Assembly (NCBI GenBank): GCA_023053545.1
Contig: JAKZAN010000004.1
Location: 9,858,001 to 9,922,000, forward strand
Length of the DNA stretch: 64,000 nt
Source of the DNA: Lepidurus packardi
Lineage: Eukaryota > Arthropoda > Branchiopoda > Notostraca > Triopsidae
Direction of reading: 5' to 3'
Shown here: piece by piece, positions 1 to 64,000 of the stretch
Position numbering within the stretch: position 1 is the stretch's first letter
How the letters are laid out: the number at the start of each line of letters is the position of its first letter
Made by a program: the position numbers and the translations under genes
Notes under the pieces: model-generated
Seen by the model: the letters and a program-made list of their open reading frames with translations, nothing else
Told to the model about the DNA's origin: nothing
Databases searched by the model: none

Positions 1-1250
1 CACTGTCTGCCTCGATTCACCCTGAAGGCTTGGCGGACGTCACTGACGAGAACGCTTTGCATGTAGGCGGAGTCCGAAATACCAGCGACCCTCGTTTTAC
101 GGACTATGACCGCTTTGATGGGTGTTTATCCAGTAAGTTCTAATTCTAATTTAATTGCACTTAGACAAACTTTAAAACCTATAATTTATGTAGACGTTGT
201 GGTGCAAATTGACGATGAGGAAATTCAACCCTTGCTGGTGTATTTGGGGTATCGGCGTTGGGGATCAGGGCTGGAAGCGGTGACTTCCCACGACCCCGAT
301 GGCATTGAGGAAGAAGCCAGATGCGCCGCATTTTCTATTACACCCCCTGGAGTCATTGAGCAGCCTTCGGTGGCCAATAATGAAGTAGTATTCACCTTTC
401 ACTTTTTATGCCTAAAGTTAATAATGATTATAAAGTTAAGTGGTTTTCTTTTTTGCGAAGGCTCAAGTACCTGACTGGTATCCCAAACCTCCTATTATGC
501 TATCTTATCGGTCCGCTTTCCAAGCCCCACCCCGATTTGATCCCAGTGTTATGAATAGGGTCTTAGTTGGTCTAGGGATCCTATTCGCGGTCTTTGGAGT
601 GGGTTTAGTCGTCTTTTTAGTGCGGACTCACAGGAAACGCCATGATTTGGAGGATTTTGAAGATGAACAACCGTTGCTGAAGCCTACAGGCAGTCTTAGA
701 ATACCCCTCAGATCTGCGTTGAAGACAGCTAACCCAGTACTTTATTTTTCTTTAGTTCAGTCCTTAAATAAGTGTTGCAATAATTAAATATTGATTTGAT
801 TCGTTTTAGCCGCGTTCCTTAGCAGATATAAACTCTGCTCTGGACCTGGGGGAAATTACGGAAAAGACAGATGTTTCGGCAGTACCAATTCTGGAGCAGA
901 ACGGAACTGTTGTAGCTGCTCCGCCCTCTGAAGCTATTACATTGACTGAACAGGAGCCAGCAGCAATACCGGAAGAACCAGATGTAACCGAAGAACCAGC
1001 AGTTGACGTTAGTTTTAAAAAACTTTCTAGATAGATCAAGTTCTATTTCTGTTTACAAAACTTGTCTAGGTGGTTAGCGAAGAAACCAAAAAACGGAGCT
1101 CGATTAGGAAAGCGCCGTTGAGCCGTATTAGCGAAGCAAACTTGTCAGATAGTGAAGAGAAGCATTCTCCACCAAGGTAGGACTGAACTTCATTTGAGTT
1201 TTGATGAAATTATTTAAAAATTATTTTTATTGAATTGCAGTGAGGACTGA
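1..1250 (+). CDS. LamG-domain single-pass membrane protein, 3' part
   Basis: C-terminal end of a gene that begins upstream of the window. Exons read as 1-132, 194-384, 461-736, 810-1007, 1070-1176 and 1241-1250, with phases that agree and a TGA at 1248. The first exons resemble the end of a laminin-G/neurexin-type domain (LHVGGV, then FDGCLSNVVV, then a later Cys). A linker follows, then one hydrophobic segment (VLVGLGILFAVFGVGLVVFL, about nt 557-616), a basic stop-transfer (RTHRKRH) and an acidic, Ser/Pro-rich cytoplasmic tail ending PPSED. This predicts a type I surface receptor or adhesion protein. The tail lacks the neurexin PDZ-binding end and the calsyntenin WDDS motifs that I would recognise, so the family (neurexin/CASPR-like, calsyntenin-like or other) is unresolved. 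Confidence 0.72.
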
Positions 1251-1540
1251 GGCACTCCTTACCGAAGCTGTTCGTAGTAAAGGAGTAAGGCGTTAAAACC
1301 AAGTCTTAAACCAGCTGCAGATTTGACGGGAAAATGCAAAGGATTAGCTGTGTCTTAGAAGTGGTATTCCCAACAGTTGCGTGATTGCGTGATTTTGAAG
1401 TGCATAAATGCATAGAACTGTTATTGTCTTCAATTTCTCTTTCCAAAATCGCCAAAATTTCTTTCGGGGTCTTAATTTGTACTAGAAGTTGCTTTGTATT
1501 ACTGCTCAAGTAGAAATTTATGGTATTTCGTCCACAGTTT

Positions 1541-2806
1541 TTAGTTCGAGATGCAGTTTTCCCCTCCTTTCGTTAATAATGGTAATTTTAAACTTTTTAA
1601 CGTATTTTTGCACTTTTGTTCAATGTCACAAAGCTCTGCAACAGTGAGCTTTCTCTGCCAGTCATTGACAGGGTTAGTTATTTCTGACGATACCATCGTT
1701 TCCTGCATTAAAGGTCGGTATTTCCGCGTCAACCTCTTTAACGTCGTAGAAAATAACGGAAGATTAGCAAACGGGATGATTTGCTGGAGCAAAGGTATAG
1801 GATGTGAAATGACGTCTTCATCTGCCACCGTTATGAACCTGTCAGGGTATTTCTTTCGCAGTATTTCCACGTAGTGTAAGTCTTGATCAATGCGTTGGCA
1901 AACACTAGTTACATTGTTGCAGCTACTGTGGTACTGGCACCAAAAGTTGCGACGATTCGACTGGAGGATCCGACGAGGGTCTTTGGTGACGTAGACAACT
2001 TTCAGTAGGGGCAAGGACAGATCTACCAGCAGTCTTGCAGCTAACTCTACTGGCAGTTGACTGGTCGAGAGAATCTGGATGGGTGATAAGGAGCAGATAG
2101 TATGAAAAACTGTAGGATGTTTACACTCCGGTCTGTTCTGTGTACACAAGCTTGCGTAATGAGAGTTGTGGCGAAATTGGTTTCTGAATTTCTTCTCAAA
2201 TTCCAAGTGGGCCTTTGGCACACGGTCGCATAAGACCAGGTGCTGTATTAACTCAAGAGCCTTCGTTATTTCACGGGGCGTAGCTGGAGGATCGAATTTC
2301 CGAATGGACTGCAGAGGTTCATAATGTACAAAAACTGGCGGTATGTAGTCCTGTAGGAGGCTTAGGAGGGCGCTGTTTGAGCTGGGGGCCGCGCCTAAGA
2401 TGATTATTTGGCGCGGTTTGACGCTTAAGCGCGGTTTCTTTTTCCGGTGGTGGACGGGAGGGATTTTATTGGTAGCAATCGGGTAGTCGAGGTACCAAAG
2501 ATCATTGTATAAGTCTTGGAGAGGGCTGAGAATGTTGTTCAACTCATTGAATATTTGAAAGAGCACGGTGGATTTTATAAAACTATTTAGGGGAAGAATT
2601 TCGGGCTCATTTGGTGAAGAATTTCGAAGTCCACTATATACGAACGAATTTCTGTTCTGTTCGGGTGTCCGTTTGTCAACTTCGTTCGAAGGTTCTAACA
2701 ATGAAAATAATAACAGCGAAATTACTTTCAGTGTTTCAACGAATGGTCTCAACGAATGTATATGACGATAAGAACTAAAAGAATAGAGGTAGATACAAAC
2801 TTGCAT
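1541..2806 (-). CDS. Carbohydrate sulfotransferase (Gal/GalNAc/GlcNAc 6-O type), divergent
   Basis: A single open frame of 421 residues. Near the N-terminus, LKVISLLLFSLL could be a type II signal anchor, so Golgi lumen is the expected location. IILGAAPSSNSALLSLLQ sits where the 5'-phosphosulfate-binding loop of CHST enzymes lies, and VVYVTKDPRRILQSNR matches the 3'-phosphate-binding motif (RDPRA..SR in the family). The end, DWQRKLTVAELCDIEQKC, matches the family's C-terminal W-R-L...IE..C signature. Family members transfer sulfate from PAPS to the 6-OH of Gal, GalNAc or GlcNAc. Odd point: the usual R-S-G-S-S of the first loop is degenerate here (A-P-S-S-N-S), so activity is uncertain. It is divergently arranged with the fucosyltransferase at 3332. 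No intron is needed to cover the family length. Confidence 0.78.
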   Translation of the reverse strand: MQVCIYLYSFSSYRHIHSLRPFVETLKVISLLLFSLLEPSNEVDKRTPEQNRNSFVYSGLRNSSPNEPEILPLNSFIKSTVLFQIFNELNNILSPLQDLYNDLWYLDYPIATNKIPPVHHRKKKPRLSVKPRQIIILGAAPSSNSALLSLLQDYIPPVFVHYEPLQSIRKFDPPATPREITKALELIQHLVLCDRVPKAHLEFEKKFRNQFRHNSHYASLCTQNRPECKHPTVFHTICSLSPIQILSTSQLPVELAARLLVDLSLPLLKVVYVTKDPRRILQSNRRNFWCQYHSSCNNVTSVCQRIDQDLHYVEILRKKYPDRFITVADEDVISHPIPLLQQIIPFANLPLFSTTLKRLTRKYRPLMQETMVSSEITNPVNDWQRKLTVAELCDIEQKCKNTLKSLKLPLLTKGGENCISN

Positions 2807-3331
2807 TCATATACTTCGACTTCAGAGGAGTTAATTCAGATTACAGCCTCTTGAATTATTAGTAGAGCTGAACTCAACTTCTAATTCATGGCGTTAACTG
2901 AATTAGAATTCATAATAAATAAATACAACTTCTATATTATAGTTTTGATTACTTGGCTCAGTGTTCTGCAAAATAAAGACGGCGAACCAAAATAAAGCCA
3001 GCGAGAAAAAAACCGTTCGAAGTATCCATTTGACCGCGAAGGAAATTCGCATGTTGATATTCGCACTTCCCGTCACGACCAGACAAAAGTACGTCTAGAG
3101 TGAGCAATTTCTTTCTGCTTTATAAGAAAATTCAGGTGTTTTAGCTTTATGGCAGGACGTGTTTCATTCCCAAACCGGTCAACGAACTTTTCTAACCTGG
3201 AGGAGGCGGAGAATTCCGTCAAAGAAACCTGCTTAGCCTGTTTTTTTATAAACCCGGGTCTCTTCACGAAGGTCATACACGCTACACTTCAACTGTATTT
3301 AGTCAAACTGGCAAGTCAGTTGCGGACAGTC
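2807..3331. promoter_or_regulatory. Divergent intergenic region between two glycan-enzyme genes
   Basis: About 525 bp separates the start codons of the minus-strand sulfotransferase and the plus-strand fucosyltransferase, so both promoters must lie here or overlap the 5' ends. It is AT-rich and contains a short inverted repeat (CTAATTCA near 2880 and TGAATTAG near 2899). An in-frame upstream ATG at 3149 could extend the fucosyltransferase by 61 residues. The extension looks unlike protein of this family, so I treat it as leader. No clear TATA box was found. Confidence 0.4.
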
Positions 3332-4709
3332 ATGGACCCGAAGCATTTGCATGTGTCGGCAAACTACCGACGAGTATTCGAAATATGTTCTGCAATCTTT
3401 CTTGGGTGTGTTTTGATGATTTTGAGCCAAGAGATCTTCAAACAAGCTTATTCTAATCGCCAAATTGTGACGGATCCCAATTCCTATATCGCAGAACTTG
3501 AACCCTTGGGTGACTCATCCTCGCTAATTTCCAGAATTAACTTGATTTTGCGACATGAGCTAGTGGATCCGTTGTGTCCCAAACGAGCGATAGTTTTGTC
3601 TGATAGTGGTCGGTCTGGTAATCTCTTTTTTGAGTACACCATGGCTAGAATTGTTGCTACTTTACACCAACGAAAATTATACGTTTCGCAGCGATTAGCA
3701 GATTTGTTGGATGTCTCTTTTGCCGGGAGAAGAGCTTCAGTTCTCGAAGAAAATGTACATATATACTGCCAATTTACTGCCAATAGTTTCCACTCGATTG
3801 AAATTGGCCATTTGAACCAAGACACTATAGCGAAACCGTTACCACCTGGCATTGCAATTTTAAAAGGTAAATACGGCAATGATTAAAGAGAACTCTTCTG
3901 TTCACTGATTAGTAAATTTGGGTGGAACTTTTTGATTTGTTAGGTGTCCCCTTGAATTTTTCCAGTTTTCTCTGGCGCTTGCTTTACAACAGTAGATCTG
4001 TTTTAATGCAAGAATTGTACTTAAAACCACAGCTTGTTAACGCTGTTGACCAACATTTGAAACAGGCGACTCAAAATCACCGTTTTTCGGAGCTTATTGG
4101 CATCCATGTGCGAAGAACGGATTATTTGAAACATCTGCAGCGATTATACGGTAAAACCAAAGATACTGAGGCTGAATACGTGCACAAAGCAAAAGCATTT
4201 TATAAGTAATAGCGTCTTTAAGAAGCTTCAAAGTATAAATTAATGTGCAACTTATGAAAACAGAGCCAAATATCCGAATGCTTTGTTTCTGGTACTGAGT
4301 GATGACTTGCCTTGGTGCGTAGAAAACTTGAAAGCGGACGATGTCATCTTTCCTGGTATAGTTTCACTTTCTTACGGATTATACACGAAAGAATGTCATT
4401 GGGAATTACTATTATTATTATTACTATTATTATTATTATTTTATAGGTGCGGGTAATGTTTACGACCCTGGCTGGGACTTAGCTATACTAGCTTCGTGCA
4501 ATCATACTATTTTGACGTACGGAACCTTTGGCATGTTGGGGGGCTATTTATCTGGAGGTGAAAATTAAGCAATTTTATTTTGATTTCTGAACGTAAGTTT
4601 GTTCTTAGGTGAAGTGGTGATGGCTGATAAAGCTACTGATACTCCGAACTTAATTAACGAAGCTATCAGAAAACTGAATTTACCATTCTGGCACTGGATT
4701 GACATGTAA
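3332..4709 (+). CDS. Alpha-1,2-fucosyltransferase-like, GT11 (FUT1/FUT2 family)
   Basis: Five exons: 3332-3866, 3944-4205, 4264-4355, 4447-4557 and 4609-4709, giving 366 residues. The N-terminus is a short cytoplasmic tail followed by a hydrophobic anchor (VFEICSAIFLGCVLMIL), as in type II Golgi glycosyltransferases. GT11 landmarks follow: GRSGNLFFEYTMARIVA (the donor-site G-R-x-G-N loop), IGIHVRRTDYL (the HxRRxDY motif), KYPNALFLVLSDDLPWC, and the C-terminal TYGTFGMLGGYLSGG block. The expected activity is transfer of fucose from GDP-fucose to galactose. The start at 3332 is chosen because it leaves a normal short tail before the anchor; the ATG at 3149 is in frame but less likely. The gene lies between two sulfotransferase genes, which suggests a shared role in glycan capping. 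Confidence 0.85.
4405..4442 (+). repeat. ATT/ACT trinucleotide microsatellite
   Basis: A run of ATT units with two ACT interruptions, within the third intron of the GT11 gene and running up to its splice acceptor. Likely length-polymorphic. No function is implied. Confidence 0.8.
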
Positions 4710-4775
4710 AGATATTTTATGTATAAATGCACAATACAATACTTATGGAGGAGATTTTTATTTTACATACACATG

Positions 4776-5975
4776 TTAGTCGTTCAAAAACTGGTAATGA
4801 TGAACAGGTAATAATGGCCAGCCTCGTTTCTTAAGCGCACTCTGGACGCTTTTGATAGCTAGTTTGGCCCACATGAGTACATTTTTACTGTACACACTCC
4901 TAAAACAAACACCGATATAAATAAGAAATTTTAACAGAATTGAAATATTATTACTTAGAATAGAGTTTTGATTGACGATGAAAGTTTTCTGCACCATGTG
5001 TCAACGTGCAGTTGATTCTTTCTTCGTTTAACGGAAGACCAATTAATTGGATCATTCTTCTCAGCTCTTCCGAGGGTTCGTTGACTAAGTTTTCATAAAA
5101 TATCACACCGCCATTATTTATGCCTTTAATCCAGGTAATGGCCAAGTCTTTCCACGTTATCAGTGAATGCTTATTGGTAGCTTCCCAACCTAAAATTCAA
5201 ATACTTAGGGAAAATAGATCTCTACTATATGCTTTTCAAACTTGGGACCAACTTTCGCCTTGAAAGAAGCTGTCAGGGGCTAATCCGGTGTGTCCGCCAG
5301 TCCAGAAATTGCGATATGAAAATATAGCTTTCAGTGGATTCCTTACAATGAGTATTCCATTGCCCTTAAACGTTTTCAACACATCGTCTTTAGGAGGGTG
5401 TAGATCTTTAATCCCGAGCGAGAAATCGTGCGTTTTCTGGACAATGGTACAGCTGCAGTTAACGGAGGAATATTCTCCATAGCTACCTAGGGAAATACAA
5501 TATAGAGTTAGTACCTAGTTTAGTTACATTTATGCACAATTTTTTTTTTACCTTTGGAGAATATGGATTTATCACTGTAAACGCTGCCGGTGAAATAACC
5601 AGTAGATCCCTCGATCAACTGACGCACCCAGGTATTGCCACTGCCCGGATAAGATACCAGAGCCATGGGAGTTAGAGAATGCGCTGTATCAAACTTCGTT
5701 TCGAAATTGTGGCACTTTGAATTAGGATCATCTTTTTCCCAAGGAAACAAAGTAAGTGTTTCCAAGTCTGCTTCGGTGTGCGGGCTCCTTATCTGTTCTA
5801 AGTTTGGAATCGGTTTGAGGTGTGATCTTGGAGGAAATGAATGGTTAAGCTTGTTCATTGGTCTAACGCACAAGTAGAGAACGCCAAACACAGAAAGCAT
5901 GAAATAAAGCACCACATAGGTTTTAGCATAAGCTAATGATCTAAGACTAAAAACTGACTTCATCTTCACGGCCAC
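4776..5975 (-). CDS. WSCD-type sulfotransferase (no WSC domain)
   Basis: Four exons in transcript order: 5975-5552, 5486-5253, 5189-4955 and 4899-4776, giving 338 residues in consistent phase. An N-terminal hydrophobic segment (YVVLYFMLSVFGVLYLCV) predicts a type II membrane protein. The catalytic region has MALVSYPGSGNTWVRQLIEG (the PAPS 5'-phosphosulfate loop), a later GILIVRNPLKAIFSYRNFW (the 3'-phosphate motif), and VIFYENLVNEPSEELRRM, matching the conserved end of WSCD1/2-like enzymes. Vertebrate WSCD proteins carry WSC domains before this region. Here only about 90 residues lie between anchor and catalytic motif, so WSC domains are absent. The acceptor sugar is not predictable from sequence. 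Convergent with the fucosyltransferase, whose stop codon is 66 bp away. Confidence 0.83.
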
Positions 5976-6477
5976 GCAACTGAGAATGTGTACAATTTTG
6001 GCTGCGTGTTACGATCAGAGGACGTCTGCCCTGTCTTTCTTGCGATGAAACGAAACAGGTTTAACAGGTCTTCCAGATCCGTTACCGTAGTTTGACCCCG
6101 TGTAAGCCTGAAGCAATATTTAATTTCATACATTAGCTTACAATATACTATATGTAGAATAAAAACGCAATTAATGTTTCACGGATTCCATTGAAATCCG
6201 AGTTTTGATTCAATATAAATACTTGAAGTTTTCCTCGTCTTAACTTCGGTATTAGATCCTAGGTTTGAAATTTCCTTCCAATTTAATTTAACTCAAATGT
6301 AATTTGAAAATAAAGTTGAAATTACATCCGAGCACTAAAGACGAGTAATCATTCCAGTAATCAAAGTTAAAATTTTCTAGCTTCAAGGAAAACCTAAAAC
6401 ATCTTTAAGAGATGTTATACTTGATAACAAGCTATTTAAAAGGAACAAACAAACGAGGTGCAGCTTTTCAAAAAACG

Positions 6478-6810
6478 CAGAACAGATTTAGTGACTAGCA
6501 AGTTTGTGAAAATATACTGAATGCTATATAACGCAAAGCAACCAAACAACAACTTTAGCTCGAAAAAATCCTTTATGTCCTATAACTTGGAATACAACAA
6601 TAGTACAATTAGTTGCATAAATATTCCGAATTTATTGACAGATTTAGTCAATAACAGAACAGATTTAGCGACTAGCAAGTTTGTGAAAATATACTGAATG
6701 CTATATAACGCAAAGCAACCAAACAACAACTTTAGCTCGAAAAAATCCTTTATTTCCTATAACTTGGAATACAACAATAATACAACTAATTGCATAAATA
6801 TTCCGAATTT
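6478..6810 (+). repeat. Tandem duplication, period 177 bp, two copies
   Basis: 6478-6654 and 6655-6810 are near-identical direct repeats, differing at scattered bases (for example TTAGTGACT versus TTAGCGACT). The second copy stops matching after CCGAATTT. The repeat is non-coding and unique in the window, so it looks like a local slippage or unequal-exchange event rather than an inserted element. Confidence 0.9.
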
Positions 6811-6885
6811 GTACCTTTGCACCTCGGACTTGAGTGGTGTCGGCAGAATGAGGCTCGGAGATCACAACAGTAACCTGGGGATTAC

Positions 6886-6906
6886 TAGTCCCTACACTAG
6901 GGACTA
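6886..6906. repeat. Perfect 8-bp hairpin with 5-nt loop
   Basis: TAGTCCCT, loop ACACT, AGGGACTA. A compact inverted repeat in intergenic DNA, probably incidental. No flanking duplication or transposon end was seen. Confidence 0.6.
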
Positions 6907-7429
6907 CACGACCCCGACACAACGACTTTACGTACCCAATGATCCTGTATAAAGTTCGGTGGCTCAACAATGACTGCGATCTGGGAAGGACTACGCTTAT
7001 TGGTTGATAACATAGAGAACCATTTTTGGACTAGTCTTCAACTTCTGCCTTCCAGATGGGTATTACAGATAAGGCAGAATCATTAAACCAGTCGCAGCTG
7101 GCGAGCCTTCTTGGGGTTTCTGTCGGCTACGTTATGACTGACCAATAACACAGGAACCCAGTTTCACCACAAAAGAGCAGCTTGTAGTACAGTTTTTCCA
7201 CAAAATCTCAGCTTTGAACTTTCTCGGTCAATAATTAAATTGTACTCAAATTAGTTAGTGGAGACGTACTTCTTTCGAGCACAACGCGTAGTCAAATCCC
7301 CCCCACAAGCTACTACTATCACGCACCCAAAAACTCGAACATTATAAGTTTTTGTAATTTTCTATCTATTAATTACATTCAAGAAAAAGCAAGCAATGCA
7401 CTTTTCTAGTCTTGGTAAATTCAATGTTT

Positions 7430-8736
<1,307 letters not shown>

Positions 8737-9223
8737 TTTGGATAAATAAATTAATTCTTTGGTACTACAAAACGTGTAAACAGGAACCTCTACAAAAGAG
8801 GATCTTAGCTAACAGTAGTAGGTTCCTCAAAATAATACCCATTTTAAACATGTAACGCCATCTAAACATTTGGGACTGCAGCCTGGGCCAAAATTGATGT
8901 AACAAAAATCCAAAACTGCCATATATTAAAGCAAATATCCCATTTATCAGTATACATTATTGAACACAGTAAAGAAACAAAATTTAAATTTTCTCATCTT
9001 TCATTATTACACATGAGCAGTCATAGGAAATACATTCTTGCAGAAACTCACGTCGATCAATCTGTGCGACACACCTTAATTACTCTCACCCAATAAAACT
9101 CCAGAATTTATTCCTTGTAAAAGAGCTCTCAGATTACGTAAAATCCTTCCTGAAATAATGCAAACAAAAAAGTCTGACACAGATTTAACAATATGATGGC
9201 AAAACAGGTTCCAATGCGTCCAC
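8737..9223. other. Spacer between NDUFV2 and the TOX-family gene
   Basis: About 490 bp, AT-rich. It would hold the NDUFV2 promoter and the 3'UTR of the upstream minus-strand TOX gene. No coding potential or TATA box was recognised. Confidence 0.5.
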
Positions 9224-12143
9224 TCAATTGCTGGTAACCCAAGATGCGAAAACATCTCTAAAACAAGGGAAAAAACTCATTGAACATCACAAAGAATAAT
9301 AAAGATTAACAGATCAACAACAATGTCTGAGAAACATTTCCTTATTCTATAAATAAATAAATAACAAAGGCGAAAGCTACCTGCAGTGACTCACAACGCA
9401 CTCATTGCTACAATATTCGTCTTCCCACTCCGTATTATGAACTGCAGGATTAGGACAACCAGAGCGCACACATTGCGAGTAGACGTTTACTCCTGGCGAT
9501 TGGGAAGGTTGCGGCTGGGGTGTGGAGTGCATACTATGCTGAGTAGCCAGCGAAGGTGCAACCGGCCTTCCAATCTGCTGTAGATTATTCTCTTTAGTTG
9601 TCACACTCTAGGAAAGCGATACAAGACCTTATATTCTGTCCTAGGAACCTAAACTAGCTTTAAAGATCTCACCCGATTATATTGGTTGTACGCAGGTCCG
9701 TTGTTTGGCTGAAAACACTGGTTATTATTGGTACTGGTAACATTTTGCACAGTTGACGTGTTCTTAGACAGTAAGGCTCAGTACATAAACATCAAGGTGA
9801 ATTAGAGTAAGAATACCTGATGCATAACATCTGAAGCGGTGGGGTTTACAGAAACCGCAGTCTGAGCTGCGCTCACGGACGAGGAGGTAGAGGTGACAGT
9901 GCTGGGAGTATACGCTGCAGAAAAAGCCGAAAACGAGGTATATGCCCTTTCTTCGTTTTCACCCTATAATATATCAAATGTAATAAACAACACTAACCTA
10001 CTCCAACAACATACTTTTGACACGAGCGAGGCCCTATACGCAGCTAAAGCTTTCAAATATTCCTTTTTGGCCAACTCTGTCTTCTTTTTGTATACCTACC
10101 AGCCAAAAAAAGCGATTTTAAAAAGATACTTTAAAAATTAGTACTAAAATAAGTGGCACTAATTACATTTTTGTGATCGGTATCCAATGCATCCCACATA
10201 GAGGCGACAATCTTGGAAACCTCACCAAAGCTAGCATTTGGGTTTTGACCCTTAATGGCTGCTTGGGTGTCTCGAAAAAACAACGCGTAAGCAGACACGG
10301 GTCTGAACAAGAGTAAATAATTATTGTGTTGCGCAAGGACAGATTATCACAAATACTTTTGTGGCTCGTTGGGATCCTTTTTTTTCTTCTTTTTCTGAAG
10401 TTTGGCTTTCTTAACTGCAGTATCTTTATTCGAAAGCTCGCTGACATGTTTGGTTGCAGTAACCTGTAGACCCAATTTTGTCTTAAGAAAAAAGGATTAA
10501 ACAAGGTTCAAGTTCCCAACTCACCTGAGCAATTATATGATCTTCGCTATCATCGCTATCACAGCTCGGGGAATTCACTATTCCATGAGGTGAGGAAGAC
10601 GGCGGCCAACCTGTATTTTGCACAGATTGCTGCTCTGGCGGCTGCTGTTGGTGAATCAGGTGATGCTGATTCATCATATTATGAGGAACGTAGCTCTGTC
10701 CTCCGTATGCCGGTACTGGTTCAAAGGACGCGCTGTGAATGAATGCAATGTCTTATTCGTAGTTCTATTTCTGCAAAGATAGTCAAGCTACGTACTCGTT
10801 GGACATGGATCCGTGCACATACATGGGGTGGGGCTGAGCTGCTTTGCCATATACAAGGACGTTTCCACTTTGCGTTTGCACCTCACCCTAAGACAAACCA
10901 CACCAGCTGTTACTACATTTACACGAGCTCCATCGCTTTGCCAAAAGAATCTGACTAGACGTGAACTGACACGAAAGATCCTGTTTGGAATTTTTTAAGG
11001 GATTCAAATTTCCGTGCAAAAGAAAATTAAACGCAGGCGCTTGGGGCTTGCGGAGCTTGGCAAACCACTGGGAGCTTACAGCTTAATTCCCCCTCACCCT
11101 TCCCCCACATTATGAGAAGTAATTCAGTCTGCTTTTTTACGGGGTAACAATACGAAGGGTATTAAATAAAATTGTTGTACAGATCTAATTAAAAGGTAAC
11201 ATAAAATTACTCTCGCGTTTTACAAACGATTGGAATAAATGGTACGCTTAATTGTCCTTCAATATTAACCTACAGCAGATTGCTCCACAGACAGTCGTAG
11301 TAAGTTTATTTTTACCTGTGGGACTGCATAAAGACTATGTTGTTCTCCACACATAACGGCCATGGGTGTCATATCAAATTCTTCGTCTCCAAAGCTCGGC
11401 GTATGCGGTTGAAAACTCTGTGGGAATTATTGGACAATAAACCCAACATTGTATTCACAGCACAGGTCTCCAGACAGTAGGATTAAAACGGCCACGTGGG
11501 CTCCCGATCAATACAACAATATATTTTATGCTTAATTAACTTGCACCAATTATGCCAGATTAATACCACGATGAACACCACATGCCGCTAATCCTTGTTT
11601 GAAGACGAGAGAGTATGATGATAAAAAAATAATAAAAAAAAAGATCAAAAGGAAAAGCATACATCGGTTTGCCCATTTTGTTACAATAAAAGCGTCCCGA
11701 AATATTATAAGAGGCCAACCAGTCACCCTAGTCCCAATCTATTACTATAGGGGAAATATGAGCCTTCCCACCAAAGTTCTGTTTTGCGTTGTTTTAGTTG
11801 CAGGCACATGTGTAGTCAAAAGAACTCGTCAAGACCAGAACGGCCATTCCGAGAAGCTTCTATCAAAACAACAGCACGAGCCGCAGCAATGAACCAAAAG
11901 CTATTCAGGGAAATCCAATACTCTTTCAGACGATAAAAAGTACTATTCCCATTAGTGTTAATGAAATTAGGACAGCCGCTCAAAATAGTGAAGGTGACTT
12001 TCCAACGTGTCTATTGTTTCCATACTTTCAATCTGTTTATGCGTGGGAGTTAATTGGAATTCTATTACAAGTTGATACGACCTAAATTCTAATCACAACA
12101 AATCCCAATCGTAAAAAATATCCACACTTACTTGACTGGTCAT
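9224..12143 (-). CDS. TOX-family HMG-box transcription factor
   Basis: Eleven coding exons in transcript order: 12143-12132, 11417-11316, 10887-10796, 10732-10525, 10463-10357, 10302-10167, 10095-10015, 9963-9817, 9708-9673, 9607-9381 and 9257-9224, giving 393 residues. The first coding exon is only 12 bp (MTSQ). An N-terminal [12 protein letters not shown] block matches TOX proteins. A lysine-rich NLS-like stretch ([13 protein letters not shown]) precedes a single HMG box at about residues 173-243 ([54 protein letters not shown]). The C-terminus carries the TOX3/TOX4-type Cys signature CVRSGCPNP...[16 protein letters not shown]. Gln/Pro-rich segments flank the box. A nuclear DNA- or chromatin-binding regulator is expected. 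The introns of 428 and 714 bp between the first three coding exons may hold regulatory sequence. Confidence 0.93.
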
Positions 12144-14303
12144 GGTAGTTTTGGAGGGCTATATTCTAAGAAGCAAGGACCGTGTTCTGAAATGATAGCA
12201 CAAAAACACAGTTATTAGATTTACAACACGCGATAAAAAAGGTAAACGCTTCCTATAGATTTTTGCTCCTGATACAATACCCTAACAACGTACGAAAGAC
12301 GTGAAAAAAACAGACTGCTCCAAATTGGCAACAACACTGCGAATGTGCTTTCACATGACCCGTTGTGCTGTAATTCTATGAGACTAAGACCTAATTGCAA
12401 CCTAATAAAAAGGGAAAAGCAGGACGGCAAATGAGATCGGGAACACGTGACCATTTCAGGTTCCAGATTGGAGAATGGTATTTGTTCGAAAGCCTTGGGC
12501 TTTACACATTTCAGCCCACCTTTCCTTCTGACCTTTGGCACGATGTACCAAATACCTTGCATATTAATTGAAGATTAAATGTTTGCATTTTAACTTAGAG
12601 AAGCTACGAGAAGGAAAGCCCGGATAGAGCTACTATTGTTTGTATGAAACTGAAAAGCATACACATTTGCAATTACACTTAGGAGTAAGAATATCCTTTA
12701 CGTAGGGCTCTGGTTACATTGTTACGCGGTTCATTGTGTTGTGCAAGTTTTCTCCCAATGCATCGGTTAAGAAGAAAGATAAAAATAAATATACGGAACG
12801 ACTCACGCTTGACCCGAGGTTTCAACCACACATTAATCAAATTCCAGCACTGAAATCCAATAGGACAAGCTTGGTTACACGTGATAAGCAGCGGCTTTTG
12901 CTGTTAAAAAAAGGAAAGCGGCCGGTGACGGCTTTCGAACTTGCACAAACAATATTGGGAGCAAATAAGCCAGTGAACAGCGTTAAGTTGATCAAGAGTG
13001 TGCTCGGTTTGCAATCTCCCTACACAGCTTCGCTGGCAACTTTGACTGGGAGAGTAGGACGACAGGACAAAAGCAATTGGAAAAGATGGGTGACCCTTAA
13101 GGGCGAAAGGGCAGCCGGAGAACGCGTCTACGCGCACCTGTCATAGCCCACCTGTTGTTTCCTTTGTTGAGGAATCGGTCTCTCAAGGAACAAAAGATCG
13201 CCAGTTGGCAGCCAAATTTCGTGCTCTGGAGTAGACCTGACTTTTCCTAGAAAGTCAGCCCGGGCCCTTTTGGTATCTTCGTCTGAATGCAGTTGACAGA
13301 CAGATCAAATTGTAAAAAGCTCTAAAGTCTTCATTCTTAACAAAACAGTGGGATAGTCCCTGTATTAAATACAGATGATAACCCTCCTTTAACGCCAAGC
13401 TTTATTTAGACTAAAAGACTTCAAAACGGACATATGATACGATAACGGAGGCCTCAGCATCCCATCTGTGTAACGCTAGCCTTGCTCCAGGCTACCAGTG
13501 TTTATAAATGCACCATCGTTTTCCTTTCTAACTCAAATTATAGTAATTAGGGCATGTTTTATTAGGAAAAAACTACAAGATACTTTGACTTGGCGTACAG
13601 ACAACCGTACTTGAGGGGTTCTACCATGTTAGGCGGATCAGCAACTATGATTTCAAGTTCCCGAATCAACAGGAAAGCCAAGCTCGCTTGTTTGACCACA
13701 CCACTTAGATACTATAACTTTTTCCAAACACTGCTTATATAGTACCAAACAAATAAGGCCAAACAAACAAAGAAATACAATATATCTAACCAAACTATGC
13801 TCCAAACAAATATCTAACAATGTAACATTATCTAGACACGTCAATAGACACGACACATCACTTGTTTTACCAAAAAAGTGAGACACATTTAATGTATGTA
13901 GGAGCAATGCTTCAAAATTTGCTTTGGAAAGATCCAGAAAGACTTACCTTCTAATGAACTGCTATTTTTCTAGCTACTTTAACTTCTAAATAGGTCCACC
14001 TTTTCTCGCTGTCACATTTGTTTTGAGACTGGGAAAACGCATAAACAACCGAGTTCCTCTTCTATCCGCGGGGCGCTACTCTATCGACCAACCCACCACT
14101 GTGCGCAATAAAATAGACAGATAGAATCTACAGAAAGCCCAAGGCATATTGATTGTAGAAAAGAATGAGCCGGAGGCGCCATCTAACATTTGGATGAAAA
14201 CCAATGCTCCAGTTATCAGAAATAACTCGCGTGAATGCTGGGACTCAATCCAGATGTTATAGTAGCTTTAAATAAAAAGGTGCTTCATTAAAGTGATCAT
14301 GCA
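12144..14303. other. 2.1-kb region with no confirmed gene
   Basis: It lies between the TOX start and the tRNA cluster. Apart from one open frame (12736-13146, listed separately) I see no exon with recognisable protein similarity, no tRNA and no long repeat. TOX promoter and 5'UTR exons are expected in the left part. Confidence 0.5.
12736..13146 (+). CDS. Possible small basic protein, 136 aa (unrecognised)
   Basis: An uninterrupted frame of 136 codons from ATG 12736 to a stop at 13144. It is rich in Lys, Arg and Leu, with no signal peptide, membrane segment, Cys pattern or family that I recognise. Its length is above most chance frames in this window, but the opposite strand is also open for 77 codons, and no splice or conservation evidence supports it. 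It may be spurious or a remnant of an old element. Confidence 0.18.
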   Translation: MLCKFSPNASVKKKDKNKYTERLTLDPRFQPHINQIPALKSNRTSLVTRDKQRLLLLKKGKRPVTAFELAQTILGANKPVNSVKLIKSVLGLQSPYTASLATLTGRVGRQDKSNWKRWVTLKGERAAGERVYAHLS

Positions 14304-14376
14304 GGGGGTGTAGCTCAAATGGTAGAGCGCTCGCTTAGCATGCGAGAGGCACGGGGATCGATACCCCGCATCTCCA
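14304..14376 (+). tRNA. tRNA-Ala (anticodon AGC), copy 1
   Basis: A 73-nt cloverleaf. The acceptor stem GGGGGTG pairs with CATCTCC, the D arm begins at TAGCTC, anticodon stem CTCGC/GCGAG encloses loop TTAGCAT (AGC), the T stem is CGGGG/CCCCG, and the discriminator base is A. The A-box (TAGCTCAAATGG) and the B-box region (GGGGATCGATACCCC) are intact. A run of T follows directly as RNA polymerase III terminator. Confidence 0.95.
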
Positions 14377-14448
14377 TTTTTTGATCTTTAAATGGTAACG
14401 AAATAGGAGCACGTATGTTTTAGCTGCTTGTCACATATGTTTCCATCA

Positions 14449-14521
14449 GGGGGTGTAGCTCAAATGGTAGAGCGCTCGCTTAGCATGCGAGAGGCACGGG
14501 GATCGATACCCCGCATCTCCA
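14449..14521 (+). tRNA. tRNA-Ala (anticodon AGC), copy 2
   Basis: Identical to copy 1 over all 73 nt, starting 145 bp downstream. Followed by CTTTTTG, which supplies a terminator. The flanks are also related to those of the other copies (GGAGCACG...AGCTGCTTGTCA...CCATCA). Confidence 0.95.
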
Positions 14522-14598
14522 CTTTTTGATCTACTTTCTTAAATGGTAACAAACAGGAGCACGAATGATTAAGCTGCTTGTCAAAGGTGTTACCATCA

Positions 14599-14671
14599 GG
14601 GGGTGTAGCTCAAATGGTAGAGCGCTCGCTTAGCATGCGAGAGGCACGGGGATCGATACCCCGCATCTCCA
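14599..14671 (+). tRNA. tRNA-Ala (anticodon AGC), copy 3
   Basis: Identical 73-nt sequence, starting 150 bp after copy 2. Followed by TTTCTCTTTTTG, where the first run of four or more T is slightly displaced. The 3' flank beyond it is unrelated to the other copies, marking the end of the tandem array. Confidence 0.95.
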
Positions 14672-15196
14672 TTTCTCTTTTTGTCTGTTTCGAGTTAATA
14701 AGATTTTGATATCTCCCAAAATTAGGAGTGTTTCCTCCAACTATGAGCAAACTATGAGTCCCTAAAGCAACGTAGTTTGCATACAAAGGTGTAAGATGCT
14801 AATGATCTGTTTATCCCCAGGCACGTTTGCATCTTTTCAAGGGATTCCTTTTGGGTGTTTAAATGACTAATATCTGTGGTAATGTGCTTTTTGGCTTCAT
14901 ACGCAAATAAAGGCTAAGTTGTCAGAAAAGGGCTGATTTGGTTCCGCAGTTTCACTAGAAGATCCACCAAAGGGGAAAATCCGCCCAAGTCGTCTCTAGA
15001 TTCCCACCATAACTTTGAATTAGTTCACCTACTTTCCATTGGCGGCGCGCTTTAATCTTCTAAACTCATTTAAGATCGCGTCTCGTTAACTGAACTCTAT
15101 ACTAGCTTGTTTCAACTGGTTCGCGTGGTGGTCAGCCGTTAATAGTTTTTGCAGTATATTCAGGCCCCGTGTTGTAGAAGTGCATTAAAAGATACC
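14672..15196. other. Importin beta upstream region
   Basis: About 525 bp with no coding feature recognised. It should include the promoter and 5'UTR of the importin beta-1 gene starting at 15197. Confidence 0.5.
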
Positions 15197-18100
15197 ATGA
15201 TTCCCGACACAACATTGCAGTTGATTCAAATCTTGGAAAAAACGATTTCACCCGGTAAGCACATCTCTTGTTCCTGAAACTTCATTCTGATTGGCAAAGA
15301 AGGGCGGATTACAAGCGTGAGAGGAAACCATAAGCCTAACCGGTTTCCCGTTTTCCGTTTTAAACAGCTTACTTCTATGTTTTTTTAACTTTAATTAAGC
15401 TTTTCCTATCAAGTACATGCAATTGATGCCAATAGAACAGACAAATTTGTCCTACCTTAGCCTTGGCATTCATTAGTCAACAGCGAAAAGGTATTTGTAT
15501 TTCCCAAGAGCATGAGGTTGACCTTTGTCTGGGTGTTAATAAGCCCTATAAAATTACAAGGATATACACAGGTTTGTAACCAAGTGACGTAGACATAGAA
15601 AAGAAGCTTGGATACCATTTTCAACCCCAAGATGCCTTAATTTGCCATTTAAATTTATGTGTGCATAAATGTATGGCCTGCCCAGGGGTTACATAAATGT
15701 CTCCCTAAGGCCAAACGTTGAAAAGACTGATGAGAATAAACCTTTGACCTTTTTATTGCAGACAAAAATGAACTCGAAGCAGCTCAGAGTTATCTGGAAC
15801 ACGCTGCTCAAATCAGCCTGGGAGAATTCATCAAATCCTTGTCCGAAATCCTGGTCCATGGCGCCAACAGTCCTGTGGCCAGAATGGCAGCCGGTTTGCA
15901 GTTGAAAAATACTCTGACTTCGAAGGACCCAGCCGTGGCTCAGCTATATCAGAAGCGGTGGCTTGGCTTCCCTGAAGAGTTGCGGGCGTATGTTAAGAAA
16001 AATGTAATGAACCGCTTGAATATTTGAATGATTTAAGCTAAATTTAAACAGTTATATGGCGTGGATTATATTATTAGTCACGTATAATCGAAATATGCTC
16101 AATTAGCTTGTCCTTGTGTTGATTTTTAGGTCGTTGCTGCGTTGGGAACGGAGACAACACGTCCCAGTTCGGCTGCTCAATGCGTCGCTTACATGGCAGT
16201 AGCAGAATTACCCATGGGACAATGGCCCGAATTAATTTCCCTACTCGTGGCCAACGTCACAAGTGCTCAGTCCACCGAAATGGTGCGTGAAGCCACTCTG
16301 GAAACGATCGGCTACATCTGCCAGGATATTGTAAGCTAATTTGAAAGCTTGTTTTCCTACGTCGCTAATATATTCCATACTCAAATAGGAACCGGAAGTA
16401 CTTGCTGCGCAGTCAAATGAGATCCTCACTGCTATCGTGCATGGAATGAAACGAGACGAGCCCTCAAATCATGTCCGTTTAGCTGCCACGACAGCGTTGT
16501 ATAATTCGCTAGAGTTTACTAAAGCCAATTTCGACAAAGAGGTAACAAGTCAACTTTGAAAATTGGAAGTTGGAATGGAATGTTATGTATAAAGATTGGC
16601 TTGGATTCTATAGGTGGAACGACATTTTATCATGCAAGTTGTTTGCGAAGCCACGCAGTCGCCTGATACTAAGGTGCGGGTAGCAGCGTTGCAGTGTTTG
16701 GTTAAGATTATGAGCCTGTACTATCAGTACATGGAACACTACATGGGTCCAGCCTTGTTTGCGGTAAGTTGCTCCCCGTTTGCAAGGCTAAAGTCCACTT
16801 AAAAAGATAATTTCTTTGAAAATATAAATATAAGTGTTAAATATCGCTAAAGACCACTTAAAGTAGAAAATATCCTTGAAAATATAAATGTAAGTGTTAT
16901 AAAATCATCGTGAACTCTAGATTACCATGGAATCTATGAAATCGGACAATGACGAAGTGGCTCTGCAAGGCATCGAATTCTGGTCCAACGTTTGTGACGA
17001 GGAAGCCGATTTGGCAATCGAAGCATCTGAAGCTGCGGAAATTGGACGCCCTCCCGAGCACACATCCAAATTCTATGCCAAAGGAGCTTTGCAGTATTTG
17101 GTGCCTGTGCTCATGCAAACGCTGACCAAACAAGAAGAAGTGGACGACGATGACGACTGGAATCCGTGCAAAGCCGCAGGCGTTTGTTTGATGCTCTTGG
17201 CGTCTTGCTGTGAAGATGACATCGTGCCCCATGTCCTGCCCTTCGTCAAGGACAACATTAAACACCAAGATTGGCGATTTAGAGATGCCGCAGTTATGGC
17301 TTTTGGTAGAAAATGATTGATTTTATATATTTTATTTTTCTTTGTAAATATTTATTGTAGAATATCTTTTATTTTATTTTTCTAGGCTCCATTCTGGAAG
17401 GCCCTGATCCAGGCTTGCTCAGACCTCTCGTGGAACAGGCTATGCCTCTTTTGATCGACCTTATGAACGATCATAGTGTAAGCGTTCGAGATACAGCTGC
17501 ATGGACGATTGGTAGAGTGTGTGAGCTCATTCCAGAGGCTGCCATTTCGCCAGCTTGCTTGAAACCCTTGTTGGAAGCCCTAGTGAAAGGTAGAAACGTT
17601 TAGAATCCATGTAGAAACAGTTCTTATCCATCTAAAACCGTTCACTTTCTCTTAGGACTCACTGCGGAACCGCGTGTGGCTGCCAATGTGTGTTGGGCAT
17701 TCTCCAGCATGGCTGAAGCTGCCTACGAAGCTGCTTCTCAAGCACAGCAAGAACGGAATGGGGAAACTGAGCCTGAAACGTATTGTCTCTCCGAGTTCTT
17801 CGAGCCCATTGTTCAAAAGCTCTTGGAAACCACCGATCGCGCGGATGGAGCGCAGGCCAACTTACGGCCAGCAGCTTACGAAGCCCTTATGGAGATGGTC
17901 AAGAACTCGCCCAGGGATTGCTACCTGACGGTGCAGAAAACGACCATGGTCATCTTAGAAAGGTTGCAGCATGTGCTGCAAATGGAATCGCACGTTCAAT
18001 CCCATTCGGATCGAGTCCAGTACAACGATTTGCAGAGCTTGCTCTGTGCCACGCTTCAGAGCGTACTGCGTAAAGTCGCACCGGAAGATGCTCCCAAGAT

Positions 18101-19567
18101 CTCGGACCAGATTATGGCGGCGTTGTTGCAAATGTTTGCGGCTAACGTGGCGCCTGGACCTGGCAAAGCTGGTGGTGTACAAGAAGACGCTTTGATGGCC
18201 GTTTCCACCTTGGCCGAAGTCTTGGGAGAGCACTTCCTTAAGTACATGGAAGCTTTCAGGCCATACTATCTAATGGGCTTGAAGAACTTTTCCGAAACAG
18301 CCGTAAGACTTTTTTTTTTTTGTAAATAATCTAACTAACGTAGGCTTTCATTTTTCACTTTCATTTGGGATTTTTAATCTTTGATTTTTGTTGTCGTTTT
18401 TGTGATCATTTTTAATTAAATTTTTATTTCTTTATGTAGGTTTGTTCGGCAGCAGTGGGATTAACAGGAGATATTTGTCGCGCATTAGGCCCTAAGATGC
18501 TGCCGTTCTGCGATGAAGTCATGGCGATCTTGCTGGAAAATTTAGGGGTAAAAGTTTCTTTTACTTTAAATATTATTTACGTTACTTATAAACGAGTTAC
18601 ATTATTTTTTATTTTATTCAGTATTTTATATTAAACATTATTCCATTTTTATAATAACCGGCGTAGGCAACAGCCTTTTGCCGGTCTATTTATTGGTCAT
18701 TTGATTTTACATAACAGTACTAGATAAAAAAAATCAAATTATTATTTCTTTTTTAATTTCTTTTTTGTTTTTTATTCATTTATTTATTTCTTATTCTTAT
18801 TATTATTCAACATTTATAATGCAATATTTTACATTTTTCATTCATTTAAATTAAGTGAGTTAGATTTAGTTTAAAATAATTTTTTTTTCTTGCAGAATAA
18901 CCAAGTGAGCCGTCAGATTAAACCACAGATCCTGTCCGTATTTGGGGATATTGCTCTGGCTGTCGGTGCTGGGTTTAGAAAGTACCTCGATGTGGTTTTG
19001 CAGACATTGCTACAAGCTTCACAGGCGCAAGTGGATAGGGTACGCCTATTTTTCTAATTTTGTTTTATCGATTGTAATGTCTTTTCTTTCGTTTTTCCCT
19101 ACAGAATGATTATGATATGGTGGACTACTTGAACGAATTGCGCGAAGGTTGTTTGGAAGCCTATACTGGGATCGTGCAGGGCCTCAAAGGAGACGACAAG
19201 GAAACAGTTGCGCCTGATGTGCAGCTTTTGTTGCCCCACGTTCCCCATATTCTGCTCTTTATCACCGCCATGGCCAAGGACAAAGACAAGTCGGATGGAA
19301 TCATTGGAGCCTCTGCTGGTCTTATTGGGTACGTCGCCAAATCAATCTTAAGAGTGTTTTCAAATCTTAAGTCAATAAAAATTGGGTTTTTGTAGTGATT
19401 TGTGTACGGTGTTTGGAGCTCAGCTCTCGCCGTTTGTGGACACCGAGCATATTACAGACTTGCTAGCTGCCGGCCGCCGTTCTAAGACATCTAAGACGAA
19501 GAACATAGCTACTTGGGCGTCGAAGGAAGTTCGCAAGTTGAAGGGCACAGTTACTACAAGTTGGTGA
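15197..19567 (+). CDS. KPNB1: Importin subunit beta-1 (karyopherin beta-1)
   Basis: Twelve exons: 15197-15254, 15762-16003, 16130-16330, 16389-16541, 16614-16763, 16921-17305, 17386-17589, 17656-18302, 18440-18547, 18896-19039, 19105-19328 and 19396-19567, giving 895 residues (human 876). HEAT repeats run throughout. Diagnostic stretches include [51 protein letters not shown], the acidic loop [18 protein letters not shown] near residue 341 and [19 protein letters not shown]. It carries importin-alpha/NLS cargo through the nuclear pore and releases it on RanGTP binding. The C-terminus ([19 protein letters not shown]) is slightly longer than in vertebrates. The intron at 18548-18895 is AT-rich and holds nothing recognised. 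Confidence 0.97.
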
Positions 19568-19920
19568 GTAGTCTTTCGATGGTTTCTAGGCTAATTTAAA
19601 TCATAAGAGGGCTGGAAAAAAGCCAAGTTATTCAACTAGTTTTATTGTTAAGCTAGTTGTCTCGCATTTTCTCTGAAAAATGCTTAATTTGGGTTGTTTG
19701 GATGCCCCAAAAGAAAAAAAGGAACCTTAGCCAAGTTGTCCCTCCCCTCCCTAACCTTACCTGAGTTTTTTTCTCCTCTCAAAAGTCTTTTATCTGTCTC
19801 TTTTTTTGGAATGAATGCTGATTTCTCGCCGTTTTCCCAGATCTGGCTGTGTAAATGCGTTGAATGGCTGGCGTCGTTTATTTCTCGTTCGGGGGGACTA
19901 AAAGAAAAGACCCGGGATGA
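19568..19920. other. Importin beta 3' flank, left of the duplication
   Basis: About 350 bp of unique sequence containing the importin beta 3'UTR. A pyrimidine-rich stretch (about 19735-19800) is visible. The large duplicated block begins immediately after it. Confidence 0.5.
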
Positions 19921-20955
19921 AAATTACGGTGTGCAAGGAATGGATGGATGGATGTTGCAAATATTCAAGACAAGAAATTTACAGCCGACTTTTTTGGCGG
20001 GACACCGTGACAAAAAGTGTGAATGTGTATCTGCGTTTCCTAGCGATCAACTGTGATGTAAAAACTGACAACCACCACATAAAACTTACCAGACTTTAGC
20101 GTCGTGTTTGCCTGAATACAAGTGCCTCGAGGTGCGAATGCCCGATACAAAATAAAGACGATGGAGATTTTTGCATGTTGTGTGTGAATGGTTCCGTTGC
20201 CGGGTAACTTTTGAGAAGAAATTGCGCGAGGAAGGAATTGATGGCTGACCACTGCTGGCGTACTCGAAAACTTGTATTGCTGAAGCTATCCAACTCTGGA
20301 GAGTTGAAGGTCGAGTGTATGCTTGTGCGTGTGCAGTTTAGCTTTAGCCAATACTTGCGTAGGAATTACCATGTTACTAGAACTTGGAACCAGAAAGCAT
20401 TGTAGCAAAAACTCGGTAAAAATTTGTTCTTTTTTCCCGTAAGAGGGAAGGATTAGCTTGGTATCTTGGTATGATTGGGATTGAAGAATGTGTGAGTGAC
20501 GTAAAAGACTTCAATGCGTTATTTCCCCCTAATCTAAATAGTAAACACGGAGAGCAGGTATTGTGGGGAGAGGAGCAGGACAGGCTGTTAATATGCGAAA
20601 TTGAAGTTTTGTTGCAAATTGAAATTAATTTCCGTGCCGAGTTTCGATTCAACCTTAGAATTATCCCTTACATATTTTCTTTCGAATTGGCAATAAATAC
20701 ACAAGAAACGTGATTTAAAACATGAACTTTCATTCTGCGACTTTCATTGTGTTCTAATAAATAAGCGTCTTATTAGGTACACATTCGTTAGATAAAAACT
20801 AGGTAATCTTGGTTGGCGCTGTGTTCTGCATTCTTGGGATCCTAGATTGTTTCAGATGGCACTCTTCGCTTTTCTTGGGTGGAGCAGCAAGTTACGTCTA
20901 GGCGGCAAATGGGTTGGTAACTAAACGGTCGACGGCTCTCATAAGTTATTTTTTG

Positions 20956-20963
20956 TATATATA
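20956..20963 (+). promoter_or_regulatory. TATA box, chitin synthase copy A
   Basis: TATATATA, with the surrounding sequence (AAGTTATTTTTTGTATATATAGCC) conserved in unit B. Transcription is expected to start about 30 bp downstream, near 20987. Confidence 0.6.
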
Positions 20964-20986
20964 GCCATCGTAACCTAGGCTGCCCG

Positions 20987-21236
20987 GAAGCGAGGGCTTT
21001 CGGTGGTTGTTAGGTTTTGTGTAGGTTGGCTCTTCGCTCTCGAAGACTTTTGCAGTCGTGTCTTGGGTGGTGAACGGGAACTTTGGATACCAAGCAGGTG
21101 AGGTGCCTCAGTGTATTACCAACAGTCGGAGAGGCATATTATACTTTCACGGAACCCCTGTGCCAAGAGTTGTGTCATTGACTGGTGGATTATGCATTAA
21201 GAACGTGCAGCATTGGCGGATATTCACCCATTCGAG
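20987..21236 (+). other. Predicted 5'UTR exon 1, chitin synthase copy A
   Basis: Starts about 30 bp after the TATA box (approximate) and ends at a strong donor (CATTCGAG|GTAAGTG). It contains no long frame joined to the coding exons. Coding exon 2 has its acceptor at 22274, so a first intron of about 1 kb lies in the 5'UTR. The exon and its donor are conserved in unit B. Confidence 0.5.
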
Positions 21237-22318
21237 GTAAGTGTTTCAAATCGCCAAAGAGTTATTTGCAAATAATACCCAAAAGTGCTTTGCTCGGCTG
21301 ATTTACGAGAGCAAGTAACAGTTATCTGGGTTAGATGCTTTTCAGGCTTAGCTGATCGAGCTAAGCTAGTGGCGGTAGGTGACCCACTTTCCCTCGAAGT
21401 CTTTTACGCTGTCTAGAAGACCGTTCACTTGTTGTTCAGAGAGCGAATAACTGTAGAAAATGCCCTGAATTGTCGATTGAATCATTTAACTTTGGCTTTC
21501 GTTCAAGCTATTGTATACTACGCCAAGAAGACCAGGAAAAGCCTGAGAAGAAGAGCTCACCAGGTATTTGGTGAGCCTTCGGGTCGGTAACCGTTGGGAA
21601 TTATAGGTACTGTTAGAGCAACAGATGACGCAGGATTGGGGCAACCAAGCAAACGCCTTATGGTCCTTTTTTTTCGTCTTCTCGATGCATTGTTTTGGTG
21701 TAACCTTGAGTAATGGGCAAAGCAGCGACGATTGTGTATCGTCATGTTACAGTATTTCCTTGCGAAAATCGAAAGGGAACGCTGTGTATTGGTCTCTAAG
21801 GAGTCCACGGCAAGCTAAGCAGTTCAATTCGCAATCCCTTCACTCCCTGGTGCAGTCTTGTCCTGAAGGTCGCCAGGTAAATGAAGAGGGAAAGGCCAAA
21901 CGGAAATCCGTGCAACAGATACTGGACTCGGTTGCTTTGACAAACGCTGAATACGGAATTTCCAGGACGCTTTCAAAATAAAAGAGGCATTTCTTTAGGG
22001 GGTTCAAAGTTATCTAATTAAATTGGGTTCAGCGTTAGAGTCATACGTTGACTGGAGGACAATGCTTGAGCTTTTTTTTTATCACACTTCAAGGAACGTT
22101 GTGATAAACAGATAATGTCCAACATCTTATGTCAGCGTGGCGGATTAGAGTTTTTAGTATTTCAAAGATTAATTCCTAATTGCCGGACCTGTTATTGGCC
22201 GCGTAACCGTAGTTAATGAGTACTTATTTTGTTGGAGAAATGGGATTAACGTGCTAATCTTTTATTCTTTCAAGGTGTCGAGCGTTTTTAACGGAAGGAT
22301 TTAAATATTCTCGGAAAT

Positions 22319-25300
22319 ATGGCGCGAATTCCTGCGCCCATGGACGCCGAAATGAGTGACGAAGAAGGAGACTATAGCGGAGATGACGAAACCTCGCCAT
22401 TGACCAACGATATCTACGGGGGCAGGTAAAACTTAACTCTTGAGACGGATTGGGCAAGCCAATAGTTAGAAAGAAGATGGGGGACCTTGTTTTTCTGCTC
22501 ATGATCATCATAAAAGACTTCCTTGTTGTTCTTTCTGGACACATTTTTTTTTACTTTCGTTAGCTTGGAAACAAAATGCTCGGACCAATCCTTCCCGTTG
22601 TCCTTGCAAATCATGAATAATTTAACCAGTTCATAGTCGCCGCCCTCGCCTGCGGCACGGGCAGTACCTTCTCTTTTAGAAAATAACCTACATAGCTTAC
22701 ACCACGGCTCACGATTACTGCCTCCTACTAAACATGCGATAAAAATGCAACCTTCCGTAACAAAAGCGTTTCCTAAGAATGCTTCTTGATGGCTTCTTTA
22801 TCTCATTAGGATCTCTTATCTCTTTTCCGCCTTTGAATTCCCGTTTGCGAAAAATAATCTTCAATTGACGTGTTGTTTAGTTAGTAACCTGCATGTTAGA
22901 AATATTTATAAATTCTGCTTGATCTTTTTACTTGTCTCATCAGGATCTCGAATCTCTTTTCCCTTTTTTAATTCCCATTTGAAAAATATTTTGCAACTAA
23001 TGTGTTAACTACCTGAATATTAGAGATACTTATAAATCTAATTTAGAGTAATTCGAGGGAAGAAATTAGAATTCAGAACTTCCATTTTAGATTTTATCTA
23101 AAATTGCAATTCTAAAATTCCAGTAGTTTTTTTAAGCCGTAGATATAATTCATATCATAAGTTATGATTTTCATTTATAACTATTGAAATTCGATGAAGT
23201 ACTTGAATATTAATCAATTATTATCTTGTAGCCAACGGAGCACTCCAGAGACAAAAGGTTGGGATGTTTTTCGAAACCCTCCTCCCGAGTCCGAAAGCGG
23301 ATCTACTGCCAATCAACAATGGCTGGAACTTACAGTCCGCATATTGAAAGTATTTGCGTATTTAATCACGTTCGTCGTTGTCCTGGGAGCCGGTATCGTG
23401 TCAAAAGGCACGGTACTTTTTATGACTTCCCAGGTTAAATCAAACCGTACTGTTGCATACTGCGGCAAGGACATCAGTAAGGACAAATTGTCAATTTTTT
23501 TTTACTGCGATAATTGTGAAAGCGGATCGCTAAACGCGCAAATGGCTTTTCTTTCACAGAACGAGGGAAAGATATGGAAGCTACACTGCCAGAACTGGAA
23601 CAAATCGCATGGATTTGGGTTCTGTTCTTTGCCTTCATAGTGCCCGAAGTGTTTATGTGGTTCCGATCAGCTCGCATCTGCTTTTTCAAGTCATCACGCA
23701 GACCGCCATTTCTCGATTTCCTCATCGTCACTTTCTTTGAAACTTGCCACGTGATTGGTGTAGCTTTACTCATGTACGTCGTCCTACCCGAGCTCAATGT
23801 CGTACAGGGAGCTATGATCACCAACTGCGTTTGCCTCATCCCCGGAATTTTCGGTTCGTCAAATCTTTTCTTTATGACTTTTTCTACCTCTCTTTAATTT
23901 ATCACATTAAATAATTGAATTAATTATTCACTGAAAAAAGAGTTTAATTTATTAAAAGTAGTATATTAGTATTAAATTAGTATTAAATTCTTGAAGAAAT
24001 CAGTTTAACGAGAGAATTAATTTATCGAAGAAATTATTACAACCGGTTTAACCTTCTCAAGTTTAATCACCCGTGAATTTTTTCTACAGGGTTGATGTCG
24101 CGCTCTAATAAGGAATCGAGAAGGCTAGGTAAGAGTATAATGGACGGCGTATCTATTGTTGCGCAAATTTCTGGATGCGTTTTATGGCCTTTATTGTCGG
24201 GCTACAAACAGCCGAGTTTGTGGGCCATTCCCTTTGCCCTGGCCCTGACTTCGTTCGGCTGGTGGGAAAACTACGTGGATAAACACTCGCCTTTAGGTAC
24301 AGGAAAACTGTTCATTGAAATAGTTGAATGGGTTTTGGTGGATTTTTAAACGGTTTTTAATGTCTTGTGTAGGGGTCATGAAGTACTTGGGTAAAGTGAA
24401 AGAGCGGTTGAAGCGAAACCGTTATTTCACCTACTTCTTCATGTCCATATGGAAGGTGATGGTTTTCCTCGCCACCACGGTCACGATCTTCTACATGTCG
24501 ACGGGGAAAGTAGATTACCTGTTTGCCAACTTTGCCAAGAGTTTTGCGTCGCACAAGATTAACGTGACGGAAGTAAGGGGTTTTTAATCTGATTTGTTTT
24601 GTTTCTTTAGTGTTAATTTCAATCTTCTTGACGGACTGATTTGTAGAAAGCTGCTCCGACAAGTCCTCAGACGGATAGTTTCCGCGCGGATCTGTTGCAA
24701 GAAAGCAATCTAATCGACTCTTGGTCCAATACTCAAATCTACGTTTTCCTCATTCAGGTGTTTTCCACCTGGTTTTGCTACATTTTCGGTAACTTATCCT
24801 AATTATTGTCTTTGTTGTTGATTCTTACTTCGTACTCAACTTTTTACCCATTTCAGGAAAGTTTTCTTGCAAGATTTGCATCCAAGGTTTCAGCTTCGCC
24901 TTTCCTGTGAATTTGACCATTCCCGTCACTATTTCATTGCTAATTGCAGCCTGTGGTATTCGTATCGGAAACACTTGCGCTTTCGACGGGGTAATTCCCT
25001 TCTATCTGTACTGGGAATGTCCCAGTGGCGATTTCTTGACAGATATTATTCTCCATCAAGTAAAGAGCGAGAAAAGAGAAATTTCGAAAGCGATTCTAAC
25101 TTTTACTAATTTAGCATGCTTGGGTTTGGCTTCTATGGCTACTGTCGCAAACTTGGATTACCTTGCACATTTGGACGCCCAAATGCGAGCGTTTAGCCAG
25201 CACCGAAAAACTTTTTGTCAACCCTTTTTATTCCTCCCTTTTAATCGATCAATCCATGGGCCTCAACCGTCGCAGAGATGACGAAAGTGACGTCAAAACC

Positions 25301-28300
25301 GAGGTAAAATTTGTATTAGTAATAACCATTGTATTACTATTATTAAATATAAATATAGTTAATACAAATTATATAATACGAATTAATAAACACTAGTAAC
25401 AATAATTATCGTTATTACTAATCATATTTAATAATTATTGTTTTGTTTTACCATTATTATTTAATAGTTATATTTACTAAAATAATAATGAAAATTTCAA
25501 GAAAGAGTATTTCAAGTTTACAAAACGAGAATCTTAGGAACTGGAACATTTGCCGGACAAAGAGGGCGGCGTGATGGATGCGGATATGACACAATACTAC
25601 GAAACTATTTCGAACCACACGGAATCTTCTTCCACCGCACCGAAAGCGGTCAAAGCATCCGATTCCATCACTCGTATTTACACCTGCGCTACCATGTGGC
25701 ACGAAACGACCGACGAAATGATGGAAATGTTAAAGTCTATTTTCCGTATGGACGAAGATCAGTCGGCTCGTCGGGTGGCGCAAAAGTACCTCAAAATTGT
25801 GGACCCTGACTACTACGAGTTCGAAAGTAACTCGTCCTTATTCATTCTTGTAGTTTATCTTTGTAAAAGTTCTTAACAATACGTTGTATCTCCAGCTCAC
25901 ATCTTCTTTGACGACGCCTTTGAAATTTCGGACGACAACGATGACGAAAACCAGGTGAACCGGTTCGTGAAATTGCTCGTCAACTTAATGGACGAAGCTG
26001 CTTCTCATGTACATCAAACTACCATCCGTATTCGACCGCCGAAGAAGTACCCCACCCCTTACGGAGGACGTCTAGTATGGACCCTTCCCGGCAAAACCAA
26101 GATGATTGCTCATCTCAAGGACAAGGACAGGATTCGGCATCGTAAACGCTGGAGCCAGGTCATGTACATGTACTATTTACTCGGCAACAAGCTCATGGAC
26201 CTGCCAATCTCCGTGGACCGGAAGGAAGTCATTGCTGAAAACACGTTCTTGCTCACCCTGGATGGAGACATTGACTTTCAACCCAACGCTGTACAACTGC
26301 TGGTTGACTTGATGAAAAAGAACCGCAATCTGGGCGCTGCTTGTGGTCGTATTCATCCCGTGGGATCAGGACCCATGGTGTGGTACCAGATGTTCGAATA
26401 CGCTATCGGCCATTGGCTCCAGAAGGCCACGGAACACATGATTGGCTGCGTACTTTGTAGTCCTGGCTGCTTCTCACTCTTCAGAGGCAAATCTCTTATG
26501 GATGATAACGTTATGCGCAAGTATACCACCAAATCCGAGGAAGCGCGGCATTACGTCCAGTACGATCAGGGCGAGGATCGTTGGCTCTGCACGCTTTTAC
26601 TGCAAAGAGGATACCGAGTCGAGTACTCGGCTGCTTCCGACGCTTACACGCATTGTCCAGAAGGCTTTGGAGAGTTTTACAACCAGCGGCGACGGTGGGT
26701 ACCCTCCACTATGGCTAACATCATGGATTTGCTTATGGACTACAAGCGGACCATCAAGATCAACGACAACATCTCCCTGCTCTACATTTCCTACCAGGTA
26801 ACATTTAACAATAATATTAGCAATAATTCAAATAAGTATATTAGTACCCCTAATAATAGTAATACTGCTATTACTAATTAGATACTAACAGTAATACAAC
26901 CAGCTGCTATTAATAATATACTAAGATATGACTTGCGTACTCTGCTGTACGCCATACAGCGGTTCCGACTAAGCGCGACCCGGATAGTCGGAACCGCCTC
27001 GTGCGGTACCATTGCCAGGGGATGGCCTCCCGGTTGCTAAGCCTAACCGAAACTTGCCCGAAGTCATCAGGCGCGGGTCTCTGCCCGGCAGGACAGCGAC
27101 CACGGGAAAAAAAAGTCAGTTTATGATATGAGTTTTCAAATTAACGAAAGCACCTACAGACTTGTCTGACCATTCAAAAGAAAGGTATTGGTGCCACCCC
27201 TATCAGTCGAGGGATCGATTTTCAATGCGCTCATAGGCAAAGGCGCCAGGGCTTCGGACAGCTGTCCGAACACAATATTATATTAGCAATATTATAATAG
27301 GACAATTTTAAATTAGGCGGAAAGGGAGCTTCTTTCGCTAAATAACTAATTACTCGGTTAAAATGCATATTTGACATAGGGATTCTTCACCGAAACAATT
27401 CATTTGGTTTGCTCTTGAACACGTATTTTTCGCTTTGAAACCTTACCCCGCTTTAATAATGAAATTATCATAATCATAATGATAAAAAGAAATAGAAGAC
27501 CACGGTAGACGGTAAAACATCCATTATACATGTAGTTGGTATAAAAATTCGACTAGATTAATTATAATAATAAAATCATGTTCCGGATTCGAACTATGGT
27601 ATTGACGGTAGATGAATTGCCATTTTCATCCACAGACTATGTTGATGGGTGGTACTATCCTGGGTCCCGGAACCATTTTCCTTATGTTGGTGGGTGCCTT
27701 CGTGGCTGCTTTCCGTATCGACAATTGGTCGTCCTTTTACTACAACATTATCCCCATTTTTGCGTTCATGTTTATCTGTTTCGTCGCCAACGCCAAAATA
27801 CAGGTAAGTGGATACGGTTTCCTTTCCTTGTGCTTTCCAACCTTCTGTTTTTATGTTATTGTTTTTTCCCCTTGTTTGTAATCGTGATTTCCTCTCCCTA
27901 CCCCCAAAAAAGCTGTTCGTGGCACAAATACTATCAGCCGTGTACGCCATGGTGATGATGGCTGTGATCGTGGGTACGGCCCTGCAGTTAGGCGAGGACG
28001 GAATCGGATCGCCATCTGCCATTTTCTTGATAGCTTTATCCGGTTCGTTCTTCATAGCTGCGTGTTTACATCCACAAGAGTTTTGGTGTGTCGTCCCTGG
28101 AATGCTGTACTTGCTTATGATTCCTTCTATGTACCTCCTGCTTATCCTGTACTCGCTCATCAACCTGAACGTGGTCTCTTGGGGTACGCGTGAAGTACAA
28201 ACCAAGAAGAGTAAAAAGGTAAAAATACTAATTTTATTCCTCTTTATGGGGGATTCTTTCTTTCTTTTCTCTTTCTGGACTATGAGTTATTGCACGCGGG

Positions 28301-31300
28301 TTAGATTTTCACCGCACAGATCCTTAGTACGGTCTATGCCATGGTGATGAGGCGGTGTTGGTGGGAATTATCATGGAAATTCAGGAAGACGGACTTTTGG
28401 CTTCTACGGCGCTCTTTTTTTTTGGCTATGGCGGGCTCCTTCATACTAACCACTTTGCTACATCCGAAAGGACTGTATTGCCTGCCGTGCTGACTCATCT
28501 ACTACTTGTCTGTACCTTCCATGTATACCTACTCATCATCTGTTCTCTCTTTAACATGAACAACGTCACTTGGGGAACTCGGGAATCAGTGCTCAAAAAG
28601 ACGGCAAAGGTTCTTTTTTCTTTTTAGCAACTTTTACTAACCTTACACTCTTGATGCGAGCTCATTTAACTCGAGTGTGTGTTTTGGGTGCTTAGGAAAT
28701 GGAAGCAGAGAAGAAAGAAGCAGAAGAGGCTCAGAAAAAAGCGAAATCCTCTTCACTTCTGGGAATTCTTCAACGAGCTGGCGACAAACCCGAAGAAGAA
28801 GGTTCTATCGAATTCTCGTTGGCCAATCTCTTCAAGTGCATGTTGTGCACGTACCCCAAGTCTAACGACGAGAAACAACAGCTGCTTCGAATCGCAGAAT
28901 CTTTGGAGACCTTGGGAAAGCGTTTGGACTCTATTGAAAGGTAATGCCTCAAATTCCAAAAAATGACGAAAGATAAGCTGATTCTGGTTGTCGTTTTGCA
29001 GATGCGTTGATCCTCATGGTGCTTTGACTGGAAGAAGACGGTCTGTCTCTCGTGCTTCCGTGAAGGGCATAAGCGAAGCAGCTGCGTTAGCTTCTGTACA
29101 TGAAGATGCCGAGGAAGAATTTCCCGAAGACGAAGAAAGTGACGAAGAATCGTTGGGTGAGTTGAAGTTCCTTTTCCTCGAATAGAACGAAAGCAGACAC
29201 CAGTAACAGGTTTCATAACACGACTTTTCCAATGACAGAACCTAAACAAGAGCGCGACAACTTGATTAACCCGTACTGGATCGAAGATAAAGACCTCAAA
29301 CGTGGAGAAGTGGATTACTTGGAAGGACCTGAAATTCAATTCTGGAAAGATTTGCTGGAAAAATATCTTTACCCTATTGACGAAGATCCAGCATCGCAGG
29401 TAAGAGGGGAACCTGTTTTCCACTCAAGTTTTATATTACATTTGCATTTATTTTTTTTAATGTTTAATGACACCTTGGGGCAAACAAAATTTGATATTTT
29501 AGAAACGCATCGCTGAGGAACTGAAGGAATTACGCGACAAATTCGTGTTTTTCTTCTTCATGATTAACGCCTTGTTTGTCTTAATTGTTTTCCTGTTGCA
29601 ACTTAACAAAGACAACATCCACATCCAGTGGCCTCTGGGTGTGAAAACCAACATTACGTACAACGAAGCCAATTCCGAGGTAGATATATCTGCTTTTTTG
29701 TTTCTCCCTTTTTCGGTTCCCCTATAGAAACGGATCGCCACTGAGTTAATCGAACTACGCAACAAGTCCGTGTTCTTCTTCTTCATGTTCAACGCTCTGT
29801 TTGTTCTCATCGTGTTTCTTTTACAACTCAACAAAGACAATTTACACATTGACTGGCCTCTGGGCGTCAAGACAAACATAACTTACGTGGAGGAAACTTC
29901 AGAGGTAGTAAAACTTTTGGAAACCCTCGCAACTGTCGGTTTCTTCACAGTTGACAGCGTGGATAATCCTTACACACATATTTAGCATGATCGTTTTGTA
30001 AATCTTTTTGCATCTCGGGCGTTTTTCACTCCAGAATCCCAGCTCTTCATGTTCAACCACAATGTGCTTAACATTCGTTCGCCAAATCCGAAATTTTTAA
30101 GCCTCAAACGTTTCTGCATGATCCTTGCTCTAGGCACTTGAGCCTCTGCAGGTATTGCGGGCTTTTCGGTAGTAAACTCAACTTCCACTTTCTTTTCTGG
30201 AGAGTGAAATCATTAATTTGTTTATTTTCTACGAAGGAAAAAGCACGTGACTTAGAAATTGACTTTTAAATTATCGCTCTAGTTTTTTGTTTGTCCTCGT
30301 TATATTGCTATGCACCGACTTAGCCTAGATCCTTTAATCCCGCTTGGCATGTCGATAGCTGAAGAGCATGCTGTTGAAAACCCTTTGGATGGTAACTAAT
30401 ATTGATTTTATTTTAAATCTAGGTGCTTATCAGCAAAGAATATCTACAACTTGAACCCATCGGTCTGGTTTTCGTGTTCTTTTTCGCTCTTATTCTGATC
30501 ATACAGTTCGTCGCTATGCTCTTCCATCGATTCGGCACCTTGTCGCACATTCTTTCGTCGACTGAGCTCACTTGCTGCAGTAAAAAGGTAGGATTATCTC
30601 GAAAGAAGAAGCTTTAAAAGGAATAAGCTTCAAAGCAAGGAAAAAGATAGGATTTTTCATGAAAAATTTCCTAAAAGGTGGATGACATCTCCGAGGACGC
30701 GTTTATCGACAAGAACGCCGTGGAGATTGTACGTAATTTGCAGAAACTACGGGGCCTCGATGAAGGCGAGTACGACAGCGAAGACGGATCAGGACAAGAT
30801 CGACTGGCTCGACGTCGCACGATCCACAATCTGGAGAAACAGAAACAGCGAAAACGAGCTATTGGCACTCTGGATGTGGCCTTCAAGAAACGGTTCTTCG
30901 CCATGTCGACTGAAACAGGCGTCGAAGGTAAATAAGCGTCTCAATTGAAAGCCCAACTCGAAAATTTGACTGTTTTGCGGCGCCAAAATTGATCCTTTCC
31001 TTGACCCCTTTTTCAGAAACTCCCGTCATGAATCATATGAGGAAGCTGTCCATGCGAAGAGAAACCATCAAGGCTCTGGAAGTGCGCCGCAACACCATCA
31101 TTGGTGAGCGCAAGAAGTCGTCCATGCAAACCCTTGGGGCCAACAACGAATTCAACAAGAACGGAAAGAGCAGGCATCGCAATTCCACTCAAATTAGTCA
31201 AAATATCGAGAGTATATTTTCGCCCAACGGCAATCCTAACGAGGTAACAACGTTTTACCCTTTCACAAAGTACGATTTTACTGTATTTCTCAAAGTTTTA

Positions 31301-31940
31301 TTATATTTCTAATTATTATTTTTTTTATTAATTTCTTTTAAGTTTTATTAATTTCTTTTAATTTTTATTATATTTCTTATAAGTTCTATGGTATAGTAAT
31401 ACAGTAATTTACTATCACATTAGTATCCTATTTTTATTATTTTCTTTGCTATAGCTTTGTTACCTATTTTGGAAATTTTTGGTAATGGGATATTAAGATG
31501 GGATTTTAGTTAATAGATAGCTAATAACTGTGTACTTTATTATTTATTTACTTTGTTATCGATTTATTTTTGTACATTTATTGCTAAAAGCTAATTGCTA
31601 AATATTGTTTAATACCTTATTTGCGATATTATTTTCCTATAGCTTTTTTTTTTACCTATTTCGAATAATTTTTTACGATAATTCTTTGAAGAATTATCGT
31701 ATGGTAATGGGATCTTAAGATGGGATTTTAGATAATAGATAGCTAATAATCGCCATGAATCATATGAGGACTTTCTCTTGCCGACTTTCGATAATAATAC
31801 ATTAAAAAAATTATTACTAAAAGGGGTACGAAGGGAGCAGCGATGACGACCAATCAGTGAAAATGCAGCGCTTTCCGCCCATGAACGGCCGAGGTTCGGT
31901 TACTTGGAAAGACGGCGACCGCCGAAACAGCCAAATGTAA
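22319..31940 (+). CDS. Chitin synthase (CHS1 type), tandem copy A
   Basis: Coding exons: 22319-22425 (exon starts 22275), 23232-23476, 23560-23853, 24090-24296, 24373-24572, 24647-24788, 24857-25059, 25115-25303, 25538-25826, 25896-26797, 27636-27803, 13a 27913-28218, 28696-28940, 29002-29156, 29239-29399, 17a 29503-29679 or 17b 29728-29904, 30423-30587, 30678-30927, 31017-31243 and 31824-31940, giving 1582 residues. The N-terminal part holds multiple membrane helices (KGWDVF...SKGTVLFMTSQ). The GT2 catalytic core has CATMWHETTDEM, LTLDGDIDF, GEDRW (about residue 852) and the chitin-synthase signature QRRRW (about 888). Then come the TM cluster (13a), a coiled coil (EAEKKEAEEAQKKAK), further TM helices and a Ser/Arg-rich tail. 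It polymerises UDP-GlcNAc into chitin at the plasma membrane, for cuticle in CHS1 enzymes. Its alternative exon 13b is dead, while 17a and 17b are both usable. Confidence 0.96.
26959..26997 (+). repeat. Conserved 13-bp intronic hairpin, copy A
   Basis: GCGGTTCCGACTA, a 13-nt loop, then TAGTCGGAACCGC: a perfect stem in the 838-bp intron before exon 12. The same stem is perfect in copy B (39187-39225) although the loop differs. It lies upstream of the alternative exons 13a/13b. Confidence 0.75.
27913..28218 (+). other. Copy A alternative exon 13a (functional)
   Basis: 306 bp, 102 codons, phase 0 at both ends. It encodes several TM helices after the catalytic core (LFVAQILSAVYAMVMMAVIV through NLNVVSWGTREVQTKKSKK). 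It is the homologous partner of 13b, with aligned landmarks FVAQILS, YAMVMMAV, LHP.E, PSMYLLLI and WGTRE. Confidence 0.92.
28305..28609 (+). pseudogene. Copy A alternative exon 13b (degenerate pseudo-exon)
   Basis: 305 bp. Compared with intact 13b of copy B it has a 1-bp deletion at GTGATGAGGCGG, a compensating 1-bp insertion in the T run near 28414-28422, a GGA to TGA stop in the CCGTGCTGACTC stretch, and another 1-bp deletion near TCCATGTATACC. The acceptor (GGTTAG) and donor (AAAG|GTTCTT) sequences are still present. Translation in the frame entering from exon 12 is destroyed. Confidence 0.93.
29503..29679 (+). other. Copy A alternative exon 17a
   Basis: 177 bp, 59 codons, phase 0/0. It encodes one TM helix (FFFFMINALFVLIVFLLQL) followed by an N-glycosylation sequon (NIT). 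This is exactly the size of the known insect CHS1 alternative exon (8a/8b in Tribolium, 7a/7b in Drosophila kkv). Confidence 0.92.
29728..29904 (+). other. Copy A alternative exon 17b (intact)
   Basis: 177 bp, 59 codons, and a clear duplicate of 17a (KRIATELIEL...FFFFMFNALFVLIVFLLQL...YVEETSE). It begins 48 bp after 17a ends. That intron is so short that joining 17a to 17b is probably disfavoured, which fits mutually exclusive use. The frame and both splice sites are intact. Confidence 0.9.
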
Positions 31941-32005
31941 GGAATGCTAACGTGTCCATAGAAAGAGAAAAAGAAAAAGCTTGTGATCGCGTACGCTTAC
32001 GAAAA

Positions 32006-32011
32006 AATAAA
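32006..32011 (+). terminator. Polyadenylation signal, chitin synthase copy A
   Basis: AATAAA, 66 bp after the stop codon. The equivalent hexamer in copy B is at 43768-43773. Confidence 0.6.
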
Positions 32012-33202
32012 TAAATTCAAAGGCGAGACCAGAAACTTTATAAATTGACAAAAAGCTGTTGTAAATGCTTCGTGTGGTTACAAAAAATGAACGGATGTGG
32101 GAAAATTGACTTGTTTTTTAATACAGCTCCAACATAAAAACATGATTTTCCAAATTTTCCATGGTTTTCCAAAGAAATTACGGTGTGCAAGGAATGGATG
32201 GATGGACGGACAATGGATGGATAAGAAATTTACCGCGGATTTTTTTGGCGGGCACAGAGACAGAAACTGTGCATGTGTATGTGCGTTTCCTAGCGATCAA
32301 CTGTGATGTAAAAACTGACAACGACCACATAAAACTTACCAGGCTTTTAGCGTCGTGTTTGCCTGAATAGAAGTGCCTCGAGGTGCGAATGCCCGATACA
32401 AAATAAAGACGACGGAGATTTTTTCATGTTATGTGTGAATGGTTCCGTTGCCGGGTAACTTTTGAGAAGACACTGCGCGAAATTTAAAAAAAAACGAAGA
32501 AGGAATTGATGGCTGACCACTGCTGGCGTACTCGAAAACTTGTATTGCTGAAGCTATCCAACTCTGGAGAGTTGAAGGTCGAGTTTATGCTTGTGCGTGT
32601 GCAGTTTAGCTTTAGCCAATACTTGCGTAGGAATTACCATGTTACTAGAACTTGGAACCAGAAAGCATTGTAGCAAAAACTCGGTAAAAATGTGTTCTTT
32701 TTTCCCGTAAGAGGGAAGGATTAGTTTGGTATCTTGGTATGATTGGGATTGAGGAATGTGTGAGTGACGTAAAAGACTTCGATGCGTTATTTCCCCCTAA
32801 TCTAAATAGTAAACACGGAGAGCAGGTAATTTGGGGAGAGGAGCAGGACAGGCTGTTAATATGCGAAATTGAAATTTTGTTGCAAATTGAAATTGATTTC
32901 CGTGCCGAGTTTCGATTCAACCTTAGAATCCCTTACATATTTTCTTTTGAATTGGCAATAAATACGCAAGAAACATGATTAAAACATTGACTTTCATTGT
33001 GTTCTAATAAATAAGTGTCTTATCAGGTACGCATTCGTTAGATAAAAACTAGGTAATCTTGGTTGGCGCTGTGTTCTGCGTTGGGATTCTAAATTGTTTC
33101 AGATGGCACTCTTCGCTTTTATTGGGTGGAGCAGCAATTTACGTCTAGGCAGCGAATCGGTTGGTAACTGAGCGGTCGACGGCTCTTATAAGTTATTTTT
33201 TG

Positions 33203-33210
33203 TATAAATA
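33203..33210 (+). promoter_or_regulatory. TATA box, chitin synthase copy B
   Basis: TATAAATA at the position equivalent to TATATATA in copy A. The flanking sequence is conserved, so copy B kept its own core promoter. Confidence 0.6.
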
Positions 33211-33233
33211 GCCACCGTAACCTAGGCTGCCCG

Positions 33234-33482
33234 GAAGCGAGGGATTTTGGTGGTTATTAGGTTTTGTGTAGGTTGGTTCTTCGCTCTCGAAGACTTTTGC
33301 AGTCGTGTTTTGGGTGGTGAACGGGAACTTTGGATACCAAGCAGGTGAGGTGCCTCAGTGTATTACCAACAGTCGGAGAGGCATATTATACTTTCACGGA
33401 ACCCTGTGCCAAGAGTTGTGTCATTGAGTGGTGGATTATGCATTAAGAACGTACAGCATTGGTGGATATTCACCCATTCGAG
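33234..33482 (+). other. Predicted 5'UTR exon 1, chitin synthase copy B
   Basis: Equivalent to exon 1 of copy A, with the start approximate. It ends at CATTCGAG|GTAAGTG. The first intron runs to the acceptor at 34017 and is shorter than in copy A because about 500 bp are missing. Confidence 0.5.
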
Positions 33483-34061
33483 GTAAGTGTTTCAATGCGC
33501 CAAAGAGTTATTTGCAAATACTACCCAAAAGTGCTTTGCTCGGCTGATTTAAGAGGGCAAGTAAGTAATAGTTATTTCGTCAAGTAATACTTATCTGGGC
33601 TTTCTGACGCGGCCTTGTCATGAAGGTTGACAGGTAAATGAAGATGGTAAGATCAAACGGAAATCCGTGGACTCGGTTGTATTGACAAACGCTTAATATG
33701 AAATTTTCTAGGACGATCTCGAAATGAACGAGGCATTTCAAAGTTATCTAATCAAATTGGGTTCGGCGTTAGGGACATAAATTAGTATCTAAATGACTGG
33801 AGGACAAAGCTTGAGCTTTTTTATCACACTTCAAGGAACGTTGTGATAAACAGATTATTTCCAACATCTTACGTCAGCGTGGCGAATTAGGGTGTTCAGT
33901 ATTTCAAAGATTAATTCCTAATTGCCGGACCTGTTATTGGCCACGTAACCGTAGTTAATGAGTACTTATTTTGTGTGGGGAAATGGGACTAACGTGTTAA
34001 TCTTTATTTCTTTCAAGGTGTCGAGCGTTTTTAACGGAAGGATTTAAATATTCTCGGAAAT

Positions 34062-37000
34062 ATGGCGCGAATCCCTGCGCCCATGGACGCCGAAATGAGT
34101 GACGAAGAAGGAGACTATAGCGGAGATGACGAAACCTCGCCATTGACCAACGATATCTACGGGGGCAGGTAAAACTTAACTCTTGAGACGGATTGGGCAA
34201 GTCAATAGGTAGAAAGAAGATGGGGTGACCTTGTGTTTTAACTCTTTATTGCCATACACACTTCCTTGATGTTCTTTCTGGACACACTTTTGTACTTCAG
34301 TTAGCTTGAAATGAAAATGCTCGGATCATTCATTTCCATTGTCCTTGCAAATCATGAGTAATTTAACCAGTCCACTGTCACCGCCCTCGTCCGCGGGACG
34401 GGCAGTACCTTCTTGTTTAGAAAATAGCCTACATAGTTTACGTCTAGGCTCACGCTTACTGTCTTACCCATGGTATAAAGGTTTACACAGTATGGTAACA
34501 GGGCTACCTTCCAATGTTGTGGTTTTAAGCCAACTTTCTCGGTCCCCAGAGTAAATTCAGGTAAAAGGCGAGAATATCAAGGGAAAAATTCGCAAACCTC
34601 CCAGTGAAATTCAAAAAAAGGTCACGACGGTTTACAAAGCGCAATGTAGGTAGGATCCTAGGTCAGTCCAAAACTCCTTGACAAAAGTCCTTGAGTACCC
34701 GAGAGAAACGTTGCCAGTCCCCTTCAATTCGTTCCTGAACACTTTCTGGTAGATTAGGAATGCCTTACCTAGCGTAGGTAGGACAAGTCTGTGAATCCAT
34801 TCCTCCTATGTTCCTTCGCCCCCGCACATCGTTTTGAGACAGAGAAAACAGGTAGTTAATACCCTTACATTGAAAGATAGCCTACAATACAGTGTAAACC
34901 TTCATGCTGTAAACTTGCCTACTAAAAATATGGCCAAAAAATGCAACCTTCTGTAACGAAAGCCTTTCCATAGAATGCTTCTTGATCGCTTCTTTTGTCT
35001 CATCAGGATCTCTTTTCCGCCTTTGAATTTCAGTTTGAAAAAATATTCTTCAATTAGCTAATCATGTTGTTTAGCTAATTAACAGAATGTTAGAAATATT
35101 TGTAAATTCTTCTTGATCGTTTTTCTTGTCTCATCAGGATCTAGAATCTCTTTTCCGCCTTCGAATTTCCATGTGCAGAATATTCTTCAACTAATGCGTT
35201 GTTTAGTTAATTACCTGAATGTTGGAATAATTATGCATTTTAATTAAGAATAATACGAATTACTAAATCGGATATCCAAATCTAATAAATTATTTAATAA
35301 TTTCAAGTATTTTTCCATTTAAAATTTTAAAAATGAGTTCCATTGAGCTAAAATTGTAATTCTCTTGATTCTATTGCAAATTCAAATGGTTTTTAAGCCT
35401 TAGATTTAATTACTATTAAATCATTATTAGATCTGATTCTTAATATTGAAATTATATTAAGTATATGAATCTTAATTATCCGTTATTATCTTGTAGCAAA
35501 CGAAGCACTCCAGAGACCAAAGGTTGGGACGTTTTTCGAAACCCTCCTACCGAGTCCGAAAGCGGATCTACTGCAAATCAACAATGGCTGGAACTTACAG
35601 TCCGTATATTAAAAGTATTTGCGTATTTAATCACGTTCGTCGTTGTCCTGGGAGCCGGTATCGTGTCAAAAGGCACGGTACTTTTTATGACTTCCCAGGT
35701 TAAAGCAAACCGTACTGTTGCATACTGCAGCAAGGACATCAGTAAGGACAAATCGTCAATTTTTTTTACTGCGATAATTGTGAAAGCGGATCGCTAAACG
35801 CGTAAACGGCTTTTCTTTCACAGAACGAGGGAAAGATATGGAAGCTACACTGCCAGAACTGGAACAAATCGCATGGATTTGGGTTCTGTTCTTTGCCTTC
35901 ATAGTGCCCGAAGTGTTTATGTGGTTCCGGTCAACTCGCATCTGCTTTTTCAAGTCATCACGCAAACCGCCATTTCTAGATTACCTCATCGTCACTTTCT
36001 TTGAAACCTGCCACGTGATTGGCGTAGCTTTGCTCATGTACGTCGTCCTACCCGAGCTCAATGTCGTACAGGGAGCTATGATCACCAACTGCGTTTGCCT
36101 CATCCCCGGAATTTTCGGTTCGTCAAATCTTTCCTTTATGACTTTTTCTACCTCTCTTTAATTTATCACATTAAGTAATTGAATTAATTGTTCACTGAAA
36201 AAAAGAGTTTAATTTATTAAAAGTAGTATATTAGTATTAAATTAGTATTAAAATATTGAAAAAATATGAAAGCAATTGTTCAAGGAAGATAATAATTTAA
36301 TGTAAGTCAATAAGTATTGAACTAATTAATTTGTGGAAGAAATCACTTTATCGAGAGAATTAATTTATCGAAGAAATTATTCCAACCGATTTAACCTTTT
36401 CAAGTTTAATCACCTGGGAATTTTTCCTACAGGGTTGATGTCGCGCTCTAATAAGGAATCAAGAAGGCTAGGTAAGAGTATAATGGACGGCGTATCTATT
36501 GTTGCGCAAATTTCTGGATGCTTTTTATGGCCTTTATTGTCGGGCAATAAACAGCCGAGTTTGTGGGCCATTCCCTTTGCCCTGGTCCTGACTTCGTTCG
36601 GCTGGTGGGAAAACTACGTGGATAAACACTCGCCTTTAGGTACTGGAAAACGGTCCATTGAAATAGTTGAATGGATTTTGGTGGATTTTAAACGGTTTTG
36701 AATGTCTTGTGTAGGGGTCATAAAGTACTTGGGTAAAGTGAAAGAGCGGTTGAAGCGAAACCGTTATTTCACCTACTTCTTCATGTCCATATGGAAGGTG
36801 ATGGTTTTCCTCGCCACCACGGTCACGATATTCTACATGTCGACGGGGAAAGTAGATTACCTGTTTGCCAACTTTGCCAAGAGTTTTGCGTCGCACAAGA
36901 TTAACGTGACGGAAGTAAGGGGTTTTTAATCAGATTTGTTTTGTGTCTCTAGTGTTAATTTCAATCTTCTTGACGGACTGATTTGTAGAAAGCTGCTCCG

Positions 37001-40000
37001 ACAAGTCCTCAGACGGATAGTTTCCGCGCGGATTTGTTGCAAGAAAGCAATCTAATCGACTCTTGGTCCAATACTCAAATCTACGTTTTCCTCATTCAGG
37101 TGTTTTCCACCTGGTTTTGCTACATTTTCGGTAACTTATCCTAATTATTGCTTTTGTTGCTGATTCTTACTTCGTACTCAACTTTTTACCCATTTCAGGA
37201 AAGTTTTCTTGCAAGATTTGCATCCAAGGTTTCAGCTTCGCTTTTCCTGTGAATTTGACCATTCCCGTCACTATTTCGTTGCTAATTGCAGCCTGTGGTA
37301 TTCGTATCGGAAACACTTGCGCTTTCGACGGGGTAATTCCCTTCTATCTGTACTGGGAATGTCCCAGTGGCGATTTCTTGACAGATATTATTCTCCATCA
37401 AGTAAAGAGCGAGAAAAGAAAAATTTCGAAAGCGATTCTAACTTTTACTAATTTAGCATGCTTGGGTTTGGCTTCTATGGCTACTGTCGCAAACTTGGAT
37501 TACCTTGCACATTTGGACGCCCAAATGCGAGCGTTTAGCCAGCACCGAAAAACTTTTTGTCAACCCTTTTTATTCCTCCCTTTTAATCGATCAATCCATG
37601 GGCCTCAACCGTCGCAGAGATGACGAAAGGGACGTCAAAACCGAGGTAATATTACTATTAAATAGTAATAATAAATACAATAAAATAAACAAAAAAATAG
37701 TATCGATTATTGTTACTAAAATAATGATGAAAATTGTACAAAGAACCTACTAAGTTTATAAAACGCGAATCTTAGGAACTGGAACATTTGCCGGACAAAG
37801 AGGGCGGCGTGATGGATGCAGATATGACAGAACACTTCGAAACTATTTCGGACCACACAGAATCTTCTTCAACCTCACCTAAAGCGATCAAAGCGTCCGA
37901 TTCCATCACTCGTATTTACACCTGCGCTACCTTGTGGCACGAAACGACCGACGAAATGATAGAAATGTTAAAGTCTATTTTCCGTATGGACGAAGATCAG
38001 TCGGCTCGTCGGGTGGCGCAAAAGTACCTCAAAATTGTGGACCCTGACTACTACGAGTTCGAAAGTAACTCGTCCTTATTCATTCCTGTAGTTTATCTTT
38101 GTAAAAGTTCTGAAAAATACGTTGTATCTCTAGCTCACATCTTCTTTGACGACGCCTTTGAAATTTCGGACGACAACGAGGACGAAAACCAGGTGAACCG
38201 GTTCGTGAAATTGCTCGTCAACTTAATGGACGAAGCTGCTTCTCATGTACATCAAACTAACATCCGCATTCGACCGCCGAAGAAATACCCCACCCCTTAC
38301 GGAGGACGTCTAGTATGGACCCTTCCCGGCAAAACCAAGATGATTGCTCATCTCAAGGACAAGGACAGGATTCGGCATCGTAAACGCTGGAGCCAGGTCA
38401 TGTACATGTACTATTTACTCGGCAACAAGCTCATGGACCTGCCAATCTCCGTGGACCGGAAGGAAGTCATTGCTGAAAACACGTTCTTGCTCACCCTGGA
38501 TGGAGACATTGACTTCCAACCCAACGCTGTACAACTGCTGGTTGACTTAATGAAAAAGAACCGCAATCTGGGCGCTGCTTGTGGCCGTATTCATCCCGTG
38601 GGATCAGGACCCATGGTGTGGTACCAGATGTTCGAATACGCTATCGGCCATTGGCTCCAAAAGGCCACGGAACACATGATTGGCTGCGTACTTTGTAGTC
38701 CCGGCTGCTTCTCACTCTTCAGAGGCAAAGCTCTTATGGATGATAACGTTATGCGCAAGTATACCACCAAATCCGAGGAAGCGCGGCATTACGTCCAGTA
38801 CGATCAGGGCGAGGATCGTTGGCTCTGCACGCTTTTACTGCAAAGAGGATACCGAGTCGAGTACTCGGCTGCTTCCGACGCTTACACGCATTGTCCAGAA
38901 GGCTTTGGAGAGTTTTACAACCAGCGGCGACGGTGGGTACCCTCCACTATGGCTAACATCATGGATTTGCTTATGGACTACAAGCGGACCATCAAGATCA
39001 ACGACAACATCTCCCTGCTTTACATTTCCTACCAGGTAACATTTAACAATAGTAACAACAATACTAATAAATATATTACTACCCCTAATACAAATACTAC
39101 AGCTAATACTAATTATATACTAACAATAATACAACTACTATTAATAATAAACTCATATTATTGCGGCTTATGCTGTGCGCCATACAGCGGTTCCGACTAA
39201 GCGTTACCCGCATAGTCGGAACCGCCTCGTGTGGTCCAATTGGCGTTAGGCTGAGCTCTCGGTTGCTAAGCTGGACCGAAATTTGCCCGAAGACTCTCAG
39301 GCGCCCTTGCAGGTTTCGTCTCGAGAGTCTCGGCTCAGCATGACATATCTGCGAAGAAAAAGTCACTGTTTTATGATTGATTTGTATAAATTTAACCAAA
39401 GCATCTAATATTAAGATAGGAAAATTAGAAATTTGTCGGAGAACGGCGGAGCTTATTCCGTTAAGTAGTTAATTACTCTGTTACTATACATCATTGACAT
39501 AGGTGTTCGTCGCCCGAACACTTCATTTAATCTGTTATATAACACATTTTAACCTTAGTCACTCTTAATGAAAACGATAGTAATAATAATCATAATAATA
39601 GAAAGACCACAGTAGATGGTAAAACATCCATTACAGATGTATTTGGTATAAAAAATCGACTAAATTAATTATAATAATAAAATCGTGTTCCGGATTCGAA
39701 CTATGGTATTGACGGTAGATGTATTGCCGTTTTCATCCACAGACTATGTTGATGGGTGGTACTATCCTGGGTCCCGGAACCATTTTCCTTATGTTGGTAG
39801 GTGCCTTCGTGGCTGCTTTCCGTATCGACAATTGGACTTCCTTTTACTACAACGTTATCCCCATTTTCGCGTTCATGTTTATCTGCTTCGTCGCCAACTC
39901 CAAAATACAGGTAAGTGGAAACTGTTTCCTTCCCTTTTCTTGTTCTTTTCAACCTTTTGTGTTTATGTTATTGTTTTGGGGGGTTTTTCTCCCGTGTTTG

Positions 40001-43000
40001 TAATCGTGATTTCCTTTCCTTACCCCCAAAAAAGCTGTTCGTGACACACATTCTCAGCCGTGTACGCCATGGTGATGATGACTGTGATCGTGGGTACGAC
40101 CCTGCAGTTAGGCGAGGACGGAATCGGATCGCCATCTGCCATTTTCTTGATAGATTTATCTGGTTCGTTTTTAATAGCTGCGCGTTTACATCCACAAGAG
40201 TTTTGGTGTGTTGTCCCTGAAATGCTGTACTTGCTTATGATTCCTTCTATGTACCTCCTGCTTATCCTGTACTCGCTCATCAACCTGAACGTAGTCTCTT
40301 GGGGTACGAGTGAAGTACAAACCAAGAAGAGTAAAAAGGTAAAAATACTAATTTAAATCCTCTTTTTTGGGGATTCTTTCTTTCTTTTCTCTTTCTGGAC
40401 TGTGATTTTATTGCACGCGGATTAGATTTTCGTCGCACAGATCCTTAGTGCGGTCTATGCCATGGTGATGATGGCGGTGTTGGTGGGAATTATCTTGGAA
40501 ATTCAGGAAGACGGACTTTTGGCTCCTTCGGCACTCTTTTTCTTCGCTACGGCGGGCTCCTTCATACTAACCACTTTGCTACATCCGAAAGAACTTTATT
40601 GCCTGCCATGCGGACTCATCTACTACTTGTCTGTACCTTCCATGTACCTGCTCCTTATCATCTATTCTCTCTTTAACATGAACAACGTCACTTGGGGAAC
40701 TCGGGAATCAGCAATCAAAAAGACGGCAAAGGTTCTTTTTTCATTTTTAGCAACCATTACTAACCTTACATTCTTGACGAGAGCTAATTTAACTCGAGTG
40801 TGTGTTTTGGGTGCTTAGGAAATGGAAGCAGAGAAGAAAGAAGCAGAAGAGGCTCAGAAAAAAGCGAAATCCTCTTCATTTCTGGGAATTCTCCAACGAA
40901 CTGGTAACAAACCCGAAGAAGAGGGTTCTGTCGAATTCTCGTTGGCCAATCTCTTCAAGTGCATGTTGTGCACGTACCCCAAGTCTAACGACGAGAAACA
41001 ACAGCTGCTTCGAATCGCAGAATCTTTGGAGACCTTGGGAAAGCGTTTGGACTCTATTGAAAGGTAAGTTGTGCCTCAAAAAATGACGAAAGATAAGCTG
41101 ATTCTGGGTGTCGTTTTGCAGATGCGTGGATCCTCATGGTGTTTTGACTGGAAGAAGACGGTCTGTCTCTCGTGCTTCCGTGAAGGGCATCAGTGAAGCA
41201 GCTGTGTTAGCTTCTGTACATGAAGATGCCGAGGAAGAATTTCCCGAAGACGAAGAAAGCGTCGAAGAATCCTTGGGTGAGTTGAAGCTCCTTTTCCTCG
41301 AATAGAACGAAAGCAGACACCAGAAAGAGGTTTCATAACACGACTTTTCCAATGACAGAACCTAAACAAGAGCGCGACAACTTGATTAACCCGTACTGGA
41401 TCGAAGATACAGACCTCAAACGTGGAGAAGTGGATTACTTGGAAGGACCTGAAATTCAATTCTGGAAAGATTTGCTGGAAAAATATCTTTACCCCATTGA
41501 CGAAGATCCAGATTCGCAGGTAAAAGGGGAACCTGTTTTCCACCCAAGTTTTATTTTCTATTTGCATTTATTTTGTTTAAATGTTTACTGACACTTCGGA
41601 GCCAACAAAATTGTATATTTTAGAAACGCATCGCTAAGGAACTGAAGGAATTACGCGACAAGTTCGTGTTTTTCTTCTTCATGATTAACGCCTTGTTTGT
41701 CTTAATTGTTTTCCTGTTGCAACTTCACCAAGATACCATCAACATCCAGTGGCCTCTGGGTGTGAAAACTAACATTACATACAACGAAGCCAATTCCGAG
41801 GTAGATATATCTGCTTTTTTGTTTCTCCCTTTTTCGGTTCCCCTATAGAGACGGATCGCCACTGAGTTAATCGAACTACAAAAGAAGTCTGTGTTCTTCT
41901 TCTTCATGTTCAACGCTGTTTGTTCTCATCGTGTTTCTTTTACAACTCAGCAAGGACAATTTACACATTGACTGGCCTCTGGGCATCAGAACAAACATAA
42001 CTTACGTGGAGGAAACTTCAGAAATAGTAAAACTTTTGGAAACCCTCGTGACTGTCCGTTTCTTCGCAGTTGACAGCGTGGATAATCCTTACACACATAT
42101 TTTGCATGATCATTTTGTAAATCTTTTTGCATCTCGGGCGTTTTTTGACTCCAGAATGTCAGCTCTGTATGCTCCACCACAATTCACTTAATATTCGTTC
42201 GCCAAATTTGAAAATTTTTCTTACACAAATTTAAGCCTCAAACGTTTCTGCATGATCATCGCTCCAGAAACTTGAGCCTTTTCAGGTATTTTTTGTTTTC
42301 TACAAAGGAAAAAGCACGCGACCTAGAAATTGACCTTTAGATTATCGTTCTAAATTCTTTTGTTTGTCCTCGTTAGTTTTCTATGCACCGACTTAGCCTA
42401 GATCCTTTAGTCCCGGTGATATGTAGATAGCTGAAGAGCATACTATTGAAAGCTTTTTGGATGTAACTAATATTGATTTTATTTTAAATCTAGGTGCTTA
42501 TCAGCAAAGAACATCTACAACTTGAACCCATCGGTCTGGTTTTCGTGTTCTTTTTCGCTATTATTCTAATCATCCAGTTCGTCGCTATGCTCTTCCATCG
42601 ATTTGCCACCATGTCGCACATTCTTTCATCGACTGAGCTCACTTGCTGCAGTAAAAAAGTAGGATCATCTCAAAAGAAGAAGCTTTAAAAGGAATAAGCT
42701 TCAAAGCGAGGAAAAAGATATGACTTTTCATGAAAAATTTTCTAAAAGGTGGATGACATCTCCGAGGACGCGTTTATCGACAAGAACGCCGTGGAGATTG
42801 TGCGTAATATGCAGAAACTCCGGGGCCTTGATGAAGGCGAGTACGACAGCGAAAATGGATCTGGACAAGATCGACTGGCTCGACGTCGCACGATCCACAA
42901 TCTGGAGAAACAGAAACAGCGAAAACGAGCTATTGGTACTCTGGATGTGGCCTTCAAGAAACGGTTTTTCTCCATGTCGGCTGAAACAGGCGGCGAAGGT

Positions 43001-43705
43001 AAATAGGCGTCTCAATTGAAAGCCCAACTCGAGAATTTGACTGTTTTATGGAGATTCGACGCCCAAAATTGACCCTTTCCTTGACCCCTTTCTCAGGAAC
43101 TCCCGTCATGAATCATATGAGGAAGCTGTCCATGAGAAGAGAAACCATCAAGGCTCTGGAAGTGCGCCGTAACACCATCATTTTCGAGCGCAGGAAGTCG
43201 TCCATACAAACCCTGGGAGCTAACAACGAATTCAACCAGAACGGACAGAGCAGGCATCGCAATTCCACTCAAATTAGACAAAATGTCGAGAGGATATTTT
43301 CGCCCAACGGCAATCATAACGAGGTAACGTTTTACTCTTTCACATAGTCAGTCTTATTGATTTTTATTATATTTTTAATCATTAATTTCTATTGCTTAAT
43401 AGTTTTGCAGCACATTTCTTAAAAGTTATATGGTAGTAACAAAGTCATTTACTATCACGTTAGTATCATATTTGTATTGTTTAATATCTTATTTGCGATA
43501 TTATTTTCTTTTTTTTTACCTATTTCGATAATTCTTTGAAATGGGACTTTCGATAATAATACATTTAAATTTTTTTTATTGCCAAAAGGGGTACGAAGGG
43601 AGCAGCGATGACGACCAATCAGTGAAAATGCAACGCTTTCCGCCCATGAACGGCCGAGGTTCGGTTACTTGGAAAGACGGCGACCGCCGAAACAGCCAAA
43701 TGTAA
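34062..43705 (+). CDS. Chitin synthase (CHS1 type), tandem copy B
   Basis: Coding exons: 34062-34168 (exon starts 34018), 35497-35741, 35824-36117, 36433-36639, 36715-36914, 36989-37130, 37199-37401, 37457-37645, 37776-38064, 38134-39035, 39743-39910, 13b 40426-40731, 40819-41063, 41122-41276, 41359-41519, 17a 41624-41800, 42494-42658, 42749-42998, 43097-43323 and 43589-43705. All lengths equal those of copy A, giving 1582 residues. QRRRW, GEDRW and the other GT2 motifs are intact. In exon 11 I count only three amino-acid differences from copy A in 301. The C-terminal tail differs more (about ten of 76 in exon 20). It can use only 13b and only 17a, because 13a and 17b are broken. The predicted product is therefore a different TM-cluster isoform from that of copy A. 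Confidence 0.95.
39187..39225 (+). repeat. Conserved 13-bp intronic hairpin, copy B
   Basis: The same 13-bp perfect stem as in copy A, with a 13-nt loop of different sequence. It is followed at about 39290-39330 by a second inverted repeat (GACTCTC/GAGAGTC) that copy A lacks. Confidence 0.75.
40035..40338 (+). pseudogene. Copy B alternative exon 13a (frameshifted)
   Basis: 304 bp, against 306 in copy A. Two bases are missing near CACACATTCTCAGCCG, so after LFVTHILS the frame shifts out of the TM sequence. The remainder still aligns but carries seven amino-acid changes in 92 (including A to D and C to R inside helices), suggesting relaxed constraint. The splice sites appear intact. Confidence 0.92.
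40426..40731 (+). other. Copy B alternative exon 13b (functional)
   Basis: 306 bp, 102 codons, phase 0/0. It begins IFVAQILSAVYAMVMMAVLV and ends WGTRESAIKKTAK. Compared with 13a it shares the helix pattern but differs in the loops (EIQEDGLLAPS versus QLGEDGIGSPS). Acceptor GGATTAG and donor AAAG|GTTCTT. Confidence 0.92.
41624..41800 (+). other. Copy B alternative exon 17a (functional)
   Basis: 177 bp in frame. It differs from 17a of copy A at five residues (for example LHQDTINIQ versus LNKDNIHIQ). It is the only usable member of the 59-codon pair in this copy. Confidence 0.9.
41849..42023 (+). pseudogene. Copy B alternative exon 17b (dead)
   Basis: A 2-bp deletion (AACGCTCTGTTT in A, AACGCTGTTT in B) shifts the frame into a stop, and the donor TCAGAG|GTAGTA has become TCAGAAATAGTA. 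It therefore can neither be translated nor spliced normally. Confidence 0.93.
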
Positions 43706-43767
43706 GGAATGCTAACGTTTCCTTAGAAAGAATCCAAGAAAAGCTTGTGATCGCGTACGCTTATGAA

Positions 43768-43773
43768 AATAAA
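43768..43773 (+). terminator. Polyadenylation signal, chitin synthase copy B
   Basis: AATAAA, 63 bp after the stop codon, equivalent to the copy A signal. Confidence 0.6.
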
Positions 43774-43903
43774 ATAAAAATGCAATTCAAAGGCAAGACT
43801 AGAAGCTTTGTAAATTGACAAAAAGCTGTTGTAAATGCTTTCATGCGGTTACAAAATGAACGGATGTGGGAAAATTGACTTGTTTTTTAATACAGATCCA
43901 AAA

Positions 43904-45116
43904 ATATATGATCTTCTACAGTTTCTTGAAAAGTTTCTATTGCCTAATGTTTCCTATACCTTATAAGGGCCAGTCACTAAATAAGGGCCATAAAAGGTGA
44001 GTTCATGCGAAGAATGTTTTTTTTGTAGGCTCAGTTTCTAGAATTTTCACAATTCTCCCTTTTTAGTTAGCGTTCCCCCAGTCATCCTGGTGGTCTAGAG
44101 CTCCAAGGGAATAAAAAAACTACCTCGAAACTGCCCACTCGAGCCTTTTAAAAACAGGCCAGAGCAATCTTCAGGTCCTTTTCCCCAGCAAACAACCAGT
44201 TTTGCCTGCTTGAAAGAAAGCAAAATCAGTCACTCGGATCGTCCTTGACAGCGAAAAGCGGCGAGATACCGAGACGCAGTGTACAAACATATGCCTGAGG
44301 TACAAAAAGAACATGTCTGCGCATCTCCGACTTGCCAAAACACTCGGCTTGAAAGTAGGGTTCAAGTATTCGCCAAACGTCGATCGAAAACGCGTTGGCC
44401 AAGGCCCAAAATTCGAACAGCATCTCATTACACTACGCGTGCGATATTTGCCCTATTTTACAAGACCCGTAAACGCTGAAACAATGACAAAGTGTTTTTA
44501 AAGAAAGATAATAATAATAATAGTACAAAAATAAAATGTATAATTTAGAGAAAGAATGAAATGATCATTTGTCAATGAGGATTCTCACCTCATCCTCCTC
44601 GCTAAATAGTTTATAGTGAGCGTTTTCCCAGGGATGCTGATCGGAATCCCACTTTTGTCTCGCACGTTGCCTGGTAACAAGTATTTAGGCCAAGATTCAC
44701 GCTGACCGGTGGGCCGTGGGCGGTTACGCACTCCTTATGCATCGCTCTCTTCAGTTTTCAGTCGCCAAGATATTCCCTGGCTGTCTCGGTTCAAGTTCAG
44801 GCTTATCGTATAGGGCGTTAGCGAAGCCGTGCTAATCGTCAGACGTGAATCGTCGGGGACTATAATCACACAACCGTACAGCGCTTGATTACAATTGATC
44901 CAAACGGATTTACCTAATTGTATTCTTAGTGGAAAGAGAAAGTCTTGTCTTCTTAAGTGGATTGTTGGTGGGGAAAAAAAGCTTTTTCCATCGCTCTTAC
45001 ACAAATGTCTGGACGTCAAGTTTGAAAACCCTTATGTGAAATTCGAGGAATTTGACGTGACACTTGACCTATTGTGTGCGTGTGCGTTGTGTGTGCGTAG
45101 CAAGTTACCGTGGGAG
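43904..45116. other. Spacer between chitin synthase B and peroxidasin
   Basis: About 1.2 kb. Short frames on both strands (44170-44500) show no family signal. The peroxidasin promoter and 5'UTR should lie at the right end. Nothing else was recognised. Confidence 0.5.
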
Positions 45117-48100
45117 ATGAACCGCAGCTGCCTGCGCCACCTTCTCATCTTCCTGGGGCTCGTCTTGGCGATTTCATGTCAAGATGAAGTCGAGTTGCCA
45201 GCCAATTCGACAGCCGAACAGGGACGGTGCCCTGCACGTTGCCTGTGCTTCAGGACCACCGTCAGGTGTATGTTTCTCCAATTGGACCGGATTCCTCCCA
45301 TTCCACCCGAGACCACAATCTTGTAAGTACAGTATTTTCCGGGTTTTATGGTCCAAATTCCTTTTCCCTTTCCGGAGTTTTTGTAGAGTTTTTCCTTCCT
45401 TTTTGGAGATATTTCGATTAAAGTGTGGGCCGTCAGAAACTACAATAGTATATTCCTCAATGCTATCTTGTAATCGCAAGATAGGGGCAAAGGTAGGCGT
45501 TTGTTAGTCGAAAAAAACCAAGTTCGTTGATTGCTCAACAGCGAGATTAAAAACTCGGTAGTGTAACTAGAAAAGAAAAGGCAGAGTGTTTAATAGATCG
45601 TTGTGTAGGCTATATGTCACACATATCCGGTTGATCTCATCGGTTTTTCGCCTAATTCTCTTTCCAGGGATCTTCGGTTCAACCGCATCGTGAACATCCC
45701 GCCCCATACGTTTCAGGCACTGTCCAACCTGAATACACTGTAAGACATTTTGGGTCGTTTTCTGTTTGTCTGTTTGTTTCGCGTTTCAAGAGCGGGATTT
45801 TCAAACCAAGCGTTTTTACCTCTACAGGTTGCTCAATAACAACCAAATTACCAAACTGCAAAATGGCGTATTCTCGGGCCTGCGTGAGCTCCGCTACCTG
45901 TAAGTAGAGAATCTTCTTTTTAAATTTGCTAAAAAAGAAACATTTGCCACTAATTTTGATTTAATTTGGAACTGAAATAAACTGAATTCTAGATACTTGT
46001 ACAAAAACCGAATCGGTGAAATCGAGAACAAAGTGTTCCAAGACGTGCCCCGTTTGGAGCAGCTGTCAGTATTCTAATTGATATCTTAATCCTTGTTGAA
46101 CGTATTGCTTTTTACCTTGTATGTTTAGATATCTTCATTTCAACAATCTCGAGACGTTTCACGAAGAAGTATTCTCTGCCTTATCGGGTCTGGAACGTCT
46201 GTAAGTTTTGCTTAGTGAAGAGCCGAGCGAATGAAAATGAATTGTCCTTTCATTTTCAACGCGTTTCATTTTCGTTCTAGTTTCCTCCAAAATAATAAGC
46301 TGACGCGCATTCCCAAAGAAACATTCAAGAACCTCGACAACTTGAAAAGATTGTAAGTGCTTACTCAGAATGTCTCGCTTAATCACCCCTTAATAAATTT
46401 CTCGGGTTCTTAACAGGCGTCTCGACAGCAACGCCCTGGTATGCGATTGCCAAATGCTGTGGCTCGCTCGTATGCTCAATGAGAAGTATGGCACTCAAGC
46501 TGCAGCCACTTGTAAATACCCCGACACAGTGCACGGCAAATCTCTCATGACGTTAGAAGATAACGAGTTCAATTGCAGTATGTTTTCTTTTACGAGATTA
46601 GCTCTAATTAGGGCCAGTTTTTCCTTACCATAGAGAAGCCTTCGCTGACGCAGGAACCGACAGACGTCGAAGTTACCTTCGGAGGAACTGTGTATTTTAG
46701 CTGCAAAGCCGAAGGAGATCCCGAGCCCAACATAGTCTGGCTCAAAAACAGGTATTAAAACTTAACCAGCCACGTGATCTTAGAAGCTAATTATATCAAT
46801 TTGGTAAGTAATGAAATCTCGACCACGGATGACCCTCGGTACCAGCTGCTAGGCGATGGTACTCTTATGATCGAGAACCCATCTGACCTGGATATGGGTT
46901 CCAACTACGAATGTGTGGCCAAAAACGCAGCTGGAGAAGTCAAGTCTCGACAGGTCAAAGTGAAGAGCCCTTCTAGTGCCAAAAGCAAGTAGCGCTTTTT
47001 CCTTCGGGTTAATTTATACTCAATTTTTACCGTAATTCTTTTAAATATGTATCCTCAATCCTTGGCAATCCTTTCATAGTTAGCTTAAATATCCTTATAT
47101 AATTCATGTATTTATCTATTATTTAAAAATTGACGTAGTGACTATGTACATTATATGATATCTATATTATAATTAAATTCTATTTATATTATATTTATAT
47201 TACAATTACATGATATTAATTACTTAATATAGTATTAGTATTATTAGTATTATTATATTATTATTATTATATATAATATAGTATTATTATTATTAATATT
47301 TTTTTTTAAATTTTAGCTGGCGTAGGCTCTCGCCTGTTGCCGCAACTGTATTGTCAATTCCGGTTATATTATTAATATTATAATTATTATTATAGTATTA
47401 GTATTATTATTTAATTTAAATAATATATTATTTTATATTTTAATTATTTAAATTACATGTATATTACTATAACTGAACTTAATGTAGATTTTACTTACAC
47501 TAATGCAATTATTTTCATACTTATTTATGCATTTGTTATTATTAAAATGTATACTTACTTTACATCTATTATTAAAAATTACAGATTTATGTTTTGTTTT
47601 AATTTATTCAGTTGTGACTTTAATTAAAGCCACTAAATAAGTTTTAAATTCATTGGTAGGTAAACCTAGGTTTATTGAAACGCCTAGCGATGTAGACGCT
47701 GTCATTGGGGGCATGGCCCAGTTCGTCTGCAATGTGACCGGAAACCCGCGACCTGAGGTGACTTGGAGCTTCAACGAAGCGCCGCTCACTTCCACTGAAG
47801 ACCGCACAGAAGTAGTATTTCCTGGGAAGGCATACTCAGTCCTACATTTCATGCTTCCAGATAGCTGACGATGGAACGCTCATCCTAAAAGTACTTGAAA
47901 GGGGGGACGCTGGCTCCTACCGATGCAAAGCTTCCAATAACTTGGGTCGGATTAGTGCAGCCGCCCAACTCCGTGTATTAGGTTAGTATTGGCGTAGCAA
48001 AAAACGTACGAGTCGAAGCAACTAACATTTGATCGAGATTATTAGCTGCTCCTTTAATCAATGAAAAACTACAAGACCACCAAATCTTTGAGCACGAGCC

Positions 48101-51100
48101 TGTCGAATTACGATGTAGTGCTGAAGGATTCCCTTTCCCGGTCCTAAAATGGCTCCGCGATGGTGATCCAATGGTTTTCAGCAGTCGCGTCCTCGTCTTC
48201 GGAGGAGGTACTGTACACATAAGAACTAGAAGAGCGTCAGAAGCGACTTGGACGTTTTAATGAGTACAAACCTTAGGTCGCACTCTCCGTATTGGTTCGG
48301 CACTCGAAAGCGATTCCGCGCGGTACATTTGCGTGGCTACCAATGCACTAGGTACCGCCGAGTCTGTCGCTACTTTAACCGTGCTGCCCCGCGAGAGTCG
48401 CAAGGCCCCTGTTATAACCAAAGGACCCAAGTCTACAGAAGCGAGACTGCGTAACTCTTTGAAGTTGTCCTGTCATGCAGCAGGCTTGCCCAGCCCCACC
48501 CTTCGGTGGACCAAAAATGGATTTTCTCTACCTGAATCTGAAAGAATCACGTAAAACTTTTTTCTTTTTGAATCGTGCAAACTAAGTTCTTATGTGTGCT
48601 GTCTAAGCTATTTCCCCACGCTTGATACAGGATTCGTGGTGATACGCTTGCTATCGACAAGGTTGAATTCGATGACGGAGGCTTGTACGAGTGTACAGCC
48701 GTGAATGATTTGGGTATTGACGTTGCCAAAGCGGTCGTAACCATAAAAGGTAACTGGCGAAGTAGCTTGGAATTTTTATTTATTTTTATGTAATTGCCAT
48801 ACTCTTAACCGTGACCTAGGATTGTAAGAATATGTTGAACTAGCTCAGTTGTTTTGTTTAGATGATGAAATCGAGACTCGCATTCCTACCAACTTCATTG
48901 TTTCAGCGGTCAATGAAGCCAAGAGAAACGTGGATCAGGCTACAGATGACACCGTAGCCCAACTCTTTGCGAGCACAAGAGGTCGAAACCACAGATTTAC
49001 GCATAGCGAACTCTTACGGCTGACACGCTTCCCTAACGCGGTGGCGAGAGAAACGGCCAGAGCATCCGAAGTGTATGAACGCGCCTTGGCCATCGTAAGG
49101 AAGCACGTCGAGGCAGGCAACGTCTACAATGTCTCAGGTACGCTATACTATCTTACAAAACTCGGTACAAAGATACTGGCCACTTAAGCCAGGTACCCCT
49201 ATTACACATTGTAATACGGACGTGTTTCGAGCTGGGATCAATGAATCTTAAGGCTCCCGTATACCTTAGCTTACAGATGTGAAAAACAATCACAGATGGC
49301 ACTGATGTTTATTATTTTGGCGAATGATTTGCGTAAGAAAGTGAAAAAAAGAAACACAGCTAATGGCCGGCAAAAATTTCTACGCTTGTTTTGATTCTGA
49401 AAAGTACGGTTTGTCACCACAGTTTGCTGTAGCAGCACAATGCCCCAAATCAAGTAGTCTGAACAAGATCAAGTAGTTCTGAACAAGATTACTTGAAAGG
49501 CTTACTATTAGTATTGGTGTTTAAGTCTCAAATAATCGATAACGTTTACGATTACTATATTAAATCTCCGACTTTGATATATGGCAGACTTTTCCTATGA
49601 AGAAGTATTGACTGCTCCCCAACTGCAGCTCATTGCCAATTTATCTGGTTGTACTGCGCACCGACATGTACCCGACTGCTCAGACATGTGCTTCCATAGC
49701 AAGTACCGGACTTTTGACGGTACTTGCAACAACCTGCAACAGCCAACATGGGGTGCCTCCTACACTGCCTTCAAACGCCTCCTACCGGCAATTTACGAGA
49801 ATGGTCTTAACCTTCCAGTTGGTAACCATTCAGGAGTTTTAAAAAAAAGACTTCATGCTAACTTTATTTTTAATTCACAAAATGTCAAAATATAACAGGC
49901 TGGTCCAAAACAGCGAAATACTTCGGATTCTCGAAGCCCAGCGCTCGTTTAGTTTCCACTCGCTTAATTTCCACCGATTTAGTGACTTCAGATGATACCT
50001 TCACTCACATGCTTATGCAATGGGGCCAATACTTGGATCACGACCTCGATTTAGCCGTACCGGGTATGGCAATGGCAACCTTCGGAGAGCGTATCGACTG
50101 CAGACAGTACAACAAGATCTCGAAATAATTGCATCCTTTAAAGACTATTTTGAACATGGTTTAGATCGTGCGAGTTTTCCAACCCTTGTTTCCCCATCGA
50201 AGTACCGCCCAACGACCCGCGGGTACGTCATTTACGCTGCATGGAATTCACGCGCAACAGTGCCGTCTGCGGTTCAGGAACCACTTCTGTTTTGGCTAAT
50301 TCCATCCTGCCGCGAGAACAAATTAACCAATTGACAGCCTACATCGATGCGTCCCAGATCTATGGGTCGACCGAGACGGACGCTAGAGAGCTTCGCGATT
50401 TCCGTACCAAACTTGGAAAACTACGCGAGGGAATCTCTGGCCAGAATGGGAAACCATTTTTACCCTTCTCCACGGAAGATACACCGGTCGACTGCAAGCG
50501 GAACCGAAGTGAAAGTCCTATAGAGTGTTTTCTGGCCGGAGATATCCGGGCCAACGAACAGGTAGATACGGGAAATAGACACAAGGACGAATCGACAAAA
50601 GGACTACGGTACACCCGACTTAAGGACTACAAACCCCTAACCTAACCGAGTCCTTAAGGCCGTACGTAATGCTTATGTGGTGTGTACCGTAGTCCTTTTG
50701 TCGAGTCGTCCTTATGTCGAGTCGTCCTTATGTTCAGTCGTCCTTATGTCGAGTCGTCCTTGTGTCCCGTTTCCATATATACGTACGCAGTATATTGGAT
50801 ACATTTTTACTTTTCAAGCTATACATTCTAATGTTGTACAATTGGGTACATGCTAATACTGCTCCAATTATGCAGATAGGGCTATTAACCCTGCATACCC
50901 TATGGTTCAGGGAGCACAACAGAATAGCTGGCGAGCTTGCGCGCATTAACTCCGATTGGAACACCGAAACTATTTACCATGAAACGAGGAAGATTGTCGG
51001 GGCCCTGCACCAGCATATCACCTATACTCATTGGCTGCCTCGAGTTCTAGGACCTAAAGGAATGGAAATGATGGGATCTTACCAGAGCTACGATCCTCAA

Positions 51101-53237
51101 GTAGACGTATCCATTTCGAATGTATTTGCTACAGCGGCTATGCGCATGGGTCACGGAATGATCCAACCGGTACTCATGCGACTCAACAGCTCGTTTAAAC
51201 CCATCGAGCAAGGGCATTTACTGCTGCAAAACGCATTCTTTTCATCATGGCGACTTGTGGACGAAGGAGGAGTGGATCCTATCCTGCGAGGGTTGTTTGC
51301 AACCCCGGCCAAAATCAAAACTGCCGACCAGATCCTCAACTCGGATCTAACCGAAACGCTAGCTCGCCCTGCCCATTTAGTAGCGCAGGATCTCGCAGCT
51401 CTCAATATACAGCGGGCACGAGATCACGCCCTACCTAGCTATAACGATTGGAGGAAGCATTGCAAACTGGGTGTGGCGCACACCTTTGACGATCTTCGAC
51501 ACGAAATCAAAAGCAAAGACCTGCGAGATAAACTGGAACAAGTGTATGGCCATCCAGGTATATTTTTTCCATTCCTGGTGGGTATAAAAGGTAACTGTGT
51601 ACTTGGAATAATTTAAAGGTAATATTGATCCCTGGGTGGGTGGAATTGCAGAAGATCTAGTCGATGGAGCCAAAGTGGGTCCCACGTTTCGATGTCTCCT
51701 GGTAGACCAGTTTCGTCGCCTACGTGACGGAGACAGGTACTCGTTTAAATAAGAAAAAAAACTTTGGACAAGCATATAATTACCAAATCTGGTTTACAAG
51801 GTTCTGGTATGAAAATCCAGGCGTATTCAAGCCAGAGCAGTTGACTCAAATCAAGCAAGCGACACTTAGTCGCGTTATTTGCGATAATGGGGATAATATC
51901 GAGGACGTAACCAAAGACGTATTCTTGCTCCCCCAGCAACAAAACCCACCTTTCAGAGAGTGCAAGAAAATTCCCAGGGTTGACCTCAGGTTCTGGAAGG
52001 AATGTGAAAGTAAGAAAGAAAAAACACAAGTTCATAGCCTGTTAATTAAGAAATGTGAAGAAGAATCACTACTAACACTAAAAAGAGCTTAGGCAGTAAT
52101 ACCAATAGCTTTGACTGTGCTACAATCAAGAATTTTGTTTTTAAAATTCATCGGATTAAAGAGTATATCGCTGCTTTAAAGGCAGCAACGGACAGTGGCG
52201 TAAAATGTAAGAGTCACGTCTAAACAAGACAACGGCTTGACAAAACTAGGCACTCAGGCTACGGTAAAACATTTTTACCTGATTATAAGATCTTTTTCGT
52301 GGGAAGCTCGTCCTGATCCACATCACATCGCACTTACGTTAAGATATCAGCATGAAAATATTGCACTAGTAGTCTACACGAGTACTAAAACAAAACATGG
52401 CGCCAGTAAATTCCGTTCGCACACTGACTCGTGTAAGAGTAGGTTATTGCAAGGAGGGAAGTCGCTTCTTGTATAACAAAAGAACAACAATAGTACTTAT
52501 AAGAGAAAAAACCTCGAAAGAAGGCGCGTATCGTAAAAAAATTATCAATGATCTTGCTGTATAACACGGTTAAAAAACTGACCTGTTTCCTTCTTGCTTT
52601 GCGGATTTCCTGGCTGGTGAAATGGTCTTCTACGAAGCAATTTCGAAGTACACTGCAACTAACTTAATATTCAAAAACAACTACACACCCAACCGAACTC
52701 AACCAGAGGGATGAAAATTCCGTTCTCCCGCCAGGTTTGGCTACGTATCGAGCAAAGAACGAGACAGGGTTAAGTTAAGAGCCAACTAAGAACTAACGCC
52801 CCCTCGCTTAGACTTGACATTACACATTTGACTGACCTAATAAATTCTGAAATAAGTAGTTTAGACGCTTTAACAAATAATAATAACAAAAACGTTCTTC
52901 TTTTCTAGATTGTGGCCATAGAGGACACGCTAATATAAATGATCTACCCAGCGTCCGGCAAAAACGCTACGTGGAGAAACACCTAGGTGCTTTGAACGTG
53001 ACGAAAGAGGCAAATCCAGACAAAACTACAACGCAGCATCAAGCCAAAAAAAGTAATGATGTGGATTCAGAGATCCACACGCCTGAGGATCGAGTTACAG
53101 GATTAGCGGCTACGCTTAGCCAGCTCCAAAGAACAGTCAAACACTTGACGCGGAAAATCAAAAAGCTGGAAGCTCGCTGTTCTAAATCCAAATCCCATTC
53201 TCAGCATGACCTATTAGACGAGGATCACGGGGAGTAA
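45117..53237 (+). CDS. Pxn: Peroxidasin
   Basis: Twenty-two exons: 45117-45322, 45668-45739, 45828-45899, 45993-46064, 46129-46200, 46281-46352, 46417-46577, 46634-46751, 46809-46988, 47670-47811, 47861-47981, 48046-48207, 48277-48550, 48631-48749, 48862-49137, 49588-49821, 49899-50106, 50165-50561, 50876-51557, 51619-51736, 51801-52009 and 52909-53237, giving 1431 residues. In order: signal peptide ([13 protein letters not shown]), LRR N-cap (CPARCLCF), five LRRs each on its own 72-bp exon, LRR C-cap, four Ig domains, and a heme peroxidase domain with distal-site [21 protein letters not shown] and proximal-site [12 protein letters not shown]-terminal coiled coil follows. It is secreted to basement membrane, where the family forms sulfilimine cross-links in collagen IV using hypobromous acid. 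The vertebrate-type C-terminal VWC domain is absent. Confidence 0.95.
46989..47669 (+). other. AT-rich intron of peroxidasin
   Basis: 681 bp dominated by ATT/TAT-type simple sequence (47100-47480), far more AT-rich than the neighbouring introns. No exon or element was recognised. A short GC-richer segment near 47310-47360 (TGGCGTAGGCTCTCGCCTGTTGCCG) stands out but is unexplained. Confidence 0.6.
50580..50770. repeat. Foldback element with 16-bp tandem repeats in a peroxidasin intron
   Basis: The intron 50562-50875 holds a near-perfect inverted repeat of 35 bp (50580-50614 against 50682-50716). Inside it lies a second pair (CTTAAGGACT near 50619, AGTCCTTAAG near 50649). The right arm continues into about four copies of a 16-bp unit (GTCGAGTCGTCCTTAT). 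The structure resembles a small foldback or MITE-like insertion whose arm was expanded. No target-site duplication was confirmed. Confidence 0.7.
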
Positions 53238-53606
53238 ACCAAGCTGCTCAAGCAAATACAAACAAACAAAAATCCCGGTCTCTCTTCCCAGAAGACGCAT
53301 CCAATCCGACCAATCCCCCCTTTAGTGTTCGCCCAATAGCTCTTTCTATCGCTTCACCCATTTCACTATACTGAGTAGAAGTGAAGTTCACTTCCTTGGC
53401 AATAGCCGTAACTTGAATTGCGATATTTTTTTCAGAATTGCGACACCAAATTGTACTCTTGTGGCTGGTATCATTACATAGCTAAGCATTCGGTCTGTCG
53501 CACCGATCTGCAGCCCGCTAAAACAAACAAACTCTTCGACGAGCGTACATAAATAGGTGTGTTTTACAAACTTTATCATCTCAGTTCATTCACGACGTGC
53601 ACATTA
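53238..53606. other. Convergent spacer between peroxidasin and E2F
   Basis: About 370 bp holding the two 3'UTRs. No coding sequence was recognised, and no clear AATAAA is placed with certainty. Confidence 0.5.
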
Positions 53607-54766
53607 TTAGAGTAGCGGTACATCAAACAAGTCGCACATGCCTTCAGTATCGTCCAAACGAAAGAAGTAGTCTTTGTGTGTCGGCGGTGGGCTCAAGGGA
53701 ACAAAAGCTGCAAAGACAGATACAAAATTATAACCTCCTTTTTTTTTACATAACTAGAAAGAGTACTTACTATCGGATGAAAGGTCCTCTAGTTCTGGAT
53801 CATCTGCAGACAAGAAAAAAGGCACATTTAGCGATAAGTTCAAAGATTAATAATTAGAATAATAAACATATATTACTAAATAATTAGGTAATCAATAATT
53901 TACTAACCAAGTCGTTCTATTTTCATGGCTAACCGCCCGAGCGGAATGTTTGGTGTCAAGTCGGATAAAAGAGCGGCTTTTCGGACAGATCGTCTCTTGG
54001 TCGCAGGTTCCGAGTCCTCCGAGGTTCCCTTATCTGAGCTGCTGGCGCTGGTTTTGATAGATCGACGCGTTTCCACGTGGTGACTTTCTGCCTGCGCAGG
54101 TGGAACAGGTATTGCCACAGGACTGCTTCCGTCTGTGTCTTGGTTAACAAGCATGACACCAATGGGACCGTTCGTAGAGCTAATGTGAATCTGGTATTGG
54201 GGTTTGCCGGGTTCGGGAACAGGAACTTCCAGATGGGTCCCTGAGGGAGCTTGAATGGCTAGTAACGTGTCTCCTTCAAAGGTCTGGCAGATATCATCGT
54301 ACGTGACGTAAGCCAGGCGACAATTTGTGCCGTCTTCGGTAATATTTCGGATACTTTGCTGGACCCATTGCTTATGCTGATCCAAATCTTTCTCGACCGT
54401 GTCCAAGGACGCCATCTCCGCCCGGATTTTGGCCAATTTTTCAGTCATTTCTTGAGAATTACAACCGGGACTGGCCCCTCTCCATTGTATGCTGTTTTTG
54501 CTCTTCTTTTCGATGAGCCCAATGCCTTCCAACACGTTTGTGATGTCGTAGATTCGCCGTTTCTGTCGTACCGCCAAGATATCTGCCGCCTGGAAGATTA
54601 AAATCGTAAAACGTTGGAAAAAAAGCTTTGATAAATTTCTTGCCTGTTTCAGGTCTAAAACGCCATCTCGTGCTTCTTGTAAAAGATTTACAAAGCGGGT
54701 TGTAAGCAATCCCAAGGATTTTTCGAAACGACTGGAATTCAGATCAGCCATCTTTTCGAAGTTCAT
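53607..54766 (-). CDS. E2F transcription factor, E2F4/E2F5 type
   Basis: Exons in transcript order: 54766-54644, 54589-53908, 53803-53771 and 53707-53607, giving 312 residues. The winged-helix DNA-binding domain begins [18 protein letters not shown] and includes [20 protein letters not shown]. The dimerisation/marked-box region follows ([33 protein letters not shown]). The last exon encodes the pocket-protein-binding motif ([18 protein letters not shown]). With DP it should bind E2F sites and recruit Rb-family proteins, as repressor-type E2Fs do. The first intron has a GC donor (CAG|GCAAGA), is 54 bp long and has no in-frame stop. Homology to E2F4 (LDLK-AADTLAVRQK) shows it must be removed. 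A start at 54751 (MADLNSS) is equally plausible. Confidence 0.94.
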
Positions 54767-55574
54767 ATAAAAGGTGAAGTCAATCTAGCAAGGAGATAAT
54801 TTCTTTGATTTTCCGCTTAACATATCAAGAATTAACTTACTAAATCAGGGGCGCTATTATTTATTTTCTACTTTGCAATTTCGCATTCGCATATATCCCC
54901 ATACAAACAGAAGTAAACAAAGATGCGCTTTGGAGGAAATGGACAGCCCTGCCTTGTTTGATACAGCAAGTCCCGTCGTTTAAGAGAAAATTTCATCCAC
55001 ACCCACTGGCTAAGAATTCCAATTAGCCACAACGCTAATCATACTAAAAGGGTTTAAAGCGACTGACTATTAATCGTAAATACGCAATTGTGACTAAGAT
55101 GTAAGAACCGCTAACGGACTGGGGCTTGTAAATCAAGAATCGAGGACAAGGAGGATCACTTAAAAGTGCAATGGCCTATGTTCTAATACTGGAACGACAT
55201 CTAGTGAGAAACCGAAACTAAGCTTTCAAATAAATTTACGGTTAACGGTTATGTTAAGTGCAGAAAGAAATTGAGAAAATAGCTTTAAAGCCTGTAAGCT
55301 ATTAATCTAAGTTTAATCATATATTATTTGCAATTATGCATTCTTTAAACTTTAATCACACATAAAACATACTTTCTTTCTTTTGCATGGTATCTAATTT
55401 AACAAATTGAGCAACTAGGTGGCTCTTACATCGCTTTCTTCATCATTACATAGACGAAAACCGTGTCTCCTTCTTTCCTGTGTAGCTCCTGCACGCTTTT
55501 GGTACAATTCTTGAGCACGTGGGGAAAAATTCGCTAAAAATTGTTTAATTTTGATCTCCTGTGAGTAAACATCA
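54767..55574. promoter_or_regulatory. Divergent region between E2F and dyskerin
   Basis: About 800 bp between divergent start codons, holding both promoters and 5'UTRs. No TATA box or clear E2F site was recognised. No coding potential. Confidence 0.4.
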
Positions 55575-57551
55575 ATGGATACTTCAGGTGAGGATTTAGT
55601 GTTGTTTAATAATTTAACTTTTTATTTTCCCCGAAAGGTAATGGCCGTTTGTATTGTGTTAATATGGTTTCGTTCGTATTCTAGGGGTTTTGGGGGAGAA
55701 AAAGAAGAAGAAGAAGAGTCAAGTCGATGTTGATTTAGCAGGAGTACAACACAGCGAGAGTTTTGCTCTCGCTCCTTCCGATGGGAAAGTCAAACTGTTC
55801 AGTGCTGCTCAGTGGCCACTTCTCCTGAAGGTAATTTAATTAACGAAAAACTCATTACATATCAATTTATCCGTGTTTTTTTGTCTTTTAGAATTTTGAC
55901 CATCTCAACGTTCGTACCAATCATTTCACTCCGTTGCCAAATGGCTGCTCACCGTTGCAGCGTCCAATTAAAGAGTATGTTCATGGAGGATTTATTAATC
56001 TGGATAAGCCGGCCAATCCGAGCTCCCACGAAGTTGTAGCCTGGATTAAGCGTATTTTGCGTTGCGACAAAACTGGACATTCCGGAACTTTGGATCCTAA
56101 GGTCACAGGTGAGAATTCTAAGAAACTAATTTATTTTCCTTTAATTAATCAATTTTTTGCCTAGGATGCTTGATCGTTTGCATCGACAGAGCGACCAGAC
56201 TTGTCAAATCACAACAAGGAGCCGGCAAAGAGTACGTGTGCATCTTCAAACTCCACTCGAGTGTCGACAAAGTGGCCAAGGTAAGAGTTGGCATTCAAAA
56301 GCGTTTTTCCTCAATTATTGTGAATATTTTTTTTTAGATTACCCAAGCACTAGAACGCTTGAAAGGAGCCCTGTTTCAAAGACCACCCCTTATTTCGGCC
56401 GTAAAGCGTCAGTTGCGTGTCAGAACCGTCTATGAGAGCAAAATGCATGAATACGATGAAGAAAAGAATATGGGTAAAGTGAAGCAAAGGAAGAAAAAAA
56501 TAGTTACTAATATCCCGTCATTTCAGGTATCTTTTGGGTGAGTTGCGAAGCTGGTACATACATCCGAACCATGTGTGTCCATCTGGGATTGATGTTGGGT
56601 GTCGGTGGGCAGATGCAAGAACTGCGTCGTGTACGATCTGGTATTCAGAGCGAAAACCAAGGAATGGTGACCATGACCGACGTGCACGATGCTCAATGGC
56701 TCTATGATAACCACAAGGACGAATCCTATTTGCGGAGAGTTATCCGACCTTTGGAAGCTCTTCTCACAAGCCACAAGCGCATTATTATGAAAGATTCAGC
56801 TGTGAGTTTCTGAAGTTTTTCAACATTCAGGATTCTAAAATCTATTCTCTAGGTGAATGCCGTTTGCTACGGAGCCAAGATTATGTTGCCTGGTGTGCTG
56901 CGCTATGAGGACGGAATTGAACTCAATCAAGAAATCGTGATTATGACCGTCAAAGGAGAAGCGATAGCGTTGGGTGTTGCTCTGATGACCACAGCTACAA
57001 TAGCAGCTTGCGACCACGGAATTGTGGCTAAGATCAAGCGTGTTATCATGGAAAGAGATACTTATCCCAGAAAGTGGGGATTGGGACCAAAGGTAAGAAA
57101 TTGAACTTCTTTTTTGCACCAGAAATAATCAGTTAATTTATATAGGCATCGCGCAAGAAGGATATGGTCAAACAAGGGCTGTTGGATAAGTATGGCAAGC
57201 CTAATGAAAAAACTCCCAAGGATTGGCTTTCCAGTTATGCTGATTTAAGGTATTTGATTTCTAACTATGCGAAAACTTTCAACGTTAACTTGGTTAATTT
57301 TTGTGTATTGCAGTGGGAACGTGATTAAGGATGGGCCACAGGAAGAAAGAAAACGCAAGATAAATGATGAAGTGACCTCTCCCAAAGCTGCTCAGCCGCA
57401 AGGTGAAGATATGGAGCAAACACCAGAAGCCAAGCCCAAAAAGAAAAAGAAGAAGGCTGATAAAGAAAGTGTGGATGAAGCAGAACCGGAAGCTGAGCCC
57501 GTTAAAGAGAAGAAGAAGAAAAAAAAGAGCAAAGAGCCCACGAGTGATTAG
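55575..57551 (+). CDS. DKC1: Dyskerin (H/ACA snoRNP pseudouridine synthase)
   Basis: Nine exons: 55575-55587, 55685-55830, 55892-56108, 56165-56280, 56338-56473, 56527-56801, 56853-57092, 57146-57249 and 57314-57551, giving 494 residues (human 514). The first exon codes only MDTS plus one base. The TruB catalytic domain contains [19 protein letters not shown] and [14 protein letters not shown], whose Asp (about residue 121) is the catalytic residue. [15 protein letters not shown] and [17 protein letters not shown] follow, then the PUA domain ([33 protein letters not shown]). Lys-rich tails at both ends are nucleolar-type. It guides pseudouridylation of rRNA and snRNA and, in many animals, binds telomerase RNA. 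The 50-64-bp introns are too short to host typical H/ACA snoRNAs. Confidence 0.97.
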
Positions 57552-57894
57552 TTCGGAAATACAAAAAATACATTGGGTTCAACTTTTATGAAACAGACTT
57601 ATGTTGTTTGTTCCAGTACAGAGATTTCTTCTTATAAAAAACTGTTTTTGACTTAGCTGTATTTTACATTTTGTTTCCGAAACTATGTACAACGACCACG
57701 AGAGTCGCTGGAGTTGTCTTCGATGTTTCCTGTCTTATGAAGACTTTCTACTTGTACTACTGGAACGTCTAAACACGTTGACACGTGGGTTTAAATGATT
57801 CCTGATGGTATGTAATATAAACCCGGTTAATTCGTATACAAACCGTTATAATTCGTGCTACAACCGTAATAGTTTATGCAAAAGTATAAAGACA
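57552..57894. other. Spacer between dyskerin and DDX24
   Basis: About 340 bp between same-strand genes. It holds the dyskerin 3'UTR and the DDX24 promoter. An upstream in-frame ATG exists at 57805 with 30 codons before 57895. The segment is Asn/Tyr-rich and looks non-conserved. Confidence 0.5.
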
Positions 57895-60842
57895 ATGAAG
57901 CCAAACCCGAATAAGACAAGTTGGACTTTTGAAGGTGTGACTGATAATGGGATTGAAAAGCTAGAAAGTTACACACTGACTAAAGCATCCGACATCTTCA
58001 GACAGAAAAGACTGGAAGAAAAAAAAGCCAGGGTATTATTTACTTAAACCCGCCAACAACCTTTAACCATTTTTTCACCCATAGAAATTAGAATGGCAAG
58101 CCAAAAAAGACCAAGTCCACAATGACTCGGATGCAGAAAATGCCGGGAAAGTAGTTAAAGATGATAAAGCAAAAACCCAGAAGCGAGGCAGACGTGATGA
58201 TTCTGGTAAATCAACCAACGGAAAAAAAGCTAAGTCAAGTGCTGTCGAGACAAAACAAAAAAAGAAAGGAAAACAGAAGTCAGGAAATCAGAAAGGATCC
58301 AAACCGGTAGAAGTAGAAACGGTAGAAGTACAAGCCGAGTCTGGATTAGGACCACGCCAAGGCGCGTACGGTATTCAAAACGAATCAGAGAACGTAGAAA
58401 GCGTAGAACTTGACTTGTCTGAAGCTAATGACGCCGAAGATGACGGTCTGTGTGACGATTACGACGTGCCTGAACACATGGGATTGTGGCAGACGTTATT
58501 GGTCCCTAAACCTATAATTAAAGCTTTAGAAGATATGAAGTTCACTATTCCTACTCCTATTCAAGTAAGCTTGCAGAAAAATGTTGAAGAAGATCTTCGA
58601 TATTTATAACTTGAGTTTGTTAGATGATGACTTTACCAGCCGCTATCCATGGACATCGAGATGTTATTGGAGCCGCGGAAACCGGGAGTGGAAAGACGCT
58701 GGTATTTGGCATCCCTATTTTACATGGGATTATCAATGATCGCGAGTGGGACAAGAAAAAAGGGAGATCAGAAGGTATACCCTTGGAGTACTACTTGGAG
58801 TACTAAAAGTGTCTAATAAATGATTATGTAACACTTTAGAAGAGGAAGAAGATAGCGAAGATGGTTCCATTACTTCAGATGGTAACTTAGAAGATCTGGA
58901 GCAAACAGAAGGAGAAGAAGGAGGAGAAGAAGTAGATTTTGAGGGAGTTGAAGACTTAGAGCTGAACGACAATTTTGATGAAGATGCAGAGGCAGATAAT
59001 ATTATCGACGTTGGCTGGTGTCCCGCGTCTGATGAACCTGTTGCCAAACTTCAAAAGAAACTCAAACCATTTAGAGCGTTAATTTTAACGCCTACTAGAG
59101 AACTAGCGGTGCAAATCAAGAATCATTTAACAGTCTTAGCCAAGTACACAAAAGCAAAGGTGGAGTTCATGTTTTTTTGTTTGTTTTTTTAAATTAAAAA
59201 AAATCTCAAGCAGTTAAATCCATTTCTAGATTGCTATTGTCATTGGCGGGATGTCGCAACAAAAACAAGAACGTGTATTAAACCAAGGACCAGAAATAGT
59301 TATCGCAACTCCTGGACGTTTATGGGAGCTAATCCAAGAAGGAAACGCCCACCTTTCTCAGATAGCAAACATTAGGTAATTACGGAAATAACTTACCCGA
59401 CTATTTTGAATGCTAATTTTGAATGTAATCTTTCGTGTGGCGACAGATATCTGGCGATCGATGAAACGGATCGTATGCTTGAACGAGGTCACTTCCAAGA
59501 ACTCCAAAACTTGTTAGAAATCCTTAACCGAGACCCCATTGCCTGCAAAAAGCGACAAACATTCATTTTATCTGCCACGCTGACCGTGGTGCATTCAATG
59601 CCTGAGCGATTAACGCAGAAATCAGGAGCCAAATTTGCCATTCCTTCTGTGGAAGTAAAATTGGAAAACTTAATAAGCATGGTCGGCGTGAAACATACAG
59701 CCAAGAAGGTGGACCTGACTAGAGAGTCCGTAACGGCCGAGTCTTTATTAGAAACGCGGATTTTCTGCGAGCTTGAAGAGAAAGATTTCTACCTGTTTTA
59801 TTTCACCCAAGAGCATCCTGGCCGAACTTTGGTTTTCCTCAACAGCATTGACGCAGTACGAAGACTCACCACCATCTTCTCGCTCCTCAGATGCAGAGCC
59901 TTACCTCTGCACGCAGAGTTGCACCAGAAACAGCGCTTAAAGAACTTGGAGCGATTTACATCGGAAAAGAACTGCGTGCTCATTGCCACAGATGTGGCCG
60001 CCAGAGGCTTGGATATCCCAGACGTTCAAAATGTGATCCATTACCAAGTGCCCAGAACATCTGAAGTAAATCTTTAACGGATTTAACGGATTTTTACAAG
60101 GTCAATTGATTTTAAACCGTTTGTTTGTTTTAGAGCTACGTGCATCGCAGTGGAAGGACAGCCCGAGCCAGCAAAGAAGGATTGAGTGTGGTTTTGGTCT
60201 CCCCAGCTGAGATGACTTGCTATAGGAGTCTCCTGAAGACCCTGAAAGTCAAGGGAGACCTGCCAGCCTTCCCCGTCAATGAAGGAGTGATGTCAGACGC
60301 TAAGCTCAGGGTCAACTTGGCGAGGAGCATCGATAAACTGGAACACCGAGCCCGCAAGCAACAAGCGTCCAATTCTTGGTTCCGTAAAGTCGCTGAGGAA
60401 GCAGAGATGGAGATAGATGACCATGATTTGTAGGAATTTTTGTAATTTAATTTCCAGTCTCTTATAAAGTAAGGCTTCTTCAGGATACAAGACATGGGCG
60501 ATTCCTTCGAGCAAGCTAAGTTCAAAAAAGAACTGAAAAGCAAACGGATGGAATTGGCGAGTCTTCTTTCGCAGCCAATGAAAGCAAAAGGCCATTCTGC
60601 GAAATATATAACCAAAGCAGGACCTACAGCTGCGCATCCTCTAAGTGGTAGCCTACTGATCATTCGAATCCTTAGATTACGACTTTAAAAGTTGATTTGG
60701 TTTAGGTACTGGGAACTTCAAAACTGCTCTTGACGCCCTGAAAAATGGAAAGCGTCCTCAAAAGCCAGTATCACAATCAAAAAACGCCTCTTCCAAGCGC
60801 AAAAGGTTCGGAGGGAACAAGAAAAAGAAAGCTAGTAAATGA
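57895..60842 (+). CDS. DDX24: DEAD-box RNA helicase, DDX24 family
   Basis: Nine exons: 57895-58032, 58085-58564, 58624-58774, 58840-59159, 59230-59375, 59447-60065, 60134-60429, 60484-60647 and 60706-60842, giving 816 residues. A basic N-terminal extension precedes the Q motif (FTIPTPIQ). Then come motif [10 protein letters not shown], an acidic insert of about 60 residues typical of DDX24 between motifs I and Ia, TPTREL, GG, TPGR, motif [21 protein letters not shown] and HRSGRTAR. The C-terminus is Lys-rich ([13 protein letters not shown]). A nucleolar role in 60S ribosome biogenesis is expected from the family (yeast Mak5). Motif II reads DETD instead of DEAD. The start at 57895 gives a typical short N-terminus. 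Confidence 0.94.
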
Positions 60843-62073
60843 TAAGGTGTGCCTGGTTTTGTGTTGCGAACTGTACTGTACCTATACAACATGTGTAATG
60901 CAATAGCGAAAGCGAAGTCCTTTCATTTTCCGCCGTTTACTTCGTCGAATATTTCCATTACCTAAATTACCTATATTTCCATTACCTAAACAGCATTTCT
61001 CGCAATTTTTTCTGCAATTTGTGATTTAAATCCTTTCCAATCCTGCAAATTCGGTTGAATTTGAGGACAGTATAGACAATTAGTACAGTTATATAAAATG
61101 AGCACAGTTATTTCACCGTTTATAAGCTTTCAGAGTTAAATAGGTAGGTTCTCCTCTCTCCAAAGGTTACTCAAGCCCATCCAGCTCTCGTCGTTTAGAC
61201 CGGACGGTCATCGCTGCCCTTGCCGATGGTTTATTTTTACATAGACTTGGGTCCCCGGTTCTCCTCTCTCCAATGGCAGACTGTGGCAAGTTATGACAAT
61301 CCGGATTCAGGCGCTTTTAACCGTCCTGAAAGCGGTTTGAATGCGAACAGTCCCACACGTCATTTTCATGGAGATTTTTTTTTTCACGCTTTTCAAAGGA
61401 CAACTGCTTTGAGCCAGTCGCATGTTGAGAGGATAAAAGGGCAGTAACAGAGAGCATCTAAGATTTGGAACAATGCAAGGACGTAATGGCGTAACAGTAC
61501 AGTATCGCTATAATCACACACAACCTCAGTTAGAGTACTTGATTAGCGTATCGCCACTCGTCATGTCTCGAGTTGAGCTAGGCCTCACGATGATATAAGC
61601 TTGTAATCAGACCTGGAAGCTGGAAGGTGGTAGAAAACGAAACAGGAAAAAGGCTTGGCATCTCAATCCAAGGGAAAAGGCCCCTTCGCAGCTTATATAC
61701 ATAAACGTGTCCAACTCAATAGTCTTTTAGTCGCGCGTGAACCGCACAGGTGACAACGCTCTCACCTCGAATTCTCGCTTAAGACTTGTAAGGTTGTGTG
61801 ATTTATTGTAATCCAAAGCGACTAGTAAAGTTATATTCGAAGAAAATTTTGTCATTCTTCAATTTTATACGCAGCTTACAATTACAATCAATGTAATTCC
61901 GATGTGTGTCTCATTTCCGTCACATCCAACCCTCGACGGGCTGCTTGGCCGTCCACCTACGGGAGATTTGCATTGGACTTTTCCTATTCCTAGTTACTCG
62001 AGATCTTTCTTGACTGACCGTCATTGGAAAGTGGATGACAGGTGATTTGCAACACCTTCCACCCACAAAAGAA
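60843..62073. other. Spacer upstream of the IL-17-like gene
   Basis: About 1.2 kb. A 17-bp phrase (GGTTCTCCTCTCTCCAA) occurs twice, near 61146 and 61258. A TATATA at 61694-61699, followed about 30 bp later by TCAATAGTC, could be the core promoter of the downstream cytokine gene. No other gene was recognised. Confidence 0.4.
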
Positions 62074-62628
62074 ATGGTGACGGCTTTCTTCTTATTGGGC
62101 CGACCCGCTGTGATATACTTGGCTGTGCTCTGTTTCAACATGGTTGCGGCTTTACCCACGCAAGATCTCATCGAATATTTATCCAACCCTACACTAGTAA
62201 AGAGCAATTCCACGCCAGCAGACCTGCTTCACACAGAAGTCGCAAACCATGATCTTCCCAACTCTCTGCCCAGAAGCAGCCGAGTCAAACGGGGTACTCG
62301 AACTCCTCCCGCCAGATGTACCCCTGACCCCAGGTCGACCGATGTGACCCGTCGCGCACTGTGTCCCTTTGAATACTTTCGGGACTACAACGAGCTGCGT
62401 ATTCCAGATGTTTTGCTCCGAGCGCGGTGCTCTTGTGAAAATTCCGCGTGTTCCCAGACTGGACACAACAGGTGCATGTCAATCCTCTCTCCCATCAAAG
62501 TAGCCTACCTGGACGCCGAGAAGAAATCCGTAGTTTCCACAGAGACGATCCACATTCCCGTGGCTTGCGTCTGCGCAGCCTCCTCTCCTGGAAGAAATAT
62601 GCCCGATTACAGAACTGTTGTAATATAA
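62074..62628 (+). CDS. IL-17-like secreted cystine-knot protein
   Basis: 184 residues from ATG 62074 (197 if ATG 62035 is used). The later start puts a signal peptide close to the N-terminus (MVTAFFLLG...VIYLAVLCFNMVAA). A propeptide with one NST sequon ends at a furin-type site RVKR (about residues 70-73). The mature part of about 110 residues has eight cysteines and follows the IL-17 pattern: LCPFEYFRDYNELRIPDVLL corresponds to the W-x-Y...D..R.P family block, then ARCSCENSAC, then a terminal IPVACVCA. IL-17s are dimeric secreted cytokines signalling through SEFIR receptors. The coding part is a single exon in this window. An upstream non-coding exon is possible. Confidence 0.78.
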   Translation: MVTAFFLLGRPAVIYLAVLCFNMVAALPTQDLIEYLSNPTLVKSNSTPADLLHTEVANHDLPNSLPRSSRVKRGTRTPPARCTPDPRSTDVTRRALCPFEYFRDYNELRIPDVLLRARCSCENSACSQTGHNRCMSILSPIKVAYLDAEKKSVVSTETIHIPVACVCAASSPGRNMPDYRTVVI

Positions 62629-63034
62629 ACCAAATGTTGCATTGCATGAAACCGGTGATAGCCAGTCTGAGAGAGAAATATATGCAGAGAAATACAGTCT
62701 GAGAAAGAAATACATGCAGATATTAGCTTTGTAACTGTTGCGTTTAAACTCTTTGACGCGTAACCCTAAGTTCTTGACACAAAAGACACAAAAGACCTTG
62801 TTCGAACGAAAATTAGATCGGTACGGAGCGGTTTCGTCTAGCCAGTTGCATCTTTTCCTCATCACGCAGCAAGGACCTCCGTGGCTTACATGGTAGATTC
62901 TTAAAGGAGGGGTAGCGATCAGCTGTTCTGAATAATTTGCTTACTGGTACTTTTAAAAACCCGCTTTCTCATGGGGGATGTATTATTATAAGAAATGACA
63001 CGCACTAATAATAACAACAGGCATTCGGACACTT
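62629..63034. other. Convergent spacer between the IL-17-like gene and TAF2
   Basis: About 400 bp with the two 3'UTRs. It includes a short direct repeat (GTCTGAGAGAGAAATATATGCAGA, then GTCTGAGAAAGAAATACATGCAGA, near 62664-62720). No coding feature was recognised. Confidence 0.5.
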
Positions 63035-64000
63035 TTAGAAGGCAAACGACTTGTGGGCATCCGGACTGGGCGGACCCGAACTGTCTGAACTGAGTGTGTC
63101 AATATTCATCCTAGAGCCAGATGCTGACGTACTATCCTCTCGAGCCACGTCACGCAATTTCTGTTTCTTGTCTTCCCGCTCGTGACGATGGTGCTTGTGT
63201 TTGTGTTTATGTTTGTGCTTCTTCTTTTCCTTCTTTTTTCGCATCTAAAAATAGCATACCAGTTTAAAAATAGCTTACGTTTAGCTTAATTTTAGCTCGG
63301 ACCTTCTTTAGAAGTCCATCTTCGTCATTGAGTCCAGGCAAGGACTGGGAATTGTCGGATTGCATTATAGCGTCGAACGTCTCTTGCGTTGCTGTCGTTT
63401 CTGCAATCGCTGGAGGTATATCCTGTATGGAACCAATCCAAAAGCAAGACGTCAGAGAGTATGTTAAGAATTTGGTCACAAATAAATACCTTGGCTGCCA
63501 CCACTTCCACCGTCATAACACCATCCTCGTCAACAATGGAGACTTCTGGCTCTACTTTGATGTCATTGGCCATCTTTGTAAACACGTCTTCGACTGGTTC
63601 CTCTAAGGGTTGCTGCTTAATCCCCGGGGTTAAGCAAGCAGGCTTTTTGCGACCATACAATCTGAAATACAGATCCACCAGGTCGCATCTGAGCATTGCA
63701 TCATTGGCTAGTCCCACACTATGTTGATCAAAATAGGGTAAAATAAGGTCAACACTCGAAAATACGTAAAAGGACTGTTGACTACTTCATGAGTTTCCAC
63801 AAACGGTTCATGAGATCTTGTCCGTCTAAGGTGCCTTTCCCTCCTGGTTCGAAAGGCGGGATCTTGATCAGCGAACGGACCAACACGTGGCGTACCTGAG
63901 GCTCAGGGTCATTCTCTACCATGTTCATAAGGAATTCTAGGTCCTCCTGACGTCTGTCAACTTTGACGATCTCTACGAGCGTCTCTAGAGCGGCCAATCT
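63035..64000 (-). CDS. TAF2: TFIID subunit 2 (TAF2), C-terminal part
   Basis: The gene continues beyond the right edge. Exons in transcript order: 64000-63786 (partial), 63718-63490, 63422-63279 and 63244-63035, with the stop at 63035. The first segment (LAALETLVEIVKVDRRQEDL; DPEPQVRHVLVRSLIKIPPF; LWKLMNVGLANDAMLRCDLV) matches the helical-repeat end of TAF2, with the LYFRLYG block after it. The last exon encodes KKKEKKKHKHKHKHKHHRHE, the Lys/His-rich tail typical of TAF2. TAF2 is an aminopeptidase-fold subunit of TFIID that contacts the Initiator; its catalytic-domain region lies outside the window. Confidence 0.9.

What the first reader, a model, noticed from the sequence alone, without database searches (positions are those of the whole stretch)
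27913..40731. Reciprocal loss of alternative exons 13a and 13b in tandem chitin synthases
Each unit contains two homologous 306-bp exons in the same slot. In copy A, 13a is intact and 13b has three indels plus a stop. In copy B, 13b is intact and 13a has a 2-bp deletion. All other constitutive exons are intact in both copies, with identical lengths. The simplest reading is that one gene making two isoforms by mutually exclusive splicing was duplicated, and each copy then lost a different isoform. This is the duplication-degeneration-complementation idea at exon level, also reported for fish mitf duplicates.
Basis: partly seen in the sequence, partly recalled or inferred. Interest (0 to 1): 0.93.

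Follow-up and report, generated by a model that had tools for sequence, protein, structure and literature searches.

The report
Chitin synthase twins split alternative exons
In a water-flea-like crustacean, a chitin synthase gene that could choose between two versions of one exon was copied in tandem, and each copy has kept one version and let the other decay, which resembles how the separate cuticle and gut chitin synthases of insects may have arisen.

Summary
Confirmed and extended. Two tandem chitin synthase genes (coding spans 22319-31940, 34062-43705) each have 20 coding exons and an open 1,582-residue frame. All five frameshifting indels lie in the three dead exons.

The window is branchiopod (74% identity to Daphnia). 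The 12a/12b pair is ancient: seven of 280 fetched proteins, from insects and decapods, hold both in this order. An exon-12 tree places the window's 12b with 12b exons of other CHS1 genes and with CHS2 segments; of single-12b proteins whose exon 16 could be typed, 45 of 49 are 16a, as in copy B. Exon-level duplication-degeneration-complementation is well supported as anatomy. Expression, exclusive splicing and selective upkeep are not shown. Whether CHS2 arose likewise, once or repeatedly, is open.

The parts
19921..32132 (+). tandem unit 1 (upstream region, copy A gene, 3' region)
   Evidence: blastn self-comparison; unit 1 19921-32132 matches 32175-43901
32175..43901 (+). tandem unit 2 (upstream region, copy B gene, 3' region)
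   Evidence: upstream parts differ at 65 of 1370 aligned sites
22319..31940 (+). chitin synthase copy A, 20 coding exons, 1,582 aa with 12a
34062..43705 (+). chitin synthase copy B, 20 coding exons, 1,582 aa with 12b
27913..28218 (+). copy A exon 12a, intact, 306 bp, carries the WGTRE motif
28305..28609 (+). copy A exon 12b, dead: three single-base indels and an in-frame stop; splice dinucleotides kept
40035..40338 (+). copy B exon 12a, dead: 2-bp deletion, 9 replacements including in WGTRE; splice dinucleotides kept
40426..40731 (+). copy B exon 12b, intact, 306 bp
29503..29679 (+). copy A exon 16a, intact, 177 bp
29680..29727 (+). copy A 48-bp intron between 16a and 16b, identical to that of copy B
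29728..29904 (+). copy A exon 16b, intact, 177 bp
41624..41800 (+). copy B exon 16a, intact, 177 bp
41849..42023 (+). copy B exon 16b, dead: 2-bp deletion and donor GT changed to AT

Best explanation
A branchiopod gene of the CHS1 (cuticle) type carried two pairs of alternative exons, 12a/12b and 16a/16b. It was duplicated in tandem (unit about 12 kb). Each copy then lost by mutation the exon that the other copy still supplies at position 12, and copy B also lost 16b. Copy A can now make 12a with 16a or 16b; copy B can make only 12b with 16a. What used to be a choice in splicing has become a choice between two genes (duplication-degeneration-complementation at exon level). Shown: anatomy, damage, relaxed constraint on the dead exons, antiquity of the pair in other pancrustaceans. 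Inferred: that both copies are expressed, that the exons were used one at a time, and that selection keeps both copies because of the split.
For: Open full-length frames with 12a in A and 12b in B only. The dead exons hold all five frameshifting indels (p 2e-6) and the exon-12 pairs show a threefold replacement difference with normal synonymous difference. In dead 12a, 5 of 9 replaced sites are invariant in all 16 reference 12a exons; in dead 12b, 3 of 12 are invariant in all 24 reference 12b exons. Constitutive Ka/Ks between copies 0.23. Seven of 280 fetched proteins hold both exons in the same order; two Fopius proteins are identical over 1,161 constitutive residues and differ in exon 12. 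Exon-12 tree: pancrustacean 12a clade 98/96, 12b clade 100/97; window-only, hymenopteran-only and decapod-only origins rejected, p 0.0009, 0.012, 0.033 (groups chosen after the tree was seen). Papers: the 177-bp exons are mutually exclusive in insect CHS1 (PMC2561029, PMC6355952, passages); Drosophila Kkv and Chs2 cannot replace each other, and WGTRE is needed for ER exit of Kkv (PMC12431666, abstract and passages).
Against: No transcript evidence. The dead 12 exons keep their splice dinucleotides, so they may still be spliced in at times or act as poison exons. The second pair is lost on one side only (16b in B), so the split is not fully reciprocal. Upstream regions are nearly alike (65 of 1,370 sites), so no regulatory split is visible. 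Of the branchiopod proteins at hand, Daphnia P0082 and Artemia P0083 show only 12a and Artemia P0034, a divergent second gene, only a 12b type; P0082 stands for 16 member sequences that I did not see singly. At several of the 12 changed sites of dead 12b the references carry both residues, so the direction of change is unclear there. The genome could not be searched for further copies.
Confidence: 0.8

Rival explanations
1. Copy B (or A) is simply a decaying duplicate and the reciprocal look is coincidence: one copy lost an exon early in its death.
For: Only one event of each kind; B has lost two exons; duplicates often die (general knowledge).
Against: Both 1,582-residue frames are fully open, Ka/Ks between them is 0.23, and no frame or donor/acceptor damage was found outside the dead alternative exons.
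Confidence: 0.12
2. Assembly artefact: two divergent haplotypes placed in tandem, each with a different broken exon, or consensus errors.
For: No reads available; the two genes are 92% identical where aligned.
Against: Only the gene unit is repeated, with the 3' region of A joined to the upstream region of B, and the self-comparison shows no second copy of the neighbouring genes in the window; the damage goes with replacements at invariant sites, not with homopolymers alone.
Confidence: 0.05
3. The broken exons are kept on purpose as poison exons: their splice sites are intact, and including them shifts the frame and lowers output of that copy. (Not exclusive with the best explanation.)
For: Splice dinucleotides of both dead 12 exons are kept.
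Against: Replacement changes at invariant sites and several separate lesions look like free decay; B 16b lost its donor outright. No test of splicing was possible.
Confidence: 0.08
4. An old CHS1/CHS2 tandem pair homogenised by gene conversion, not a recent duplication.
For: Synonymous divergence is uneven: exons 4-8 and 10 have Ks 0 to 0.05 and exon 9 0.09, while most other exons lie between 0.05 and 0.16, which fits some conversion.
Against: Each copy holds a recent relic of the exon kept by the other, and introns match throughout; A and B are sisters with Daphnia CHS1 outside.
Confidence: 0.07

Closest known systems
Fish mitf duplicates (Altschmied et al. 2002, seen only as a reference title in PMC5306129; not held; details recalled)
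   Different: There a vertebrate transcription factor; here a membrane enzyme, a tandem copy, relics still in place, and a second exon pair lost on one side.
Insect CHS1 177-bp mutually exclusive exons (6a/6b in Aedes, PMC2561029; SfCHS1a/b, PMC6355952; passages)
   Same: Window 16a/16b: same length, 59 residues, same types by profile.
   Different: Copy B has lost 16b; the 306-bp pair 12a/12b is not described in the passages read.
Insect CHS1/CHS2 (cuticle/gut) gene pair
   Same: CHS2 segments fall in the 12b clade of the exon-12 tree; where exon 16 of 12b-bearing proteins could be typed it is mostly 16a (45 of 49, a set that includes some CHS1 isoforms); CHS2 has no reported variants (PMC3759951). 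Copy B has the same make-up.
   Different: By the constitutive tree copies A and B are both branchiopod CHS1, sisters to each other. Well-known CHS2 such as that of Locusta could not be typed at exon 16.
Anabrus simplex pair P0087 (12a) and P0198 (12b)
   Same: Two CHS1-derived proteins of one species, 87% identical over 1,396 constitutive residues, with the lowest identity at exon 12.
   Different: Relic exons cannot be seen because only proteins are at hand.
Functional sharing model of splicing and duplication (PMC5306129, passages)
   Same: Ancestral isoforms distributed between duplicates.
   Different: Here the intermediate stage with dead exons is preserved.

Membership tests
Exon-level duplication-degeneration-complementation | two duplicates, each lacking a different exon of an ancestral alternative pair | tested here: met
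Exon-level duplication-degeneration-complementation | ancestor carried both exons | tested here: met
   relics in both copies; seven outgroup proteins; AU tests
Exon-level duplication-degeneration-complementation | both duplicates functional and jointly needed | not testable with these tools
   only open frames and Ka/Ks 0.23
Mutually exclusive tandem exons | homologous neighbouring exons of equal length and phase | tested here: met
   306/306 bp and 177/177 bp in the intact exons, both starting on a codon boundary
Mutually exclusive tandem exons | transcripts with one or the other, not both | tested here: inconclusive
   Fopius P0005/P0010 differ in exon 12 and are otherwise identical over 1,161 residues, but seven annotated proteins hold both, perhaps by gene-model error; no window transcripts
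Arthropod CHS1 (type A) | groups with CHS1 by constitutive sequence; QRRRW, EDR, WGTRE | tested here: met
   winA+winB+Daphnia 99/99 in the 45-row tree; motifs located in A and visible in the B translation
Insect CHS2 (type B), for copy B | groups with CHS2 by constitutive sequence | tested here: not met
   copy B is sister to copy A, 100/100
Insect CHS2 (type B), for copy B | no alternative exon at the 177-bp site | tested here: met
   16b dead; CHS2 has no variants (PMC3759951, PMC6355952, passages)
Insect CHS2 (type B), for copy B | expression in midgut | not testable with these tools
   no expression data

The most novel reading that the evidence does not exclude
The cuticle (CHS1) and gut (CHS2) chitin synthases of pancrustaceans are the two isoforms of one ancestral gene turned into separate genes: CHS2 kept 12b + 16a, CHS1 kept 12a with 16a/16b and in some lineages also 12b. 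This has happened more than once (insects, Anabrus, perhaps sawflies, Artemia and copepods), and the window is the youngest case, with the discarded exons still readable.
Probability: 0.4. Interest if true: 0.87.

Novelty: new variant of a known kind. Interest (0 to 1): 0.74.

Why it matters
Exon-level sharing-out of isoforms between duplicates is a known idea; here the dead exons can still be read in a tandem pair with a synonymous divergence of about 7%, so the intermediate stage is visible. It also exposes a second, ancient alternative exon pair in arthropod chitin synthase, carrying the WGTRE motif, which the papers and passages seen here do not mention, and ties it to the origin of the cuticle/gut enzyme split, whose basis of specificity PMC12431666 (abstract) calls unclear. 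Both points are directly testable by long-read cDNA.

Tried and rejected
Considered and set aside: a stop near 25867 in copy A lies in a 69-bp intron present in both copies; an apparent frame break in my first exon 7 was a missed 55-bp intron. Independent origin of 12b inside the window lineage: rejected. CHS2 segments grouping with 12a: rejected, p 1.3e-6; CHS1 12b exons alone as a clade: rejected, p 0.0076; CHS2 segments alone as a clade on exon 12: not rejected, p 0.078. All groups put to the AU test were chosen after a tree had been seen, so the p-values are optimistic. CHS2 monophyly on constitutive sequence: not rejected, p 0.10. The mixture-model tree (bootstrap not settled) puts some CHS2 (odonate, lepidopteran, hymenopteran, Artemia) beside CHS1 of the same group with middling support and leaves others (Locusta, Diploptera, mayfly, beetle) unresolved; the simpler model gathers most CHS2 in one clade, with long branches meeting. 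Exon-16 typing leaves 32 of 92 single-12b proteins undecided and 11 without the segment; 45 are 16a and 4 are 16b. My split of 12b proteins into CHS1-like and CHS2-like by 55% N-terminal identity is crude and puts some wasp CHS1 isoforms on the CHS2 side.

Errors of mine: the region was mis-set (residues 1044-1145; exon 12 is 983-1084), so that search covered the end of exon 12 and part of exon 13; later typing of the hits used the right exon. One search failed on output and was rerun. The second segment of Timema P0190 lacks WGTRE at its end, so its 12b is incomplete or misread; Frankliniella P0084 has 30 residues between its two segments.
Full report
Observation. From the raw sequence I built gene models with GT..AG introns. 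Each copy has 20 coding exons, a CDS of 4749 bp and 1,582 residues, copy A at 22319-31940 and copy B at 34062-43705. The 18 constitutive coding exons have the same lengths in both. Only A with 12a and B with 12b give an open frame; 12b in A and 12a in B break it. Copy A 12b has three single-base indels and an in-frame stop; copy B 12a has a 2-bp deletion.

A second pair of alternative exons, 16a and 16b (177 bp each), follows. It matches the classical mutually exclusive pair of insect CHS1 (59 residues, PMC2561029 and PMC6355952, passages read; profile typing). Both are intact in A. In B, 16a is intact and 16b has a 2-bp deletion and a donor changed from GT to AT. So the end state is A = 12a + 16a/16b and B = 12b + 16a. 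The 48-bp intron between 16a and 16b is the shortest of the gene, which may hinder splicing of both together; this is inference. The 86/87-bp intron between 12a and 12b gives no such hint.

More than chance. Five frameshifting indels fall in 784 bp of dead exon and none in 9,675 bp of live coding (p about 2e-6). Between copies, constitutive exons have Ka 0.017, Ks 0.072, ratio 0.23; the pairs with one dead member have ratios 0.69 (12a), 0.61 (12b) and 0.37 (16b). Replacement differences are enriched in exon 12 (p 1.2e-5, counts rounded), synonymous ones are not (p 0.49). Against other arthropods, dead 12a departs at 9 residues, 5 of them invariant in all 16 reference exons and one in the WGTRE motif; dead 12b departs at 12, of which 3 are invariant in all 24 references, several are variable there, and at one (position 97) the intact residue is itself in none. 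This is decay, not sequencing error.

Duplication. Self-comparison shows one tandem unit, 19921-32132 against 32175-43901, with collinear segments at 81-97% identity. The 3' region of A is joined to a second copy of the upstream region. Introns differ at 401 of 3,688 aligned sites, but two AT-rich introns raise this; upstream 65 of 1,370. Ks is low in exons 4-8 and 10, so some gene conversion is possible.

Whose gene. The best-scoring relative is Daphnia carinata (74% identity), then Artemia (70%) (120 best of 1,900 hits listed). In the mixture-model tree of the constitutive part (45 rows: 43 of 280 fetched proteins plus the two window copies; bootstrap not settled), A and B are sisters (100/100) next to Daphnia (99/99). 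The window is thus branchiopod, not Daphnia itself.

Outgroups with both exons. Three protein searches gave 280 proteins (each listing capped at 120 rows). Eight hold more than one exon-12 segment; in seven these are a 12a-type then a 12b-type segment (Diachasmimorpha, Frankliniella, Acromyrmex, Gryllus, Homarus, Chionoecetes, Timema), in six abutting; the eighth, Notodromas, repeats one near-identical 12b-like stretch and is likely a gene-model error. Of the rest, 180 are single 12a type and 92 single 12b type. Fopius P0005 (12b, a shorter record of 1,266 residues) and P0010 (12a) are identical over 1,161 residues outside the exon. A review states that most decapods have one CHS gene, and that Daphnia magna has about 200 CHS isoforms (PMC8002005, section 2.4).

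Exon-12 tree. With 77 rows (segments of 66 of the 280 proteins, plus four window exons) and 102 columns, pancrustacean 12a exons form one clade (25 rows, 98/96) and 12b exons another (40 rows, 100/97). The latter also holds the segments of insect CHS2, copepod and Artemia second genes. The bootstrap had not settled and columns are few. AU tests reject a separate origin of the pair in the window (p 0.0009), Hymenoptera (0.012) and decapods (0.033). They also reject CHS2 segments grouping with 12a (1.3e-6) and CHS1 12b exons as a clade without CHS2 (0.0076). All these groups were chosen after the tree was seen.

CHS2. Of 92 single-12b proteins, which include some CHS1 isoforms, 45 carry a 16a-type exon, 4 a 16b-type, 32 are undecided and 11 lack the segment; among 180 single-12a proteins the numbers are 87, 74, 5 and 1, with 13 holding both. 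By diagnostic residues, of 79 proteins put on the CHS2 side by a crude N-terminal cut, 64 have a 59-residue exon 16; 56 of these have the D seen in most 16a exons and 63 lack the F seen in most 16b exons. So 12b tends to go with 16a, the combination left in copy B. Constitutive sequences place some CHS2 near the CHS1 of the same order in the mixture tree, but one CHS2 clade is not rejected (p 0.10). Anabrus gives a second recent pair: P0087 with 12a and P0198 with 12b, 87% identical over 1,396 constitutive residues, the lowest identity being at exon 12.

Function. Exon 12 is residues 983-1084 of copy A and carries WGTRE at 1072; QRRRW is at 889. Six of the seven solved chains matched are chitin synthases and align to residue 1078 or 1085, that is through most of exon 12. 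In Drosophila, Kkv and Chs2 cannot replace each other and WGTRE is needed for ER exit of Kkv; chimaeras cut at WGTRE did not rescue (PMC12431666, abstract and passages). This fits a functional difference between 12a and 12b but does not show it.

Novelty. Ten literature searches of the held PMC library, several with more hits than were listed, showed no paper, by title, abstract start and passages read, that describes the 306-bp pair or derives CHS2 from it; most subscription papers are not held. Exon-level sharing-out itself is known (mitf and others; reference titles in PMC5306129). I therefore call it a new variant of a known kind.

Limits. The region was mis-set, as told in Tried and rejected.

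Noticed in passing
window 29680-29727 and 41801-41848: The 48-bp intron between 16a and 16b is identical in both copies (48 of 48), although the introns next to it differ at 13 of 103 and 51 of 453 aligned sites.
   Followed up: no
window 22426-23231 and 34169-35496: Intron 1 is 806 bp in A and 1328 bp in B and differs at 125 of 787 aligned sites, against 65 of 1370 upstream; a possible place of regulatory divergence.
   Followed up: no
window 24090-26797 against 36433-39035: Low synonymous divergence in exons 4-8 and 10 (exon 9 is higher) compared with most other exons, perhaps a gene-conversion tract.
   Followed up: partly
window 62014-62628: ORF with an interleukin-17 (PF06083) domain, above the curated cut-off, about 18 kb beyond copy B.
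   Followed up: no
window 17604-18329, 50693-51616, 53903-54784 (-), 56511-56813, 59376-60077: Neighbours by Pfam, of 9 ORFs scanned: importin beta-1, animal haem peroxidase, E2F factor, TruB C-terminal domain, helicase C-terminal domain; two ORFs gave no family and one a sulfotransferase match below the cut-off.
   Followed up: partly
window 6478-6810 and 14298-14674: Two short local duplications at 92-99% identity.
   Followed up: no
P0087 and P0198 (Anabrus simplex): A second recent CHS1-derived pair with 12a in one protein and 12b in the other.
   Followed up: partly
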